This document shows positions 1 through 64,000 of a stretch of 64,000 nucleotides of DNA, piece by piece. Origin of the DNA: Jaapia argillacea MUCL 33604 (lineage: Eukaryota; Basidiomycota; Agaricomycetes; Jaapiales; Jaapiaceae); assembly GCA_000697665.1 (NCBI GenBank), contig KL197714.1, positions 1,369,545-1,433,544 on the forward strand. Reading direction: 5' to 3'. The position numbers and the translations under genes were made by a program. A model generated the notes under the pieces. The model saw nothing but the letters and a program-made list of their open reading frames with translations. It had not been told where the DNA came from and did no database searches. Numbering within the stretch: position 1 is the stretch's first letter; each line of letters starts with the position of its first letter.

Positions 1-288
1 GAATACTGGAATCTCGGGCTCGAAGTTCCCCACCAATCGAACTTGACTGGGTGATTGGCATGACAGGGGAATATTCAGGACGGAATATGGGCCAGTGTTA
101 TATTCAGGACATTTTGACGCAGAATGCTGGTGAGGGAGGACGAAAGATCAACTTGGTGGTCGGAACGGTGAGGCGCGGTCATAACTGGTCACACAGAAGT
201 GCCGTATGCGGCCATGTGACATGTGACACGCCCTGCTGTCTACTTACCTCCTCCCACACTGCGATTTATCCTCTCGAAACAAGTCGGT
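1..288. other. upstream flank of BTB gene 1
   Basis: No gene is seen here. Open frames are short and overlap the start of the following BTB gene in other frames. It presumably holds the promoter of that gene, but no clear TATA box was found. Confidence 0.4.
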
Positions 289-1233
289 ATGACGGATCCC
301 AGACCCACCTCTCCCAACTCAGCAAAGCCCCCCTTCAATCATCCTCGTGCAGACATCATTCTGCGCTCATCAGATAATGTCGACTTCGCCACCTTCAAAT
401 CCATATTGTTTCTATCTTCCCCAGTCTTCGAAGATATGTTCAGCATGCCACAGCCTCCGAGGAGAGCAGGGACTCAGGTTGACAAGGATGACATCCCAGT
501 CGTTGACTTGTCCGAAGACAGCCGAACCTTGGAGTTGCTGTTGGGATTCTGTCATCCTGGTGACCGTCCCATTATCGAAACCGTGGTAGAAGCGAGAAAC
601 CTCCTCGTTGCCGCCATGAAATACGACATTGGCTTTATCAGAGTAGCATCCAAGGAAAGGCTGCTTGCCTTGGAAAAGTCGGAGCCAGCCTCACTCTTCG
701 CATTTGCTTGCACACACAAGATCAGAGACTTGGCCATCGACGCCGCGAAGCTGGCACTTCAGATACCGGAACCAGACCTTCTACCCAAAAACCCATCCAT
801 CCTCCCTCCCGAATTCTTTTCCATATCTGCTGGGAATCTTATGCACCTCCTCTTCTACCACCGAGCTTGCGTCGCCGTGACGGCTGGTATCATTACTACC
901 GACCTTGATTTGGCCGCACAACCTCTTCCACGTTGCACATCTTGTGGCGCCCATCCACAATATGTTTGCTCATTCTGGCGCGACTTTCAAAGTCGACTCT
1001 TGCCGACCCTAAGACGCCGTCCAAGTGGCGAGACCGTGATGACCATCGGCCGGTATCTTTCCATATCGTGCTCACACTGTGCGGGTTCGGACGCCATTCG
1101 CAACGATGCGAATGTATGTATCAAGAAGATGGCTGTACGTGTTGATGACCTTATTAACAAGGTGTGTGTCAAGTATCTTTCTTTTGTAACGTATTGACCG
1201 TCAACGTAGGTCCCTCTGCATCTTGACTTTTAA
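289..1233 (+). CDS. BTB/POZ domain protein 1 with C-terminal double CxxC
   Basis: Predicted protein of 298 residues in two exons (289-1161, 1210-1233; intron 1162-1209). The start is the ATG that opens MTDPRPTSP, because every paralogue in the window begins at this point; the frame is open further upstream. Residues about 20-120 form a BTB/POZ domain: the N-terminal signature HPRADIILRSSDNVDF, then FKSILFLSSPVFEDMF and the CHPGD loop. The C-terminal third carries two CxxC pairs (CTSC and CSHC) spaced like a small zinc-binding fold. The last exon encodes only VPLHLDF. BTB domains dimerise and often recruit partners such as cullin-3; the role here is unknown. First of a four-gene cluster, in tandem with the next gene. 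Confidence 0.85.
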
Positions 1234-1648
1234 CGTCGAGTCGACATCTCCCACCTTGTCTTCAAGGAAGACATGAGGCGCTAACATTGGGGGACATTTT
1301 CCGCCAATGTGGGCATGCTATCGTCATCCTGGAAGTATTCTCGCACGGGAGCATTTACGATCCGGACGGCATGTTTCCGTCGCTTTTTTTTGTAGCTTTC
1401 CCTATATTCCTGGCGTGTGTCACAACCCGTTTTCTTCGCTTGTATGAATACCCCCTTCGCCTTTGTAACACTATTCATCTTTCGACTTGGTCTTATGATC
1501 GTATCTCATTGGGCGCTTCTTCGAAGGGAGGTTTTGGCACGTGGAGTGACATTTTATTTAGGTCACGCAGATCCTTACGCCTTCACGTTGACCATCGCTC
1601 AGATCCTACCTTTCAACGCTGCTATCATTGCCTCTTTAGCGAGCCGAT
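1234..1648. other. spacer between BTB genes 1 and 2
   Basis: A 415-bp spacer between tandem genes. Two overlapping open frames run through it into BTB gene 2, but neither resembles a protein family or the paralogues, so it is read as 3' end plus promoter. Confidence 0.4.
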
Positions 1649-2632
1649 ATGACCGATTCGCCGACCACTACGACTCCCACCCCAGCAAAGTCCCCCTTCA
1701 ACGATCCTCGCGCAGATATCATCCTTCGCTCATCCGATAAGATCGATTTTGCCACCTTTAAAACTATCCTATCACTTTCCTCACCGATCTTCGACGATAT
1801 GTTCAGATTGCCACAACCTTCATCGGATTCGGGATCTCAGGCTGAGAAGGATGGTGTTGCGGTTGTTGAGATGACGGAAAATGGAAAGGAATTAGAGATG
1901 TTGTTGAGATTCTGCCATCCTGGAGAGAGGCCTCCCCCGGAGTCGATCGAGGATGCGACGCTCGCGATGGCTGTTGCCATGAAATACCAGGTGGATTTCA
2001 TGGCAGCAGCCTCCAAGAAGCGGTTGCTAGAGTTGGCCGTGGATGAACCCGCACGGGTATTCTCCATTGCTTGCCTCTACAAGGCCAAGGATCTAGCAAT
2101 CGACTCTGCGAAGTTAGCCTTGAACAAATCAGAGGCTACTCTTTTCCCAAATCACCCGAACTCCATACCCTCCGAGTTCTCCTTGATAACCGCTCGGTAT
2201 ATCATCCATCTCCTCACATACCATCGACAGTGCGCCGCTAAAATGGGTTCATTGACCGAGGCGGTAATCAACGGAATAGGGCAGGATTGGAAGCCGTCTT
2301 GCGGGCATTGTGGTTCTCGGGGTGTCGCGAACCCGACGTTTAGTCTTCAGCACTGGCCCGATTTCCGGGCTAATATTAGAAGCACTTTGAATCTCCGGCC
2401 CAGCAGCGAAGCCTTGAAGGAACTAGCTCGAACGGGGGGTTATTCTGGAAGTTTACTCTGTGGATACTGTTCAATTAGGAGAATGGACCCAACCGCCGTT
2501 GAATTGCCTCGTTATTGCACCCAGTTGAGTGCCCATGTCGATCGCCTCATCGCAGAGGTATGTCACCAGTTGTTCTTGGGTGGCAAAGTCACTTACTCGG
2601 GAGGGCAGGTTCCCCTCGAACTTGATTTTTGA
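1649..2632 (+). CDS. BTB/POZ domain protein 2 with C-terminal double CxxC
   Basis: Starts with MTDSP and has the same layout as gene 1: BTB/POZ domain over residues about 20-120 (HPRADIILRSSD is DPRADIILRSSD here, then SLSSPIFDDMF and CHPGE), a helical middle part, and two C-terminal CxxC pairs (CGHC and CGYC). Exons 1649-2557 and 2609-2632; the last exon encodes VPLELDF. The 51-nt intron is a multiple of three and has no stop, so an unspliced transcript would still encode a protein (327 rather than 310 residues). The family comparison favours splicing. Function beyond a BTB-type interaction scaffold is not known. Confidence 0.85.
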   Translation: MTDSPTTTTPTPAKSPFNDPRADIILRSSDKIDFATFKTILSLSSPIFDDMFRLPQPSSDSGSQAEKDGVAVVEMTENGKELEMLLRFCHPGERPPPESIEDATLAMAVAMKYQVDFMAAASKKRLLELAVDEPARVFSIACLYKAKDLAIDSAKLALNKSEATLFPNHPNSIPSEFSLITARYIIHLLTYHRQCAAKMGSLTEAVINGIGQDWKPSCGHCGSRGVANPTFSLQHWPDFRANIRSTLNLRPSSEALKELARTGGYSGSLLCGYCSIRRMDPTAVELPRYCTQLSAHVDRLIAEVCHQLFLGGKVTYSGGQVPLELDF

Positions 2633-3012
2633 CTCCGTGTTATCGGATTTTTTGTCTCCCCTTCAGTGATTCCGATTTAGACCTTGTGCATTCTTGTGAT
2701 CTGCTCCCTTGCATTTAGTCCTGTCTGTGGTCCCCGATAAGAAGGGAATTCACCTCCAAGTAACGTTCTGATAGTTTTGCGAGCAGCTGAGCCTCGTTCC
2801 TCAGTGGCCCCTTCTGGGGAAGGATATTTCGCCTACAGTATCGGGGTGTATGTATCGAAATACACGGTAGTGATTGAACAGTCATCCTAGAATCGTCGAG
2901 ATGCAGGTCGAAAGCGAGAGTCCGAAAGCACGAGAACAGTAAGTCGCTTCGAGGTGTACCCCTACAGGTAGAAAATACTGGATGGGGAGGCCGAATAAAA
3001 TGGTCTCTTTAG
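2633..3012. other. convergent spacer, BTB genes 2 and 3
   Basis: 380 bp between the stops of two convergent genes. Nothing coding or repeated was recognised. Confidence 0.4.
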
Positions 3013-3951
3013 CTACAGTTCAAGTTTCAGAGGGACCTACAAATGAATCAGTGGCGGACGTCGGTGATTGAAGGCGAAGAAAAACCACCAACCTCTCCCA
3101 CAAATCTGTCAACACAATAGCTCACCTTCTCCAGGAACACCTCCATGGCGCTGGACATCGTTGATGTGGGGCAGGACGTGCATGGCGTGTAGACGACTCG
3201 AGGGAATGTCTTCACCGTTTCGCCGCATGGTCGAAGCGCTAGGGCAGATTCCAGCCGTGAACGGAACGACGGGAGGGGGGTTTTGCCCACATTTTGGGCA
3301 ACGCGAGCCCTCCCCAGGTTTCCAAAGGGTGCGAAACACTGCGTCGAAGTTTTTAGATATTCGTCCCACGCAAACCTGATGGTAAAATAGGAGTTTCATG
3401 AGATTTTCTGCAGATACCGATGCAAGCTCTGGGGGCAAAACTTCAACGCCACTGGGAAGTAATTCAGCTTCTGACTTCTGAAGTGCGAACTTGGCGGCAT
3501 CCTTTGCGAGGTCATTGACCCCAGCTATGCAAGAGATCGCAAAGACCCTGAGAGGCTCTCGCTCGGCAAAAGCCAGCAACCTCTTCTTTGAGGCTGATGT
3601 GATGAAATCAATTTGATATTTCAACGCAGCAGTCAGTAGTTCTCTGGCATCCTCGATGGATTCCATGACAAGATCCTCTCCAGGGTAGCAGAATCTCAGC
3701 AACATCTCCAACGTCTTTCCATCTTCCACCATCTCAACAACTGCGACAACATCCTTCTCAACCTGAGATCCCGAGCGGGATGATGGTTGGGGTAAGTCGA
3801 ACATATCGTTAAAGATTGGCGAAGAGAGGGATAAGATGTTTTTGAAGGTGGAAAAATCAATGTTATCGGATGAGCGTAAGATGATGTCTGCGCGAGGATG
3901 ATTGAAGGGAGATCTTGCTGGAATGGGAAGGCGATTGGGAGAATCGGTCAT
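3013..3951 (-). CDS. BTB/POZ domain protein 3, frameshifted in this sequence
   Basis: Minus-strand paralogue starting MTDSPNRLPIPARSPF, with the same BTB domain and the conserved CPKC pair. Just after CPKCGQ the family homology jumps by one base into another frame (FRSRLESAL..., then CTSC and the end of exon 1 at 3093). The jump lies in a run of A then C (plus strand about 3275-3292), so it may be a homopolymer sequencing error or a real frameshift. The last exon (3013-3036, after an intron 3037-3092) encodes VPLKLEL, the same as in the intact copies. Divergent from BTB gene 4, 206 bp apart. If the shift is real, the protein ends in an unrelated tail and lacks the second CxxC. Confidence 0.75.
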
Positions 3952-4157
3952 GGCGATACACCGGAGGATGTGAATCGTTGGATGCGGAGAGGATAAGACG
4001 GAAGATGCAAGTGTTCGGTGGAATGGGTGGCGTCGGTGAGTTGTCACGCTATGTAACGACTGGTCACATATCGTGACTCAAAGTAACTGGCCGTGACCTG
4101 GCCACTTCAAATTCGTCGACGTTGGCGCCCGTGGACGCTGTTCGCTATTCCATCTAA

Positions 4158-5070
4158 ATGTCGCAGGATTCTGGCCCTCGATCTCCCCAAAAGCCTTTCA
4201 ATGACCCTCGCGCAGATGTAATTCTTCGTTCATCTGATAACGTCGACTTCAGGACTTTCAAGGCCATCTTATTCTCGTCGTCGTCGATCTTTGACGACAT
4301 GTTCTCCATACCCCAGCCATCCACTGCTCCAGTTGAAGATGTCCCTGTAGTGGAGATGGAGGAGTCTGCTCGTATTCTGGAGCTGTTGCTGAGGTTCTGC
4401 CACCCCGGAGAGAACCCAGAGATGGAAACGTTTGAGGATGCGAGGGACGTTTTAGTGGTGGCGATGAAGTACGAGATGGGATTCGTCGCAAAAGCAGCCC
4501 AAATTCGGTTGTTGGAGCTTGGTCACGATGAACCTGTTCGTGTGTATGCACTCGCGTGTATCCACATGGTTCATGACCTGGCACACGATGCCGCAAGACT
4601 TGCACTTCAGGTACCTGAAGATGACCTCCTCCCCACTGATCATGTTACCCTTCACCCCGAATATTCGAGCGTATCCCTCAAGGCATTTGTGCAACTGGTA
4701 TCCTTCCACCGTCGTTGCAGCGCCAGCCTAGACTTGTTGGTGGATGGGAATTTCAATGGATTGGTTCGCCCTGGGGTGGCGAGCTGCTACAATTGTGGTA
4801 ATCCCCCATTCTGGTGGCAGGAGTTCAAGAAAACGGCCAAACAGAAACTGAAGTCACGGCCGTGTAGCGAGACTATCGACTCCTGGGCATATTTCCCGCT
4901 GTATACATGCACCAGCTGCAAACCGCAGCCGACGGACATGATGAAATATATCGTAAAGTTACGCGAATTTATCAAAGACCGGGTAAACCAAGTGCGTACC
5001 TTTTTTCTTGAGCGATGTTATATCGCGTTGATTGTTGTCCTTGCAGGTTCCTCTTGATATTGATTTTTGA
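4158..5070 (+). CDS. BTB/POZ domain protein 4 with C-terminal double CxxC
   Basis: 285 residues in two exons (4158-4991, 5047-5070; 55-nt intron). The BTB/POZ domain (DPRADVILRSSDNVDF, SSSSIFDDMF, CHPGE) is at residues about 12-110, shorter at the N-terminus than in the siblings. CxxC pairs are CYNC and CTSC. The last exon encodes VPLDIDF, which decides the splice acceptor. Shares a 206-bp divergent promoter region with BTB gene 3. Family known for protein-protein contacts; specific role unknown. Confidence 0.85.
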
Positions 5071-6375
5071 CTCCTGAATCGAATCCTGTTCTGCACAATA
5101 TTCCTCAAGGCTGTAGCGGCATTCGACCTCTCACTTTCCTTGTAACACCTATTAAATCCCAATGTATGATTTTGTCGCATCCCTCACGTCCATTCCTATC
5201 TTACCGGATATTGGCTCCATGTGAGTCGTTTGTTTGCCTTGCATTTCTACAAGTCTCCTTCGAAACCATTCGAACGGAAATGCGACGAATAGCTGGCGTT
5301 CATGTAGTCATCATCCACTTTTCAGGTTAACGAGGTGTATCCTATTTCATGCTTGGCAATCATCTTCAGTACTGTTATTCATTTTCCCCGCTGACATTCG
5401 CCACTTATGCTAATGGTCGATGTCCTTGGTACTCTCCTCGCTTCTAGCCTCATTTCTGGCATTGATCTATCCCCTTACTAGTTATCATTGGGTTAGGCTC
5501 GGTCTCCTCAGTCTCTGCATGTCTTCCATGTTCATTCTTAGTATTGTCGTGGTTTCCATCACAGCCGTGATCCCGCACATCTCGTTCAGATACGGGAGGC
5601 TCTCAAGATCTACCGCTCCTGTGTTTTTAATGCCTGCCGTCATCGAATGTCGTCAGACGAGGGTTGTTAAGGAAAGCATTCATCGTCGGGTATACCAGTG
5701 TGTGCGAAGAGTTACCTTCGTCAAGTCTGGTCGGATCTTTCGCCCCTTCAATTGTAATATCGCGCAGATAGTCGTGATTGGAAGGCTCGTTTCGGGACTG
5801 GGGGGACGGGAAGTAAAGCGTTGGACGTTATCGGTACCGACCGGGACGGATGCGATCTTCTCTTTCATCGCTCGCTGACTATTGTGGTTAGGGTTTATGC
5901 AGATGACTCCTCACCCCAAATCATATCTTTCACCCTCGAAGTTTACTGTGATCTGTCTTCTAATTCCTCGATCATGGATTTTCGGCGTTATACCAAGGTG
6001 AGAACGGATTACTGTGGAGATTTGTCATGGTGTCGAGCTTACTCCTGCTATAGTTTCAATTCAGGGTGCGTGAAGTGAGGTGATAAACATGCTAAGCACG
6101 GACGAGGACAGTCGCGATTCGTTCACCTCTACTTTCCATTGACATTTTCCTGGCGTGGAGGAAGGGCTGGGTGATGAAAAGAGGAAAGGACATCAACTGA
6201 GGTCATGCAGATCGCTACATTCGCCCACGGTGCTCGAGTCAGCAGCGGAGTCTTTTGGGTTGGTGGCCGCCTTATTATCGCCATACGACGAAGTTTCCTG
6301 ATCTTGCCATCATCCATCCAACTTCACCACATGCAGACCTCCAAGACTTCCATCTTCACAAGTCTCACACGCAGG
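5071..6375. other. 1.3 kb without a supported gene
   Basis: Contains an open frame at 5420-5878 (152 codons, hydrophobic start) that resembles nothing recognisable and has no paralogue in the window. The stretch near 5745-5800 is faintly like the first BTB codons but too weak to call. Treated as intergenic. Confidence 0.4.
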
Positions 6376-6564
6376 ATGGTCAAACCCTGCCTCCCTCTGT
6401 TCCTTTTGCTCCGAGAGCACAAGTCTCGTGGACCCTCAAAAGCATGTCAATGAATCCAGCCCACTTTGGAGGTGTTACTAAAAGCGCGATCATTTCGGAG
6501 AACGATGATGGTCGAGGACGGGGAGATCGAGGTTCAGATGATCACAAACTATGAGACTACTTGG
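6376..6564 (+). pseudogene. relic of exon 1 of a type A AtaL/DUF1857 gene
   Basis: Begins ATGGTCAA as in the intact type A genes. It then shows a decayed but clear match to the middle of the domain (MNPAHFGGVTKSAIISEN) and ends in a shifted frame with VQMITNYETTW, where intact copies have a block ending in EPTW before the intron. The match is spread over more than one frame and no second exon follows. It lies 650 bp upstream of the next family member, in the same direction, so it is probably an old tandem duplicate. Confidence 0.65.
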
Positions 6565-7217
6565 GTTCGCTCTCAGGCTTGCTTGACCTTCTTTCTTCTC
6601 CCGGAAATGACTCAGATCCTCGTTTAATCTAGTTAGCACAAACATCCATGGCACGTCATTCGAAACGAAGCAGTGTTTAGTGGCTTGGCTTTTGTTGGGT
6701 CTGTCCTGGAGGGCTCATTGGAAGACAACGAGACGATCATGGGATTCCGCCAAAATATGCTGGAGAGCTCTGTCGTCCGTCCAAGAGAAACTAGGTAAGC
6801 CTCGGGACCTTTTGACGAGTCAATGATCGACGATCGACACGAAGTAACTGTCACTTACGTCCCTGCAGTCAGGATGTTCGATACTCGAACCCTCGCAGTT
6901 TGATCAATCCAGTCATTTTGAAGTTCGATCACTAATCACGGCATCCCCGAACTTCTCATTCTCGAATGAGTGTCGATCTAGTGCATTTTGGTTGGCAGTC
7001 TTTGTTCCAAGCGCAGCACGGAAGCAACAAAAGAGGGCTGGAATTTCAAAGATGTTACCAACGACAAGGTTGGTGCACACCATGAGAGTCAAGGACGGAG
7101 AACGCGCGGTGAGGTGACGAGAATTGTACGTTTTCATTTTCTTGCTGTATGTATTTAAGCCTCACCATGGACAAACGACATCCCTCTATTCATACCCTTC
7201 AGCCCTTACAATTTACA
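6565..7217. other. spacer upstream of the 7.2 kb AtaL-like gene
   Basis: No gene seen. Short frames on both strands lack homology. The last 80 bp should hold the promoter of the following gene. Confidence 0.35.
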
Positions 7218-7728
7218 ATGGTCAACTACGCAGCCGCCGCCACACGCCCCCTCCCCGTCAACATCCCCAAGGCCCAAGTGTGGTCTATCCTCAAGGCTGT
7301 GGCTCGAAACCCTATCGGGTTTGGAGGGATTACCGAGTCTACCATCGTTTCGGAGAACGAGGATGGGACTGAGTTTGTCAGAAAGTCCGTTCGGATGGGC
7401 AGAACGAGGTCCAAAACGTGACCATCTTTGAACCATCTTGGGTATGTTTACCTTCTACTTGGTCTATATCTCAGACCTTGAACATGATGCTGATTGGAAC
7501 ATTCGACAGTATACAGCCAAATGGCCGGACACCGGCTCCGCTGTGAACACCATACTCAGCTCCGATAGCGCCGGCATCAATTATGCCTCACTCACTTTCC
7601 TTTGGGTTCATCCCGAAATCCAGCCCGGTACAGAGGAAGACAAGAAGATGGTAGTTCAGTATGATGTCGTTGCGCAGAAGGCTATGGAGAATTTGCTCAA
7701 GGCAATCGAGGAGCGAGCTAAGGAGTAA
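7218..7728 (+). CDS. AtaL/DUF1857-like protein, type A, with a 1-nt frameshift
   Basis: Two exons (7218-7441, 7510-7728; intron 7442-7509). Exon 1 is 224 nt, while all other type A copies have exactly 225. A base is missing just after MG near 7400, and the family match resumes in the next frame as NEVQNVTIFEPSW. Either the copy is inactivated or the assembly lacks a base. Exon 2 is open and diverged from the other copies (TGSAVNTILSSDSAG, WVHPEIQPGTEEDKK). The family (Pfam AtaL, formerly DUF1857) has a START/SRPBCC-like fold of about 150 residues expected to bind small hydrophobic ligands; its type member lies in the acetylaranotin gene cluster. Function here is unknown. Confidence 0.7.
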
Positions 7729-7972
7729 ATCGCCCTCGAAGTTTGATACGGTTTCAAGGCGGGAAATCTTGTGCTGGTTTACATTATATGATGTCTGCGA
7801 TGTTGCTCATTCTGTGCGTCGATTTTGTGGAAACGTTCAGAGAACGAAATTATGTAGAATTTCGAAGAGATGGTTACAACTGCGAGCTATGGTGTGCAAA
7901 TCGGATCCCTGAACCGTATTCGGATATTCAACTCCCGAATTCGCGGATGGTATCATTATCCAACAGCTCGGC

Positions 7973-10315
7973 CTACCGTGGGCATGGGTCACTGGAGTGG
8001 GAGGATGAGAACGTTGTCGATATCACGATGGATAGAAGCACTTACCCCCAGTAAAAAGCCTCTGCTCCATCCTGCTGAGGTCTCGCCATCAGAATGTACA
8101 ACGGACCAGTGGAGATCACAGAGATCGTGTCGGGGACAACCAAATCCTGCGATATTGAGAAGATAATCTTCACACCATTTGTCTTCTCGAGAATACAAGC
8201 AATCAACTCTTCAGGGTCGTCCTCGCTCGGTTTAGTGGTAACTGGACGATAAAGGGCGCTAATAGAAGGAAGATGAGGAGCCTTGACCCATGCTACATAG
8301 TGGCTGTCGATATAGAGAGCCAGATCGTCTTTGTATTGCCGCTCGCATCCCATACGCGAGCTGGACCAGAAAGCCTGCTTCGCATTTCAGTAAGGCAGAT
8401 GGGAGAATTGGAAGGAAATTGACCTTATTTTTACCCCGAGAGTTTGGCTGGAGGGGGTCATCGACACAAACACCCTCACATATCGTCGCATACCAGAAAG
8501 TGTGCGGTTTTTCTGAGGCTCGCTTCTTGTACCAGGCTTCAAGGTCGAGTTTGATAGCAAGTGCAGACGCTCGGGCTGATTGATCTCCATTATCGACAAT
8601 CTGGCCGAGGTTGCCAAGTATCTCATCGTAGCAATCGACGTCTTCGTTGGCAACTTGAATTACATCTTCTACCGAACATTCTGAACTGGAATTTGGTGAA
8701 ACATAGTTAGAATGTGAAGGCACAAGGAAGAGCGACGAATACATACTTCACAGCAATGGTGACAAGCTGCCGACAAAGTGATGTCCTGATCTTGGGAGAC
8801 AATCGACGACTCGGTATATCCCACGGCTCAGAAGATATATTGTGGTAGAAATCATGGCGTGCTTCACCTGGCTTGAACATCCATTGTCGAAGGAATGCAC
8901 CCCAAAGAGAAAAGAATGACCCTGCAAACAATTGTACGAGCGATGGCCATTCCAAAATCTCCGTTGTACTCCGACGGTGCGTCTGGGTTAGGGCCATGGA
9001 GCGCTTCGGCAGTTTCGAACGAATCTCTGGGGTAAGTAGCGCGGCGAGATAATTCTTGTTCGGTAATATTCGATTGATAATTCGGCCCGCAGATTCGTCG
9101 ACTGAAAGGGGCAAAAATGAGCTAATGTTGAGTGAGATAGAGTGCCGTCCTTACCGCCAATGGTGTCGAAATATGATTGACATACCGGGACCACATAACA
9201 ATCCCAGAGTCGAGCACAACAGATATCAGAGCACACCGACGCAAATTGCGAGAGGATGCGAGAGTATACGTGGCTGAGAATGGGGTCGTCGCTCTGGGAA
9301 AGCTCGGCCCATTGGTAAACCACTTCAGGTTTTATTGCCTCCAACAATGTGGGGTGGGCGTGAACGATGCGTTCCAGTTTCGAAATCCGGAGGCCTGCGA
9401 GTATCTGATGGTCTGACATCCTAGAAGCCAGTTCATCAGAAGTTCATATGGTCAAAGGTGACTTGGACCCACATTGTGAATTGGATTAAGGTCGCGATAG
9501 ATTCTGCACGATGGTCAGGAAGCAATTCAGGGTCAGAGCGACCTCCGTAATCCAGGCTCTGAATGACAGTAAGGGTCTCGCTCTCTGCTAACGATACAAG
9601 GGCACGTCTTGACGGAGCGAGCAACAAATCCCGATGCGGGTGGCGGCGAGGAAGCGAGAGGAGGCGTTTCTGTCTTCTCTGAAGGATATCGAAGACCCCA
9701 AGATCAATAAAGATGGTCCGAGCGCGAGGATCAGTGTATATGAGGGTTGTGATGTAATACAATGCTAGAAACTGGTTGTTGGGGTTATTATCTCTGCGGG
9801 GAAAAATGAGAACAAGCTGGAGTCAAGAGGAGAGAAACGCACAGCAGATAATCTGCCAGCTTCCGATAATACTCGGGTAGTCGAGCTTGGATTTTGGAGA
9901 CCGACTCTCCAGAACTCATTGGTGATGTGGTCGAATGTGATAACGCGATGGGAATGAGAGACCTGAATGGCCGAGGAGGTCGAAGAAGGGAACGATGGTG
10001 ACGTCCTACGCCGGATAGAACATCTATAATGTCCTCCATAACAGCGTTCGGTCCAATTCGAAGTCGTTCTGCGAAACTTCCCGCAGCTACTTCCAATTTC
10101 TTTCCCGCCCTCCCAATCCACTTTCCGATCGTATATCCAGGACCAGGGTTGTCCGATAGAGTAGACGTGCTCGCCGTTTCGAGCTCAAAAGAATCGCCCG
10201 AATTATGGTTGACGTCCAGCAAGTCGAACAGATCCCTCGCTGGAATCGAAAACGTCTCCTGATTGTACGATTTTCCCTTCCCCTGGTCATTGAATGGATA
10301 TGTGTTGGGAGACAT
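7973..10315 (-). CDS. family X protein, copy 1 (unrecognised, multi-exon)
   Basis: Not a family I recognise. The start is the ATG of MSPNTYPFN, conserved as MSP in copies 2 and 3. Exon 1 carries a polar N-terminus (FSIPARDLFDLLD) and the motif NPGPGYTIGKWIGRAGKKLE. Further exons follow (about 9765 down to 9450, 9419 to 9140, 9080 to 8750, 8690 to 8430, 8370 to 8046) with conserved blocks LLLAPSRRALVSL, SLWGAFLRQWMFKPGEAR, CSVEDVIQVA and PLYILMARPQQDG. The last exon (7973-7991), after an intron 7992-8045, encodes only DPCPR; in copies 2 and 3 it is DPCPW. No membrane segment or catalytic motif was seen, so it is probably soluble. Part of a duplicated unit with AtaL-like genes. Confidence 0.7.
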
Positions 10316-11035
10316 TGGAATGTGATAGAACTATAGGTGTGGGCCAATATGGGTCCTCGATTTGAATGTCGCTCCAGCACAGCTTGATACGAGTCAGCCC
10401 GGCCGCTCAGGTCTACGCTGCGTCATACGCAGCCAAAGCCGCAGCTTGAACCTGGAGGATAGAAGACCAGACATCGCATGTTATCCAAAGGCCTTCATGA
10501 GGGAGATTCGGGTCAGCCTGAATCACATTTTCTTGTCGGAGACTTGACTCGGTGCAAGTGTAGTTCAGAAATGTCGAGCTAGCGCCGAGGATGGGACCTG
10601 GTGACACGTGACCCGAGTGACACGTCAGTAGTGACGAGTGACGGGAGTCCCCTCGTCTCTCATTTGTCAGCTGACACTTCGCCAGCGTCTCTTTCTGTGT
10701 TTTTACGAGTCCTTCATTCCCCCCTCTTCAATCTTGGCCGTTCGATGACAGCTGAGCAGACCTACTGCGACGGACATGTGGATATCCCCTTCCACTTGCT
10801 TTAAAGTTTAACTTTGCTTCGCCACGCTCACAAGTCATCGCTGCGTTTGGTATGTTTCTGATGGATTGTCAGATCGCAGTTGCAGGTGATCATGAAGAAC
10901 GAGGAGAGCATTGTGGAGCACGTTCCTAGTTCTCCTTCGATGGGTACACTTATAAACCTAGCCCACCAAGACCCATCGATTATCCAAACACTCACCAACA
11001 AATATATTCCGCCCCTACCTGCCGACAAAACCACC
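10316..11035. other. divergent intergenic region, duplicated elsewhere
   Basis: 720 bp between the starts of family X copy 1 and a type A AtaL-like gene. Large parts recur at 20493-21692 and, reversed, at 56993-57360 and 60444-60840 (for example the stretch with GACAGCTGAGCAGA and the block with CAGATCGCAGTTGCAGGTGA). The conservation suggests that promoter and gene were duplicated together. Confidence 0.55.
10951..10956 (+). promoter_or_regulatory. TATA box of type A gene at 11036
   Basis: TATAAA 80 bp before the ATG. A TATA-like block sits at nearly the same place in four other type A copies. Confidence 0.6.
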
Positions 11036-11540
11036 ATGGTCAACTATGCTGTATCCGCCACCCGAGTTATCCCCCCACATGTGATGAGAGCCCAAGCTTG
11101 GTCAGCCTTCAAAGATGGTGCTAGGAACCCTGTAGGGTTTGGGGGAATCACTGAGAGTACTATCGTGTCGGAGAACGAAAACGGGACGGAGTTCGTGAGG
11201 AAGTTGGTGAGGATGGGGAAGGAACACACACAGGCGGTGACTCTTTTCGAGCCAACTTGGGTATGTAGTCCATTCCCGATTTCAGCTGTGACGTTCTGAA
11301 TGTTGATTTACTTTTTGTTGGTAGTACAAAGCCAAAGGGCAAGACGATGACTCCGATGTGACCATCATCTTGAGCTCCGATAAGGAGGGTGTCGACTATA
11401 TCACCTTCGCATTCCATTGGATTCACCCTGATGTCGAGGCAGGGTCAGAGCAGGATAAGCAGCTGGCAGTGGTTTACGAGGGGATAGTGAACAATGCTGC
11501 GGACAGTGCTATCAAGGCTGTTGACGACACCAAGGTCTAA
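11036..11540 (+). CDS. AtaL/DUF1857-like protein, type A
   Basis: 146 residues, exons 11036-11260 and 11325-11540 (intron 64 nt, phase 0 after EPTW). Start ATG in a good context (ACCATGG). The whole protein is one START/SRPBCC-like AtaL domain: MVNYAVSATRVIPP opens the first strand, then AQAWSAFKDGARNPVGFGG, ESTIVSENENGTEFVRK, and in exon 2 ILSSDKEGVDYITFAFHWI and the C-terminal helix (EQDKQLAVVYEGIVNNAADS). Such folds hold hydrophobic ligands; no partner enzyme lies next to it. A type B gene follows 294 bp downstream in the same direction, and this A-B pair is repeated at 21.7-23.0 kb. Confidence 0.85.
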
Positions 11541-11765
11541 TGTCGGGTTGGTCACAGGATGCTGAAGAACCAAGTACGATATTTGGTTTGATTGTATTCC
11601 ATTGCAGCACATGTCCACCAGAAATCGAAGCTTAACGGTCCATTTACTGATTGCTAAGACATCAAAACGTGGATGAATCATCATCTCGACGATGTCTTGT
11701 CAGCCACCTGAAATTATGATGACGACGACAATCGGGCTCCAAACAAGCAAGCGAGTGGCGCTCGG

Positions 11766-11771
11766 TATAAA
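11766..11771 (+). promoter_or_regulatory. TATA box of type B gene at 11835
   Basis: TATAAA after CTCGG, 64 bp before the ATG. The same block precedes the type B copies at 22472 and (reversed) 56204. Confidence 0.6.
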
Positions 11772-11834
11772 GGCCTCAGATGAACTATTGTCCTGGTCCT
11801 TCAACAAATCCCATTCCAATCAACGAAACCCACA

Positions 11835-12336
11835 ATGATCAGGACTGCAGCCACTCGCACCGTTTCGCCCAACATCTCGCAAAGCCAACTTTGGGAAGGT
11901 CTCAAAATCAAAGCTCGTAACCCCATCGGTTTCATTGGAGCCTTCAAAGAAAGCACAGTGATTTCTGAGCATGAGAACGGGTTGGTCAGGAGAGCAGTTA
12001 CTACGACGGGGACGGTCACGACGGAGGACATCACTTTTGTCGAGCCCACTTGGGTGAGTATCGCGCTTGGCTATTCACTGTAGATAGGGAACTGAGGATT
12101 CATTTGTCGGGGTGATAAAGGTGCACTTCAAAAGTAGGGAGGATGGCAAAGAAGTGTTTAACATCATCAGTACCGACGAACAGGGCCGGCTCCTCCTCAC
12201 GTACTCGTTCAATAGGACGGAGCCTGGGGTGCAACCTGGGTCAGAAGAAGAGAAGGAGCTAAACAAGAACTGGGTCAAGATCGCCGGGGGTGCCGTGGAA
12301 CAGTCGATTAAGAAAGTCGAGGAGCTGGTGAAATAG
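11835..12336 (+). CDS. AtaL/DUF1857-like protein, type B, 3' end cut by a hAT transposon
   Basis: 144 residues, exons 11835-12053 and 12121-12336 (intron 67 nt). Starts MIRTAATRTVSP, followed by QSQLWEGLKIKARNPIGFIG, an ENGLVRRAVTTTGTVTTED core and, in exon 2, LLLTYSFNRTEPGVQPGSEE and a C-terminal helix. Same START-like fold as type A but a clearly different subfamily. Other type B copies end VEELVKEGKL or VEELIKEGKL. Here the reading frame is interrupted after VEELVK by the transposon, whose first bases TAG are the stop codon. The lost EGKL codons are still present on the other side of the element at about 17301. Loss of four terminal residues may leave the fold intact, but the native 3' UTR and terminator are displaced by 5 kb. 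Confidence 0.85.
12326..12333 (+). repeat. target site duplication, left copy
   Basis: TGGTGAAA immediately before the left end of the hAT element; an identical copy follows the right end. Eight base pairs is the size typical of hAT insertions. Confidence 0.9.
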
Positions 12337-12351
12337 TGTTGGGGAAAAAAC
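12334..12351 (+). repeat. left terminal inverted repeat
   Basis: TAGTGTTGGGGAAAAAAC. It matches the reverse complement of the right end at 17 of 18 positions. Confidence 0.92.
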
Positions 12352-12536
12352 TATTGGGCTGTAAATTACTCGAGTAAATTACCCCCTCCGTGGCGGGACA
12401 GTTGTTTACCGATGTAAATTAGTGTAAATTACTGTTCAGAGGGCGACAGCCCGGTGGTCGATTCTTCATTGAGCAGAGGTAAAAAACCCAGTAAAAAATG
12501 CTGAAGGGCCGGTAAAAAATGGTAAAATTTGAATGA

Positions 12537-15500
12537 CTACGACAACCAGGCACTAAAGTCTCCATCCTCGTCCTCCTCCCCATCACCGACATCCTCTACC
12601 TTGGAATGAGACACCACGGTCTTCAATGCTACCGGTTTCTCTGCTAGAACTCCTAATAGTTCATCAGCATCCAGCGCTAATGCTTCCCCCTCGTCACCGG
12701 ACTCCAGATCAAATTTCTCACTGAGCTCAACATTCGGAGCAGCACCTTCGAGCCAGGAATTCTCGTCGTCATCGTCATCGTCGCTGTCGGCATCGGATTC
12801 TTCGGCATCAGAACTCTCCTCCATCAAGGTGCTGTAAATATTGCAAAATTTAACGACCGGAGTGGGATGGGCGTGGGGTCGTTTCTGACGTTGAACGACT
12901 CGGAGTGAGATGATAGCACAATGAAGTACAGTTTTAACTCGCCTTAGGCTGTGAGCGATACCATTGTCGAACTTGGGCCATCGCAACAATGGTGTCAACC
13001 TTCTGGCGAGAACGGTGAGCCGAATTCATCCAATGAAAGACAGACTGGATCCGTTCATCATCCATAGAGTGCGGAACAATAGAGTACAACTTGATGGCGA
13101 GATTCTAGGTGGGGATGGTCAGCCTCACCAAAGGGTACTCAAAAGAAACGAACACTGACAGCGAGCAGGGAAGCTTCCGGCACATTCTGAATCACTTCCC
13201 ACCAACCAATGACACTACGGCCTTCAATGAGTGGTCTGTCAAAGGGATAGTGTCCTCGAGAATATGTGGTGAATTGTCCTTTGAAGGACTCGCCAAAAGC
13301 CTTTGGTTTATTCTTAAACTGTGTGAAAACGGGGTTCTTACCGTGGCTTATCTCGTTCACAGCAACAGAAATCAAGTAGTCGCCAACTTTNNNNNNNNNN
13401 NNNNNNNNNNNNNNNNNNNNNNNNNNNNNNNNNNNNNNNNNNNNNNNNNNNNNNNNNNNNNNNNNNNNNNNNNNNNNNNNNNNNNNNNNNNNNNNNNNNN
13501 NNNNNNNNNNNNNNNNNNNNNNNNNNNNNNNNNNNNNNNNNNNNNNNNNNNNNNNNNNNNNNNNNNNNNNNNNNNNNNNNNNNNNNNNNNNNNNNNNNNN
13601 NNNNNNNNNNNNNNNNNNNNNNNNNNNNNNNNNNNNNNNNNNNNNNNNNNNNNNNNNNNNNNNNNNNNNNNNNNNNNNNNNNNNNNNNNNNNNNNNNNNN
13701 NNNNNNNNNNNNNNNNNNNNNNNNNNNNNNNNNNNNNNNNNNNNNNNNNNNNNNNNNNNNNNNNNNNNNNNNNNNNNNNNNNNNNNNNNNNNNNNNNNNN
13801 NNNNNNNNNNNNNNNNNNNNNNNNNNNNNNNNNNNNNNNNNNNNNNNNNNNNNNNNNNNNNNNNNNNNNNNNNNNNNNNNNNNNNNNNNNNNNNNNNNNN
13901 NNNNNNNNNNNNNNNNNNNNNNNNNNNNNNNNNNNNNNNNNNNNNNNNNNNNNNNNNNNNNNNNNNNNNNNNNNNNNNNNNNNNNNNNNNNNNNNNNNNN
14001 NNNNNNNNNNNNNNNNNNNNNNNNNNNNNNNNNNNNNNNNNNNNNNNNNNNNNNNNNNNNNNNNNNNNNNNNNNNNNNNNNNNNNNNNNNNNNNNNNNNN
14101 NNNNNNNNNNNNNNNNNNNNNNNNNNNNNNNNNNNNNNNNNNNNNNNNNNNNNNNNNNNNTTCTTACGCTCAGTACGTAGAACTGTCGTGGCAGCTGTTG
14201 ACTTGTTGAAAAACTTGATGACACCTCGCAACTTTGTCTTGACCTAATGAAGCCGGTTAATATAGATCGAGCAACAAGAACTTTCACTTATGTCATTGAA
14301 GAACACAAGAAGGACAATATCTTGGATGGCATTATTGATGAGATGGATTGGGTCAGGCACATTTATAAGGGTCTTCACGGCAAGGCATAGCTCGCGTCGA
14401 GCAACCTGTGTATTCCCCGTATTATCGGATGAGACACTGGCGAAGCGAGCGGTTCCAACGCGTTGCATCACCTGACAAATAAAGCAAAGTCGTGGTGAGG
14501 TCAGGGCAGAGCGGCAGCTACTGGCACTTACATCAAGAAGGAGATCCTTGATCCAAACCCTGGAATGAACGACCCCCATACAATCTTCTCCCTCGAGAAA
14601 AAACTTCCTCCGATCCGTGGTGTTTACCGAGACAGTATAGAAGGCGTATTTCCCCATGGTACTCCCTCCGTCAAAGCCAAGGGTAAGGTTTCGCTCTGTG
14701 GAGAGAATCTTGATTTGCTTGGCATGTATGTGTTCACGCTCACGAGTAATATGGACGTCAACGAGGGTTGTCCTTGAAACAGGGTTGTAGTTGCTGTTGG
14801 CCACAGCGAGGATATTCTTGAACTCTTCAAGGTCGACAACATGAGGGGGGATACCACAAACACAGACAAACTTCATGATTGCAAAGTCAAGTTTTGTTTG
14901 AAGGTCAATGTGGCCCTGCGTTTTGAAAGTATCAAATGCATGAGATGTGGGCGTAGTGTCGAGTTCCTCAACCGCCGTTGATGGATCAGGTGGAGGGGCA
15001 ATTGCGACAGTAGAATCGGTTCTCGCCATCCGTGCTCCTAGCGACTGTCCAGCACTTCTCACTGATATCACCTTCCTCACTGCTGACTTTAGACCACAAC
15101 AGAGAGTAGCGTGGGCAAAAATGCGAGCACTATTACGATTCGACCATGTTTTCGTACACTTCATTCCCACACAGCGATACGTGAACTTGGCTGGATCATT
15201 CGTTGGAACAGTGACTGTGATGTCATCGAGGAGGGTGATACGGGGTCGACCAATGGATTTGGTGTGAGGTCGATTAGATGTGTTGTCACCACTGCTCTCC
15301 GAGTCATTATCTTCATCAGAGGCACTAATTGAAGCCTACAAGTCTCGTTAGAAATTTCAGAAGATAAGAAAGATTTGGAGACTCACCAAAGTCTGGTTCT
15401 TGGTAGTGAGACCTGAAAACGATGCGTGAAGTGATGGTTGTTTCATGGAACTCTGCGGCTTTGACTTTCGCCCTTTCGAAGTCAAGGTCTTTGCCTTTGA

Positions 15501-17034
15501 AGGTTTCAAGGGCCCTAAAGTTTTGACCTTCTTCTTCTTCGGGCTGCGAGGGATGCTGGGGCTTGCCGGTGTGTCTGGCTCCATCGCAGGAGTTCTCTCA
15601 GTTGTGGGTGATGCCACATCCTCGTGGGGACGCTTCGGTGCGGATGGTTGCTTGGTGGTCAGAGTGAGGTCGGCGAGCAAGATAGGCAGGTCTGTCGTTG
15701 ACGGAGGGAAAGCCAGTTGCGTATCGTCAGGTGACTTGGTGCTGCTGAGGAGTGCCATGCGTTCATAGAATTGTTTCGTCTGTACAGTATATTTCAGATC
15801 TCTCATACACATAAATTTAATGGGTAAACTCACCTGGATGCATCGTAGGACTCGCCGAAACATGGCCATCCTCCCAAAGTCACATGATGTCTCAGTGGAA
15901 TCAAGCAAACTGTACTGGCTGGGTAAAAAGTAGACAGCGAGGGCGTTGAACGCAAGCAATCCACACGAAAATGAATCGCGCTGTTTCGCCACCCCAAGCT
16001 CTGATAACGAGAACTCGCCTGAAACATGTTGGGCAAGCCACCACATTAACGCCGCAACGATGGTCGAGTCCGGTGGTGCTCCGAACGAATCGCCATATAG
16101 CACGTTCCGCTTCGTAACCTCGACAACAACTGCCACCCAGTGGTTCCCCCCAACCAAAAAGACCCCTGCAATGACCTCAAGCCCACCAATGCTGAGGCTG
16201 GTGCCGATCTTCCAAAGGTAGTTCTCCACTGAATAAGGGGTTTCCTCCAAGCGCCGGTATGTGTCTCGTAGTCTCTTGGTGGTGTAGGTTGTGAGGAGGA
16301 GGTGATTTTGTGGGAGGTAGGGGGATGAATCGGAGATTTCGTGGTCGAGTACGGAGATGAGTTCATTCACATGAATATCATTAAACCAATCCTGGCTGAA
16401 GTAATGGGCTAACGAGACATTCCTCCCCTGATCTGCATTCAAACCCAACTCCCCCTCTCAAGCGAAAGACTGAAGATAGTACTCCGTCTGGTCGTACTCA
16501 ACTCGTCGAACAGCTTGAGGGGCCACCCTCGTTTTCTTGAACCATGTCCAAGCACGCTGCCATTCTCAGTGCGTGCCTCGCAAGCAGTGGAGGCGCTCCC
16601 AGTACGTGAGCACCCAAACGGGAAGCACCTCGGGCTCCATGGAGGGCCCGGTGAGAGAAATCGAATTGTCCATTTAGCCATGCTTGGCTGTGTGATGCAA
16701 GAAGCCGGTGTATATCGTCCAGGGGAGGTACGGTAACCTGGAGGAGCTTCTCAGGTGTGGGATCCGGATCCGGTGCATCGCCTGAGGAGAATGACAGGTC
16801 GAGTGCTTTTGGTGAGTTGATTAGTTCTTCAGGTGTGAAAGGGGGAAGTTTCCGATTAACGAAGTCCACAACAGATATGTCCTGCTTTGGAAGGAGGGTA
16901 GGAAGGAGAAGTACGGGGATAGCGAGTGCCTCGAGGAAGAAATCTTCGGTGATCGGAGGGACATCCCTCAATGTCAGAGTGAGATCCTCGGCTTTCCTGA
17001 AGCCTTGCTCGTCGTCTGCACGAATGTCGCCCAT
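12537..17034 (-). CDS. Ulp1-like protease / BED finger / hAT transposase, apparently one spliced gene
   Basis: Reading on the minus strand from MGDIRADDEQG. (1) An N-terminal region to about 16650, then after a frame change a segment with LPVWVLTYWERLH and two in-frame TGA (16566-16568, 16458-16460) where the family probably has tryptophan. (2) A Ulp1/C48 cysteine protease at about 16448-15790, with GNHWVAV (His), YGDSFG (Asp), KQRDSFSCG (Gln and Cys). (3) A basic Ser/Pro-rich linker with KKKKVK. (4) Across an intron at 15336-15385 in the same frame, an acidic stretch, GRPRITLL and a BED-like finger (C..C near 15165, then H..C). (5) DUF659 (GFDGGSTMG, SSDNTGNTQVARR, PIHLINNAIQD). (6) The gap. 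(7) A hAT dimerisation region (PFDRPLIEGRSVIGWWEV, then PHSMDDERIQSVFHWMNS) and an acidic tail, after introns including a probable GC-AG one. Transposases cut and paste the element in the nucleus; Ulp1 enzymes cleave SUMO-like conjugates. Confidence 0.75.
13391..14160. other. assembly gap of 770 N
   Basis: Undetermined bases inside the transposase gene. The expected catalytic glutamate region of the hAT core would lie here. Long frames that seem to span the gap are artefacts. Confidence 0.99.
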
Positions 17035-17278
17035 GAGGAGGTGGAGGGGGGAATTGAAGAAATCTCATTTACAATCCATTTTTGCTCGCTCCTGCCCTCA
17101 AATTTGATTTGCGCTGACGGTCCCGCCGCCCAAGACATCGCTCGCTGAAGGGCGGCTGAGGGCCTGACCTACACAGGTTTCTTTACCATTCTTTACCCCC
17201 TCCCGTGGTCGTCCCGGTAAACAAGGGTAATTTACTAGTAATTTACTCTATAATTTACCCTCGGTAATTTACCTATGG

Positions 17279-17296
17279 GTTTTTTCCTCAACACTA
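17279..17296 (-). repeat. right terminal inverted repeat
   Basis: Reads TAGTGTTGAGGAAAAAAC on the minus strand; one mismatch to the left end. Confidence 0.92.
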
Positions 17297-17304
17297 TGGT
17301 GAAA
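17297..17304 (+). repeat. target site duplication, right copy
   Basis: TGGTGAAA directly after the right end of the element, identical to 12326-12333. Confidence 0.9.
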
Positions 17305-17544
17305 GAAGGCAAGTTGTAGCCTGTCGGTTGAGGTCTTTATCGATTTTGGAAAGGAGGACAAACGAGGGTCATGATGGAATATGGAATGATGAATCACACA
17401 TATTTCGCTGGAAATTTAGCATTACCTGTAACTTCCGGGAGATTGGGCGGAGGGCCTACCAAGCTGGACGATCAGGGAAATGGCGGTCAGCTGTCAGTTC
17501 AAGGCGTTAGTGAAAAACCACCTTCGTCGAGATGGCTGATCGAC
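17301..17544 (+). other. displaced 3' end of the interrupted type B gene
   Basis: Starts with codons for EGKL and the TAG stop (17313-17315), followed by a 3' flank that matches 22975-23150 downstream of the intact type B copy (both share GAGGACAAACG and the ATGATGAA block). It joins 12333 when the transposon is removed. Confidence 0.8.
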
Positions 17545-17710
17545 ATGACTGATTCTCCCATCACTCCGACCCTCCCCCCGCAGCAGAACCCCCTTGCGCG
17601 GAAATTGTACAGTATTGTCCTTGGCTACTCCGGTAGGACTGATTTTTCCACTTTCAATCCCATCCCTTTCCTCACCAATCTTTGACGATATGCTCAAGCT
17701 TCATCACCTG
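17545..17710 (+). pseudogene. relic of a BTB/POZ gene
   Basis: Begins MTDSPITPTLPPQQNPL, like the MTDSP start of BTB genes 2 and 3, continues with a decayed BTB start (IVLGYSGRTDFSTF) and after a frame change gives IFDDMLKL, where BTB gene 2 has IFDDMFRL. The rest of the gene is missing. It shows that BTB copies were once present inside the duplicated AtaL/family X region too. Confidence 0.7.
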
Positions 17711-18143
17711 TCGACCTCCAAATAGTCCATCACAACTGCCGTACACAGCATGGTACGTAAAGGCTGCCTCTGCTTCTCGCTTAATTCCTTCCCATACCTC
17801 AAGAGTACAAGTCTGGTCTGATCTCAGAGGCGCCCGAGGAATCCTGCCAGCGTCTGAGGATCATTGGATACTGTTTGAGCTAGGCAATCTTGCTCTCTTT
17901 CTATGTCTATAATATCCGCAACGGTGTGTGTTCTGTGGTGATTCTGTTGGGGCATCCGGTGAATGGAATCACGCAGAAGAGATGGTTACAACGGCTAAAT
18001 CTGATTGAGTATTGAGTATCGGAACCTGGCAAATGTACATCCACATCCCCATCCCTGGGCCTCAATGGGATATTCGACTCCCGTATTTGACACCACGCGG
18101 GAGTGTTGATACGTTCCGGATGGTATCATTATCCAACAGTAGC
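17711..18143. other. spacer before family X copy 2
   Basis: 433 bp without a supported gene. The right half is similar to 23200-23413 and 7780-7972, the flanks of the other family X copies, and so belongs to the duplicated unit. Confidence 0.5.
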
Positions 18144-20492
18144 CTACCATGGGCAAGGGTCGCTGGAGCGAAAGCTGAGAACGCTGTCGAAATTACGACT
18201 GAGAGAAGCACTTACCCCCAGTAATATGCCTGTGTTCCATCCTGCTGAGGTCTCGCCATCAAAACGTACAGCGGACCGGCTGAGATCGCAGAGATTGTGT
18301 CGGGGACAACCAAATCCTGCACCAGGGAGAAGATGATCTTCGAACCTCGAGTCTTCTCGAGAATACATGCAATCAACTCCTCGGGTTCGTCCTCGCTAGG
18401 TTTGCTCGTAACAGGACGATAGAGTGAGCTGATGCAAGGAATATGGGAAGCCTTGACCCATCCTACATAGTGGCTGTCGATATAGAGTGCCAGGTCGTCG
18501 TCATATTGTCGCTTATATCCAATACGCAAGAGAGACCAGAAAACCTGCCGCATATTCAGTGGGGTGGGTGGGAGGATGCAAGGGAACATAAATTGACCTT
18601 CTTTTTGCCTTGAGAGTTTGGCTGGAGGGGGTCATCGACACAAATACCCTCGCATATCGTCGCATACCAGAAGGTGTGCGGTTTTTTGAAGGCTCGCTTC
18701 TTGTACCAGGCTTCAAGATTGAGTTTGATAGCAAGTGCAGATGTCCGGGCTGATCGATCTCCATTATCGACGATGGTGCCGAGGATGCCAAGTATCTCGT
18801 CGTAGCAATCGACGTCTTCGTCGGCAACTTGAATTACATCTTCAACCGAACATTCTGAACTGAAATTTGGTGAAACCTAGTTACAATGTGAAGGCACAAG
18901 GAAGAGCAACGAATACATACTTCACAGCAATGGTGACAAGCTGCCGACAAAGTGATGTCCTGATCTTGCGAGGTAATCGACGACTCGGCATATCCCACGG
19001 CTCAGAAGATATATTGTGGTAGAAATCATGGCGTGCTTCGCCCGGCTTGAACATCCATTGTCGAAGGAACGCACCCCAAAGAGAAAAGAATGGTCCTGCA
19101 AATAATTCTACGAGCGATGGCCATTCCGGATTCCCTGTTGTACTACGATGTTGAACGTGAGTTGGGGCCACGGAGCGCTTCGGCAGTTTCGAACGAATCT
19201 CTGGGGTAAGCAGAGCGGCGAGATAGTTCTTGTTCGGTAAGATTCGATTGATGATTCGGTCCGCAGATTCGCCGGCTGGAAGAGGGGGAAATGAGCTGAT
19301 GTCGAGCTAGATAGAGTGCCGTCCTTACTACCAACAGTGTCGAAATATGATTGACACACCGGGACCACATAGCAATCCCAGAGTTGGGCACCACATATAT
19401 CAGAGCACACCGACGCAAATTGTGAAAGGATGCGAGCGTATATGTGGCTGAGAATGGGGTCGTCGCTCTGGGAAAGCTCGGCCCATTGATAAACCACCTC
19501 AGGTTTTATTGCCTCCAACAAAGTGGGGTGGGCGTGAACGATGCGCTCCAGGTTCGAAATCCGGAGGCCTGCGAGTATCTGGTGGTCTGAAATCCTAGAA
19601 GCCAGTCGATCAGAAATTCTTATGGTCAAAAAAGGCTTGGACCCACGTTGTGAATTGGATGAGGGTCGCAATAGATTCTGCACGATGGTCAGAAAGAATT
19701 CCAGGGCCAAAGCGATCTCCATAATCCAGGCTCTGGATGACTGTAAGGATCTCGCTCTCTGATAAGGATACAAGTGCGCGTCTTGACGGGGCAAGCAACA
19801 AATCCCGCTGTGGGTGACGGCGAGGCAGCGAGAGCAACTGGACCTGTTTTCTCTCAAGGATGTCGAAGACGCCGAGGTCGAGAAAGATGATCCGGGCCCG
19901 AGGATCGACGTATATGAGGGTTGTGATGTAATACAATGCTAGAAACTGGTTGTTGGGGTTATGATCTCTTCAAAGACAATCAGTGCAAACGAAGCAGAAT
20001 GTAACAGAGACTAACGCACAGCAGATAATCTACCAGCTTCCGATAATACGCAGGCAATCGGGCTTGGATTTTCGAGACTGACTCTCCAGAACTCGTTAGT
20101 GATTTGGTCGAATGTGATAGCGCGATGGGAATGAGAGACCTGAGCGGCCGAGGAGCTTGAAAAAGGGAACGGCGGTGACGTTCTGCACCAGATAGACCAT
20201 CGATAATGTCCTCCATAACAGCATTCGGCCCAATTCGAAGCCGTTCTGCGACACTTCCCGCAGCTACTTTCAATTTCTTTCCCGCCCTCCCAATCCACTT
20301 TCCGATCGTACATCTAGGACCTGGGTTGTCCGAAAGAGTGGACGTGCTCGCCGTTTCGAGCCCAAAACAACCGCCTGCGTTACGGTTGGCGTCCAGCAAG
20401 CCGAAAAGATCCCTGGCTGGAATCGAGAACGTCTCCTCAGTGGATGTTTGTCCTTTCCCCTGGTCATTGCGTGAATGCCTGTCGGGAGACAT
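18144..20492 (-). CDS. family X protein, copy 2 (unrecognised, multi-exon)
   Basis: Starts MSPDRHSRNDQGKG and follows copy 1 exon by exon: the NPGPRCTIGKWIGRAGKKLK motif, an intron after DYLL, then LALYYITTLIYVDPRAR, LLLAPSRRALVSL, PTLLEAIKPEVVYQWAEL, SLWGAFLRQWMFKPGEAR, an aspartate-rich block (DEDVDCYDEILG) and RPQQDGTQAYYWG. The last exon (18144-18162) gives DPCPW after an intron 18163-18215. The motif has lost a PGPGYT tyrosine (RCT here), and a one-base spacing change near 18840 should be checked. Function is unknown; no signal peptide or membrane segment was seen. Downstream neighbours repeat those of copy 1. Confidence 0.7.
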
Positions 20493-20792
20493 TAGAATGT
20501 GATAGCGCTATAGGTGTGGGCTAATATGGGTCCTCCATTTGAATGTTGCCCAGCACAGCTTGATAGAGGCCGCTCACAGGAAAGGTTGCGCAGCCAAAGC
20601 CATAGCCTGAACCTTGAGGATAGAAGGTCAGATATCGCAGCTTACATATCCCGAGGTCCTCGGGAGGGAGATTCGGATCAGCCCGAATCACATTTTCTGG
20701 TCGAGACTTGACTCGGTCAGAGTGCAGTGCAGAACGCCGAGCCCATACTTTACCGAGCACGTCTCGTAGAATCTGAGGCTCCTTACATATCG

Positions 20793-20814
20793 TGCAATAT
20801 CTCGAGATATTGCA
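20793..20814. repeat. 22-bp perfect palindrome
   Basis: The half TGCAATATCTC is followed directly by its exact reverse complement, centred on a CTCGAG hexamer. It lies in the unique middle part of an intergenic region between divergent genes. It could be a dimeric regulator site or a small hairpin. Confidence 0.8.
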
Positions 20815-21607
20815 TTTGTTTTGATAATTTGTTCGCAGACCATCACGTTCAGAGATTGAGTCACATTCGACATATTCGCAAATGGGTCGCCTGCGAATTT
20901 ATCGCTACGATAGTGGAAAGGTTCCAATGGATTTAGTCGACATGGTGGCTGGCTGCGTCCGTGCTTACGTACCCTCTCTGACTATAGGCGCAGCTCGACC
21001 CGTCCTGACGTGGCTGAGGGAGCACTCGGGAGCGACAATCCAATGTCAAGAAATATCCGCGAGCCTCAAAAGCGTATCTGCCACCGACAAAGCCAATCTC
21101 TCCGGCGTCGTGGTCGATTGATAAATTTCTCGCAGCAGATGCTTCATACATTGCCATCCTACAGGGCTGGCACACTGATGGGTGAAATACGAGGGGATGT
21201 GACTCATCGTGAGTGGTGACGCGTGACCTGTACAAGTCGGTCATGGCCAGTGACGAAAATGTCACGTTCCCCTCGACTCCTCTCTCTGCCGGCTGACTAG
21301 CTTCGACAGCGTCTCTTTTTGAGTTTTTATTAGAGTCTCATTCCCCCCTCTTGGCCACTCGATGACAGCTGAGCAGATCTGTTGCGACTGGACATGTGCA
21401 TATCCCCTTCAAGTTCCGCTTGCTTTACAGTTTAATTCTGCTTTGCCACGCTCAGAAGTCATCGCTGCGTTTGGTATGTTTCTGATGGATTGTCAGATCG
21501 CAGTTGCAGGTGATCATGAACAGACGACTGCTGCGTGCTTGCAATTTCAAAGATCTGATGGACGAGAAGAGCATTGCGGAGCACGTTGCTAGTTCTACGT
21601 GGATGGG

Positions 21608-21614
21608 TATATAG
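21608..21614 (+). promoter_or_regulatory. TATA box of type A gene at 21693
   Basis: TATATAG after ATGGG, about 80 bp before the ATG, at the same place as in the sister genes. Confidence 0.6.
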
Positions 21615-21692
21615 ACCTGGCCCACCAAGACCTATCGATCATCCAAACACTCACCAGCAAATCTATTCGCCTCTACTTCCTACAAAACCACC

Positions 21693-22196
21693 ATGGTCAA
21701 CTACGCTGTATCCGCCACCCGAGTTATCCCCCCACGTGTGACGAGAGCCCAAGCATGGTCAGCCCTCAAAGATGGCGCTAAGAACCCTGTAGGGTTTGGG
21801 GGAATCACTGAGAGCACTATCGTGTCGGAGAACGAAAACGGGACGGAGTTCGTTAGGAAGTTCGTGAGGATGGGGAAGGAACACACACAGGCGGTAACTC
21901 TTTTCGAGCCAACTTGGGTATGTAGTCCGTTCCCGATTTCAGCTGTGACGTTCTAAACGTTGATCTTCTTTTGTTGGTAGTACAAAGCCAAAGGGCAAGA
22001 CCCTGACTCCGAGGTGACCATCATCTTGAGTTCCGATAAGGAGGGTGTCAACTACATCACCTTCACATTCCATTGGATTCACCCTGATGTCGAGGCAGGG
22101 TCAGAGCAGGATAAGCAGATGGCAGCGCAGTATGAAGGGATAGTTAACAATGCTGCGGACAGTGCTATCAAGGCTGTTGACGATATCAAGGCCTAA
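21693..22196 (+). CDS. AtaL/DUF1857-like protein, type A
   Basis: 146 residues, exons 21693-21917 and 21981-22196 (63-nt intron). Nearly identical to the copy at 11036, with only scattered differences such as RVTRAQAWSALKDGAK in the first helix. The intron is also conserved. One START-like domain over the whole length; expected to be a small cytosolic ligand-binding protein. Followed at 276 bp by a type B gene, which reproduces the pair at 11.0-12.3 kb and points to a recent duplication. Confidence 0.85.
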
Positions 22197-22395
22197 TCTC
22201 GGGTTGGTCATAGAATGTCGAGGAACCAAGTACGATGTGGGTTTGATTGTACTCCATTGTAGCACATGTCCACCAGGAAATCGAAGCTTAGCGGTCTCAT
22301 TTACTGACTTGCTAAGACATCGAATCATCACCTCGACGCAGCCACCTGAATTACAATGACGACGACAATCGGGTTCTAAACAAACAAGCGCTCGG

Positions 22396-22401
22396 TATAA
22401 A
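22396..22401 (+). promoter_or_regulatory. TATA box of type B gene at 22472
   Basis: TATAAA after CTCGG, 71 bp before the family start codon. Confidence 0.6.
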
Positions 22402-22471
22402 GACTTCAGATGATCGATGAACTATCGTCCTGGTGCTTCGCCAAATCTCATTGCAATCAACGAAACCTACA

Positions 22472-22990
22472 ATGATCACGACTGCAGCCACTCGCACCGT
22501 TTCGCCCAAATCTCACAAAGCCAACTTTGGGAAGCTCTCAAAATCAAAGCTCGTAAACCCATCGGCTTCATTGGAGCCTTCAAAGAATGCACAGGGATTT
22601 CTGAGTATGAGAACGGGTTGGTCAGGAGAGCAGTCACTACGACGGGCACCGTCACGACAGAGGACGTCACTTTTGTCGAGCCTACCTGGGTGAGTATCGC
22701 GCTCGGCTATCCACTGTAGATAGGGAACTGAGGATTTATTTGTCGGGGTGATGGAGGTGCACTTTAAAAGTAGGGGGGATGGCAAAGAAGTGTTTAACGT
22801 CATCAGCCTGAGTACCGACGAACAGGGTCGGCTCCTCCTCACGTACTCGTTCAATAGGACGGAGCCTGGGGTGCAACCTGGGTCAGAAGAAGAGAAGGAG
22901 CTAAGCAGGAACTGGGTCAAGATCGCCGGGGGTGCCGTGGAACAGTCGATCAAGAAAGTCGAGGAGCTGGTGAAGGAAGGCAAGTTGTAG
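22472..22990 (+). CDS. AtaL/DUF1857-like protein, type B, with a 1-nt frameshift near the start
   Basis: Start ATG of MITTAATRTVSP as in its relatives. A base is missing near 22508, where CCCAACATC has become CCCAAATC; exon 1 is 218 nt instead of 219. After that the domain is intact in the next frame (QSQLWEALKIKARKPIGFIG to EPTW) and exon 2 (22757-22990) ends VEELVKEGKL. An upstream ATG at 22417 would give an open product with a foreign N-terminus. Either a young pseudogene or a base-call error. It serves as the undisturbed reference for the transposon insertion in the copy at 11835. Confidence 0.7.
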
Positions 22991-23413
22991 CTTGTAGGTT
23001 CAACTGAGGTTTTCAGCGGTTTTGGAAGAGAGGACAAACGGGGGTCACGATGGAATGATGAACCACGCATGTTTGGCTGGATAGTTTAGCATTGATCATA
23101 ACTTCTGAGAGATTGGGCCTGTCGAGCTCGACGATCGGCGAAACGGCGGTTAGGTGGATACTGTTTCGAGCTGGGCAATCTTGTGCTCTTGTATGTCTAC
23201 GAAATCTGCAACGGCGTTTGTTCTGTTGAGGCATCCGTCGAAGATTGAAATCACGTAGAAAAGATGGTTACAACGGCGAAATCTGATTGAGTATCGGAAC
23301 TTGGCAAATGCACATACATCCCCATCCCCGAACCTCCATGGGATATTCCACCATATTCGATGCCATTCGGGAGTGTTGATACATTCCGGATGGTATCATT
23401 ATCCAACAGTACC
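22991..23413. other. convergent spacer, duplicated
   Basis: 3' flank shared with 17316-17540 at its left end and with the flank of family X copy 2 at its right end. No gene seen. Confidence 0.5.
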
Positions 23414-25756
23414 CTACCATGGGCAAGGGTCGCTGGGGCGAAAGCTGAGAACGCTGTCGAAATCACGACTGAGAGAAGCACTTACCCCCAGTAATATGCC
23501 TGTGTTCCATCCTGCTGAGGTCTCGCCATCAAAACGTACAGCGGACCGGCTGAGATCGCAGAGATTACGTCGGGGACAACTAAATCCTGCGCTAGGGAGA
23601 AGATGATCTTCGAACCCCGAGTCTTCTCGAGAATACATGCAATCAGCTCCTCGGGTTCGTCCTCGCTCGGTTTAGTCGTAACAGGGCGATAGAGGGAGCT
23701 GATAGAAGGAACATGAGAAGCCTTGACCCATCCTACATAGTGGCTGTCGATATAGAGTGCCAGATCGTCTTCGTACTGCCGCTCGTACCCCATACGCGAG
23801 CTGGACCAGAAAACCTGCCGCATATTCAGTGAGGTAAATGCGAGGATTCGAGTGGAATTAAATTGACCTTCTTTTTGCCTCGAGAGTTTGGCTGGAGGGG
23901 GTCATCGATGCAAATACCCTCACATATCGTCGCATACCAGAAGGTGTGCGGTTTTTTGAAGGCTCGCTTCTTGTACCAGGCTTCAAGGCTGAGTTTGATA
24001 GCAAGTGCAGACGCTCGGCTTGATTGATCTCCATTATCGACAATCATGCCGAGGATGCCAAGTATCTCATCGTAGCAATCGACGTCTTCGTCGGCCACTT
24101 GAATTACATCTTCGACCGAACATTCTGAACTGAAATTCGGTGAAACCTAGTTAGAATGTGAATGCACAAGGAAGAGTGACGAATACATACTTCACAGCAA
24201 TGGTGACAAGCTGCCGACAAAGTGATGTCCTGATCTTGGGAGGCAATCGACGACTCGGCATATCCCACGGCTCAGAAGATATATTGTGGTAGAAATCATG
24301 GCGTGCTTCGCCCGGCTTGAACATCCATTGTCGAAGGAAAGCACCCCAAAGAGAAAAGAATGATCCTGCAAATAATTCTACGAGCGATGGCCATTCCAAA
24401 TTCCTTGTTGTACTACGATGTTGAATCTGGGTTGGGGCCACGGAGTGCTTCGGCAGCTTCGAACGGATCTCTGGGGTAAGTAGTGCGGCGAGATAGTTCT
24501 TGTTCGGTAAGATTCGATTGATGATTCGGTCCGCAGATTCGCCGGCTGGAAGAGGGGGAAATGAGCTGATGTTCAGCCAGATAGAGTGCCGTCCTTACTA
24601 CCAACAGTGTCGAAATATGATTGACACACCGGGACCACATAGCAATCCCAGAGTTGAGCACCACAGATATCAGAGCACACCGACGCAAATTGTGAGAGGA
24701 TGCGAGAGTATATGTGGCTGAGAATAGGATCGTCGCTCTGGGAAAGCTCGGCCCATTGATAAACAACTTCAGGCTTTATAGCATCCAACAAAGTGGGGTG
24801 GGCGTGAACGATCCGTTCCAGGTTCGAAATCCGGAGACCTGCGAGGATCTGATGTTCTGACACCCTAGAAGCCGGTACATAAAAAAGCTCATGCGGGGGG
24901 AGAAGGTTCGGACCCACGTTGTGAATTGAATCAAGGAAGCAATAGAATTTGCACGATGGTCAGGAAGCAATCCAGGGCCAGTGCGACCTCCACAGTCCAG
25001 GCTCTGGATGACTGTGAGGATCTCGCTTTCTGACAACGATACAAGTGCGCGTCTTGACGGGGCGAGCAATAAATCCCGCTGTGGGTGACGGCGAGGTAGA
25101 GAGAGTAATTGATCTTGTTGCTTTTCAAGGATGTCGAAGACGCCAAGGTCAAGAAAGATGGACCGGGCCCGAGGATCGGCACATATGATGGTTGTGATGT
25201 AATACAATGCTAGAAACTGGTTGTTGGGGTTATTGTCTCTGCGGGAAAAATCAGAACAAAATGGAGTCGACTGGAAAGTAACGCACAGGAGATAATCTAC
25301 CAGCTTCCGATAATACGTGGGTAGTCGAGCTTGGATTTTGGAGACCGACTCTCCGGAACTCGCTGATGTGGTGGAATGTGATAGCGCGATGGGAATGAGA
25401 GACCTGAATGGCCGAGGAGCTTGAAGAAGGGAACGATGGTGGCGTTCTGCACCAGATAGACCATCAATAATATCCTCCATAACAGCATTCGGTCCAATCC
25501 GAAGTCGTTCTGCAACACTTCCCGCAGCTATTTCCAACTTCTTGCCCGCCTTCCCAATCCACTTTCCGATCGTATACCCAGGCCCAGGGTTGTCCGAGAG
25601 AGTAGACGTGCTCGCCGTTTCGAGCTCAAAACAATCGTCCGGATCGCGGTTGGCATTCAGCAAGTTGAACACGTCCCTCGCTGGAATCGAAAACATCGGC
25701 TCATCGTATGTCTTGCCCTTCTCCTGGCCATTGTGTGGGTGCCTGTGGGGAGACAT
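23414..25756 (-). CDS. family X protein, copy 3 (unrecognised, multi-exon)
   Basis: Start ATG of MSPHRHPHNGQEKG (the frame is open 33 codons upstream, but siblings begin here). Exon 1 25287-25756 has NPGPGYTIGKWIGKAGKKLE. The first intron (25239-25286, 48 nt) is in frame and free of stops, so retention is possible. Later exons give ICADPRARSIFLDLGVFDIL, LLLAPSRRALVSL, EHQILAGLRISNLERIVH, SLWGAFLRQWMFKPGEAR, DEDVDCYDEILG and RPQQDGTQAYYWG, and the last (23414-23432) DPCPW. Very close to copy 2. No known domain; the absence of a signal peptide suggests a cytosolic or nuclear protein. Unlike copies 1 and 2, no AtaL-like pair lies upstream of it. Confidence 0.7.
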
Positions 25757-26407
25757 TTGAGTACGATGGTGAGCTGCAAGTATGCACCAGTGTTGGGCCT
25801 TGATGATTTGAATGTCGTTGAGCACAGTTTGATAGAACCCGGCCCGGCCTCTCACAGGGAACGTTGCGCAGCCACTTAAGAATAGAAGACCAGATATCGC
25901 AGCTCATCCCGAGGCTCTCAAGAGGGGAATTCGGATCAGCCCGAATAACATCTTCTTGTTGAAGACTTGACTCAGTCGTGCAGTGCAGAACGCCGAGGGA
26001 CTAGGTAACGAGCCTGTGCTAGCACTCAACATGTCCCGTAGAATCTGAAGTCGAACCGTAGCGAGCTCTAAGATAGCTTGACTGGCGTGACAAACGCGGA
26101 GCAATATTGGGGTATGAATGCGATAGACAAAGGACCGAGTCGGAGGGGCCAGCAAGCCACGGTGGCACACGACACATAGAAGCAGATAACGACAAACCCA
26201 CACCACGTCCTGCAAGCCGACTTGTGAAGACGAGGATGTCAACTTCAACACACGACGGGTGCGAACTACATGATTAGGGATAAGGGTAGGGACCCTTGCC
26301 TCATCTCCACTAAAATGTGCACGTTCCGGTCACTATAGTATCGTCCGTCTCTGACCAAGGTATAAGTGAAAGAGAGTGAACGACCACCTCCCCGACTACA
26401 TTGCAGT
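25757..26407. other. spacer with diverged family X upstream flank
   Basis: The first 250 bp resemble the regions upstream of copies 1 and 2. The rest shows no gene and no repeat. Confidence 0.4.
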
Positions 26408-27592
26408 CTAGTCATCGTTAGGTGTCGTACAATACACAGCATAGTCCATTTGCCTCAGCAAAATCAGCCCAATGGGCGCAATAGTCTCAGCTCCAGGATC
26501 ATTCCTCCCGATGCAGACCTTCAATAATGTGCAGTCACTCCTCCGGGTGACGTCTGTCCTCAACACGGTTCTGCCGTTCCCATCCTTCAATATCACATTC
26601 GGTGCGTAACTGCCGAAAGTCCACCGCTTATCGACAGCACGGAGACTCGTGGACGAATTATCCCGCGAGTCGGCGAGGTTGAAAGAGAGGTAGTCGTTCG
26701 CAGGGTTGAATGATCCTGATATGCATGGTGTGGTAGTGGTGTTTCCCGTAGCAGGGGACGTGCAGTTCCCTGTGATGGTGTTACTGATGAAGTCATAGCC
26801 GATGCTATGGACCGAGGGGTAGCGAGGGTCAGATTCATTCGCGGAGAGGGTCGAGGAGTCGACGGTACGTAGTCCGAACGACCAGAAGTCCGCCGACTGC
26901 TGGAAGATGTCGTAGGAATATACGGGGTTATTGTAGAGGTAGTAGTGAGCGACGTTTGGATAATAAGGCGGGGCGTCATAACCCTGGGCATCAATGATGA
27001 CTGAGATTGGGTAGCCATCGCATCCATGGTCCCATGCCCACTACAAGTCAGACGTGATCGTCAAGTTCTGAGAGGTGCAGTGAATGGAACTTGGAAACTT
27101 ACCTTCTCCGCCACTGACAGTCCGACGAAAGGTCCGAAGAACGGACATAAGATCATGAGCACAGCAACTGGGAACATGACGAAAATGTTCCAGAAAGTCC
27201 ACAACGTATTCAACAACGTCGACTTTCCATACCCACTGGACACTCCTCCCGAAAAGAAGTAGGCCCAGAAGGGGATCATGTTGACGAGACCCCAGACGAA
27301 GCCGAACATGAACATCATAACTTCATACCCCGTCCAACCGCTCTGGGTTTTGTTGATGGCGTTGTGGGGGTTAGGATGTATTTCGGCTTGAACATCTGGA
27401 AAAAAGGGCATGAGTAGGATTCGCCAGTGGCGAATGCCAGGGAGACGTACAGAAGTAAATCCATGCTGCGTCCCCACAGTTGATTGCCAGCCAAAGCTGC
27501 GAGCGAAGATGTGAGCCTCGGCAGAGTCAACGAGGAGAAGAAAATCTCACAAAGACTAGGATAAACCCACAGGTTACCGAACCACTCGCCAT
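26408..27592 (-). CDS. predicted membrane protein, four exons (intact copy)
   Basis: 337 residues; exons 27551-27592, 27451-27496, 27103-27395 and 26408-27040, total 1014 nt. The N-terminal half has about three hydrophobic segments (around LVFLWLAINCGDAAWIYFY, MMFMFGFVWGLVNMIPFWAY, and IFVMFPVAVLMILCPFFG). The C-terminal half is soluble, rich in Tyr, Asn, Ser and Thr, with paired cysteines and several N-x-S/T sites (for example NCT and NTT), and so is probably outside the cell or luminal. The first in-frame ATG was chosen; the copy at 62.8 kb begins at the same place. I do not recognise the family. The protein may anchor a surface domain. The inverted relative at 62837 is decayed. Confidence 0.75.
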
Positions 27593-28753
27593 TATCTCGG
27601 AGCGTTGTCGAAGAATGGACAGGAATGTGGGGGTGGTAGAAACGATGTCAAGTGGGGTTGCTCTGACTCGTGCTGAGGGAAGGCAAGTCGGGTGATTTCC
27701 AATGGTGGTGTCGGTGGTGGAGAGGTATCTGGGCCCATCGAGTATTTATATGATTCCTACGAAACTGTAGAGTCAGCGCGATGGCTGTACACCTTGAAGA
27801 CTCCGAAAAGGGTCTAGAATGGGAAAGCATGGATAGCAGCTGTACTTGTGGCCCCGAATCCAGGAACCGCGTCCAATGCAAGTGCACTGCAGTTGCCCTC
27901 GAACAGCTCCACGTTCTGTGCACAGCCCAAATGATGGTCGGAAAACACGAGGATCAAACGTTCAAGGCACGAAGCTGAGCGAGCTGGACTGTGTGATTCG
28001 AGGGATTGCGAGTCGTTTCCGTGGCATCCGTCAAGTTTCCGTCGGGTTATCTACCATAGGTGCCACTCACTAATTTCTCCACTGTGGGCGGGTTGCTATG
28101 GTAACTCACGGATAGCGTCTGTTCTTTTCTCTCGGTGCTACTTAGCTGGTCATTGACCCCGCGGGTCGGGGAGGACGCTGGCAGTATGCTTGCAATTGTA
28201 CGACGACGCTCATGCATAGTACAGAAAAGTTCATAACTGAGCGAGTCTGATGGCTATGTTCGTCACGTCGTCACACCATCACGACGACCACGTGGGGCGG
28301 TGCTCTGCTGAACAAATGGACGATCGGGGCGAAAGTCGTTGCATTGACACCCAACACCGGCATGCCACCAATCTCTCCGACCTCAAGGTCAGCTCACAGC
28401 CGGATGCGAGTGTAAATGATTAATCGTGAGTTTCCATAACAACAGCAGCGGACCTTTGTTAATCGCAGGCTGTACTTATAGCCCTTCGTGAGGAGAGATA
28501 TTCGAGTGGCCCGTATGGAGCGAGGCGCAATCAGTTCCGTGATATGACCCCCACTGGCGCTCGCGGGTCCCTCGTGGATTTCCTCGCCCAAGTCATCCAC
28601 GTTTTCGTAGAACTCGAGAAGGCATTGTTTTCAATTACTATCTCGATATAGGGTTCAGATAACCCCCCTGGTATTGCCACATCCCCCTACTTCATCCGCC
28701 TTTTCGAACCTCAATACATAGAAGCTCCCGGTTTCCCCCACGTTCACCTCTTT
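27593..28753. other. 1.2 kb intergenic region
   Basis: No supported gene. Open frames at 27780-28070 overlap each other in different frames and lack homology. Contains the upstream flank of the membrane-protein gene and the downstream flank of hydrophobin 1. Confidence 0.4.
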
Positions 28754-29208
28754 TCAAAGGGTAATAGGGACACAGCCAAGGGAGATGAGACCGCCCTGTC
28801 ATGAAAGCAGGCGATGGTGAGCACATTTTCGCAACCATCCCATCACTTCCACTCACAAACGAATTGTTTTCGCAGCAAACGGGAGAAGCGGTGCAAGCAC
28901 CTCCGTTTCCGACACCAAGGACGCTGATCGGGGAGCAGGTCAAACCCACGAGGCCTGTGATTCCGGAAAGGTCAATGCCAAGGAGCCCTGCGAGTGAGGT
29001 GACACCTAAGGAGGTCGACTACAGATTCACAGTCAGACCGTCGAGGAATTCCTTGTGGGTGAAATTGACTTACGTCCTGAACGGAGTTGCAACAGTTCAA
29101 GGTACCGACGTTGCATTGGGAAGTCTGCCTGACCTCCATATCGGCAGTGGGCATGGCGGTCGCAAGGATAGCAGAAACGGTCAAGGCGACGAAAGCACGG
29201 GAGAACAT
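28754..29208 (-). CDS. class I hydrophobin 1
   Basis: 112 residues; exons 29074-29208, 28857-29018 and 28754-28795 (introns 55 and 61 nt). [20 protein letters not shown] is a secretion signal. The mature part has the eight-cysteine pattern of hydrophobins: SQC, then LNCC, LTC, GAC, SPVCC and a last LGC in [13 protein letters not shown]. Hydrophobins are secreted, assemble at air-water interfaces and coat aerial hyphae, spores and fruit bodies. The start was chosen at the signal peptide; the frame is open further upstream. A TATA box lies 73 bp upstream. A paralogue with the same intron positions is at 58285. Confidence 0.95.
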
Positions 29209-29280
29209 GTTTGTAAGTGTGGAGATGCTGAACGACTTTGAGGTGTTCGACTGGAGTTCTGAGTTGAAACTGTACTCTCT

Positions 29281-29286
29281 TTTATA
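29281..29286 (-). promoter_or_regulatory. TATA box of hydrophobin 1
   Basis: TATAAA on the minus strand (TTTATA on plus), about 75 bp before the ATG. The same element is at the same distance in hydrophobin 2. Confidence 0.65.
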
Positions 29287-30819
29287 CACCCAGAAGGTTT
29301 CCTTTGACGTCCAATTGGAACCTGGCGGATGCCTGACCGTAATGTGTTCCGTTCAATTTTGACGTTCGTGGATATAATTCGGCTCTCCCTATCGCCCTGC
29401 GCACGAGGTTGCATCGACATCAGTTCCGACTGTCGAGTTCGAGAGAAATGCCTTGAATCTGGTAAGCTTCCTGCGCCCAAAGTCCGAAAACTTCTCATCC
29501 ACTTGCTGCTCGTCAGACACTCAAATTTGAGGTAACGTGAGGAGGCCACGCGCGCGACTGAGTGGGTCTGCGGGCTCCCGTCAAGTTTGTGCTTTCTCGT
29601 CTCGAGGATGTCTTCAAGTTAGTCGCCCTACATCCTGGCCCGGGGTCGTAATCTTCTTCTCGCCGCCGTCCCATTACATCCTGGCCTTGGTGGTGATAAT
29701 AGTTCTAATTGACGAGCCGGCAAAGATCTGCATATGACCTTATGTGTCGTGTCAGGCTGTCTGTCTTTGCTTCCCAACCCTCGCCCCCCATCACCTTGGC
29801 CCACCTTGGCGCTTCTCATGTTCGTGACATCGTGTGTTCCTCTTTCCCTGTCTTTCCTCGCTGTTCCAGTAAATTCGCTGGAAATACGACATTTCCGGTC
29901 ATTCGCATCTCGTAGGGTCACCTGAAGAAGGTCACGAATCCACTCAAGTGATACGGCATCTTTCTCACAGGCACTTACTAGACAAGACGTACACACCGAA
30001 GGCTTTCCCGAAGTACTCCTCAGGCACGCTTTGGAGAATTACCGTAACTCTCCAATTCACTGACATTCTCACTCTTGACCGCTGCGAAGTTGAAGTTACC
30101 TGAGTGGCTGTTGGCTTCGACGAAAAGGGGTTCGATGCTTCAACTTACGGTATTGCTGGTGACGGAAACTCGGTGTAGGAACACTGCTTGACGATAACCC
30201 CTCCCAGCAGCAGGATCCGATCGGTCAGTCTATGAATTCCTACGACTCTACATTCATTTGTTCTCAGACTACAGCTCGTTCATTTTAAGTATAATCCACA
30301 ACTCTTGGCAGTGTTATTTGCCCTATTTTGCCAGTTTCGTGATCAAACACATGTGGGTCAGTGTCATTTGGGCCACTCACGTCGAGGAAGACATGGGACA
30401 ACCTAATCCGATTTAGGGCTACGGGTCTTATAGTCTCAAAGCTCCTCCTCTCTAGCTCTAGCGTCCGCCCTTAGGCCTTGGGGTCTCACTCTTCCATCCA
30501 CTCGCTCTCCCGTGAACTCAATTGGTCCTTTCGTTGTCTCGCATAAAGTACCCAGAAGATCTACCTTCCCGAACAACTATTGGCCCCACAAGCTCAAAGC
30601 CATCGGATAATCTTGGAGCACAACCTTGCCCTCGACCCAACATAACATCTCGTTCCGGATCTCCAACTTGTTCATAAAGCCACTCGGCGGTCTCGCAACC
30701 GGATGGTCAGCAGCGGACCTACAGCAATGTTCGTATTCGATTAGTCAATGTATTGTTAGACGCTTCAAGGGTACTGGACGCATCGCATTGAAGGAGGATG
30801 AATTATGGGGAGAAGACAT
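29287..30819. other. 1.5 kb region upstream of hydrophobin 1
   Basis: No gene is supported. Roughly 29287-30200 is similar, with gaps, to 58819-59650 upstream of hydrophobin 2, so promoter and distal flank were duplicated with the gene. 30200-30819 shows nothing recognisable. Confidence 0.5.
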
Positions 30820-31998
30820 CTAAGCTTCGCCAAGGGTGATATGACGACTCTTGATCCTATATTCCCTCAACCACGCGTACTTCTTCAACGCCGTCTCCCT
30901 ACTAGCCCCCGTCTTCTGACTCGCCGAAACCAAGCTATCTTCAACCCTCTTCAAACTCCACTTCACCCACATCGGCTCCTTCCTCCTCGCTCTATCCACA
31001 CTCTTAACTGGCACAAACGTTGGCTTCGCCTTCTTGAGAAGTCCTTCCAAACTGGGAACCAAACTCTTCGCAACGACGAGGGCGCTTTGTTTGTCACGAT
31101 GTTCTTTCTTGCTGTTTGCGTACTTGTAACAAGCAGACATGAGCATCGAGCAGGAGACTAGGTCTTTTGAGATTGGAGGAAGTTTGTAGAGAGAGAAGAG
31201 GGCCGATAGGGCGATCGTGTTGGATAGTGGGGTTGTAAGGTGGAGAGAGTGGAGGAGCCGACGGGCAGTTGGGAGTTGTGTGAGGGATAGGCCGTATTTG
31301 ACCTTGTCGGAGAACACATCTAGAGCGAGGGTGGGGCATTTGAGCTCCTCGCAGCGACCTTAGCAGTCACGAACCATCAGTTCACGAAACTCCTCGAGCG
31401 GTGAGGTGATTGATGAACTCACGAACGAATTGTTCGGCGTGGGTTTGGGTGAACACCTTTCCCATCGCCTTCCATGCCGGGAACATCTCAACAACCTGCT
31501 CCATCTGTTCCTTCGTACTAGCCAGGTCCCAAAGATGGTTCCAAGCGCTATCCCTGATTTGTTCCCTCCTAATCGCCCGTCTCTTGCCAATTCTGTCGGA
31601 AACGTATTGTCGGAGGTCATTGAACTTCTTGAGACGTTCTTCTGGGGTGAGTCTCTTGCGTGGGGGCTTTGTAGAGACGGGGGAGTCGATGGGGTAGCGG
31701 GATGCCCCCTGCGCGGCGGACTTGCTTGGCTTGGGAGGAATTGGGGTTGCGCTGCCGAAGAGGTCACCCATATTGGTTGTGGCTTCAGGTTCCTCGTCAG
31801 GGAAGAGGGAGTCCATGTCCATCTGTTTTTTCTTTTTGCATACTGTTCAAGTTCAAAGTTCGGGTCAAAATGGATGAGATTTTGGCGTGATGGAGGAGAC
31901 TTACGCGCCGGGGTGGTGTGAAGGCCTCGTCGGGTAGCTAAAGAGAGAATAGCTGCTTTGGAATGCCATGTCCGGCTGGCATGAACGAGCAGAGACAT
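30820..31998 (-). CDS. predicted mitochondrial protein
   Basis: 350 residues; exons 31905-31998, 31423-31842 and 30820-31358 (introns 62 and 64 nt; total 1053 nt keeps the frame). The N-terminus MSLLVHASRTWHSKAAIL, followed by RRGLHTTPA, is a good mitochondrial targeting sequence. Then come an acidic part, a basic helix-rich region (PEERLKKFNDLRQYVSDRIG) and a helical C-terminal half (QFVRRCEELKCPTLALDVFS; LPTARRLLHSLH), which resembles alpha-helical repeat proteins of mitochondrial translation or RNA metabolism. I cannot name the family firmly. It looks like a conserved single-copy gene, unlike its neighbours. Confidence 0.75.
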
Positions 31999-32347
31999 GG
32001 TCAAGCCAGATTTTCGGAGCTTTCAGAAGTTCCGGACAGCGAAGGCTAGAGTCTATTGGGGACCGGTCTATGGACCGTGGACCAAGAGACCATTCGCCAC
32101 CGTTCAGCGTTCAACGTTCAACGACAACCACACTTTGACAATGACCCTTCGTGAGCGTATTCGATATCTAAAGCTCAGAATTAAGCTATGCTTTTACTCC
32201 GTGTCTTCCGCCTCCTTTTATCCCCTCCACAAGCATGGGCGCTTATCTTCGCCTGAAATGGGATGACTTCTCGAACTGCCCCGGTGCGAACAGCCACCAG
32301 CCTGATGCTGTTGAAAACCACTGTCTCCAACTTACTCTCTTTTTCCT
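31999..32347. other. divergent promoter region
   Basis: 349 bp between the starts of the mitochondrial-protein gene and family X copy 4. No gene seen. Confidence 0.4.
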
Positions 32348-35061
32348 ATGCCGAAGGATCGAATCAATGCGATCTGTCTGGAGTTCGAAGACCCCACCGA
32401 CTTGGCCCAGTTTCTCTCATCGAACTTGATCGACGATGATATCGACAGCGACCACTCTGTCGTAGATCAGCCGGGTCCGGGTCGCACTGTCGACAAGCTG
32501 ATCACTAAAGCCGGTCGTAAACTGGAGGGACTCGTCAATGCAAGCGGAAAGATGGTTGATTCTAGTCGAACTACCAGTGTATCAATCTCTCATCCCTTAC
32601 AAAGCCTCGACGCTTTTCAAACTTTCGCGGCAGCCCACTCTGTCGAAATGCTGAGCGGTAGCGATGAGACTGCCTCCAACCTTATGGGTCCGGGACGGAC
32701 CCTGGGCAACTTCCTCTCCAATGCCGGACGAAGACTACAAGTAGCGCTGGGAAGTACTGCCGAGCGACTTGGAAAAGGTCCTAGTGCAGCTATGGATCGT
32801 ATCGTATCCCTTACCGACGAATTGGAGCGAGCGCGAAATAACAAGTTATACCCGGCAGGGTCATCTGAGTTACTTCGCTCGGGAATGGTTGTGAAGCTCG
32901 ACTTAGAGCGAGGACCTCGCTCGTTTATATCTCCTCCTCGAGCGTCCGACGTCCTGGTTTCTCATTTGATACGCTACTTCAGTCACGACTTATCAGAAGA
33001 TCTCACAAAAAACACCAAATTTGTCGACAGTTGCAGACGACTGGTTGCCTATCTACGGTTTGTTCCCAACTTGACCCTCGAATTGAATTTCAGGTCTGAC
33101 CCACTAACCCAGACACCCCAAACCAAACACTCAATACCTTGGTTTGTACTACATGTCGGCCATAATAACTGCCTACCCCTCCTCCCGCGCTCTCTTCCTA
33201 TCTCTAGGGGCCAAAGTCGTGTTAGACGACTTAGTCAACTTCTGCCATTTCCTCCCCCGAAGTAATAGCGACCGGAATCTCCTCCTCGCACCTTCCAGGA
33301 GGGCTCTTATCTTCCTCTCGGAAAGTGAAGTGTTAAGCGCGATCAAAGAGTTCGACGCCGTTCCAAAGGAACGCACCCGTGATACCCAAAAGTTGGCTCT
33401 GGCATTAATGCAGCATAGCACGTACGGCATCCATACCCATCCATCCCCTCGCCATCTTAACGAGTCACCAATTTCAGACAGTCGAGCGGCGGGGTTTTAG
33501 CAGCCCGTCAACTGGCAGACGCCTTACTCCGTTTCCGCTCCGCCATGCCCCTCGTCCCTCGACATATCGTAGAATCTTGGGCTCAGATGGCCATCGACCC
33601 CGAACCTGTTTCTTCGAGCACCTTTTCGACAGTCCTCCAAAGTCTCAAGATGATCTATATGACTAGGTTGGATGACGAGAAACACCAAGTCTTTTGGTCC
33701 AGTTTCGTGTTACCTATCGTGCAGGTGTTCTTTCAAACTTGGACAGGTCGGTATCTGACCTCCGTTGTTCGAATGAAGACTAACCTATATTCTTTATGTA
33801 GACGCTGAAAATTTTAACGTCCAGATACTCGCCGAACTCCTCGGCCTATTCCCACCCGATTTTGGCACGAGTAATTGGTATGCCAACCGCCTGACCCATC
33901 AAACGCGAAACGAGCTTCGACAACTCGTCAATGAACAATCGTGTCTCACGGATCCAACTATCGAGAGGTCGGGAATCTGGGCTAGTTTGGGTATTGTAGC
34001 ATCCCCTTTCCATGAGTTGTGGGGCGCATTCTGTCGGGAATGGGATTTCAATTTTTGTGAAAGAGTGAGGGTTGAGCAGTTCCCAACTCGCATCATCGCG
34101 TATCGTAAACGGAGGGCGCTTTGTCGAGCTCTGGTCGGCTTGGTGTCCAGGTGTGTTCCATTTCCGGTATTATAACCTTTGCTACTATGCTGATTGCAGG
34201 TGTTCAGAAGTGAATGTTCCCTCGAGCACGTCGTCCAAGTTGCAGATCGCGACCAGGATTGTCGGGAAGAAATTTTACGGCTCCTCAATCTTCAGAATCT
34301 CGAGGACAACGCTGTTCTATCAGAACTAATATCCACCCTCAGTCGACCTCGACCATACCAGTCCAAGTTCCTCCGGGGTGACTATCGTTACCAAGAAGAA
34401 TATTGCACGAGGATCGCGCGATGTCGCTGCGGTCCCAATTCCTTTTGGCCAGAGTTTGAAGGGTCTATTAAGGTGAGAACATCCAATATCTTTGCTGGTC
34501 TCGGAATTGTCCAAACGATGAAATCATGGAAGGCGTACGGAATTCAGAGCCGTCCATACATTCAATTCCCCGATGATGGGTTGGGCCAGTCCACAGAAGA
34601 CCATGAAGATATCCTGCTTGCGGAGGTGGCCGCCCTTCGTTGGGCTCCTGCATCTGAGTTGCCAAAACTTCCGACCCGCTACAGACCAATTATTGTGTTC
34701 GACAACAATGGCGAACAGGAATACATTGGGGGTATGTTGGCTAGGGGAGGTGAAGGGATGCGTGTTTTCTCTGTTCCTTATACCTGGGAAATGCCTGAAG
34801 CGGTTGGAGGGTGTGTGAATGGGCAGTTGCACGTTTTAGTTGGTAGCCAAGGTGATGAGCCCTCGACGGATATTTTCTGGTATAATCGGTACGTGACTAT
34901 TCGGCCTCTTGCTTCTACTTTGTGCATTATGCTTACATGATCTACCAAGATCTGCTTCGTGCCTGGTTCATGCCATCACCTCCGACAGAGCCCCAGTGCC
35001 TCCTTGGCTTCTCACCACCGACCACCAGTTGACACGAAGGACTTCGAACTTCGTTCCTTGA
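32348..35061 (+). CDS. family X protein, copy 4 (diverged)
   Basis: Start ATG of MPKDRINAICLEFEDP. The family motif occurs twice, as QPGPGRTVDKLITKAGRKLE and GPGRTLGNFLSNAGRRLQ, followed by GSTAERLGKGPSAAMDRI, which matches GSFAERLRIGPNAVMEDI in copy 1. Later exons give LLLAPSRRALIFLSESE, FHELWGAFCREWDFNF, CSLEHVVQVADRDQDCREE and GQLHVLVGSQGDEP. About seven introns of usual size. The last exon is best placed at 34950-35061 after an intron from about 34890 and is much longer than the micro-exon of copies 1-3. Single copy at this site and far more divergent, it is probably closer to the ancestral form. No known domain recognised. Confidence 0.65.
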
Positions 35062-35352
35062 CGTACCGATGAGTTTCATTGACTTATTCCTCTATCTGCA
35101 GCTGTTCGAATAAGTGTAATGGAATTTCAATCTGAGAATCGCACAATGGATGATGTATCATTTCCATGGTGGACGTGGATGTCAGAGACAGAATTTTGGC
35201 TCGTCAAAAGTGGAAATCGACAAAAGAAAGCAACAATGTGTGCGACCCATCCAGTGGTTCCATTGTGGTGTAGATGAAAACATCTAGAAATGGGAGGAAT
35301 GTGCAGATGGGAGAAGAGCTCCAGTCGGGTCAGACGAGGTGCTGTCGAAAGC
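35062..35352. other. spacer
   Basis: 291 bp between convergent genes; nothing seen. Confidence 0.35.
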
Positions 35353-36327
35353 TCAGATGTCAGGTTTCTCGATCACGGAGGTGCCGACTTCTGGGTATTC
35401 TGACCCGTCGACGACATAGGTACTGAGCGCTTCATTATATTCTCGTGTATCTTGCGTGTCGACTGTCGAGGTGCTGTACGATGGGTGGGATACCAGCTGT
35501 AGAACAGAGGTTAATACTGACCGGGAGGTAATTCGGCGATGAAGAGTACTTACGCCAGCCCGAACGGATCTGAAGTGATCTACGTGGTCTCTCAAATCAT
35601 AATCCTTCTCGTCTCTCAGATCTACGGAGCTTGAACCATGTTCCGGGAAGGAACCCTCCGGCAGTTCAATCAACTTCTCAAGGTCAGCAGCCGGAGGCGG
35701 TATGGGCGAGGGGGATGAGCGTATCGGAGAATGAGGAGTGAAACCGGGATGGTCACGATGAGGCACGCGGTGAGGCACCGCTGGGGAAGTTGACTTTGAT
35801 GATTTCAGCCCAGGAACTCTTGAAAACAGAGGGGACTCTGGTAGAGTCTGCTTCCCAGAAGCAGCCTCGACGTCCTTGGCCTTACCCTTCCCTTTGGCCT
35901 CACTACTACCCTTTGCTCCAAGGCCACTTCTGCTCCTATTCTCACGATTCTCATCCCCGGTACCATCACCGGGACCTCTCCTCGTACTCCCACTGATCCC
36001 GGCTCCACCAGTACCCTGGTACGTGAGGCTGCTTGGAGATATTGGCTCAGTGATTGAGGGCGGTAATGACACCTGGGAGCTCGACGATTGTTTCCTCAGA
36101 TCATTGGCAATCCGACCGACTGTCAAGAACAACTCATGAGTCGATAACTTACTTCGACTATCAAGAAACTTACTTCCATTCTCGACCAAAATAACAGGGT
36201 GTCTGGTGGTTAAAATCGATCCCAAGTCTTGTGGGTCCACGAAATCATCCTGAACAACACCACGTGAGTGGCCAGAAGAGACGAAAAACATCGAGACCCA
36301 CTTCGATGAACACCCACATGTCTTCAT
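35353..36327 (-). CDS. partial paralogue of a mucin-like receptor: cytoplasmic tail only
   Basis: The open frame matches the intracellular tail of the large protein at 38394-43934 in order: KGKGKAKDVE, SPLFSRV, KSSKSTSP (KSPKLTSP there), FTPHSP, and the end (RAGV, intron, LVSHPSYSTSTVDTQDTRE versus LVAHRMYSTLTFNTHDTRE). The ectodomain and membrane segment are not found upstream; instead the frame starts with an unrelated CSSKWVSMFF stretch, and an extra intron near 36170 is likely. Either a truncated duplicate or a gene whose 5' exons I could not place. The penultimate intron (35497-35553, approximate) can be read through. Confidence 0.5.
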   Translation of the reverse strand: MKTCGCSSKWVSMFFVSSGHSRGVVQDDFVDPQDLGSILTTRHPVILVENGSKFLDSRSKLSTHELFLTVGRIANDLRKQSSSSQVSLPPSITEPISPSSLTYQGTGGAGISGSTRRGPGDGTGDENRENRSRSGLGAKGSSEAKGKGKAKDVEAASGKQTLPESPLFSRVPGLKSSKSTSPAVPHRVPHRDHPGFTPHSPIRSSPSPIPPPAADLEKLIELPEGSFPEHGSSSVDLRDEKDYDLRDHVDHFRSVRAGVSTLHRRITSRSVLTSVLQLVSHPSYSTSTVDTQDTREYNEALSTYVVDGSEYPEVGTSVIEKPDI

Positions 36328-36473
36328 CGTGGGCTATGGCGAGTTCTGCGTCGCTTTCCTATCGTGGACGTGAGCTAGTGGACACCCGGACTTTGGGTGA
36401 GATGATACAAGCCGTCAAGATATAATCCAAGATTGGATCCAGCAAGCAAATGTCCTTCAATGCAGTCACGTCA

Positions 36474-37647
36474 TTATTCAATTTCAGCCCCCGGGCGAGA
36501 GATCGAACTCACCCCGCCCTCCGGAATCGTCTCTACGTCCATGTCTCCGGCAGGTACGACATGATCGGATGAGCCAGCATCTTGTCCATGACCGCTGCTG
36601 CTGCTGTTTGACCTGCCCCGGGCCCTGAACTTTCCCCATAAATGCCTCAATACGCTGGCTATTTTGGTCGAGGATGGGCCAGTCTCCTTAACCCTGAGTG
36701 CACTCTTGGCTCTGGCATAGACCTCCCAACGCTGCTTGACCCGAAATCCACGAACGAATATCGCCTGATTGTAGGTAGTTGGCTGGCTGCTCGTGAACTC
36801 TCCGGTATCGCTTGGTGGTGGTTGGAGAGGCGATGGGCCGTCGTGGGCTTGAGTTGAACAGAGTTGGGTCCATCCACTCTGATACGAAAACCTGACTGAA
36901 GCCATTCCTGACACATCAACGCCCGCACCAATGTCCCTCTTTGAGTCGGTCTGCAAAAAGGCAGCCATGGCCCACTTGCAGGTGAGGTCAACGCCCGTAG
37001 CCACAAAGAGATCTGAAGCGTTGATACCGACGCCCAATCTCCTGTTGGCGAACGCTAGCCAGGATAGGCAGTTTTCTATTGTATAATTCCGAAGGAACTC
37101 GAAGTAGTGGACCAGATCTTCGCGATAGGCCTTATCTTCTAGAATGAGTGCTGCACCTTGTTGCCTTGAACATTCGAAGGATGCTTCTGCAGTGGGCTCG
37201 ACGGTGGCAGCCATAGAGAGGGCACCTCTAGAAAGGGGGTTTTGTCGATGGATTCATTGACACTGATGACACCTACCCTGAAATGTGCATCTTTCCTCCA
37301 GAGTATGAAACTCTCCTCGAAAGTAGAACACCTGGGCCAAGGGGTTCTCTCTTGACGACCGCTCCGGATGGACATTGTCCCAGTGGGAGATTTTCGACTA
37401 CCACATCTTCGGCAGGGTCTGCAGAGGGTATCACGAGTTGTCGGAAGGGTACAGGAAGGAAGCGAGCTTGGATTTCATGACCTGCAGGAAGGAAACAGTT
37501 AAAGAGTCGATTAAAGAAGCCGTCTCGGATGAAGCCAACGTCTCCTATCCTGATCCTATCATACGCATCACCGGGGTTGGGCTCCCATAGTGCATGTCCG
37601 AGTTTTAGACTCATAAGTTGAGTAGCATAGATGATAGGAGCCGCCAT
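36474..37647 (-). CDS. protein of an Agaricomycete family of unknown function
   Basis: 374 residues; exons 37277-37647 and 36474-37227 (intron 37228-37276). The total of 1125 nt keeps the frame, which fixed the acceptor. The conserved core starts LKLGHALWEPNPGD and RIGDVGFIRDGFFNRLFN, followed after the intron by FECSRQQGAALIL, DLVHYFEFLRNYTIENCLSW and VGVDLTCKWAMAAF (here TGVDLTCKWAMAAF). From memory such proteins are common and much expanded in mushroom-forming fungi; no biochemical role is known to me. The C-terminal 60 residues are low complexity. MSLKL, 11 codons downstream, is an alternative start. Confidence 0.75.
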
Positions 37648-38393
37648 AGGTATCTAGAGGAAGGACTCACACAATGGCTACTCTTAAGCTGAGCTGGAGG
37701 CACTGTACATGTCCGCCACGGTGTAGTTGCTGTGCAGATAAGTAGGGGCAGCACCTGTGCTAGTGGGAATTGATCAACCTGTCGCCGCTGAGCCTGAGCT
37801 CAAACAGTATCGCGTTTAGAGTTGGATACCAAGTTTTCGGAGTCGGCGATTTTGGATGACTTGGGTGTGTCTTCGAAGTTCCAGCAAGAAGGCTGTCCCA
37901 ACAAATTCTGACATGGGCATCTGGAACTTCCAGCTCGTAAATCGTGTCTGATAGTTAAGCAGCACAGGTACAAGATGTGATGTACAGATGATGTTGAGCA
38001 TGAAAGCCAACAGCGATGTGATCGAAATGGTATCTAGAATTCTTCATCGTCAAGTCTAAAAATCGGAGTGAACCTGGGTCAGGAGTTGCTTGAAAATCGA
38101 CAAAGGAAAGTGACAACAATTATTAAGGAAAATGTATTACTATCATCTACAATGTGTTCCGAGGATCAGCGTGAGCTATGCCAAGAAATCGTGTGTGTAT
38201 GTGGCACGATAAATAAGTTAGGAACGAGAGTGACCCTCGTCGGCTTAAAATTGGTGAGAGGTAGAGTATATGTCGTGAGATGGATGCGAGGGTAAAGTTT
38301 TTGGTTGGAAAGCGATGCAATATCGAAAGCGTGAATGAATGACGGGAATGAATTGAACCAGAGTAAAGTCCGGGTAGTAGGTCCGAAGGGAGA
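37648..38393. other. 746 bp intergenic region
   Basis: No gene or repeat recognised. It holds the upstream flank of the gene before it and the 3' flank of the large mucin-like gene. Confidence 0.4.
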
Positions 38394-41300
38394 TCAGTCT
38401 GCATGATGGTGCGGTGTATCGGCCACCGAATCGTCAAACTCTGTCTGTTCCGGTTCTCCCAAGGAATGGGTATCCAGTGAATCGTTCTTTTCTCGTGTAT
38501 CGTGTGTGTTGAATGTCAGCGTGCTGTACATTCGGTGGGCAACGAGCTGGGGAAAAAATATCTCACGTCAGCATCGACACATGGTAAATCGGGCAGAGAA
38601 TACTTACACCGGCGCTGATGGGTCTGGCGTAGTCCACTTCGTCTCTTAAACTTGCGGCACTCGACCCTTGTACTCGCAATATACTATGCGGGAGGTTAAG
38701 TAGACTCTCCTCCTCAGCTGCCGGAGAAGGAAGCGGCGGCAAGGTTAGAAGAGGGTTGTTTCGAGGCCACTCCTCGATCTCTGCGGAAGAAGGCGAAAGA
38801 TGACCTTCCTCTCTGGCGAGAGATTGAAGTGTGGGAGAGTGATGAGGAGCGAAATTAGAATGGCCAGGACGATGCATTCCACGAGACACGGGTGGAGAAG
38901 TCAACTTTGGAGACTTCGGTCGTCGGACTCTCGAGAACAGCGGTGATGCTGGCGGTCGAGTAGGTTTCGGAAGAGCAGGTGTTACGAACTCGCGAGGAGG
39001 CTCGAAGAAAGTCGTTACGTTCGAGTACGAGCTTCGGGTGGTGCGGGTACCAGAATGTTGACCTTCTACTCCTTCGTCGGAGAACAGCTGAGAAGCTGAA
39101 GCCTTACTGCCCCGACGACGCCAGGGAACACTTTTAGAGAGGAAACCTCTGGTACTGGTCGGACTTGCGCTCCCACTTCGCTCTCCAGAAGCACCCTCGA
39201 CGTCCTTTGCCTTACCCTTACCCTTCCCCTTGGCATCACTACTTCCACCACTACCAGTACCAGTACCGTTCGCCCCACTACCACTACCGCTACCGCTCTG
39301 ACCGCTAACATTCCCGCCACTACTACTCCCATTCCCGCCACTTTCAGGTCCAGCGGCGCTTTGATACATGAAGCTAATGGGAGGAATGTTCCCACCCAAT
39401 ACTCCACTGGGACCAGCGCCTCGAGAACCATGCGACTGAGATGAAGACGCGTAGCCCCCGGCGGCACTGAGATGACCATGTCCACTACTACTTGACCGTT
39501 CCTGCGAAGAACCCGATCGTCCAACAACAACAAGTCCATGTCCAGTCGAGGAGGGTCCAGCGTGTCCGATTGAAGAACTCGTCCTCGCAAACACGTTCGG
39601 CATCAACTCGTCTCCACTTCCTCCACTTGGGATCAAGATATGCTCCTCACTCGAGACTAACCCAGTGGCATACGCATCATGCCCATGCCCGCTCACCGAC
39701 TCCGGCGCTTCATGACCATGCCAACTGGGTACCAAGCCTGGCGAGGCTGGCGCCACAGGGAGATAACTCACTCCCGCGCCAACGGGGGCACCCGCGCTCG
39801 ACCCAGGTCTTGACCCGTTACCACCATAAGCGATCCCACCTAACCAATAACCCGGATCCAACCCCGATATACTGCTCCTCCTCCTTCCGCTCCCAGTGGT
39901 CTTCGTCGGAGAAACGGGGGGACTGATTCCATAGTCTACCCCACTCTCGTGAGCACCACCGAGTCCCAATCCGGCACCTCCCATAACCTCCACAACCTGT
40001 CCAAATCCAACCCCAGAACTCGTCCGTCGATGTCTACCACGGCCATTCCCATCACTCATCAAAGCACTCGACGAGTTCCGGCCCATGGCGACTTCCTCTT
40101 CCGTGGGCAACGGAGGCAAAGGCGGTAAGGGAGGATCATGTCCACTGGCGACACCAGCACCTTCGCCGTCTCCACCTCTCATTCTGTTCGCAACTCCTCC
40201 ATATCCTCCATATCCAGGACCGAGGGAGACAGGTATCGGCAAAGCGCCCATCATCTCAGGTCCATGATCATCTTCATCTTCATCCAAAGGTCCTCGAGCG
40301 AGTGATGTCCCATCGCCAAATTCCAAAGCGGTTGCCTCCAATCGACGGCGTTTATGTCCTCTCCAAACGAATATTGCCCATGCGGTGAGAAGGCCAACAG
40401 CAAAAGTGACGCCAACCACAAGACCCGCAATCGCTCCTGCGTGATGCGACAGGCTAAAAAGAAAAGGGTGTTAGTCAAAGCACAGTTGGGAAGCAAGATA
40501 ACCTGCCGATTGCTTGCCCCGTTGGGACTGTTCGGTACCAAACTTCCACTTGGCACAACAGTCATGACGGTCGTCATACCTCCTCCGGGTATTGTAGTCG
40601 TGTACCATGTGGTAACATCGATGGTGGTGGTGTAGTATCCAGCCGTTGCTGATGATATGGTAGTCGAGAATTCCCGTGCAGAAGAAAAAGATACGGAGGA
40701 ATGAGATGTTGTCGTCGTACCAGCAGATCGGATGGTCGCTGTAGGTGTATCGCTAAAGCTAAACCAACATCAGTTGAAATGGGAGTCAAAAAAGTACACA
40801 GACGCGACGAACCTGGTTATTGAACTCTCCGCCGATGAGCTAGAACCACTCGTCGTTCCGGGTGCGCTGCCACTACTGGGGGGAGGAGCAGAGACGCTCT
40901 GAGAGTCAGTGGATGTCGATGGACCAGATGAAGAAGGAATTGAAGAGATTGAAGACACAGAAGAAGAGGAACCAGTGGAAGAAAGGCTGAACGAGGAAGT
41001 AGTGCCCGAAATAGAATTTGATATGGGACTTGAAGTGAATGAAGTGGAAGTTTCCGTTGAAGAAGGCGGAGGTAAAGAAGGACTTGACATTGAAGTGGAG
41101 GATGAATTGGATGCACGAGTTGAAGAAGAAGAGGAAGTGGGGGAGGTAGGAGGCGGGGACTGCGAAGTGGTGGGGGTGGATGAATGTGTAGAAGAGGAAG
41201 ACGTGGGAGGTGGGGAGGAAGATGTGAGAGGTGAAGGGGAAGATACGGGAGGTGAAGAGGAAGACGCGGGAGGCGAAGAAGAAGATGCGGGAGGCGAAGT

Positions 41301-43934
41301 GGTGGGGGTAAATGACTGTGTGGAAGAGGAAGAAGTGGGAGACGCGGGAGGCGAAGAGGTAGGGGTCGACGACATTGCAGAATTTGAATTCGAGGACGAG
41401 GAGGCTGAAACCGATCGCGAGCTAGGCACAGTGATCGACGCCGATTGCGACACAGACTGGCCAGCCGACACGATAACAGACGACGCGGAGTTCGTTGTTG
41501 AAGAAACAAAAGTCGGAGCAGGCGTAGTCATAGGCGTAAAAGTAGAAGTCGTAGAACTCGCATCAACCGAACCAAAAGCAAAGGAAGAAGGGAGGGAAAA
41601 CGAAGAGGAAGAGAACAAGGAGGAGGAAGAAGGTGAAACCGATGAAGCCACGAAAACAGAAGTATGAACCGAAATTGACACTGACGTAGACGTTCTTGAC
41701 AGAGACCCTGATCCAGACCCAAATCCGGACGTCGGGTCTGTCGATCCCGTAATTGATCCAATTATGGATGAAGTTGATATCCGGCCGGTTCCTGTGCCTG
41801 AAGAGGTTAAAGTTGAAGATTCCGAACATGATTGACTGCCGGCGCTAGAACATCCCCCATTGCCAGAAGACGCAGGGGCCGATGTCGGGATTGATGGGCT
41901 TGATGATGGAGATGAGTTTGGAGGAGAGCTCGGTGGAGGAGAGCTTGGTGGAGGGGTTGGTGAAGAGGGAGGAGGTGAGCTTGGAGGAGGATTTGATGAA
42001 GAGGTTGGTGGTAAAGGTGAGCTCGGTTCCGAACTAGGAGGAGGCGTTGGGGAAGAAGAGGGAGGTGGTGAACTCGGAGGGGGCGTTGGGGAGGATGATG
42101 GAGGAGAGCTTGGAGGGGGTGTAGGTGACGACGAGGGAGGAGTTGAGGTTGGAGGAGTCGTGGTAGGAGGAGTGGAGGTAGGAGGGCTTGAAGTTGGAGG
42201 GGTAGAGGTTGGTGGTGGTGAAGGAAACGGTGTCGTGGTTGGAGGCGTCGTACTCGGCGTCGTTGAAGTTGTAGTCGGAGGAGGGTTGGGAGTCGAGGTA
42301 GTTGGGGGAGGGTTCGGAGTCGAAGTCGTAGGAGGAGGGTCTGGAGTCGACGTTGTAGGAGGAGGGCCCGGAGTAGAAGTTGTAGGAGGAGGAGGGTTAG
42401 GAGTCGAGGTAGTAGGAGGAGGGTGGGGAGTCGACGTTGTAGTCGGAGGGGGATTGGGAGTAGAGGTCATAGGGGGAGGGCTGGGAGTCGAAGTCGTAGG
42501 AGGAGGGCTCGGAGTCGAGGTTGTAGGAGGAGGAGGGTTCGGAGTCGACGTCGTAGGAGGCGGGTTGGGAGTCGACGTTGTCGTAGGGGGTGGGTTCGGA
42601 GCCGACGTCGTAGGAGGAGGGTTCGGAGTCGTCGAAGGCGACACAGGAAACTCGTTACCCCGATCCGACGTCGTACTGGTCGTTGTCGTCGTCGGGGGTG
42701 GGGGTGGGGGTGGGGTAGCTGGAGTGGTCGTGGTCGTTATCTCCTGAGTCGTAGGAGGTGGAGATGAGGTTGTAGGAGGAGGTGTAGGTGGTGTTGAAGT
42801 TGTTGTAGGAGGCGGGGGTGGTGTTGAAGTCGTAGGAGGTGAGTCCGGAGTCGACGTCGTAGTAGTAGGAGGGTTCGGAGTCGTCGAAGGCGACACAGGA
42901 AACTCGTTACCCCGATCCTCCGTCGTACTCGTCGCCGTCGTCGTTGTCGTCGGGGTTGAAGTAGTCGTAGGGGGTGGAGGAGAGGTCGTTGAAGTGGTCG
43001 TAGTCGTAATCTCCTGAGTCGTAGGAGGTGAAGATGAAGTTGTAGGAGGAGGTGTAGGTGGTGTTGAAGTTGTTGTAGGAGGTGGGGGTGGTGTTGAAGT
43101 TGTAGGAGGTGGGGGTGGTGTTGAAGTCGTAGGAGGTGGGTTCGGAGTCGACGTCGTAGTAGGAGGAGGGTTGGGAGTCGAAGTCGTAGGAGGTGAGTCC
43201 GGAGTCGACGTCGTAGTAGGAGGCGGGTTGGGAGTCGAAGTCGTCGAAGGCGATACAGGAAACTCGTTACCCCGATCCGACGTCGTACTCGTCGTCGTCG
43301 TCGTTGTCGTCGGGGGAGTTGAAGTAGTCGTAGGGGGTGGAGGAGGGGTCGTTGAAGTGGTCGTAGTCGTAGTCTCATCAGTCGTAGGAGGTGAAGACGA
43401 AGTTGTAGGAGGAGGTGAAGGTGGTGTTGAAGTTGTTGTTGGAGGTGGGGGCGGAGGAGTCGAAGTTGTAGGAGGAGGTGGGGGCGTAGACGAAGTTGTA
43501 GGAGGAGGTGGGGGTGGAGAAGAACTTGTAGGAGGAGGCGGGGGCGGGCTCGAAGTTGTTGTTGGAGGCGGAGGCGGAGACGAAGTTGTCGGGGGTGGTT
43601 GAGATGTGTCCGGCGGAGGACTCGAAGTTGCACCACCAGCTTGACTAGTACCGGGAGGAGGTGTAGGTGAGTTCGTCACTTGTTCCGGTGTCGTGGTGGG
43701 TGGTGGTGGGTTCACTTGACCACCAGCCGGCGCACTGGGCGCTCCCCCTCCACCTCCCCCTCCACCACTTCCCGCACCTCCCACTCCAGTACCACCCTGC
43801 GGTACAGCGCCCACTCCACCACCCATCCCAACAGCTAACAAAACCAAAACCATCATCCTAACCGTCTCCAGCAAAGAACAAGTCTCGCTTCTCCTACTGA
43901 ACCACCCAAGAAATGCATGCATGGAAGCAAGCAA
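38394..43934 (-). CDS. giant mucin-like single-pass membrane protein
   Basis: Exon 1 40813-43934 encodes a secretion signal (MMVLVLLAVGMGGGVGAVPQ, second start at 43856), a Gly-rich patch and about 950 residues of Pro/Thr/Ser repeats (PPPTTSTP units), then Ser-rich sequence, all likely O-glycosylated. Exon 2 (40503-40758) is also Ser/Thr-rich. Exon 3 (38608-40453) has one membrane segment (AGLVVGVTFAVGLLTAWAIFVW), the stop-transfer RGHKRRR and a 600-residue cytoplasmic tail rich in Gly, Ser and Pro. The last exon is 38394-38546. The layout is that of fungal cell-surface sensors or receptors. The junction between exons 2 and 3 is off by one base with the obvious splice sites; a donor near 40600 or an indel would explain it. 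The partial relative at 35353 shares the tail. Confidence 0.75.
42240..43620. repeat. coding Pro/Thr minisatellite with higher-order units
   Basis: Tandem PPPTTSTPN-type codon repeats on the minus strand. A marker block encoding DRGNEFPVSPSTT occurs three times (near 42645, 42895 and 43255), so the array is built of larger units of about 250-360 bp. Prone to length change and assembly error. Confidence 0.85.
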
Positions 43935-45160
43935 GCGAAAGGAATAGAAGTCGAACCAGCGACAGGAGAATATAGAAGATATGAAAGCAATGTACAGACC
44001 AGCCGGTGAACACGCAGTTGTTCCAACATTCCAATCAATCGATTTTTGACAATCGTGGGAGACGAAGCCAACATAATCAAGAGTGAGGCAATTTTCAGGT
44101 ACAGGGACGCAATACCAAAGTGTTTGAAATCTGTCAGCGCCCGTTACACAGACTCAAGATCAAAACAAGGGACGTACCGACTTGGCTGGACCAACAGCCA
44201 CAATCTGACCCAAGAACGTTCCTCCTGGTGTCTACGAGGTTGAGCCTGGCGACGAGACGGTTTGATTATTTCCTCCCGACTTTCGTTTTTGAACGAGCCA
44301 TGGATTTTGGACGTGGCGTGATTCCGTCGATGGTGGAGAACGGTAGTACACGATTGCAGTTCTAGTAGTGGAGACGTGGCTGTGTAGTCTATGCATCGGC
44401 TTGGGGGATAGTTGAGTCGAGTGGGCGAACCCGGGGGCTGCGGCAACAAGCCGTGATTCACATTGTGAATACGGGGAATGTGAAGGTGATATCGTATCTC
44501 CATTAGACCCAATTGAGGCAGAATGAAATACCACCACCTCCAGGCGCGGTGAGGCGGTAGAGTGGATTGGGATGAACACGAGTCCGGATTTGACGTTTCT
44601 CCATTGGAAGTTTGGGACGAAGAGGAGGATACGAGCTCATCCGTGTTGTTGTTGGTAGGTATCAAAGGAGTGGAGATGATGATGGGATCAGAAAGAGAGT
44701 GATTCGACTGTGTATGTCGAGTTGGTGCCATGGTGATATTATTGAATTGGATATACGATCTGTCTTGGAAAAGATTCGGTCGATTGACAGGCGCTGTCAA
44801 AAGTCTAAAGTCGTGTGCGATGATGTTCGTGGTATGCTGGATGGCAAGAAAACTTGGAACGAGAAAGAGAAAGAGACGCTGTTGAAGCTACATAAGTATC
44901 GAAAAGAAGTAGGTGAGTTTAGTGCCAAAATGATTGGAGAGGGCGGTTGAACTATGAAATAAACTCTTACCGCATTGCACCACGCCTGTATGCAATTCGC
45001 TTGCACAGATCCACCACGTTTCCAGCGATTTGACTTTGGGCGGGGAGATACACAGGACCGGAGAGTCGGAGACGGAGTGAAACAACTGAACTGCTCCTCG
45101 CCGATGGGGCTTTTGGGAACTGGGTTTTTTTGAACCAGCTCCACTGCGCCGCCTTTTGCC
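43935..45160. other. intergenic region with a doubtful minus-strand frame
   Basis: A frame at 44144-44731 (from MAPTRHTQSNHSLSDP) has a Ser/Asn-rich start and a tryptophan-rich middle (HRAWRWWYF) but no homology I can see. It might be a small gene. The remainder holds the promoter of the mucin-like gene. Confidence 0.25.
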
Positions 45161-45987
45161 TTGCCTTCTCAGAAACCATGTATCGGCGTCCTCGGCCCAC
45201 CCATCCTCGAGGTTCTTCCAGCGTCTCCCTCGACGGGATCTAAACTATTTTTGGACGAACACGCTGCGCCGAACTGGTGGAAACATGAGAAGCGCCCCAC
45301 CGATCAAACGCTGATCATGACTGTATTCTTATCTAATCTGCATACTGTGCCGATCACGCTTGTTCGGTTCCACGGCTTGCCCTTTGTCTTCAACCACAAC
45401 ATCCTTGTCCTCTCCATTTCTCAAGTCCTTCAAGCTGCTATGGACTACTCTTTGTTGCTTTCGAGTTTCACCTACCCGAAGAATCACACAATATCCGAGA
45501 TCTGCTTATCGGTATCCAACCGACCATCGTGCGAGCCCACGAGCGCTCAGAGTGTACCTATGAAGTCACTCCAGCGTATGATGACGCCAACACTGTTTTT
45601 TTATGTTTTTCAAATATTCAAAAACGTAAGTCCACGACCAGATGATTTCTCATTCCTCTCACCGTTTGTAAGTACCTCAACAAAATTGCTATCGTTCATG
45701 GGACCGGAGAAGGATTGACAAGGCCCTCCGCCATCGATGCTGGAATGGACGAGGTCTGGATGGTCCGTTATCACTGGGAGTGCCGTAACCAACCCCGGAC
45801 TCGCGCGATGTGGAGCCCAAGCTCATCCTTCTCATCTTCCTTCACCCCAACCCCGGTCGTTAGGCTACCTTCCATAGCTTCGACGCTCGATCCCGAGCCA
45901 AGTTTCCAAGGTGGAAGAAGACCTCCCATGTGGGGAAGAATTTCCCTACTTGACGCCATCGTCGCTCACCTGGTCAGCAACGTGTAG
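45161..45987 (+). CDS. hypothetical spliced gene, uncertain
   Basis: A coherent frame at about 45445-45608 (FEFHLPEESHNIRDLLIGIQ and RAHERSECTYEVTPAYDDAN) ends at a good donor (GTAAGT near 45625) and continues after an intron as YLNKIAIVHGTGEGLTRPSA and RYHWECRNQPRTRAMW. Upstream, the frame starting MPSQKPCIGVLG may be exon 1, but the junction is not resolved. Family unknown. Confidence 0.3.
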
Positions 45988-46254
45988 TGAAGGTATAAGA
46001 ACGTTGCGTCGCTCCAGGCAACGTTGTTTTAACCTTGGGAGTTGGCTTTGATCGTGTTTTCGTCGAGCTGGCTAACGTTCCTCCCCTCATCCCCCTGTAC
46101 TTGTCTCAACAATTGATTATCGATCGACTGAGTGCCCACGACAGCGGGTCAGGGGCTTTGAGCGATTGTTCCTTATGCCTCATGTATCACCTAACGGCAG
46201 ACCAATCCCATCTCGAATGAAAGTGCTTTCCCACATAGATAGTCGGTCTACTTA

Positions 46255-46800
46255 CGCCGCCGATACTTCTGCAGTTCCTGGCCAAAAGGACTGATATGGT
46301 AGGGGAGATCATTCACTTACGAACGTCCAGTCTCGAAACTTCTCGAAAGCGTTAGGATTGCCAACGCGCTCTCCCGCGAAAGTCTTGGCATCCTTTATCC
46401 GCCGTTGCTAGCAAGTTAGACAACCACTTATCATATGCCTGCGCTTTTCCTCCACTTATCACATCGCCGGCAGCTCTGCAGTTCCTGACTAAATGGACGG
46501 ATATGGCAGGGAAGATCCTTCACTTACGAACATCCAGGCTCGAAAGAATTAGGATTGCCCAGGTACTCTCTCCCGCGAATGTCTTAGCATGCTGCATCCT
46601 TTATCCCCCGTTGTGCCCAGCAAGTGGACGATCACACCTGCGCTTTTCCTCCACTTATCACATCGCCGACAGCTCTGTAGTTCCTGACCCATGGATGGAT
46701 ATGGTAGCGAAGGACATTCACTTACGAACATCCAGGCTCGAAAGAGTTTGGATTCAAAATGTGCTCTCTCCCGCGAACGACTTTAGTCTCGTCTTGGAAT
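46255..46800. repeat. three degenerate tandem repeats of about 170-200 bp
   Basis: Three units (about 46255-46415, 46450-46620 and 46665-46785) share, in order, CTGCAGTTCCTG or CTGTAGTTCCTG, GATATGG, CACTTACGAAC, TCCAGGCTCGAAAG and CTCTCCCGCGAA. They are non-coding in my reading and lie upstream of BTB gene 5. The origin is unknown. Confidence 0.75.
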
Positions 46801-47160
46801 GTGTTAGCATTGGCAGTAATTACCTTCTAGTACTATAGTGCCTATGGACGGCATACATCGCTATCCGCCCATTCAAAGCCATTCAGCTGGGCGTCCTGCC
46901 TCACAAGTGGACGATCACTAGTCACTTATACTATGTCTCTCGGCATACCGCGACCGAGGACTTGAAGGATTAACCCACTTTTATATCAGCCGTAAAGATC
47001 AGGCCTTCCGCGCTGCGTGGTCGGTGATCAGCGAATCGTGAAAATAGGCTAAACGACAACAGACCTAGATAAGCATGATAACCCATCGCCAACTTTCTCT
47101 CCCCATTGAACCTCCATCTTCATACATCCCCCCTGAGATACGTCCTACAACTTTCCCAAA

Positions 47161-48136
47161 ATGTCCTCGTCATCCACCGAACCCGCATCCGACTACTGCC
47201 CCAGTTTCAACCATCCAGACGCAGACATAATCCTCCGTTCCTCCTCCAACACCCATTTCAAATCGTTCAAAACCATCCTCTCCCTCTCTTCCCCAATCTT
47301 TGCCGACATGTTCTTAGTCTCCCAACCACCCACTCCATCCACTTTCGATGATCCAGATTCAACCAAAGACGGTCTTCCGGTGGTACCACTGTCCGGCACT
47401 CACTCGAGTGTCAAAGCTCTCTTAGAGTTTTGTCACCCCTGCGAGAACCCGACTCTGAGATCCCTAGAAGAAGTAAAAACCATCCTCGAACTCGCACAGA
47501 TGTATGAAATCGCTTTCATCATCAAATCCCTCGAACCACAATTGTTGAAGTTCGCAGAGAAGGATCCGATGAGGGTATACGCCATAGCGTGCATATACGA
47601 GTTGAAGAATGTAGCGATAGAAGCTGCGAAGCTCACCCTTCGGCATCCCGCCAATGAGATGTTCCCAGGTCGACATACCACCCTCGCTAGCGAGTTCAAG
47701 TTGATTTCGGCGCAGAGCATTTTTCGACTTCAGACGTATCGCGAGGATTGCGTCGCAGCTATGGACATCCCTTCCAACCACTTTCGGAACCTCCTCTACG
47801 GGTGGACGAAACATTGTAATTCCTGCGCCAAAAAAACGAATTCAGGCAAGAGTCGCTTCGGATCGTATTGGACGACGTTTAACGAACGAGCCGTCGTAGC
47901 TCTTCGCGAGAGACCGTGCGGAGAAACGGTGTTGTCCCTTCAGTTACTCGCACCTTGTTTGAAGATGATTTGTGAGAAGTGCCCGGAGAAGACGGCGAAG
48001 GAGATGTCTCTGTATGCGGAACGTTTGGGTGGGTACGTCGATGAAATCATAGCTAAGGTGAGTTTCGCTGAGCCCCTTTGATTGATGTTATTGTCGCTGA
48101 GAGTTTTATTAGGTGGAGATGTCTTTTCCGTTCTAG
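47161..48136 (+). CDS. BTB/POZ domain protein 5 with C-terminal double CxxC
   Basis: 306 residues; exons 47161-48057 and 48113-48136 (55-nt intron). The BTB/POZ domain (HPDADIILRSSSNTHF, LSLSSPIFADMF, CHPCEN) is at residues about 18-120. CxxC pairs are CNSC and CEKC. The final 24-nt exon gives VEMSFPF, a diverged form of the VPLxLDF end of the cluster at 0.3-5 kb. It is the most distant member in the window and stands alone. Likely an adaptor with a small zinc-binding tail; no partner is evident. Confidence 0.85.
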
Positions 48137-48710
48137 TTGGCCGTCAATTGTCAGAGCACAGTTTCCGCGATCGATTTCGTTTGTGTCCACTTGTACGAAT
48201 ATTTGCTTTTGGTTTTCTTCGCTATCTCCTTCTGGACTGACATCTCTTGCGAAGCATTGTACGTTGACGTTCGATCCATCTTGAACAATGTAGCTTGAAT
48301 TACTCGAATGGTTCCCCATCTCGTAGGCATGTGTACGAAAACGTTAGGGTTCGAGCCGTCTTTCTATGCAAGTGTTGTGCTGCCTACCTTGGATTCCGGG
48401 ATGAGCGACAAATATCTTGAGGTAGTGAACGCAGCTTACAGTAATTCGCGGACTCCCAACGACCGAAGCCCAGTGCCAAACCAAAATAGACTGACATGGC
48501 TGCGACGTTAGCACCACACCCATGTTTATCGAGATTTAGCAATAACGTCAACGAAACGGTAGCAAACCGAATTAGAACATTACGGTGATGTTCACAGGAT
48601 GCAGGTCCTCTTCGGCGCGTTGGAACTACTTGCTGAGGCTGATGTCGAACGCGAAGAGACTGTAGCCTTTGCTGAATACGACATTGAACTTGAGTGATAT
48701 TGCGCTGGAG
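48137..48710. other. 574 bp intergenic region
   Basis: No gene supported; short frames only. Confidence 0.35.
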
Positions 48711-51652
48711 CTAAACAGGCAAGGATGGTATAGGCGAGAGAGCGATCGGAGGTGGTGGAGTTGCGGCAGCCCTAGTTTCCCTTCTCCCACCTAATTTCCT
48801 CCATGGCGCACCGAGGCAACCCTTCATTGCACCAGCCCATCCAAATATATTTTTCTGCTTCCCCTCCCAATCCTTGATGGCAAACCAAACGATCAACGAT
48901 AGAACGCAAGCCCAGGCGACCGCCAGCACCGTGGACGAAGCAATGTCGTGCGGCACGAACATCACATCCAGATTGAAGGTGAGGCAGAAGAGTGCCACCA
49001 GAAACAGGACCATCCTAATCGCGTGCTTTGGATTAGATGCTGAATGTAATCAAGGGATACTTGACTCACCCCCACATCAATAGCGCATACGGAATCGCGT
49101 ACATGATGGCCAAAGGTTCAAGACTGCCGTTTCTCCCGACATTTGCCTCCATATATGCCTCCTATTGAAGCAATCAGCCAAGTACGATGTGAAGAACCCT
49201 CGAGACGTACCGCCGTAGCTGCGTCTGCGGAGGACATTGACTGATGTTGGCGGACCAAGACAAGAGCAATTATAATACTTCCTGTGCTGGCGAGGGTTGA
49301 GAGGTAGCTTGCAATCTGAGGAGGCCACAGTTGGTTATCAGTCCGGGCAACATTGTTGCCTCCCAGTACTGAGACATTGACAGCTAACATCACAGTTGCC
49401 TGGAAATAGGCCGTCAAGGACAGCCAAGTTTGGGGAGAAAGAGTTGGTGGCACATACCATAAACGACAACTTCTCCCAGTCCTCTTGGAGTTTTGTCATA
49501 AACCTCACCCAGGGAGCAAAGCTAATAACTCGATCGGCCCACATCTGCTCTAACTCTTCAAGATGAGTGCCAAGGGAGCAGAATAAAAATGGTGACAGAA
49601 TCTTGATGAGCCACGAGCGCGGCCGGTGAGAGTTTTCAACGAATATACTTTGCCCATGGGCTAACCGAGCGCCTTCTTGGCCATGGTTATGCATGAAGCG
49701 AATATTTGCTGGTTATGGTCAGGATAGACTGCGTAGGTCTGGTGAATCGGACAAACCAAAGTAAGTCATCAGTCTCCCTGCATTTATGAAGTCGGTCCAA
49801 CCAGTATGTGAGGAATGATATTTGGATCACCTACCGACAACACAAGCTGATGTCCCCTCCGCAGGGCCAATTTCTGGTAGTATGCTTTATAAGTACCACT
49901 GGGTGATACACTGGAAGATCACTGACTAGGAATATTTTTGACCAATTCCAAGATTATCTTCGCGTCCGCGGAGAGGAAGGGTGAAAGCGATGAACCAGAC
50001 GTGGTTGAGTCTATAGTCGATAAGTTAGCCGCAAGCGAGGGATGGAAACACAGGGAAAAAGAAGAACAGACCAATAGTGGCGTGCATGAGCAAGCCGATT
50101 AGATGTTTAAGGACTTCAGGCGCTACTGTGCGGTGGTTAGGGAACCGTTCATAGTGAGTCCTTCAGCTGTCTCAATCGTCTTGATAATGATGTTCTAAAA
50201 ATGCTACGTTACTGGCAGTTTCGAGGGGCACAAATTGGTACTCACCTGTAGAAATTGAGCACGTACCAATACCGAGCCTCCAGACCTACTTCTGTGGTTC
50301 CATGAGTTATTGGACGCCTAAAGCACAGCACGGGAGAGGACGTACTGATATGGCCGAGATTTGGCTCGCCTTCAAACCCGTCTAGGATAGAACGCGCTGG
50401 GCGCGCTTCCAACCAGAAAAGCGTTTTTGCGCGGGTATTAACGAGATAGTAGTGGACATTATTTTCCACTGCCACGGCTCCTTCAGGTTGCTCCGAGTGC
50501 AGCATCTCCAGCACAAGCTCAACGCCGTCGCCCATAGCAGCTTCTCTTTCGGGGTCAAAGACGTCATTAATATTATTCAGAATATCCTCAAGGGCGGCAG
50601 CAACTTTCGGTTTGTATAGATTTGCTTCTGTAAAGCATTGCTGATTGAATTTGAATCAAGCTATGAGCTAGAATCCAGGCAAAGAACGAGGAACTAACCT
50701 TTCCCTCGTTGTAAAAGTACAACGCACCCTCCGGATGGCCACAAGCTTCCCAGCCAGAGGGAAGAGGACCGCTAAAATGGATGCCGTCAAACTGACAACA
50801 CTACGGAGATTTAATACAAAGCTCACATTTTGAACTCCGTCTCCTTAGGGGGGATTTCATACGTAGGACTTTTGCGCTTTGGTCTACCAAACCCTTCAGT
50901 GAGTTGTTCTTGATGAGGGTAAATTGCTTGACCGACATGGTGATTCCCCTGTCATATCTTGGTACCCCCATTGATGTGATTGGTATGAGCTTTGGTCTGG
51001 TCCGTCTCTGTGGTGTTGGCGCAGCTGGGTTGTTGCTTGGGCCTGCAGTGATTCTGGATGATAGGTGCGTCGCAGAGCCTTGAGGCGCCTGGGGGTCTGC
51101 ACGAGGAAGGGCGGGAATCAAGTTGATCATGGAGCCCGACCTCGAATGGATTTGTATGGGAGATGGAGACCTCTGATTGGAAAGGTGAGAACCAGAAGGA
51201 GAAGGAGGGCGAGATAATGGATGAAGATAGGTTTGGTTGGAAACCCTAGAGCCAGAGGGAGACGGAGCGCGAGACGATGGATGAAGAAGATTTTGGTTAG
51301 GTGTCGGGTTCGGATGAGATGCTGCTGGGAGTGGGGATGGGTATAAATGCTCGCTTCCTTCTCCAGGGCCTTCGACGTTAATATTCAAGCTGGGGCAGAT
51401 GGTCGACACAGTCTTAGCAACCCCATCTGAGGTTGAAAGACCATATGACGACGGGTGAGATTTTGTCGACTTCGAATCTCCAGGGTCACGAGGATCCTTT
51501 CCGATGAGCGAGAGAGCCAAGCGCCTAATGCGACGTTGGATTACCACCCAAACACGAGAGATTAGAGATAGGATCCAGCGTCTGCACCCCTGCAGCTTCG
51601 ATATCAACCAAAGTAAGACTTTAACCAGGAATCGGACAAGCGTAGCCTTCAT
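48711..51652 (-). CDS. multi-exon membrane protein with a WW-like segment
   Basis: The first exon (from MKATLVRFLVKVLLWL; the frame is open to 51841) has an N-terminal hydrophobic/basic stretch, a Ser/Pro-rich part with repeated RPPSPSGS units and the end RPKLIPITS. After introns: PTYEIPPKETEFKM, then a WW-like segment LPSGWEACGHPEGALYFYNE at about 50740, a block ending ELVLEMLHSEQPEG, VHYYLVNTRAKTLFWLE, and PITHGTTEVGLEARYWY. Further exons at about 49690-49120 hold FMTKLQEDWEKLSF and hydrophobic helices; the last (to 48711) has FLVALFCLTFNLDVMF and a basic tail. I know similar proteins from mushroom genomes but no function. About ten exons; exact borders are not all fixed. Confidence 0.6.
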
Positions 51653-52227
51653 CGCGTCCAAGACTGAGTGGTGGAGCAATTCCAAGGAGGATGCTCGCCT
51701 CAGCATTAATGTATGCTGTGATAAGCGCCATGGTCGTTTTGGGCAGTGGTGCTCGGCACCTCGTTCAAGAATGTTTCGGGGGGGTGGCGCTGACCGGAAC
51801 ACCGGGCCGCCGTTTCGCCACTGAAAGTAAGGCCCCCACAAAGATCTAACTATGCATCGCAGGGTAATTTATCAACGAGGAAGACTCTTTCCCGAGCAAA
51901 TGCAGTCACTCAAGGGAGATCAGACTGAAGGAAGGGTAGGTCCATGGCATTGAGATACGAGTGAGGGAAACCCAACAAAAAGACGATGGTGAATGGCGTA
52001 GGTAGGTATTGTAGGAGACTGTAAGACGAAGATTTGGCAGGAAATAGTACAGTACACGCGACAAAACTCTGCAGCGCCAGGTAGCCCAAAATTCCTACAG
52101 GGAGGTTTATTCGAAGGGCTTCAGCAGAGTTCGCAAACAGCATGGAGGCAAACTTCAAAAGATCACCCATCCTTAGGACAGATGAGACTCCAAGAGGTCT
52201 GATGTCGACTGAACAGTGTTTGGGTCC

Positions 52228-53295
52228 TTACTCGGAGGAGAGGGTTGGGAGCCTAAGGTCATGATTTCTCCCGATACTCGACGTCGAACGGACAACATGA
52301 GTGAGACGGCAAACAACCAGTTGAAATGAATGACGGAGAAATCCGTATCCAAGCAGCGAGTATTGGCTAGTGCTCATCAGGAGATGAGACCTCCAGGGCA
52401 GTCGCAAAAGAGTATAGTCAAAGTCCCCTAGGAGTCCAACGTCGCAGTTCAACTTGGTTTGTGAAGCAGTGCCGGGACTCATCGAGGACCAAGCTGCGCC
52501 GAGGATTGAGATTCGAGAAAAGACGTCGTGGCGCCCACTTTGCGGAGACGAACTGTTGGGGGGAAACGACGTAGACAGGAAGGGCACGATGGCCATTTGA
52601 TTTCCAGATAAAACACTCCTGGGGCAGTCCCGCGGGCGAACCTCACTATCGGACCAGGATCCACGGCTCCCCAGAACTTGCCACCTGTTAACACCGCGAG
52701 AAGGAGCGGCAACTAACACCTTCCGCAAGCAGGTTTCACGCGTGCGACCATCAAAGTCGGTCCCGAGCCTCAGATCTGGTGAAGAGGTTGCCAGGACTCT
52801 CACCGACATCTGGGCGCCAAGGGCGACCCGTGGCGATAGATTGGACACCATGGGTGCGAGGGAAAGCAAACGCTGAGCTACGAACGACGCCAAGGTTGGA
52901 TAACGAGATGAGAAGTACAGAAAAGCTGAAAGCCCAGGGTATTCGGCCACCGAGATCCACGAAGAAATCGTCGCCAAGGTTCCAGAGGAAACGCTGCTTA
53001 TGCGTAACGGGAGACCGGGATGTCGACGATGGGGTTCTTGACAACAACAGAGTGGACAGGAGCTGTGGGTTGAAAGCCCTACCCAAAGTTGCGTCAAGAG
53101 TCCGAGTGGATGAAATGGCGACAAGCATGACAGATCTACCACCATATTGTTAGACCCCACGAAAAAAATTGCTGCCCTGCCTTGTCTAGATATTTGATCT
53201 CCCAGCAACACCGCGGAAAGCAACGGCAACGTCCATACGGCAATCCCATAACACTCACCAAGCAAGTCATAAGGAGTTTCATAGATCCCGAGCAC
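52228..53295 (-). CDS. hypothetical protein, weak
   Basis: A 355-codon frame with no recognised domain. Overlapping frames on the same strand are also long, and the sequence is Ser/Leu-rich, as shadow frames often are. A hydrophobic frame at 51910-52170 may belong to it or be separate. Reported because a frame this long is uncommon by chance. Confidence 0.25.
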   Translation of the reverse strand: MLGIYETPYDLLGECYGIAVWTLPLLSAVLLGDQISRQGRAAIFFVGSNNMVVDLSCLSPFHPLGLLTQLWVGLSTHSSCPLCCCQEPHRRHPGLPLRISSVSSGTLATISSWISVAEYPGLSAFLYFSSRYPTLASFVAQRLLSLAPMVSNLSPRVALGAQMSVRVLATSSPDLRLGTDFDGRTRETCLRKVLVAAPSRGVNRWQVLGSRGSWSDSEVRPRDCPRSVLSGNQMAIVPFLSTSFPPNSSSPQSGRHDVFSRISILGAAWSSMSPGTASQTKLNCDVGLLGDFDYTLLRLPWRSHLLMSTSQYSLLGYGFLRHSFQLVVCRLTHVVRSTSSIGRNHDLRLPTLSSE

Positions 53296-53665
53296 GAAAG
53301 TTTTCTGCGTGCAGTTCGGTCCTGCCCTCCGACGCGCCTCCGAGATCCCAAACGATGCTCAACAGAGATTCACCATGCAGTAACCTAAGCCGACAAACAT
53401 CAGGTTTCTATGCCACGACTTTCCAAGCAAGTTTTGTGTCCAAGACAGAAGTCAAACGCGACAGAAACAAGGGCAAGAATTGAAGAAAACAGACGCCAAG
53501 TCTGAATCGTGGAAATAGAACGGGGTTCCGGGTTGCCTTCCCAAACCTATCAGGATGAGCCATGCCGTGGATAAATGTGGTGCTCGTAATCCACAGACTT
53601 CACTCCCTTCCACATCCTTCCCAACCTTTCCCAGCGCCTTTCGAAGCTGAGAGCTTGTCAGCTCG

Positions 53666-54761
53666 ATGGCGGTATCAGACAAAGAGGCTCAACTCCCAGC
53701 TCCTGTCTCTTCGCCCTCGACGGTGGACGGTGGCGATGGCCGGTATGGCAGGCGTTCGGAGAGCTGGTTATCGACGGAGTATCTCAGGAACTATGTGATG
53801 ACTTCTGTGCATCCAGACCAGTGTACGCCGCCCCTCGTAGCATATTGCTTCATGACCGGGTTCATGTGAGTTTGTTACCCTATGTCTCTACACGGTTTCA
53901 ACATATGATCGACGGACATCACTGATCTTTTTTCTCTATCAGTGATGCTGTCGGATTTACTGCGATATTCGTATGGTGTGGTTTCCAAACTGGTAACTCT
54001 GTCCAGGTACGATAAACCCTCATCCATCCACCCCTCTTCAACCCAACCCAACCAACTCTTTCCGCCATCCAGCTCGCCCTAGCCCTCGCCCGTCTCTTCC
54101 AAGGTCCCCCAGGCCAACGGGACTTCTCCTTCCACATAGCCGACAAACAAGCTCTCACCTCCCTCATCACCTTCATCCTCGGTGCCTCCGTCGGTCGAAT
54201 CGGCGACCACATGGGTTCCAAGACTCGCTTATGGCTCTTCCTAGGAACGATGATCCAAGCACTGTTCACAATGGCTGCTGCATTATGTGTGTGGAAGAGT
54301 GGTCAGGGTAGCTTTGCGGAGCTTAGGGGAGACCCGGCTTGGACGACTCCTTTGACTTTTGTCGCCGTTGGGTTTATGAGTGCTAGTCTGGGGTTACAAG
54401 GGATCATGGGGAAGAGGGTCAATGGGCAGTATGCTACCACCAGTGCGTCCACTTATCATTTGGTCGTGGGACTGGTATGCTGATATCGTTCGATAAAGTT
54501 GTGCTTACCACCATCTGGTGTGAGTTGATGGCGGATCCGAAGCTGTTCAACCTTCGTGCATGGGTCGTCTCCCGAGATCATAAGCTCATCGCCATTGTGT
54601 CCCTCTTCATTGGAGGTTTCGCCGGGCGTGCGCTCATCGAAGCTATCGGCGCCGCTGGTACGTTGGGTGTTGGGTGTGGTCTGAGAACATTAATTGCTAT
54701 TGGGTGGTTGTTCGTCCCCGAGAAGAAACCCGCGGTTAAACCTGGTGTTGGTAACAAGTGA
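53666..54761 (+). CDS. DUF1275 (YoaK-like) membrane protein
   Basis: 298 residues; exons 53666-53865, 53943-54006, 54073-54442 and 54499-54761 (total 897 nt). Family features: CFMTGFIDAVGF in the first membrane helix, FQTGNSVQLAL, then ITFILGASVGRIG, a helix around FTMAAALCVW, FMSASLGLQGI and QYATTIVLTTIWCELMADP across the last intron, and a final helix pair. About six membrane segments. DUF1275 proteins occur in bacteria and fungi; transport is suspected but no substrate is established. The acceptor of each intron was set by this family match. Confidence 0.85.
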
Positions 54762-55696
54762 GCCTCGGTTTCGATGGGATAGAGATTGACTTTCTTGGAC
54801 GAGTTGGACGTCGCCGAGCTTTGCCCGCTATCGAGTTTCTGACATAGATTACGTTCGTAGACTTGTTGTACTTGCCGTTTTGCCGTTTAATCCGAGGTTA
54901 AGGACCTTAATGCCAGCTAAACGAGTCTACCGTTGATGGATATGGCTCGTGATCAGTATATGAGGCGAGATGAGACGATGACGGAAGATCCATTCGAGAC
55001 GGAAACATGAATACATTGTAACATTGGATAGCATACAGCCCGTGCCTCGTCCCCGCCCCAACGAAGCAACCAAAACCCGATCCCACATCGCAAAACAATT
55101 GTACCATCTCAGGTAAGGAAAGCCACTCCACCTCGAGACGAGACAAAGGAAGTGCACTCCAGCTAGAGACGCCCTCGTGAAAAGATGGTCTGGGACAAGC
55201 AGTAGACTCCTGCGAGAGATGAAAATGAACATCACAGGGGGACAATAATGCGAGTCCGAGAAATGAGTGAGGAAAAAAAGTGAGGATTGGTGGGTTTATA
55301 TATAGTTTGGGGTCCGTGGGAGTGATCGGGAACCAAGGGTGGGACCTGCGCATGGACCATGGACCATCATCGTTTCCCTGAGTCCATCCTTCGGCCTTTG
55401 CGCTACAACCACTGGCTTTCTTCTCTACCCATCTCGTTTCCTTGAATCAAGACGCCAGAGAAATGCGAGCAGCCCATATCGTCGGATGATATCCTAGGCC
55501 TTAGAACGTCCATCTACGCCTCAGTTTGGGACACCTGACCGTCATTTAGCTCTCCGATCATCGACGTTGTCGGACCTTCTACACCTCCACTCAATCTTTC
55601 TGAAGTTACAGTATAAGCAATGCTTGATTTACGGCGAGACATGCTTCATTCATCATTCCCCTCCTTTCCCCAGTCGCTAAAGACGAACCCCTGAAC
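54762..55696. other. 935 bp intergenic region
   Basis: Between convergent genes. Minus-strand frames at 54907-55353 overlap in two frames and lack homology. Nothing else seen. Confidence 0.35.
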
Positions 55697-56204
55697 CTAC
55701 AACTTGCCTTCCTTTATCAACTCCTCGACCTTCTTGATCGACTGTTCCACGCCACCCCCAGCGATCTTGACCCAGTTTTTGGTTAACTCTCTCTCTTCTT
55801 CTGACCCAGGTTGCACCCCAGGCTCCGTCCTGTTGAATGAGTATGTGAGGAGGAGTCGGCCTTGTTCATCGGTACTAATGATGTTGTACACCTCGTGAAT
55901 ATCTTCCCTAGCTTTGAAGTGCACCTGTATCACCCCGATAATTGAGTCCTTTAAGTCTCCATCTGAAGTGAATCGTGATACTCACCCAAGTTGGCTCGAC
56001 AAAGGTGATGTCCTCCGTCATGATCGTGCCCGTCGTAGTGACAGCTCTCCTGACTAACCCGTTCTCATGCTCAGAAATCACTGTGGATTCTTTGAAGGCT
56101 CCAATGAAGCCGATGGGGTTACGAGCTTTGATTTTGAGACCTTCCCAAAGTTGGCTCTGCGAGATGTTGGGCGGAACGGTGCGAGTGGCTGCAGTCGTGA
56201 TCAT
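55697..56204 (-). CDS. AtaL/DUF1857-like protein, type B (intact)
   Basis: 148 residues; exons 55986-56204 and 55697-55924 (61-nt intron). MITTAATRTVPPN start, LWEGLKIKARNPIGFIGAF, ENGLVRRAVTTTGT, and an exon 2 ending VEELIKEGKL. The only type B copy in the window without a visible lesion. START-like small ligand-binding fold expected; the ligand is unknown. A type A gene lies upstream at 56489-56992 in the same direction, so the A-B order of the other cluster is kept, reversed as a whole. Confidence 0.85.
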
Positions 56205-56266
56205 TGTGGGTTTCGTTGGTTGGGATGGATTTGATGGAGCACCAGGACGACAGTACATCTGAGGCC

Positions 56267-56272
56267 TTTATA
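56267..56272 (-). promoter_or_regulatory. TATA box of type B gene at 56204
   Basis: TATAAA on the minus strand, 63 bp before the ATG, in the same context as the other type B genes. Confidence 0.6.
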
Positions 56273-56488
56273 CAGAGCACCACTCGCTTGCTTGTTTGAA
56301 ACCCGATTGTCGTCATCATCCCCATTTCAGGTTGCTGACGGAGGTGACGATTCATCCACGTTTAATGTCTTAGCAAGTCACTAAATGGACCGTTAAGCTT
56401 CGATGTCTTGGTGTGCAGGTGGTACAATGGAATACAATCAAACCCACGTCGTAGTCGGTTCTATCGACATCCTATGACTAACCCAAGA

Positions 56489-56992
56489 TTAGACCTTGAT
56501 ATCGTCAACAATCTTGATAGCATTGTCCACAGCACTGTTCACCATCCCCTCGTACTGCACTGCCATCTGCTTATCCTGCTCTGACCCTGCCTCGACATCA
56601 GGACGAATCCAATGGAATGTGAAGGTGACATAGTTGACGCCCTCCTTATCGGAGCTCAAGATGACGGTCACCTCCGAGCCGCTGTCGTGCCATTTTGCTT
56701 TGTACTACCAACAAAAGAAGATCGTTGTTCAGATCGTCGCAGGTGGAATGGGGAATGAACTACATACCCAAGTAGGCGTGAAAAGAGTCACCGTCTGTGT
56801 CTCTTCCTTCCCCATCCTCACAAACTTCCTCACTAACTCCGTTCCGTCTTCGTTCTCGGACAAGATGGTGTTCTCAGTGATTCCCCCAACCCCAACAGGG
56901 TTCCTAGCGATACGTTTGATGGCTGACCAAGCTTGGGCTTTAGTGGCAGGTGGGGGGATAACTCGGGTGGCGGATACGGCGTAGTTGACCAT
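56489..56992 (-). CDS. AtaL/DUF1857-like protein, type A
   Basis: 146 residues; exons 56768-56992 and 56489-56704 (63-nt intron). MVNYAVSATRVIPPPAT start, then AWSAIKRIARNPVGVGG, ENTILSENEDGTELVRK, and an exon 2 with VILSSDKEGVNYVTFTFHWI. Slightly diverged from the 11-22 kb copies (VGVGG in place of VGFGG). Exon sizes are identical to the other intact type A genes. Confidence 0.85.
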
Positions 56993-58284
56993 GTTGGTTT
57001 TGTGGGCAGGTAGAGGGGATATATCTTCTGGTGAGTGTTTGGATATCGAAAGGTCTTGGCGGGGTCAGGTTTATATACCCATCCATGTTGAACTAGCAAC
57101 GTGCTCCGCAATGCTCTTCTCGTTTGAGATCACGGGGCCGCCGTCGTCTGTTCTACGATCACCTACAATCGCGATCTCATAATCCATCAGAAACATACCA
57201 AACGCAGTGGTGACTTCTGAGTGAGCTAAACTGTAAAGCAAGCGGAAGGGGATACTTACGCACATGTCCAGTCGCCACAGATCTGCTGGGCTGCCATCGA
57301 TCGACCAGGAGGGGGAGTGAAACTGTCATAAGGACTCAGAACGAGACGCTGGCGAAGAGTCAGCCGACAAATGAGCGAGCCTAAGAGGCGAGGAGAGACC
57401 GTGACAATCTCGTCACCGATCACGCGTTAGGCGGTGACACGGGTCACTATGTCCTGTCCTCCGTCTGGTTTGCACATCACCCGAAAGCGTGCTAGTACTG
57501 GCTCTGTGCAATTGTATCAAGGTTCTGCAAGGCTCTGTCAATCGACGAAAACGGTGGGGATATATGGTTCCACATCCGAGTTGGAAAGTGTCGGTGGCAG
57601 ATGCAGTTTTTGAAGCTCGCGAATATTTAGTAACTTTCCATTGTCGCTCCCGACGGCTTGCTGTACCTGCTCTTGCTGCAATCTGGTGAGATTTTTAAGG
57701 ACTTGAGCCGCTACTCAATTTGATTCGAGCCTCAGAGGGGTCGTGGTGAGCTGTGTTTCTACGTACATCTGTCAGTGGTCGACTCATATCCGTTATGATG
57801 TTCTGACGAGCTGCTGTATCAGTTCATCACATCCAGAAGATTGGCTCAGATTGGACATATCCTCAACGATTGCGAATCTTTCGCCGCGACGGTAAAAGAT
57901 CCCAATGGATTTTATCGACCTTTGGGCATATAATCATGGCTGGCTGCTTCCATGCTTACGTGCCCTCTCTTTTAACAGTAGGGACAGCTCGACCCGTGGA
58001 GTCACCGGAGTAACGACACCTGATGTGGTTGAGGGTATGGTTAAGCTCAATGCAGCCGACTCTGACATAGGCGTAGAGCCTGCGATTTGACATTCTGCGA
58101 ACAAATCACCAGAACTGAAATTTCTCATCGATCCGAGCCGTAGATGTTTTCGCGTAAACTTTCGTTTCTCACTTGGTATTCACTACTTCATCCAGCCTTT
58201 AGAAATGCCTCCCCGTCCTACCGTCCTAGTCCCTCCACCTTCTTTAAACACAACAGAAGCTCTTTCCCCCCATGGCCCTGCCTT
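56993..58284. other. 1.3 kb intergenic region, left third duplicated
   Basis: 56993-57360 is the reversed counterpart of the promoter block seen at 10640-11035 and 21290-21690. The rest has no supported gene. A frame at 57905-58090 is not convincing. Confidence 0.5.
57070..57077 (-). promoter_or_regulatory. TATA box of type A gene at 56992
   Basis: TATATAAA on the minus strand, about 80 bp before the ATG. Confidence 0.65.
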
Positions 58285-58740
58285 TCAAAGGGTAATAGGG
58301 ATGCAACCAAGGGAGATGAGCCCGCCCTGTTGCGAAAAAAGACATCCGTGAACGCATTTTCGCAACTATATTATCACTTTCACTCACAAACTGGTTATTT
58401 TCGCAGCAAACCGGAGAGGCAGTGCAAGTACCTCCGTTTCCGACGCCAAGAACGCTGAGCGGGGAGCACGTCAAGCCCACAAGGCCTGTGATCCCGGAAA
58501 GGTCGATGCCAAGTAGTCCTGCGAGTGAGGTGACGCCTAAGGAGGTCGACTCCCAAACTCATGGTTAGACCAATCGAAGGGTGAGTCGGGGCGAACGCAA
58601 CCTACACTCTGAACGGAGTTGCAGCAGTTCAATGTACCGACATTGCACTGGGAAGTCTGCCTGGCCTCCATATCGGGAGTGGGCATGGCGGTCGCAAGGA
58701 TAGCAGAAACGGTCAAGGCGACGAAAGCACGGGAGAACAT
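58285..58740 (-). CDS. class I hydrophobin 2
   Basis: 112 residues; exons 58606-58740, 58388-58549 and 58285-58326, the same exon sizes as hydrophobin 1. Same signal peptide ([20 protein letters not shown]), the eight cysteines in SQC, LNCC, LTC, GTC, SPVCC and LGC, and end [13 protein letters not shown]. Only a few residues differ from hydrophobin 1 (for example PDMEA for ADMEV, ENNQF for ENNSF). A secreted surface-coating protein. A recent duplicate, moved with its promoter. Confidence 0.95.
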
Positions 58741-59936
58741 GTTTGTAAGTGTAGAGGTGCTGAACGACTTTGAGGTGTTCGACTGAAGTTCTGAGCTGAA
58801 GGTGTACTCTCTTTTATATGCACAGATGCTTTCTGTCGGCATCCAATTGGAACGCGACGGAGGTTTGACCGTAATGAGTTCCGTTCAATTCGGTCCAATC
58901 CAATTCTGCCTATCGAATGCGAGGAAAATACTGCCTTGATTCTGGTACGCTTCTTGCACCCAAAGTCCGACACCTTCCCATCCACTCGACTATTCCTTGT
59001 CGGACACTCAAAATCGTGCAACGTGAGGAAGCCACGCATACGACTGAGTGGGTCTGCGGACTCCCGTCGAGTTTGTGTATCCAAGTCTCTAGGATGTCTT
59101 CGTCGCTCTACCCCCCTCAAAGTCCTGCTGCACAATTTTCTTCTCGTCAGCGTTTCATTCCCTCCTGACCTTGGTGGTGATCATAGTTTGAATTGGCGAG
59201 TTGATGATTTACATCTGTATTCATGCCGTGGGCAGTCCGGCTTGCTTCCCCGTGCTCGCCATCCATCACCTTGGCCTACCTTGGCGCCTCCCATGTTCGT
59301 GACATCGTGTGCTCCTCTTTCCTTGCTGCCCTAATAAATTCGCTGGAAATACGAGATTTCTAGTCATTGGCATCTCGTAGGCCCACCTGCAAAAGGTCAC
59401 GGATCCACTCAAGTGGTACGACATCTTTCCCACAGGCATGCAAAACGACAAACCTGCGCACCGAAGTACTCTCTCAGGCACGCTTTGAAGAATTACCGTA
59501 ATGTTTCAATACATTCACGTTCTCGCTGTTTTACTGCTTGGCTCTTGGCTTTGACAACGGTGTGTCGGATTACGGTAGCTTCACTACTTAAACTTACGGG
59601 ATTGGTTATAGCGGCACCTTGGTCTAGGGGCACTGCTTAGCGGTGATCGCCAGCAACCGAAGTCGATCGGTGAGTACTTGACGCACCACCACAAGATATC
59701 CTCGAGCAGATGGTTCATCTATACCCACTGGTAGCCTCAATGAGCACACGAAGATCATAAAACACCGCCGAGCATCCCTACCAACCCCAGCAAGGTCAGT
59801 GATGATTCATCCATGTTTGATGTCCCGCGAGCTTCGATGTCACGGTGTACACGTGTGTATATGCGTTACAATGGAATACTGCACAATCAACCCCACGTCT
59901 TACAAGGTGCTATCGCGTCCCATGACCAACCCGAGA
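58741..59936. other. region upstream of hydrophobin 2
   Basis: 1.2 kb without a supported gene; similar over much of its length to 29209-30190. The right end (59790-59936) resembles the 3' flank of type A AtaL-like genes. Confidence 0.5.
58813..58818 (-). promoter_or_regulatory. TATA box of hydrophobin 2
   Basis: TATAAA on the minus strand, 73 bp before the ATG, as in hydrophobin 1. Confidence 0.65.
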
Positions 59937-60443
59937 TTAGACCTTGTTCCTACCGTCCATACTCTGGACAGCGCTTTCCACGGCGTTGTTCACTATCCCC
60001 TCGTACTGTGCTGCCATCTGCTTATCCTGCTCTGACCCTGCCTTGACATCAGGGTGAATCCAATGGAATGTGAAGGTGATATAGTTGACACCCTCCTTAT
60101 CGGAACTCAAGATGATGGTCACCTCGGAGTTGGGGTCTTGGGATTTGGCTTTGTACTACCAACAAAAGAATATCGATGTTTAGAATGTCGCAGCTGAAAT
60201 CGGGAACGGACTACATACCCAAGTTGGCTCGAAAAGAGTCACCACCTGTGTGTATTCCTTCCCCATCCTCACCAACTTCCTCACTAACTCCGTCCCGTTT
60301 TCACTCTCGGACAAGATCGTGCACTCGGTGATTCCCCCAAACCCTACAGGGTTCCTAGCGCTATCTTTCAAGGCTGACCAGGCTTGGGCTTTCGTCACAT
60401 GTGAGGGGATAACTCGGGTGGCGGATACAGCGTAGTTAACCAT
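59937..60443 (-). CDS. AtaL/DUF1857-like protein, type A
   Basis: 147 residues; exons 60219-60443 and 59937-60155 (63-nt intron). MVNYAVSATRVIPSHVTKAQ start, WSALKDSARNPVGFGG, ECTILSESENGTELVRK, and exon 2 with ILSSDKEGVNYITFTFHWI. The C-terminal end is one codon longer and differs (SMDGRNKV) from the VDDIKV/VDDTKV of relatives. Appears intact. Confidence 0.85.
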
Positions 60444-61347
60444 GTTGGTTGTGTGGGCAGGTGCAGTACAGTAGGGTGTATTGGCTGGTGAGTGTTTGGA
60501 TATCGAAAAGGTTTGGTGGGGTCAGGTTTATATAGCTGTAGCACTAGCAACGTGCTCCGCAACGCTATTCTCGTCTGAAATTACAAGTACGCAGCAGTCA
60601 TCTGCTGATGATCACCTGCGACTGCGATCTGAGAATCCATCAGAAACATACCAAACACAGTGATGGCTTCTGAGTGTGGCGAAGCAGCGGCTGCATCGCT
60701 AAACTGTAAAACAATCGGAAGGCGAAACTTACGCACATGTCCAGTCGCAACAGATCTGCTGGGCCGTCATCGGTGAACCAAGAGGAGGAAATGAAAGTCT
60801 CATAGAAACTCAGAACGAGACGCTGGTGAAGAGTCAGCACTAGTCAAAGGACAAATTCCAGCTACTTCAGTAGTGGGTCTTGTAGCGAGGTATACATAGT
60901 TTGCAGAGCGCCCGCCGTTTTTCGGCTGCTTATCAATCTGTGACCTTTTGTGACATCCTGATTGTCAAGCCAGTAACATTCTGGTCAGCCTCATTCAATG
61001 GAGACCTGCATAGCTACGTACACTTCTGAGTGTTTGCTTGTTGGCATGTATGTTGTAGAAGTGTAGCGGGCTCTGCCGCTCATGCGGCCTTTCGCGTTAT
61101 GAGAGAGACGAGAAGGGACGGTGACACCGTCGTCACAGGTCACGCATCACCACCAGCCTCAAGTGAAGCCAATCGGCGAGTACTCGAGCAGATGATTCAT
61201 TTATACCTGCTGGCAGCCTCAACGAGCACGAAGATCATACAGCACCGCAACACTTCAATTCTTGATTACATTGGCCTCGAGCAATCAAGTCCGCGTCACA
61301 CAGGGTACAAATACACCAACGCCCATAATCCGACAAATTCGATCCTA
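60444..61347. other. intergenic region, left half duplicated promoter
   Basis: 60444-60840 repeats the type A promoter block in reverse. 60850-61347 has no supported gene. Confidence 0.45.
60527..60534 (-). promoter_or_regulatory. TATA box of type A gene at 60443
   Basis: TATATAAA on the minus strand, about 85 bp before the ATG. Confidence 0.65.
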
Positions 61348-61849
61348 CTAAACCTTCAAATCACCAGCAGCCTTGATAGCGCTATCTGCAGCCTTGTTCG
61401 CTATCGCTTCGTACTGAGCTGCCATCTGCTTATCTTCCTCTGACCCCGCCTCGACATCAGGACGAATCCAATGGTACGTGAAGGTGATATATGTGGCACC
61501 CTCCTTATCGGAGCTCAAGATGGCGCTCGCCTCGGAGCCGCTGTCTTGCCATCTGGCTTTGTACTGCCAACAACGGAGATTCATCGTCCAGGTCGTCGTA
61601 GGCGGATCGGGAAGAACTACGCACCCAAGTAGGCTCGAACAGAGTCACGGTCTGTGTCTCTTCCTTCCCCATCCTCACCAACTTCCTCACAAACTCCGTC
61701 CCATCTTCGTTCTCGGACACGATCGTGCTCTCGGTGATTCCCCCAAACCCTACAGGGTTCCTAGCGTTATCTTTGAGACCTAACCAAGCTTTGGCTTTAG
61801 GGACGTTTGGGGGGATAACTCGGGTGGCGGATACGGCGTAGTTGACCAT
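61348..61849 (-). CDS. AtaL/DUF1857-like protein, type A
   Basis: 146 residues; exons 61625-61849 and 61348-61563 (61-nt intron, donor GTGCGT). MVNYAVSATRVIPPNVPKAK start, WLGLKDNARNPVGFGG, ESTIVSENEDGTEFVRK, exon 2 ILSSDKEGATYITFTYHWI, end AGDLKV. The frame is open 29 codons upstream, but all relatives start at MVNYA. Appears intact. Confidence 0.85.
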
Positions 61850-62836
61850 ATTGTTGTGGAAACAATGAGATGCTGGACGGGGATGATATAGAATATCGGT
61901 GGCATTGTATGTGCACAAGTTTATATACCCATCCATGCAGAGCCAGCAACGTGCTCCGCCATGGCTTTCTCGCTGATGAGATCTTTGAAATTAGAAGTAC
62001 GCAGCAGTCGCCTGCTCACCTGCAATCGCGTTCTGACGATCTGGCATCAGGGGTCAGAAGTCCTGAGACGTGGAGAAGCGAAGCTAAACAAGCCAAATTT
62101 GGAGGGGGTATGCGGATGTCCAGTAATAGTGCAAGTGCAACTCCAGATGTGGTCAGTTGCCATCGATCAAAGAAATGCCTTCCAAATGCCGTCGAAGACG
62201 GACAACGAGGACATCAGTGATCACCAACTAGTCACTCGTTCAGCTTCACCAGCATCGCATGGCCATGAACCAGGTCGAGTTCCCTCCTACCCACAGACTC
62301 CCGGCACTGAATTCGAATAAATATCTTGTGCTTAGGTTAGGGATGTCATGCCTCGAATCAAATCACCCAGAGTGTGATATCGAAATGACATAGAAGCGGA
62401 ACGGCTCTCGTACAACCACCTCAAACTGTAAATTCCATTCACCCATCCTGCGGTACAGGGCTGCGAGTGACGGATCCATCTCAACACCGTGTCGCAATGT
62501 CCCCAACTTCTGCACCCTCTGCGCTGAACGAGAACCCCATACCATCTGGCGCTACAACTATCCCGGGCCGAACCACATTTCAAATTGCCACAGGTGGTCC
62601 AACGGGTGCAACCTTGCGGCCACTGCCCCTCAGTGTAATAAGCCAAATTTAGATCGGGTCTGCGCATGTCCAGTGCAAGTGTTGTATAGCTCAGGAGGTG
62701 GAACTTGAAAGCCACCCTAGGAAATCACTTGACTTGGCTTCCCTTAGGCTCAGCACGAGTGAGAGCAACCGCCACTTGACATCGCTTCTACCTCCCTCCC
62801 ATCCCTGTTCATTCGTCGACAACGCTGCGGTATATA
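61850..62836. other. 987 bp intergenic region
   Basis: Promoter of the type A gene at its left end. No supported gene in the rest; a minus-strand frame at 62332-62715 lacks homology. Confidence 0.4.
61920..61927 (-). promoter_or_regulatory. TATA box of type A gene at 61849
   Basis: TATATAAA on the minus strand, about 72 bp before the ATG, in the same context (then ACTTG or ACCTG). Confidence 0.65.
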
Positions 62837-63983
62837 ATGGCGAGAGTTTCAGAAACCTGTGGGCTTACCCTGGTCTTTGTGAGTCATTATTCTCCTCGTC
62901 GACTCTGTCGTCGCTGACATCGTCGCTTGTAGCTTCGGTTGGCGATCAACTGTGGTGACGCAGCATGGATCTACTTCTGTACGTCTCCATGACATTCGCC
63001 ACATGCTAATAGTACTCATACCCCCTGCAGATACTCAAACCGAAATGCATCCTAACCCCCACAATGCCATCAACAAAACGATGAGCGCTTTGAACGGGTA
63101 TAAAGTTATGATGTTCATATTCGGCTTCTTCTGGGGTCTCGTCAACGCCATCCCTTTCTGGGCCTACTTTGCTGCTGTTAAAGTGTTCAATGGGTACAGA
63201 GTGACACTGGAACATTTTCGTCATGTTCCCGGTTGCTGTGCTCATGATCTTGTGTCCATTCTTCGGACCTTTCATCAGCCTTTCATTGGCGGAGAAGGTA
63301 AGTTTCCAGGTTTTATTCACTGCACCACTCGGAACTTGACGATAATCCGACTTTTAGTGGGCATGGGACCATGGATGCGATGGCTACCCAATCTCAGTCA
63401 TCATCGATGCATAGGGTTATGCCGCCCCGCCCTATTATCCAAACGTGGCTCACTACTACCTCTACAATAACCCCGTATACTCCTACGACATCTTCTAGCA
63501 GTCGGCGGAGTTCTGGTCATTCGGCCTGCGTACCATCGACTCCTCAACGCTCTCCGCGAACGAATCTGACCCTCACTACCCCTCCGTCCATAACATCGGC
63601 TATGACTTCATCAGTAACGCCATTACGGGGAACTGCACATCCCCTACTACGGGAAATACCACCACCACCACACCATGCATCTCGGGATCGTTCAACCCTG
63701 CGAACGATTATCTCTCATTTAACCTTACCGACTCGCGAGACAATTCGTCCACCAGTCTCCGTGCGGTCGATAAGCAGTGGACTTTCGACGGAATGCGAAG
63801 TTGAAGGATGGGAACGGCAGAACGGTGTTGAAAACAGACATCACGACGAGGAGCGACTGCACCTTGTCGAAGGTCTGCATCGGGAGAAATAACCCTGGAG
63901 CCGAGACCATCGCGCCCATTGGGCTGATTTTGTTGCGACAAATGGATTATGGTATGTATTGTACAACACCTAGAGATGACTAG
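62837..63983 (+). pseudogene. decayed inverted copy of the 26.4 kb membrane-protein gene
   Basis: All four exons and three introns of the intact copy can be followed: exon 1 62837-62878 (MARVSETCGLTLVF), exon 2 with LAINCGDAAWIYF, exon 3 with MMFIFGFFWGLVNAIPFWAY, and exon 4 from about 63359. About 25 nt are missing in exon 3 near 63200, which shifts the frame. Exon 4 has stops at GCATAG (about 63412) and TTCTAG (about 63497), and a further shift lies near 63795. The end still matches the intact gene (RQMDYGMYCTTP versus RQMDYAVYCTTP). Orientation is opposite to the intact copy. Confidence 0.85.
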
Positions 63984-64000
63984 AATGTAACGTAGCCGTG

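What the first reader, a model, noticed from the sequence alone, without database searches (positions are those of the whole stretch)
12537..17034. hAT transposon that appears to encode a protease-transposase fusion
Seen in the sequence: the minus strand holds a Ulp1/C48-like domain (His in GNHWVAV, Asp in YGDSFG, Gln and Cys in KQRDSFSCG), and its frame runs across a 50-nt GT-AG intron (15336-15385) without a stop into an acidic stretch, a BED-like finger, DUF659 and a hAT dimerisation region, all inside one pair of inverted ends. Known: Ulp1 domains have been captured by several transposon groups, usually as separate genes. Inference: here protease and transposase are one polypeptide, which could remove SUMO from host chromatin proteins at the target or process the fusion itself. 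I do not know of a described hAT family with this layout.
Basis: partly seen in the sequence, partly recalled or inferred. Interest (0 to 1): 0.88.

Follow-up and report, generated by a model that had tools for sequence, protein, structure and literature searches.

The report
Fungal jumping gene with fused protease
A hAT-type jumping gene in what looks like a fungal genome seems to carry a SUMO-protease-like domain in the same protein as its transposase; such fusions are known in other transposon groups, this arrangement looks like a new variant of them, and the one copy seen here is probably damaged.

Summary
The observation largely holds. A 4,963-bp hAT-like element lies at 12334-17296, with 18-bp inverted ends (one mismatch), an identical 8-bp target duplication (TGGTGAAA) and two empty sites in paralogous copies of the gene it hit. 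On the minus strand it holds a Peptidase_C48 (Ulp1) domain with all four catalytic residues (Pfam E 2.3e-7), then DUF659 (5.8e-6) and a hAT dimerisation region (8.6e-4); these two fall below Pfam's cut-offs and reach these values only in spliced exons. The intron joining protease and transposase is 51 nt (15336-15386, not 50), with strong splice signals. The transposase exon has no ATG before its finger; the upstream ATGs found able to feed it are all in the protease frame. One polypeptide is therefore the best reading, but no transcript was seen. Against an active copy: only weak introns could join exon 1 to the protease or bridge 14.29 kb, and 770 bases are missing. No relative was found, but no searched collection is of fungal genomes. 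Transposase-Ulp1 fusions are known (Ginger1, CACTA-ULP), and cotton gene models carry C48 after hAT domains. New variant of a known kind.

The parts
12334..17296 (-). whole element, 4963 bp, coding strand minus
   Evidence: TIRs, TSD and two empty paralogous sites
12334..12351 (+). terminal inverted repeat TAGTGTTGGGGAAAAAAC
   Evidence: 17 of 18 bases match the other end
17279..17296 (-). terminal inverted repeat TAGTGTTGAGGAAAAAAC (read on minus)
12326..12333 (.). target site duplication TGGTGAAA
   Evidence: the corresponding octamer is single in the paralogous empty sites
17297..17304 (.). target site duplication TGGTGAAA
16498..17034 (-). exon 1, 178 aa plus stop, no Pfam match at E up to 1; open frame (15 of 3000 shuffles as open)
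16457..16526 (-). change of frame between exon 1 and the protease frame, with TGA at 16458-16460; 17 in-frame intron candidates, all weak
   Evidence: best score 4.5, none with a branch site
15912..16388 (-). Peptidase_C48 (Ulp1) catalytic domain; His 16140-16142, Asp 16089-16091, Gln 15981-15983, Cys 15963-15965
   Evidence: Pfam PF02902 E 2.3e-7, 31.3 bits, cut-off 20.7; residues in register with yeast Ulp1 1euv_A in a weak match; codon coordinates
15780..15833 (-). probable 54-nt intron GTGAGT...CAG after the C48 core (the frame is open whether or not it is removed)
15387..15779 (-). linker exon, 131 aa, with a PKKKKVK nuclear-signal-like run; no Gly-Gly
15336..15386 (-). 51-nt intron joining protease and transposase: GTGAGT, CTAAC, TAG; holds an in-frame stop if retained
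   Evidence: highest of 6 in-frame candidates; stop
14532..15335 (-). acidic stretch, C-x4-C-x14-H-x3-C finger (15099-15173), first part of DUF659; first likely catalytic Asp 14670-14672
   Evidence: role of the Asp recalled from hAT transposases
14472..14531 (-). 60-nt intron GTAAGT...CAG
   Evidence: removing it raises DUF659 from 12.4 to 26.5 bits; top candidate
14292..14471 (-). second part of DUF659; second likely catalytic Asp 14424-14426
   Evidence: DUF659 E 5.8e-6 over joined exons, sub-threshold; coordinates
14244..14287 (-). change of frame at an exon end; 24 in-frame intron candidates around it, all weak
   Evidence: best score 4.5, none with a branch site
13391..14160 (.). assembly gap, 770 N
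13160..13390 (-). exon after the gap, first part of the dimerisation region
13105..13159 (-). 55-nt intron GTCAGT...TAG
   Evidence: joint top with a 91-nt candidate, 13105-13195
12958..13216 (-). hAT C-terminal dimerisation region across the 13105-13159 intron; likely catalytic Glu 13054-13056
   Evidence: Dimer_Tnp_hAT E 8.6e-4, 19.5 bits against cut-off 21.4; coordinates; role of the Glu recalled
12537..12884 (-). acidic C-terminal tail, joined best by a possible GC-AG intron 12885-12942
22968..22975 (+). unoccupied target octamer (TGGTGAAG, one difference) in a paralogous gene copy

Best explanation
It is an autonomous-type hAT cut-and-paste DNA transposon, present here as one probably damaged copy, whose transposase gene has gained an N-terminal Ulp1/C48 cysteine-protease domain. 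Shown: the ends, the 8-bp duplication, empty sites, the C48 domain with its catalytic residues, DUF659 and dimerisation signatures in order on one strand, and an in-frame canonical intron between the halves. Inferred: that the transcript is spliced into one protein. Most likely working, inferred: the transposase part binds and moves the element ends while the tethered protease removes SUMO, or a related modifier, from the transposase or from host proteins at the ends or target, easing silencing or repair. Retention of the 15336-15386 intron would instead end the protein after the protease, so one gene could give both forms.
For: TIR, TSD and empty sites. C48 E 2.3e-7, above cut-off, catalytic residues in register with Ulp1 1euv_A. 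DUF659 and Dimer_Tnp_hAT in joined exons. Intron 15336-15386 has GTGAGT, CTAAC 12 nt from the end and TAG, the best of 6 candidates; comparably strong intron-like signals occur 30 times on both strands of the window and on average 6.5 times (range 1-13, 20 simulations) on one simulated 64-kb strand, so one in the right place and phase is unlikely by chance (my estimate, under 1%). No in-frame ATG in the transposase exon before residue 58, inside the finger; the 7 ATGs between 16000 and 15390 that can splice into it by a GT-AG intron are all in the protease frame. Linker open in only 8 of 5000 shuffles (63 of 5000 without the inner intron). No exact 9-bp direct repeats between the linker region and the 5' region that would suggest a nested insertion.
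Against: No transcript, no second copy in the window and no relative (all negative, in collections that are not of fungal genomes). hAT domains are below Pfam cut-offs. Frame changes near 16.5 and 14.29 kb have only weak intron candidates, and with the 770-N gap no complete protein can be read. In-frame internal ATGs (15869 to 15446) could start a separate transposase. Both single-sequence models were too poor to use (mean pLDDT 32.7 and 36.3). SUMO specificity is untested.
Confidence: 0.7

Rival explanations
1. Two proteins from one element: the protease and the transposase are made from separate transcripts or an internal start, as in CryptonS elements with an additional C48 protein, and the open frame between them is incidental.
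For: Seven in-frame Met codons follow the C48 match. If the intron is retained a stop follows the protease. [quoted passage not shown]
Against: The protease frame has no stop of its own before the intron; the transposase exon has no ATG before its finger; the usable upstream ATGs found all lie in the protease frame; the joining intron has canonical signals.
Confidence: 0.17
2. Transduplication or chance capture: a host or transposon Ulp1 fragment was picked up and is decaying; the fusion never worked.
For: Frame change and TGA just upstream of the protease, with weak intron candidates only; plant MULEs and CACTA elements carry ULP sequences, described by the authors as transduplicated (passages of PMC2528002).
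Against: All four catalytic residues are kept and 357 codons are open (0 of 3000 shuffles as open); the frame continues through a long linker into the transposase; exon 1 is also open.
Confidence: 0.1
3. Nested insertion or assembly chimera joining two unrelated elements.
For: The assembly has a 770-N gap inside the element.
Against: The gap lies inside the transposase, not between the domains; ends and target duplication match as one unit; no exact 9-bp direct repeats between 15251-15428 and 16381-17258 (shorter or imperfect ones were not tested); G+C is 0.494 against 0.508 in the rest of the window.
Confidence: 0.03

Closest known systems
hAT superfamily DNA transposons (including fungal hAT7)
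   Same: 8-bp target duplication, short TIRs (the TAGTGTTG start as hAT-like is recalled), DUF659 and Dimer_Tnp_hAT in order; fungal hAT7 families carry an accessory enzyme gene, TET/JBP (abstract, outline and passages of PMC12730594)
   Different: hAT7 has 7-bp duplications, and in the three hAT7 families named in the passage TET/JBP is a gene upstream of the transposase, not a protease fused to it
Ginger1 transposons (PMC2836005, passages)
   Same: Ulp1 domain fused to a cut-and-paste transposase; 8 of the 16 families in the paper's Table 1 list Ulp1
   Different: Gypsy-integrase-like transposase, Ulp1 at the C-terminus, animal hosts in the table
CACTA-ULP and ULP-carrying MULEs of plants (PMC2528002, passages)
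   Same: ULP1 domain inside a DNA transposon; several rice proteins with Tnp2 plus ULP1
   Different: other transposase superfamilies, plants
[quoted passage not shown]
   Same: hAT transposase domains and C48 in one predicted protein
   Different: protease at the C-terminus, found only in Gossypium, treated as Zf-BED genes; no element described in the passages seen
CryptonF/CryptonS with C48 peptidase (PMC3212892, passages)
   Same: C48 peptidase carried by a transposon
   Different: tyrosine recombinase elements, oomycetes; some CryptonS elements encode C48 as an additional protein

Membership tests
hAT superfamily | 8-bp target site duplication | tested here: met
   TGGTGAAA on both sides, single in paralogous empty sites
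hAT superfamily | short terminal inverted repeats | tested here: met
   18 bp, one mismatch
hAT superfamily | DUF659/RNase-H-like transposase core | tested here: inconclusive
   E 5.8e-6 but 26.5 bits against cut-off 34.7, joined exons only; part of the transposase lost in the gap
hAT superfamily | C-terminal dimerisation region | tested here: inconclusive
   E 8.6e-4, 19.5 bits against cut-off 21.4, joined exons
hAT superfamily | D-D-E catalytic triad | tested here: inconclusive
   Asp, Asp, Glu at hAT-like motifs; assignment recalled, no structural alignment
hAT superfamily | BED zinc finger | tested here: inconclusive
   a C-x4-C-x14-H-x3-C finger is present, no Pfam zf-BED match up to E 10
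Peptidase C48 (Ulp1) | catalytic domain by profile | tested here: met
   PF02902, 31.3 bits against cut-off 20.7
Peptidase C48 (Ulp1) | His, Asp, Gln, Cys catalytic residues | tested here: met
   in register with 1euv_A, itself a weak match of E 0.089; coordinates
Peptidase C48 (Ulp1) | cleavage of SUMO | not testable with these tools
   needs an enzyme assay
Ginger1 | Gypsy-integrase-like transposase with C-terminal Ulp1 or OTU | tested here: not met
   no integrase family in the Pfam scans; the protease is N-terminal

The most novel reading that the evidence does not exclude
A fungal hAT lineage in which an N-terminal Ulp1 domain and the transposase are one conserved polypeptide, with retention of one intron releasing a protease-only form, so the element carries its own local SUMO eraser to counter silencing.
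Probability: 0.3. Interest if true: 0.68.

Novelty: new variant of a known kind. Interest (0 to 1): 0.47.

Why it matters
If conserved, it adds hAT to the transposon groups that carry a SUMO-protease domain in the transposase itself and makes the proposed role of such proteases in transposition testable with a single protein. It parallels the capture of TET/JBP by fungal transposons, which PMC12730594 (abstract) suggests helps them escape methylation-based silencing.

Tried and rejected
Looked for relatives with the C48 part in viral contigs, genome contigs and phages, and with the transposase part in viral contigs, genome contigs and plasmids: none found. By their descriptions these collections are of viruses, bacteria, archaea, phages and plasmids, and a single-protein query in the search for related loci reaches close relatives only, so this says nothing about conservation in fungi. 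No further copy of the element in the window. Single-sequence folds of both halves failed (mean pLDDT 32.7 and 36.3), so no fold search was run. The solved-structure search gave 14 weak matches for the protease (E 0.014 to 0.71: Ulp1, SENP1 and other C48-type or bacterial proteases) and for the DUF659 part three chance-level matches, none a transposase. NCBIfam gave one hit far below its cut-off (XopD, E 0.042). A nested insertion is not supported. Self-processing was put low (no Gly-Gly in the linker). Ten paper searches, of which I saw capped listings, and passages of seven papers (PMC12730594, PMC3212892, PMC9296551, PMC2836005, PMC2528002, PMC6710886, PMC5240378) showed no N-terminal Ulp1-hAT fusion; the library is open-licence papers only, and Repbase itself was not searchable.

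Full report
The element. The window holds a 4,963-bp element at 12334-17296. Its ends are TAGTGTTGGGGAAAAAAC and TAGTGTTGAGGAAAAAAC (17 of 18 bases), with subterminal GTAAATTAC repeats, and TGGTGAAA stands directly outside both ends. The flanks joined across the element align in one piece to a paralogous gene copy at 22442-23118 (89.5%, reaching 144 bases past the junction) and to another at 56233-55697 (87.5%, reaching 15 bases past it). The aligned sites hold the target octamer once, as TGGTGAAG (one difference) and TGATAAAG (three differences). This is a clean insertion, and the 8-bp duplication fits hAT.

The protease. The frame 16457-15387 (minus) matches Pfam Peptidase_C48 at E 2.3e-7, 31.3 bits, above the curated cut-off of 20.7. 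Fourteen matches to solved proteases are weak (E 0.014 to 0.71), but the one to yeast Ulp1 (1euv_A, E 0.089) puts His, Asp, Gln and Cys in register. None of 3000 shuffles keeps the 357-codon frame open.

The transposase. Of the 8 unjoined pieces given to Pfam at E up to 1, only the C48 piece matched. Joining the exons across 14472-14531 gives DUF659 at 5.8e-6 (26.5 bits, cut-off 34.7); reading through that intron gives only 12.4 bits (E 0.12), which supports the splice. Joining across 13105-13159 gives Dimer_Tnp_hAT at 8.6e-4 (19.5 bits, cut-off 21.4). Both are sub-threshold but lie in the right order. A C-x4-C-x14-H-x3-C finger lies at 15099-15173; calling it BED is not supported by Pfam. The assembly gap of 770 N removes part of the transposase.

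One protein or two. The joining intron is 15386-15336, 51 nt: GTGAGT donor, CTAAC branch 12 nt from the end, TAG acceptor. It scores highest of six in-frame candidates. Comparably strong signals occur 30 times on both strands of the window, and on average 6.5 times (range 1-13) on one 64-kb strand in 20 order-2 simulations. The transposase exon has its first Met at residue 58, inside the finger. Of the ATGs between 16000 and 15390, the seven that can splice into it by a GT-AG intron all lie in the protease frame; ATGs farther upstream were not examined. The 175-codon linker has no stop in frame, against 8 and 7 in the other two frames, and 8 of 5000 shuffles are as open; without the inner intron it is 63 of 5000 for 157 codons. 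A single polypeptide is the simplest reading. An internal start in the linker, or a protease-only form by intron retention, cannot be excluded without RNA.

State of this copy. Between exon 1 (17034-16498, 178 codons; 15 of 3000 shuffles as open) and the protease frame there is a TGA at 16458-16460 and a change of frame. Seventeen candidate introns would keep the frame, but the best scores 4.5 (the joining intron scores 8.5) and none has a branch site. Around 14287-14244 the frame changes again, with 24 candidates, best 4.5, none with a branch site. The acidic tail joins best by a possible GC-AG intron (6.5, no branch site). The first Met of the protease frame lies after the catalytic His and Asp, so the frame depends on exon 1 or another upstream exon. 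The copy is therefore probably defective, or spliced at weak sites, or the draft sequence has errors; the data do not tell which.

How it may work. Shown by sequence: mobility hallmarks, a C48 domain with its catalytic residues, and a linker with PKKKKVK. Inferred: the transposase carries a modifier-removing enzyme to the element ends or target. The authors of PMC2836005 suggest that Ulp1 and OTU domains may play an active part in transposition, for example through DNA repair (passage). Transposon-encoded TET/JBP in fungi is suggested to help escape methylation-based silencing (abstract of PMC12730594). Self-cleavage after Gly-Gly in the linker is unlikely because the linker has none.

Relation to known systems. 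Ginger1 transposases have C-terminal Ulp1; CACTA-ULP and ULP-carrying MULEs exist in plants; oomycete Cryptons carry C48; and cotton gene models combine hAT domains with a C-terminal C48. I saw passages of these papers, not whole texts. An N-terminal Ulp1 on a hAT transposase was not seen in the listings of ten searches of the held library, which lacks most subscription papers; Repbase was not searchable. The relatives needed to show a conserved family lie outside the collections searched. I rate it a new variant of a known kind.

Noticed in passing
12088-12336 (+): The element sits in the last codons of an AtaL-family gene (PF08982, E 4.5e-14). The first three bases of the element (TAG) now serve as its stop codon, removing only EGKL compared with the paralog near 22970.
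   Followed up: yes
11001-12333, 21660-22974, 57024-55718, 60462-59923, 61849-61365: The region around the AtaL-like gene recurs, whole or in part, at 82-90% identity in both orientations, and the right flank recurs at 23155-24270 and 7940-8826: a duplicated gene cluster.
   Followed up: partly
220-1197, 1640-2632, 3109-4077, 4158-5057, 47137-48081: Five long frames share an FNxPxADxILRSS motif; the first matches the BTB domain (PF00651, E 4.4e-5) and the others were not scanned; a family of BTB-like proteins is likely.
   Followed up: no
40770-44153 (-): An 1127-codon frame dominated by Pro/Ser/Thr repeats (such as PPPTTTSTP).
   Followed up: no
15417-15443 (-): The linker holds KQPSLHASF, which loosely resembles a PCNA-binding (PIP) box; the motif is recalled and was not tested.
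   Followed up: no
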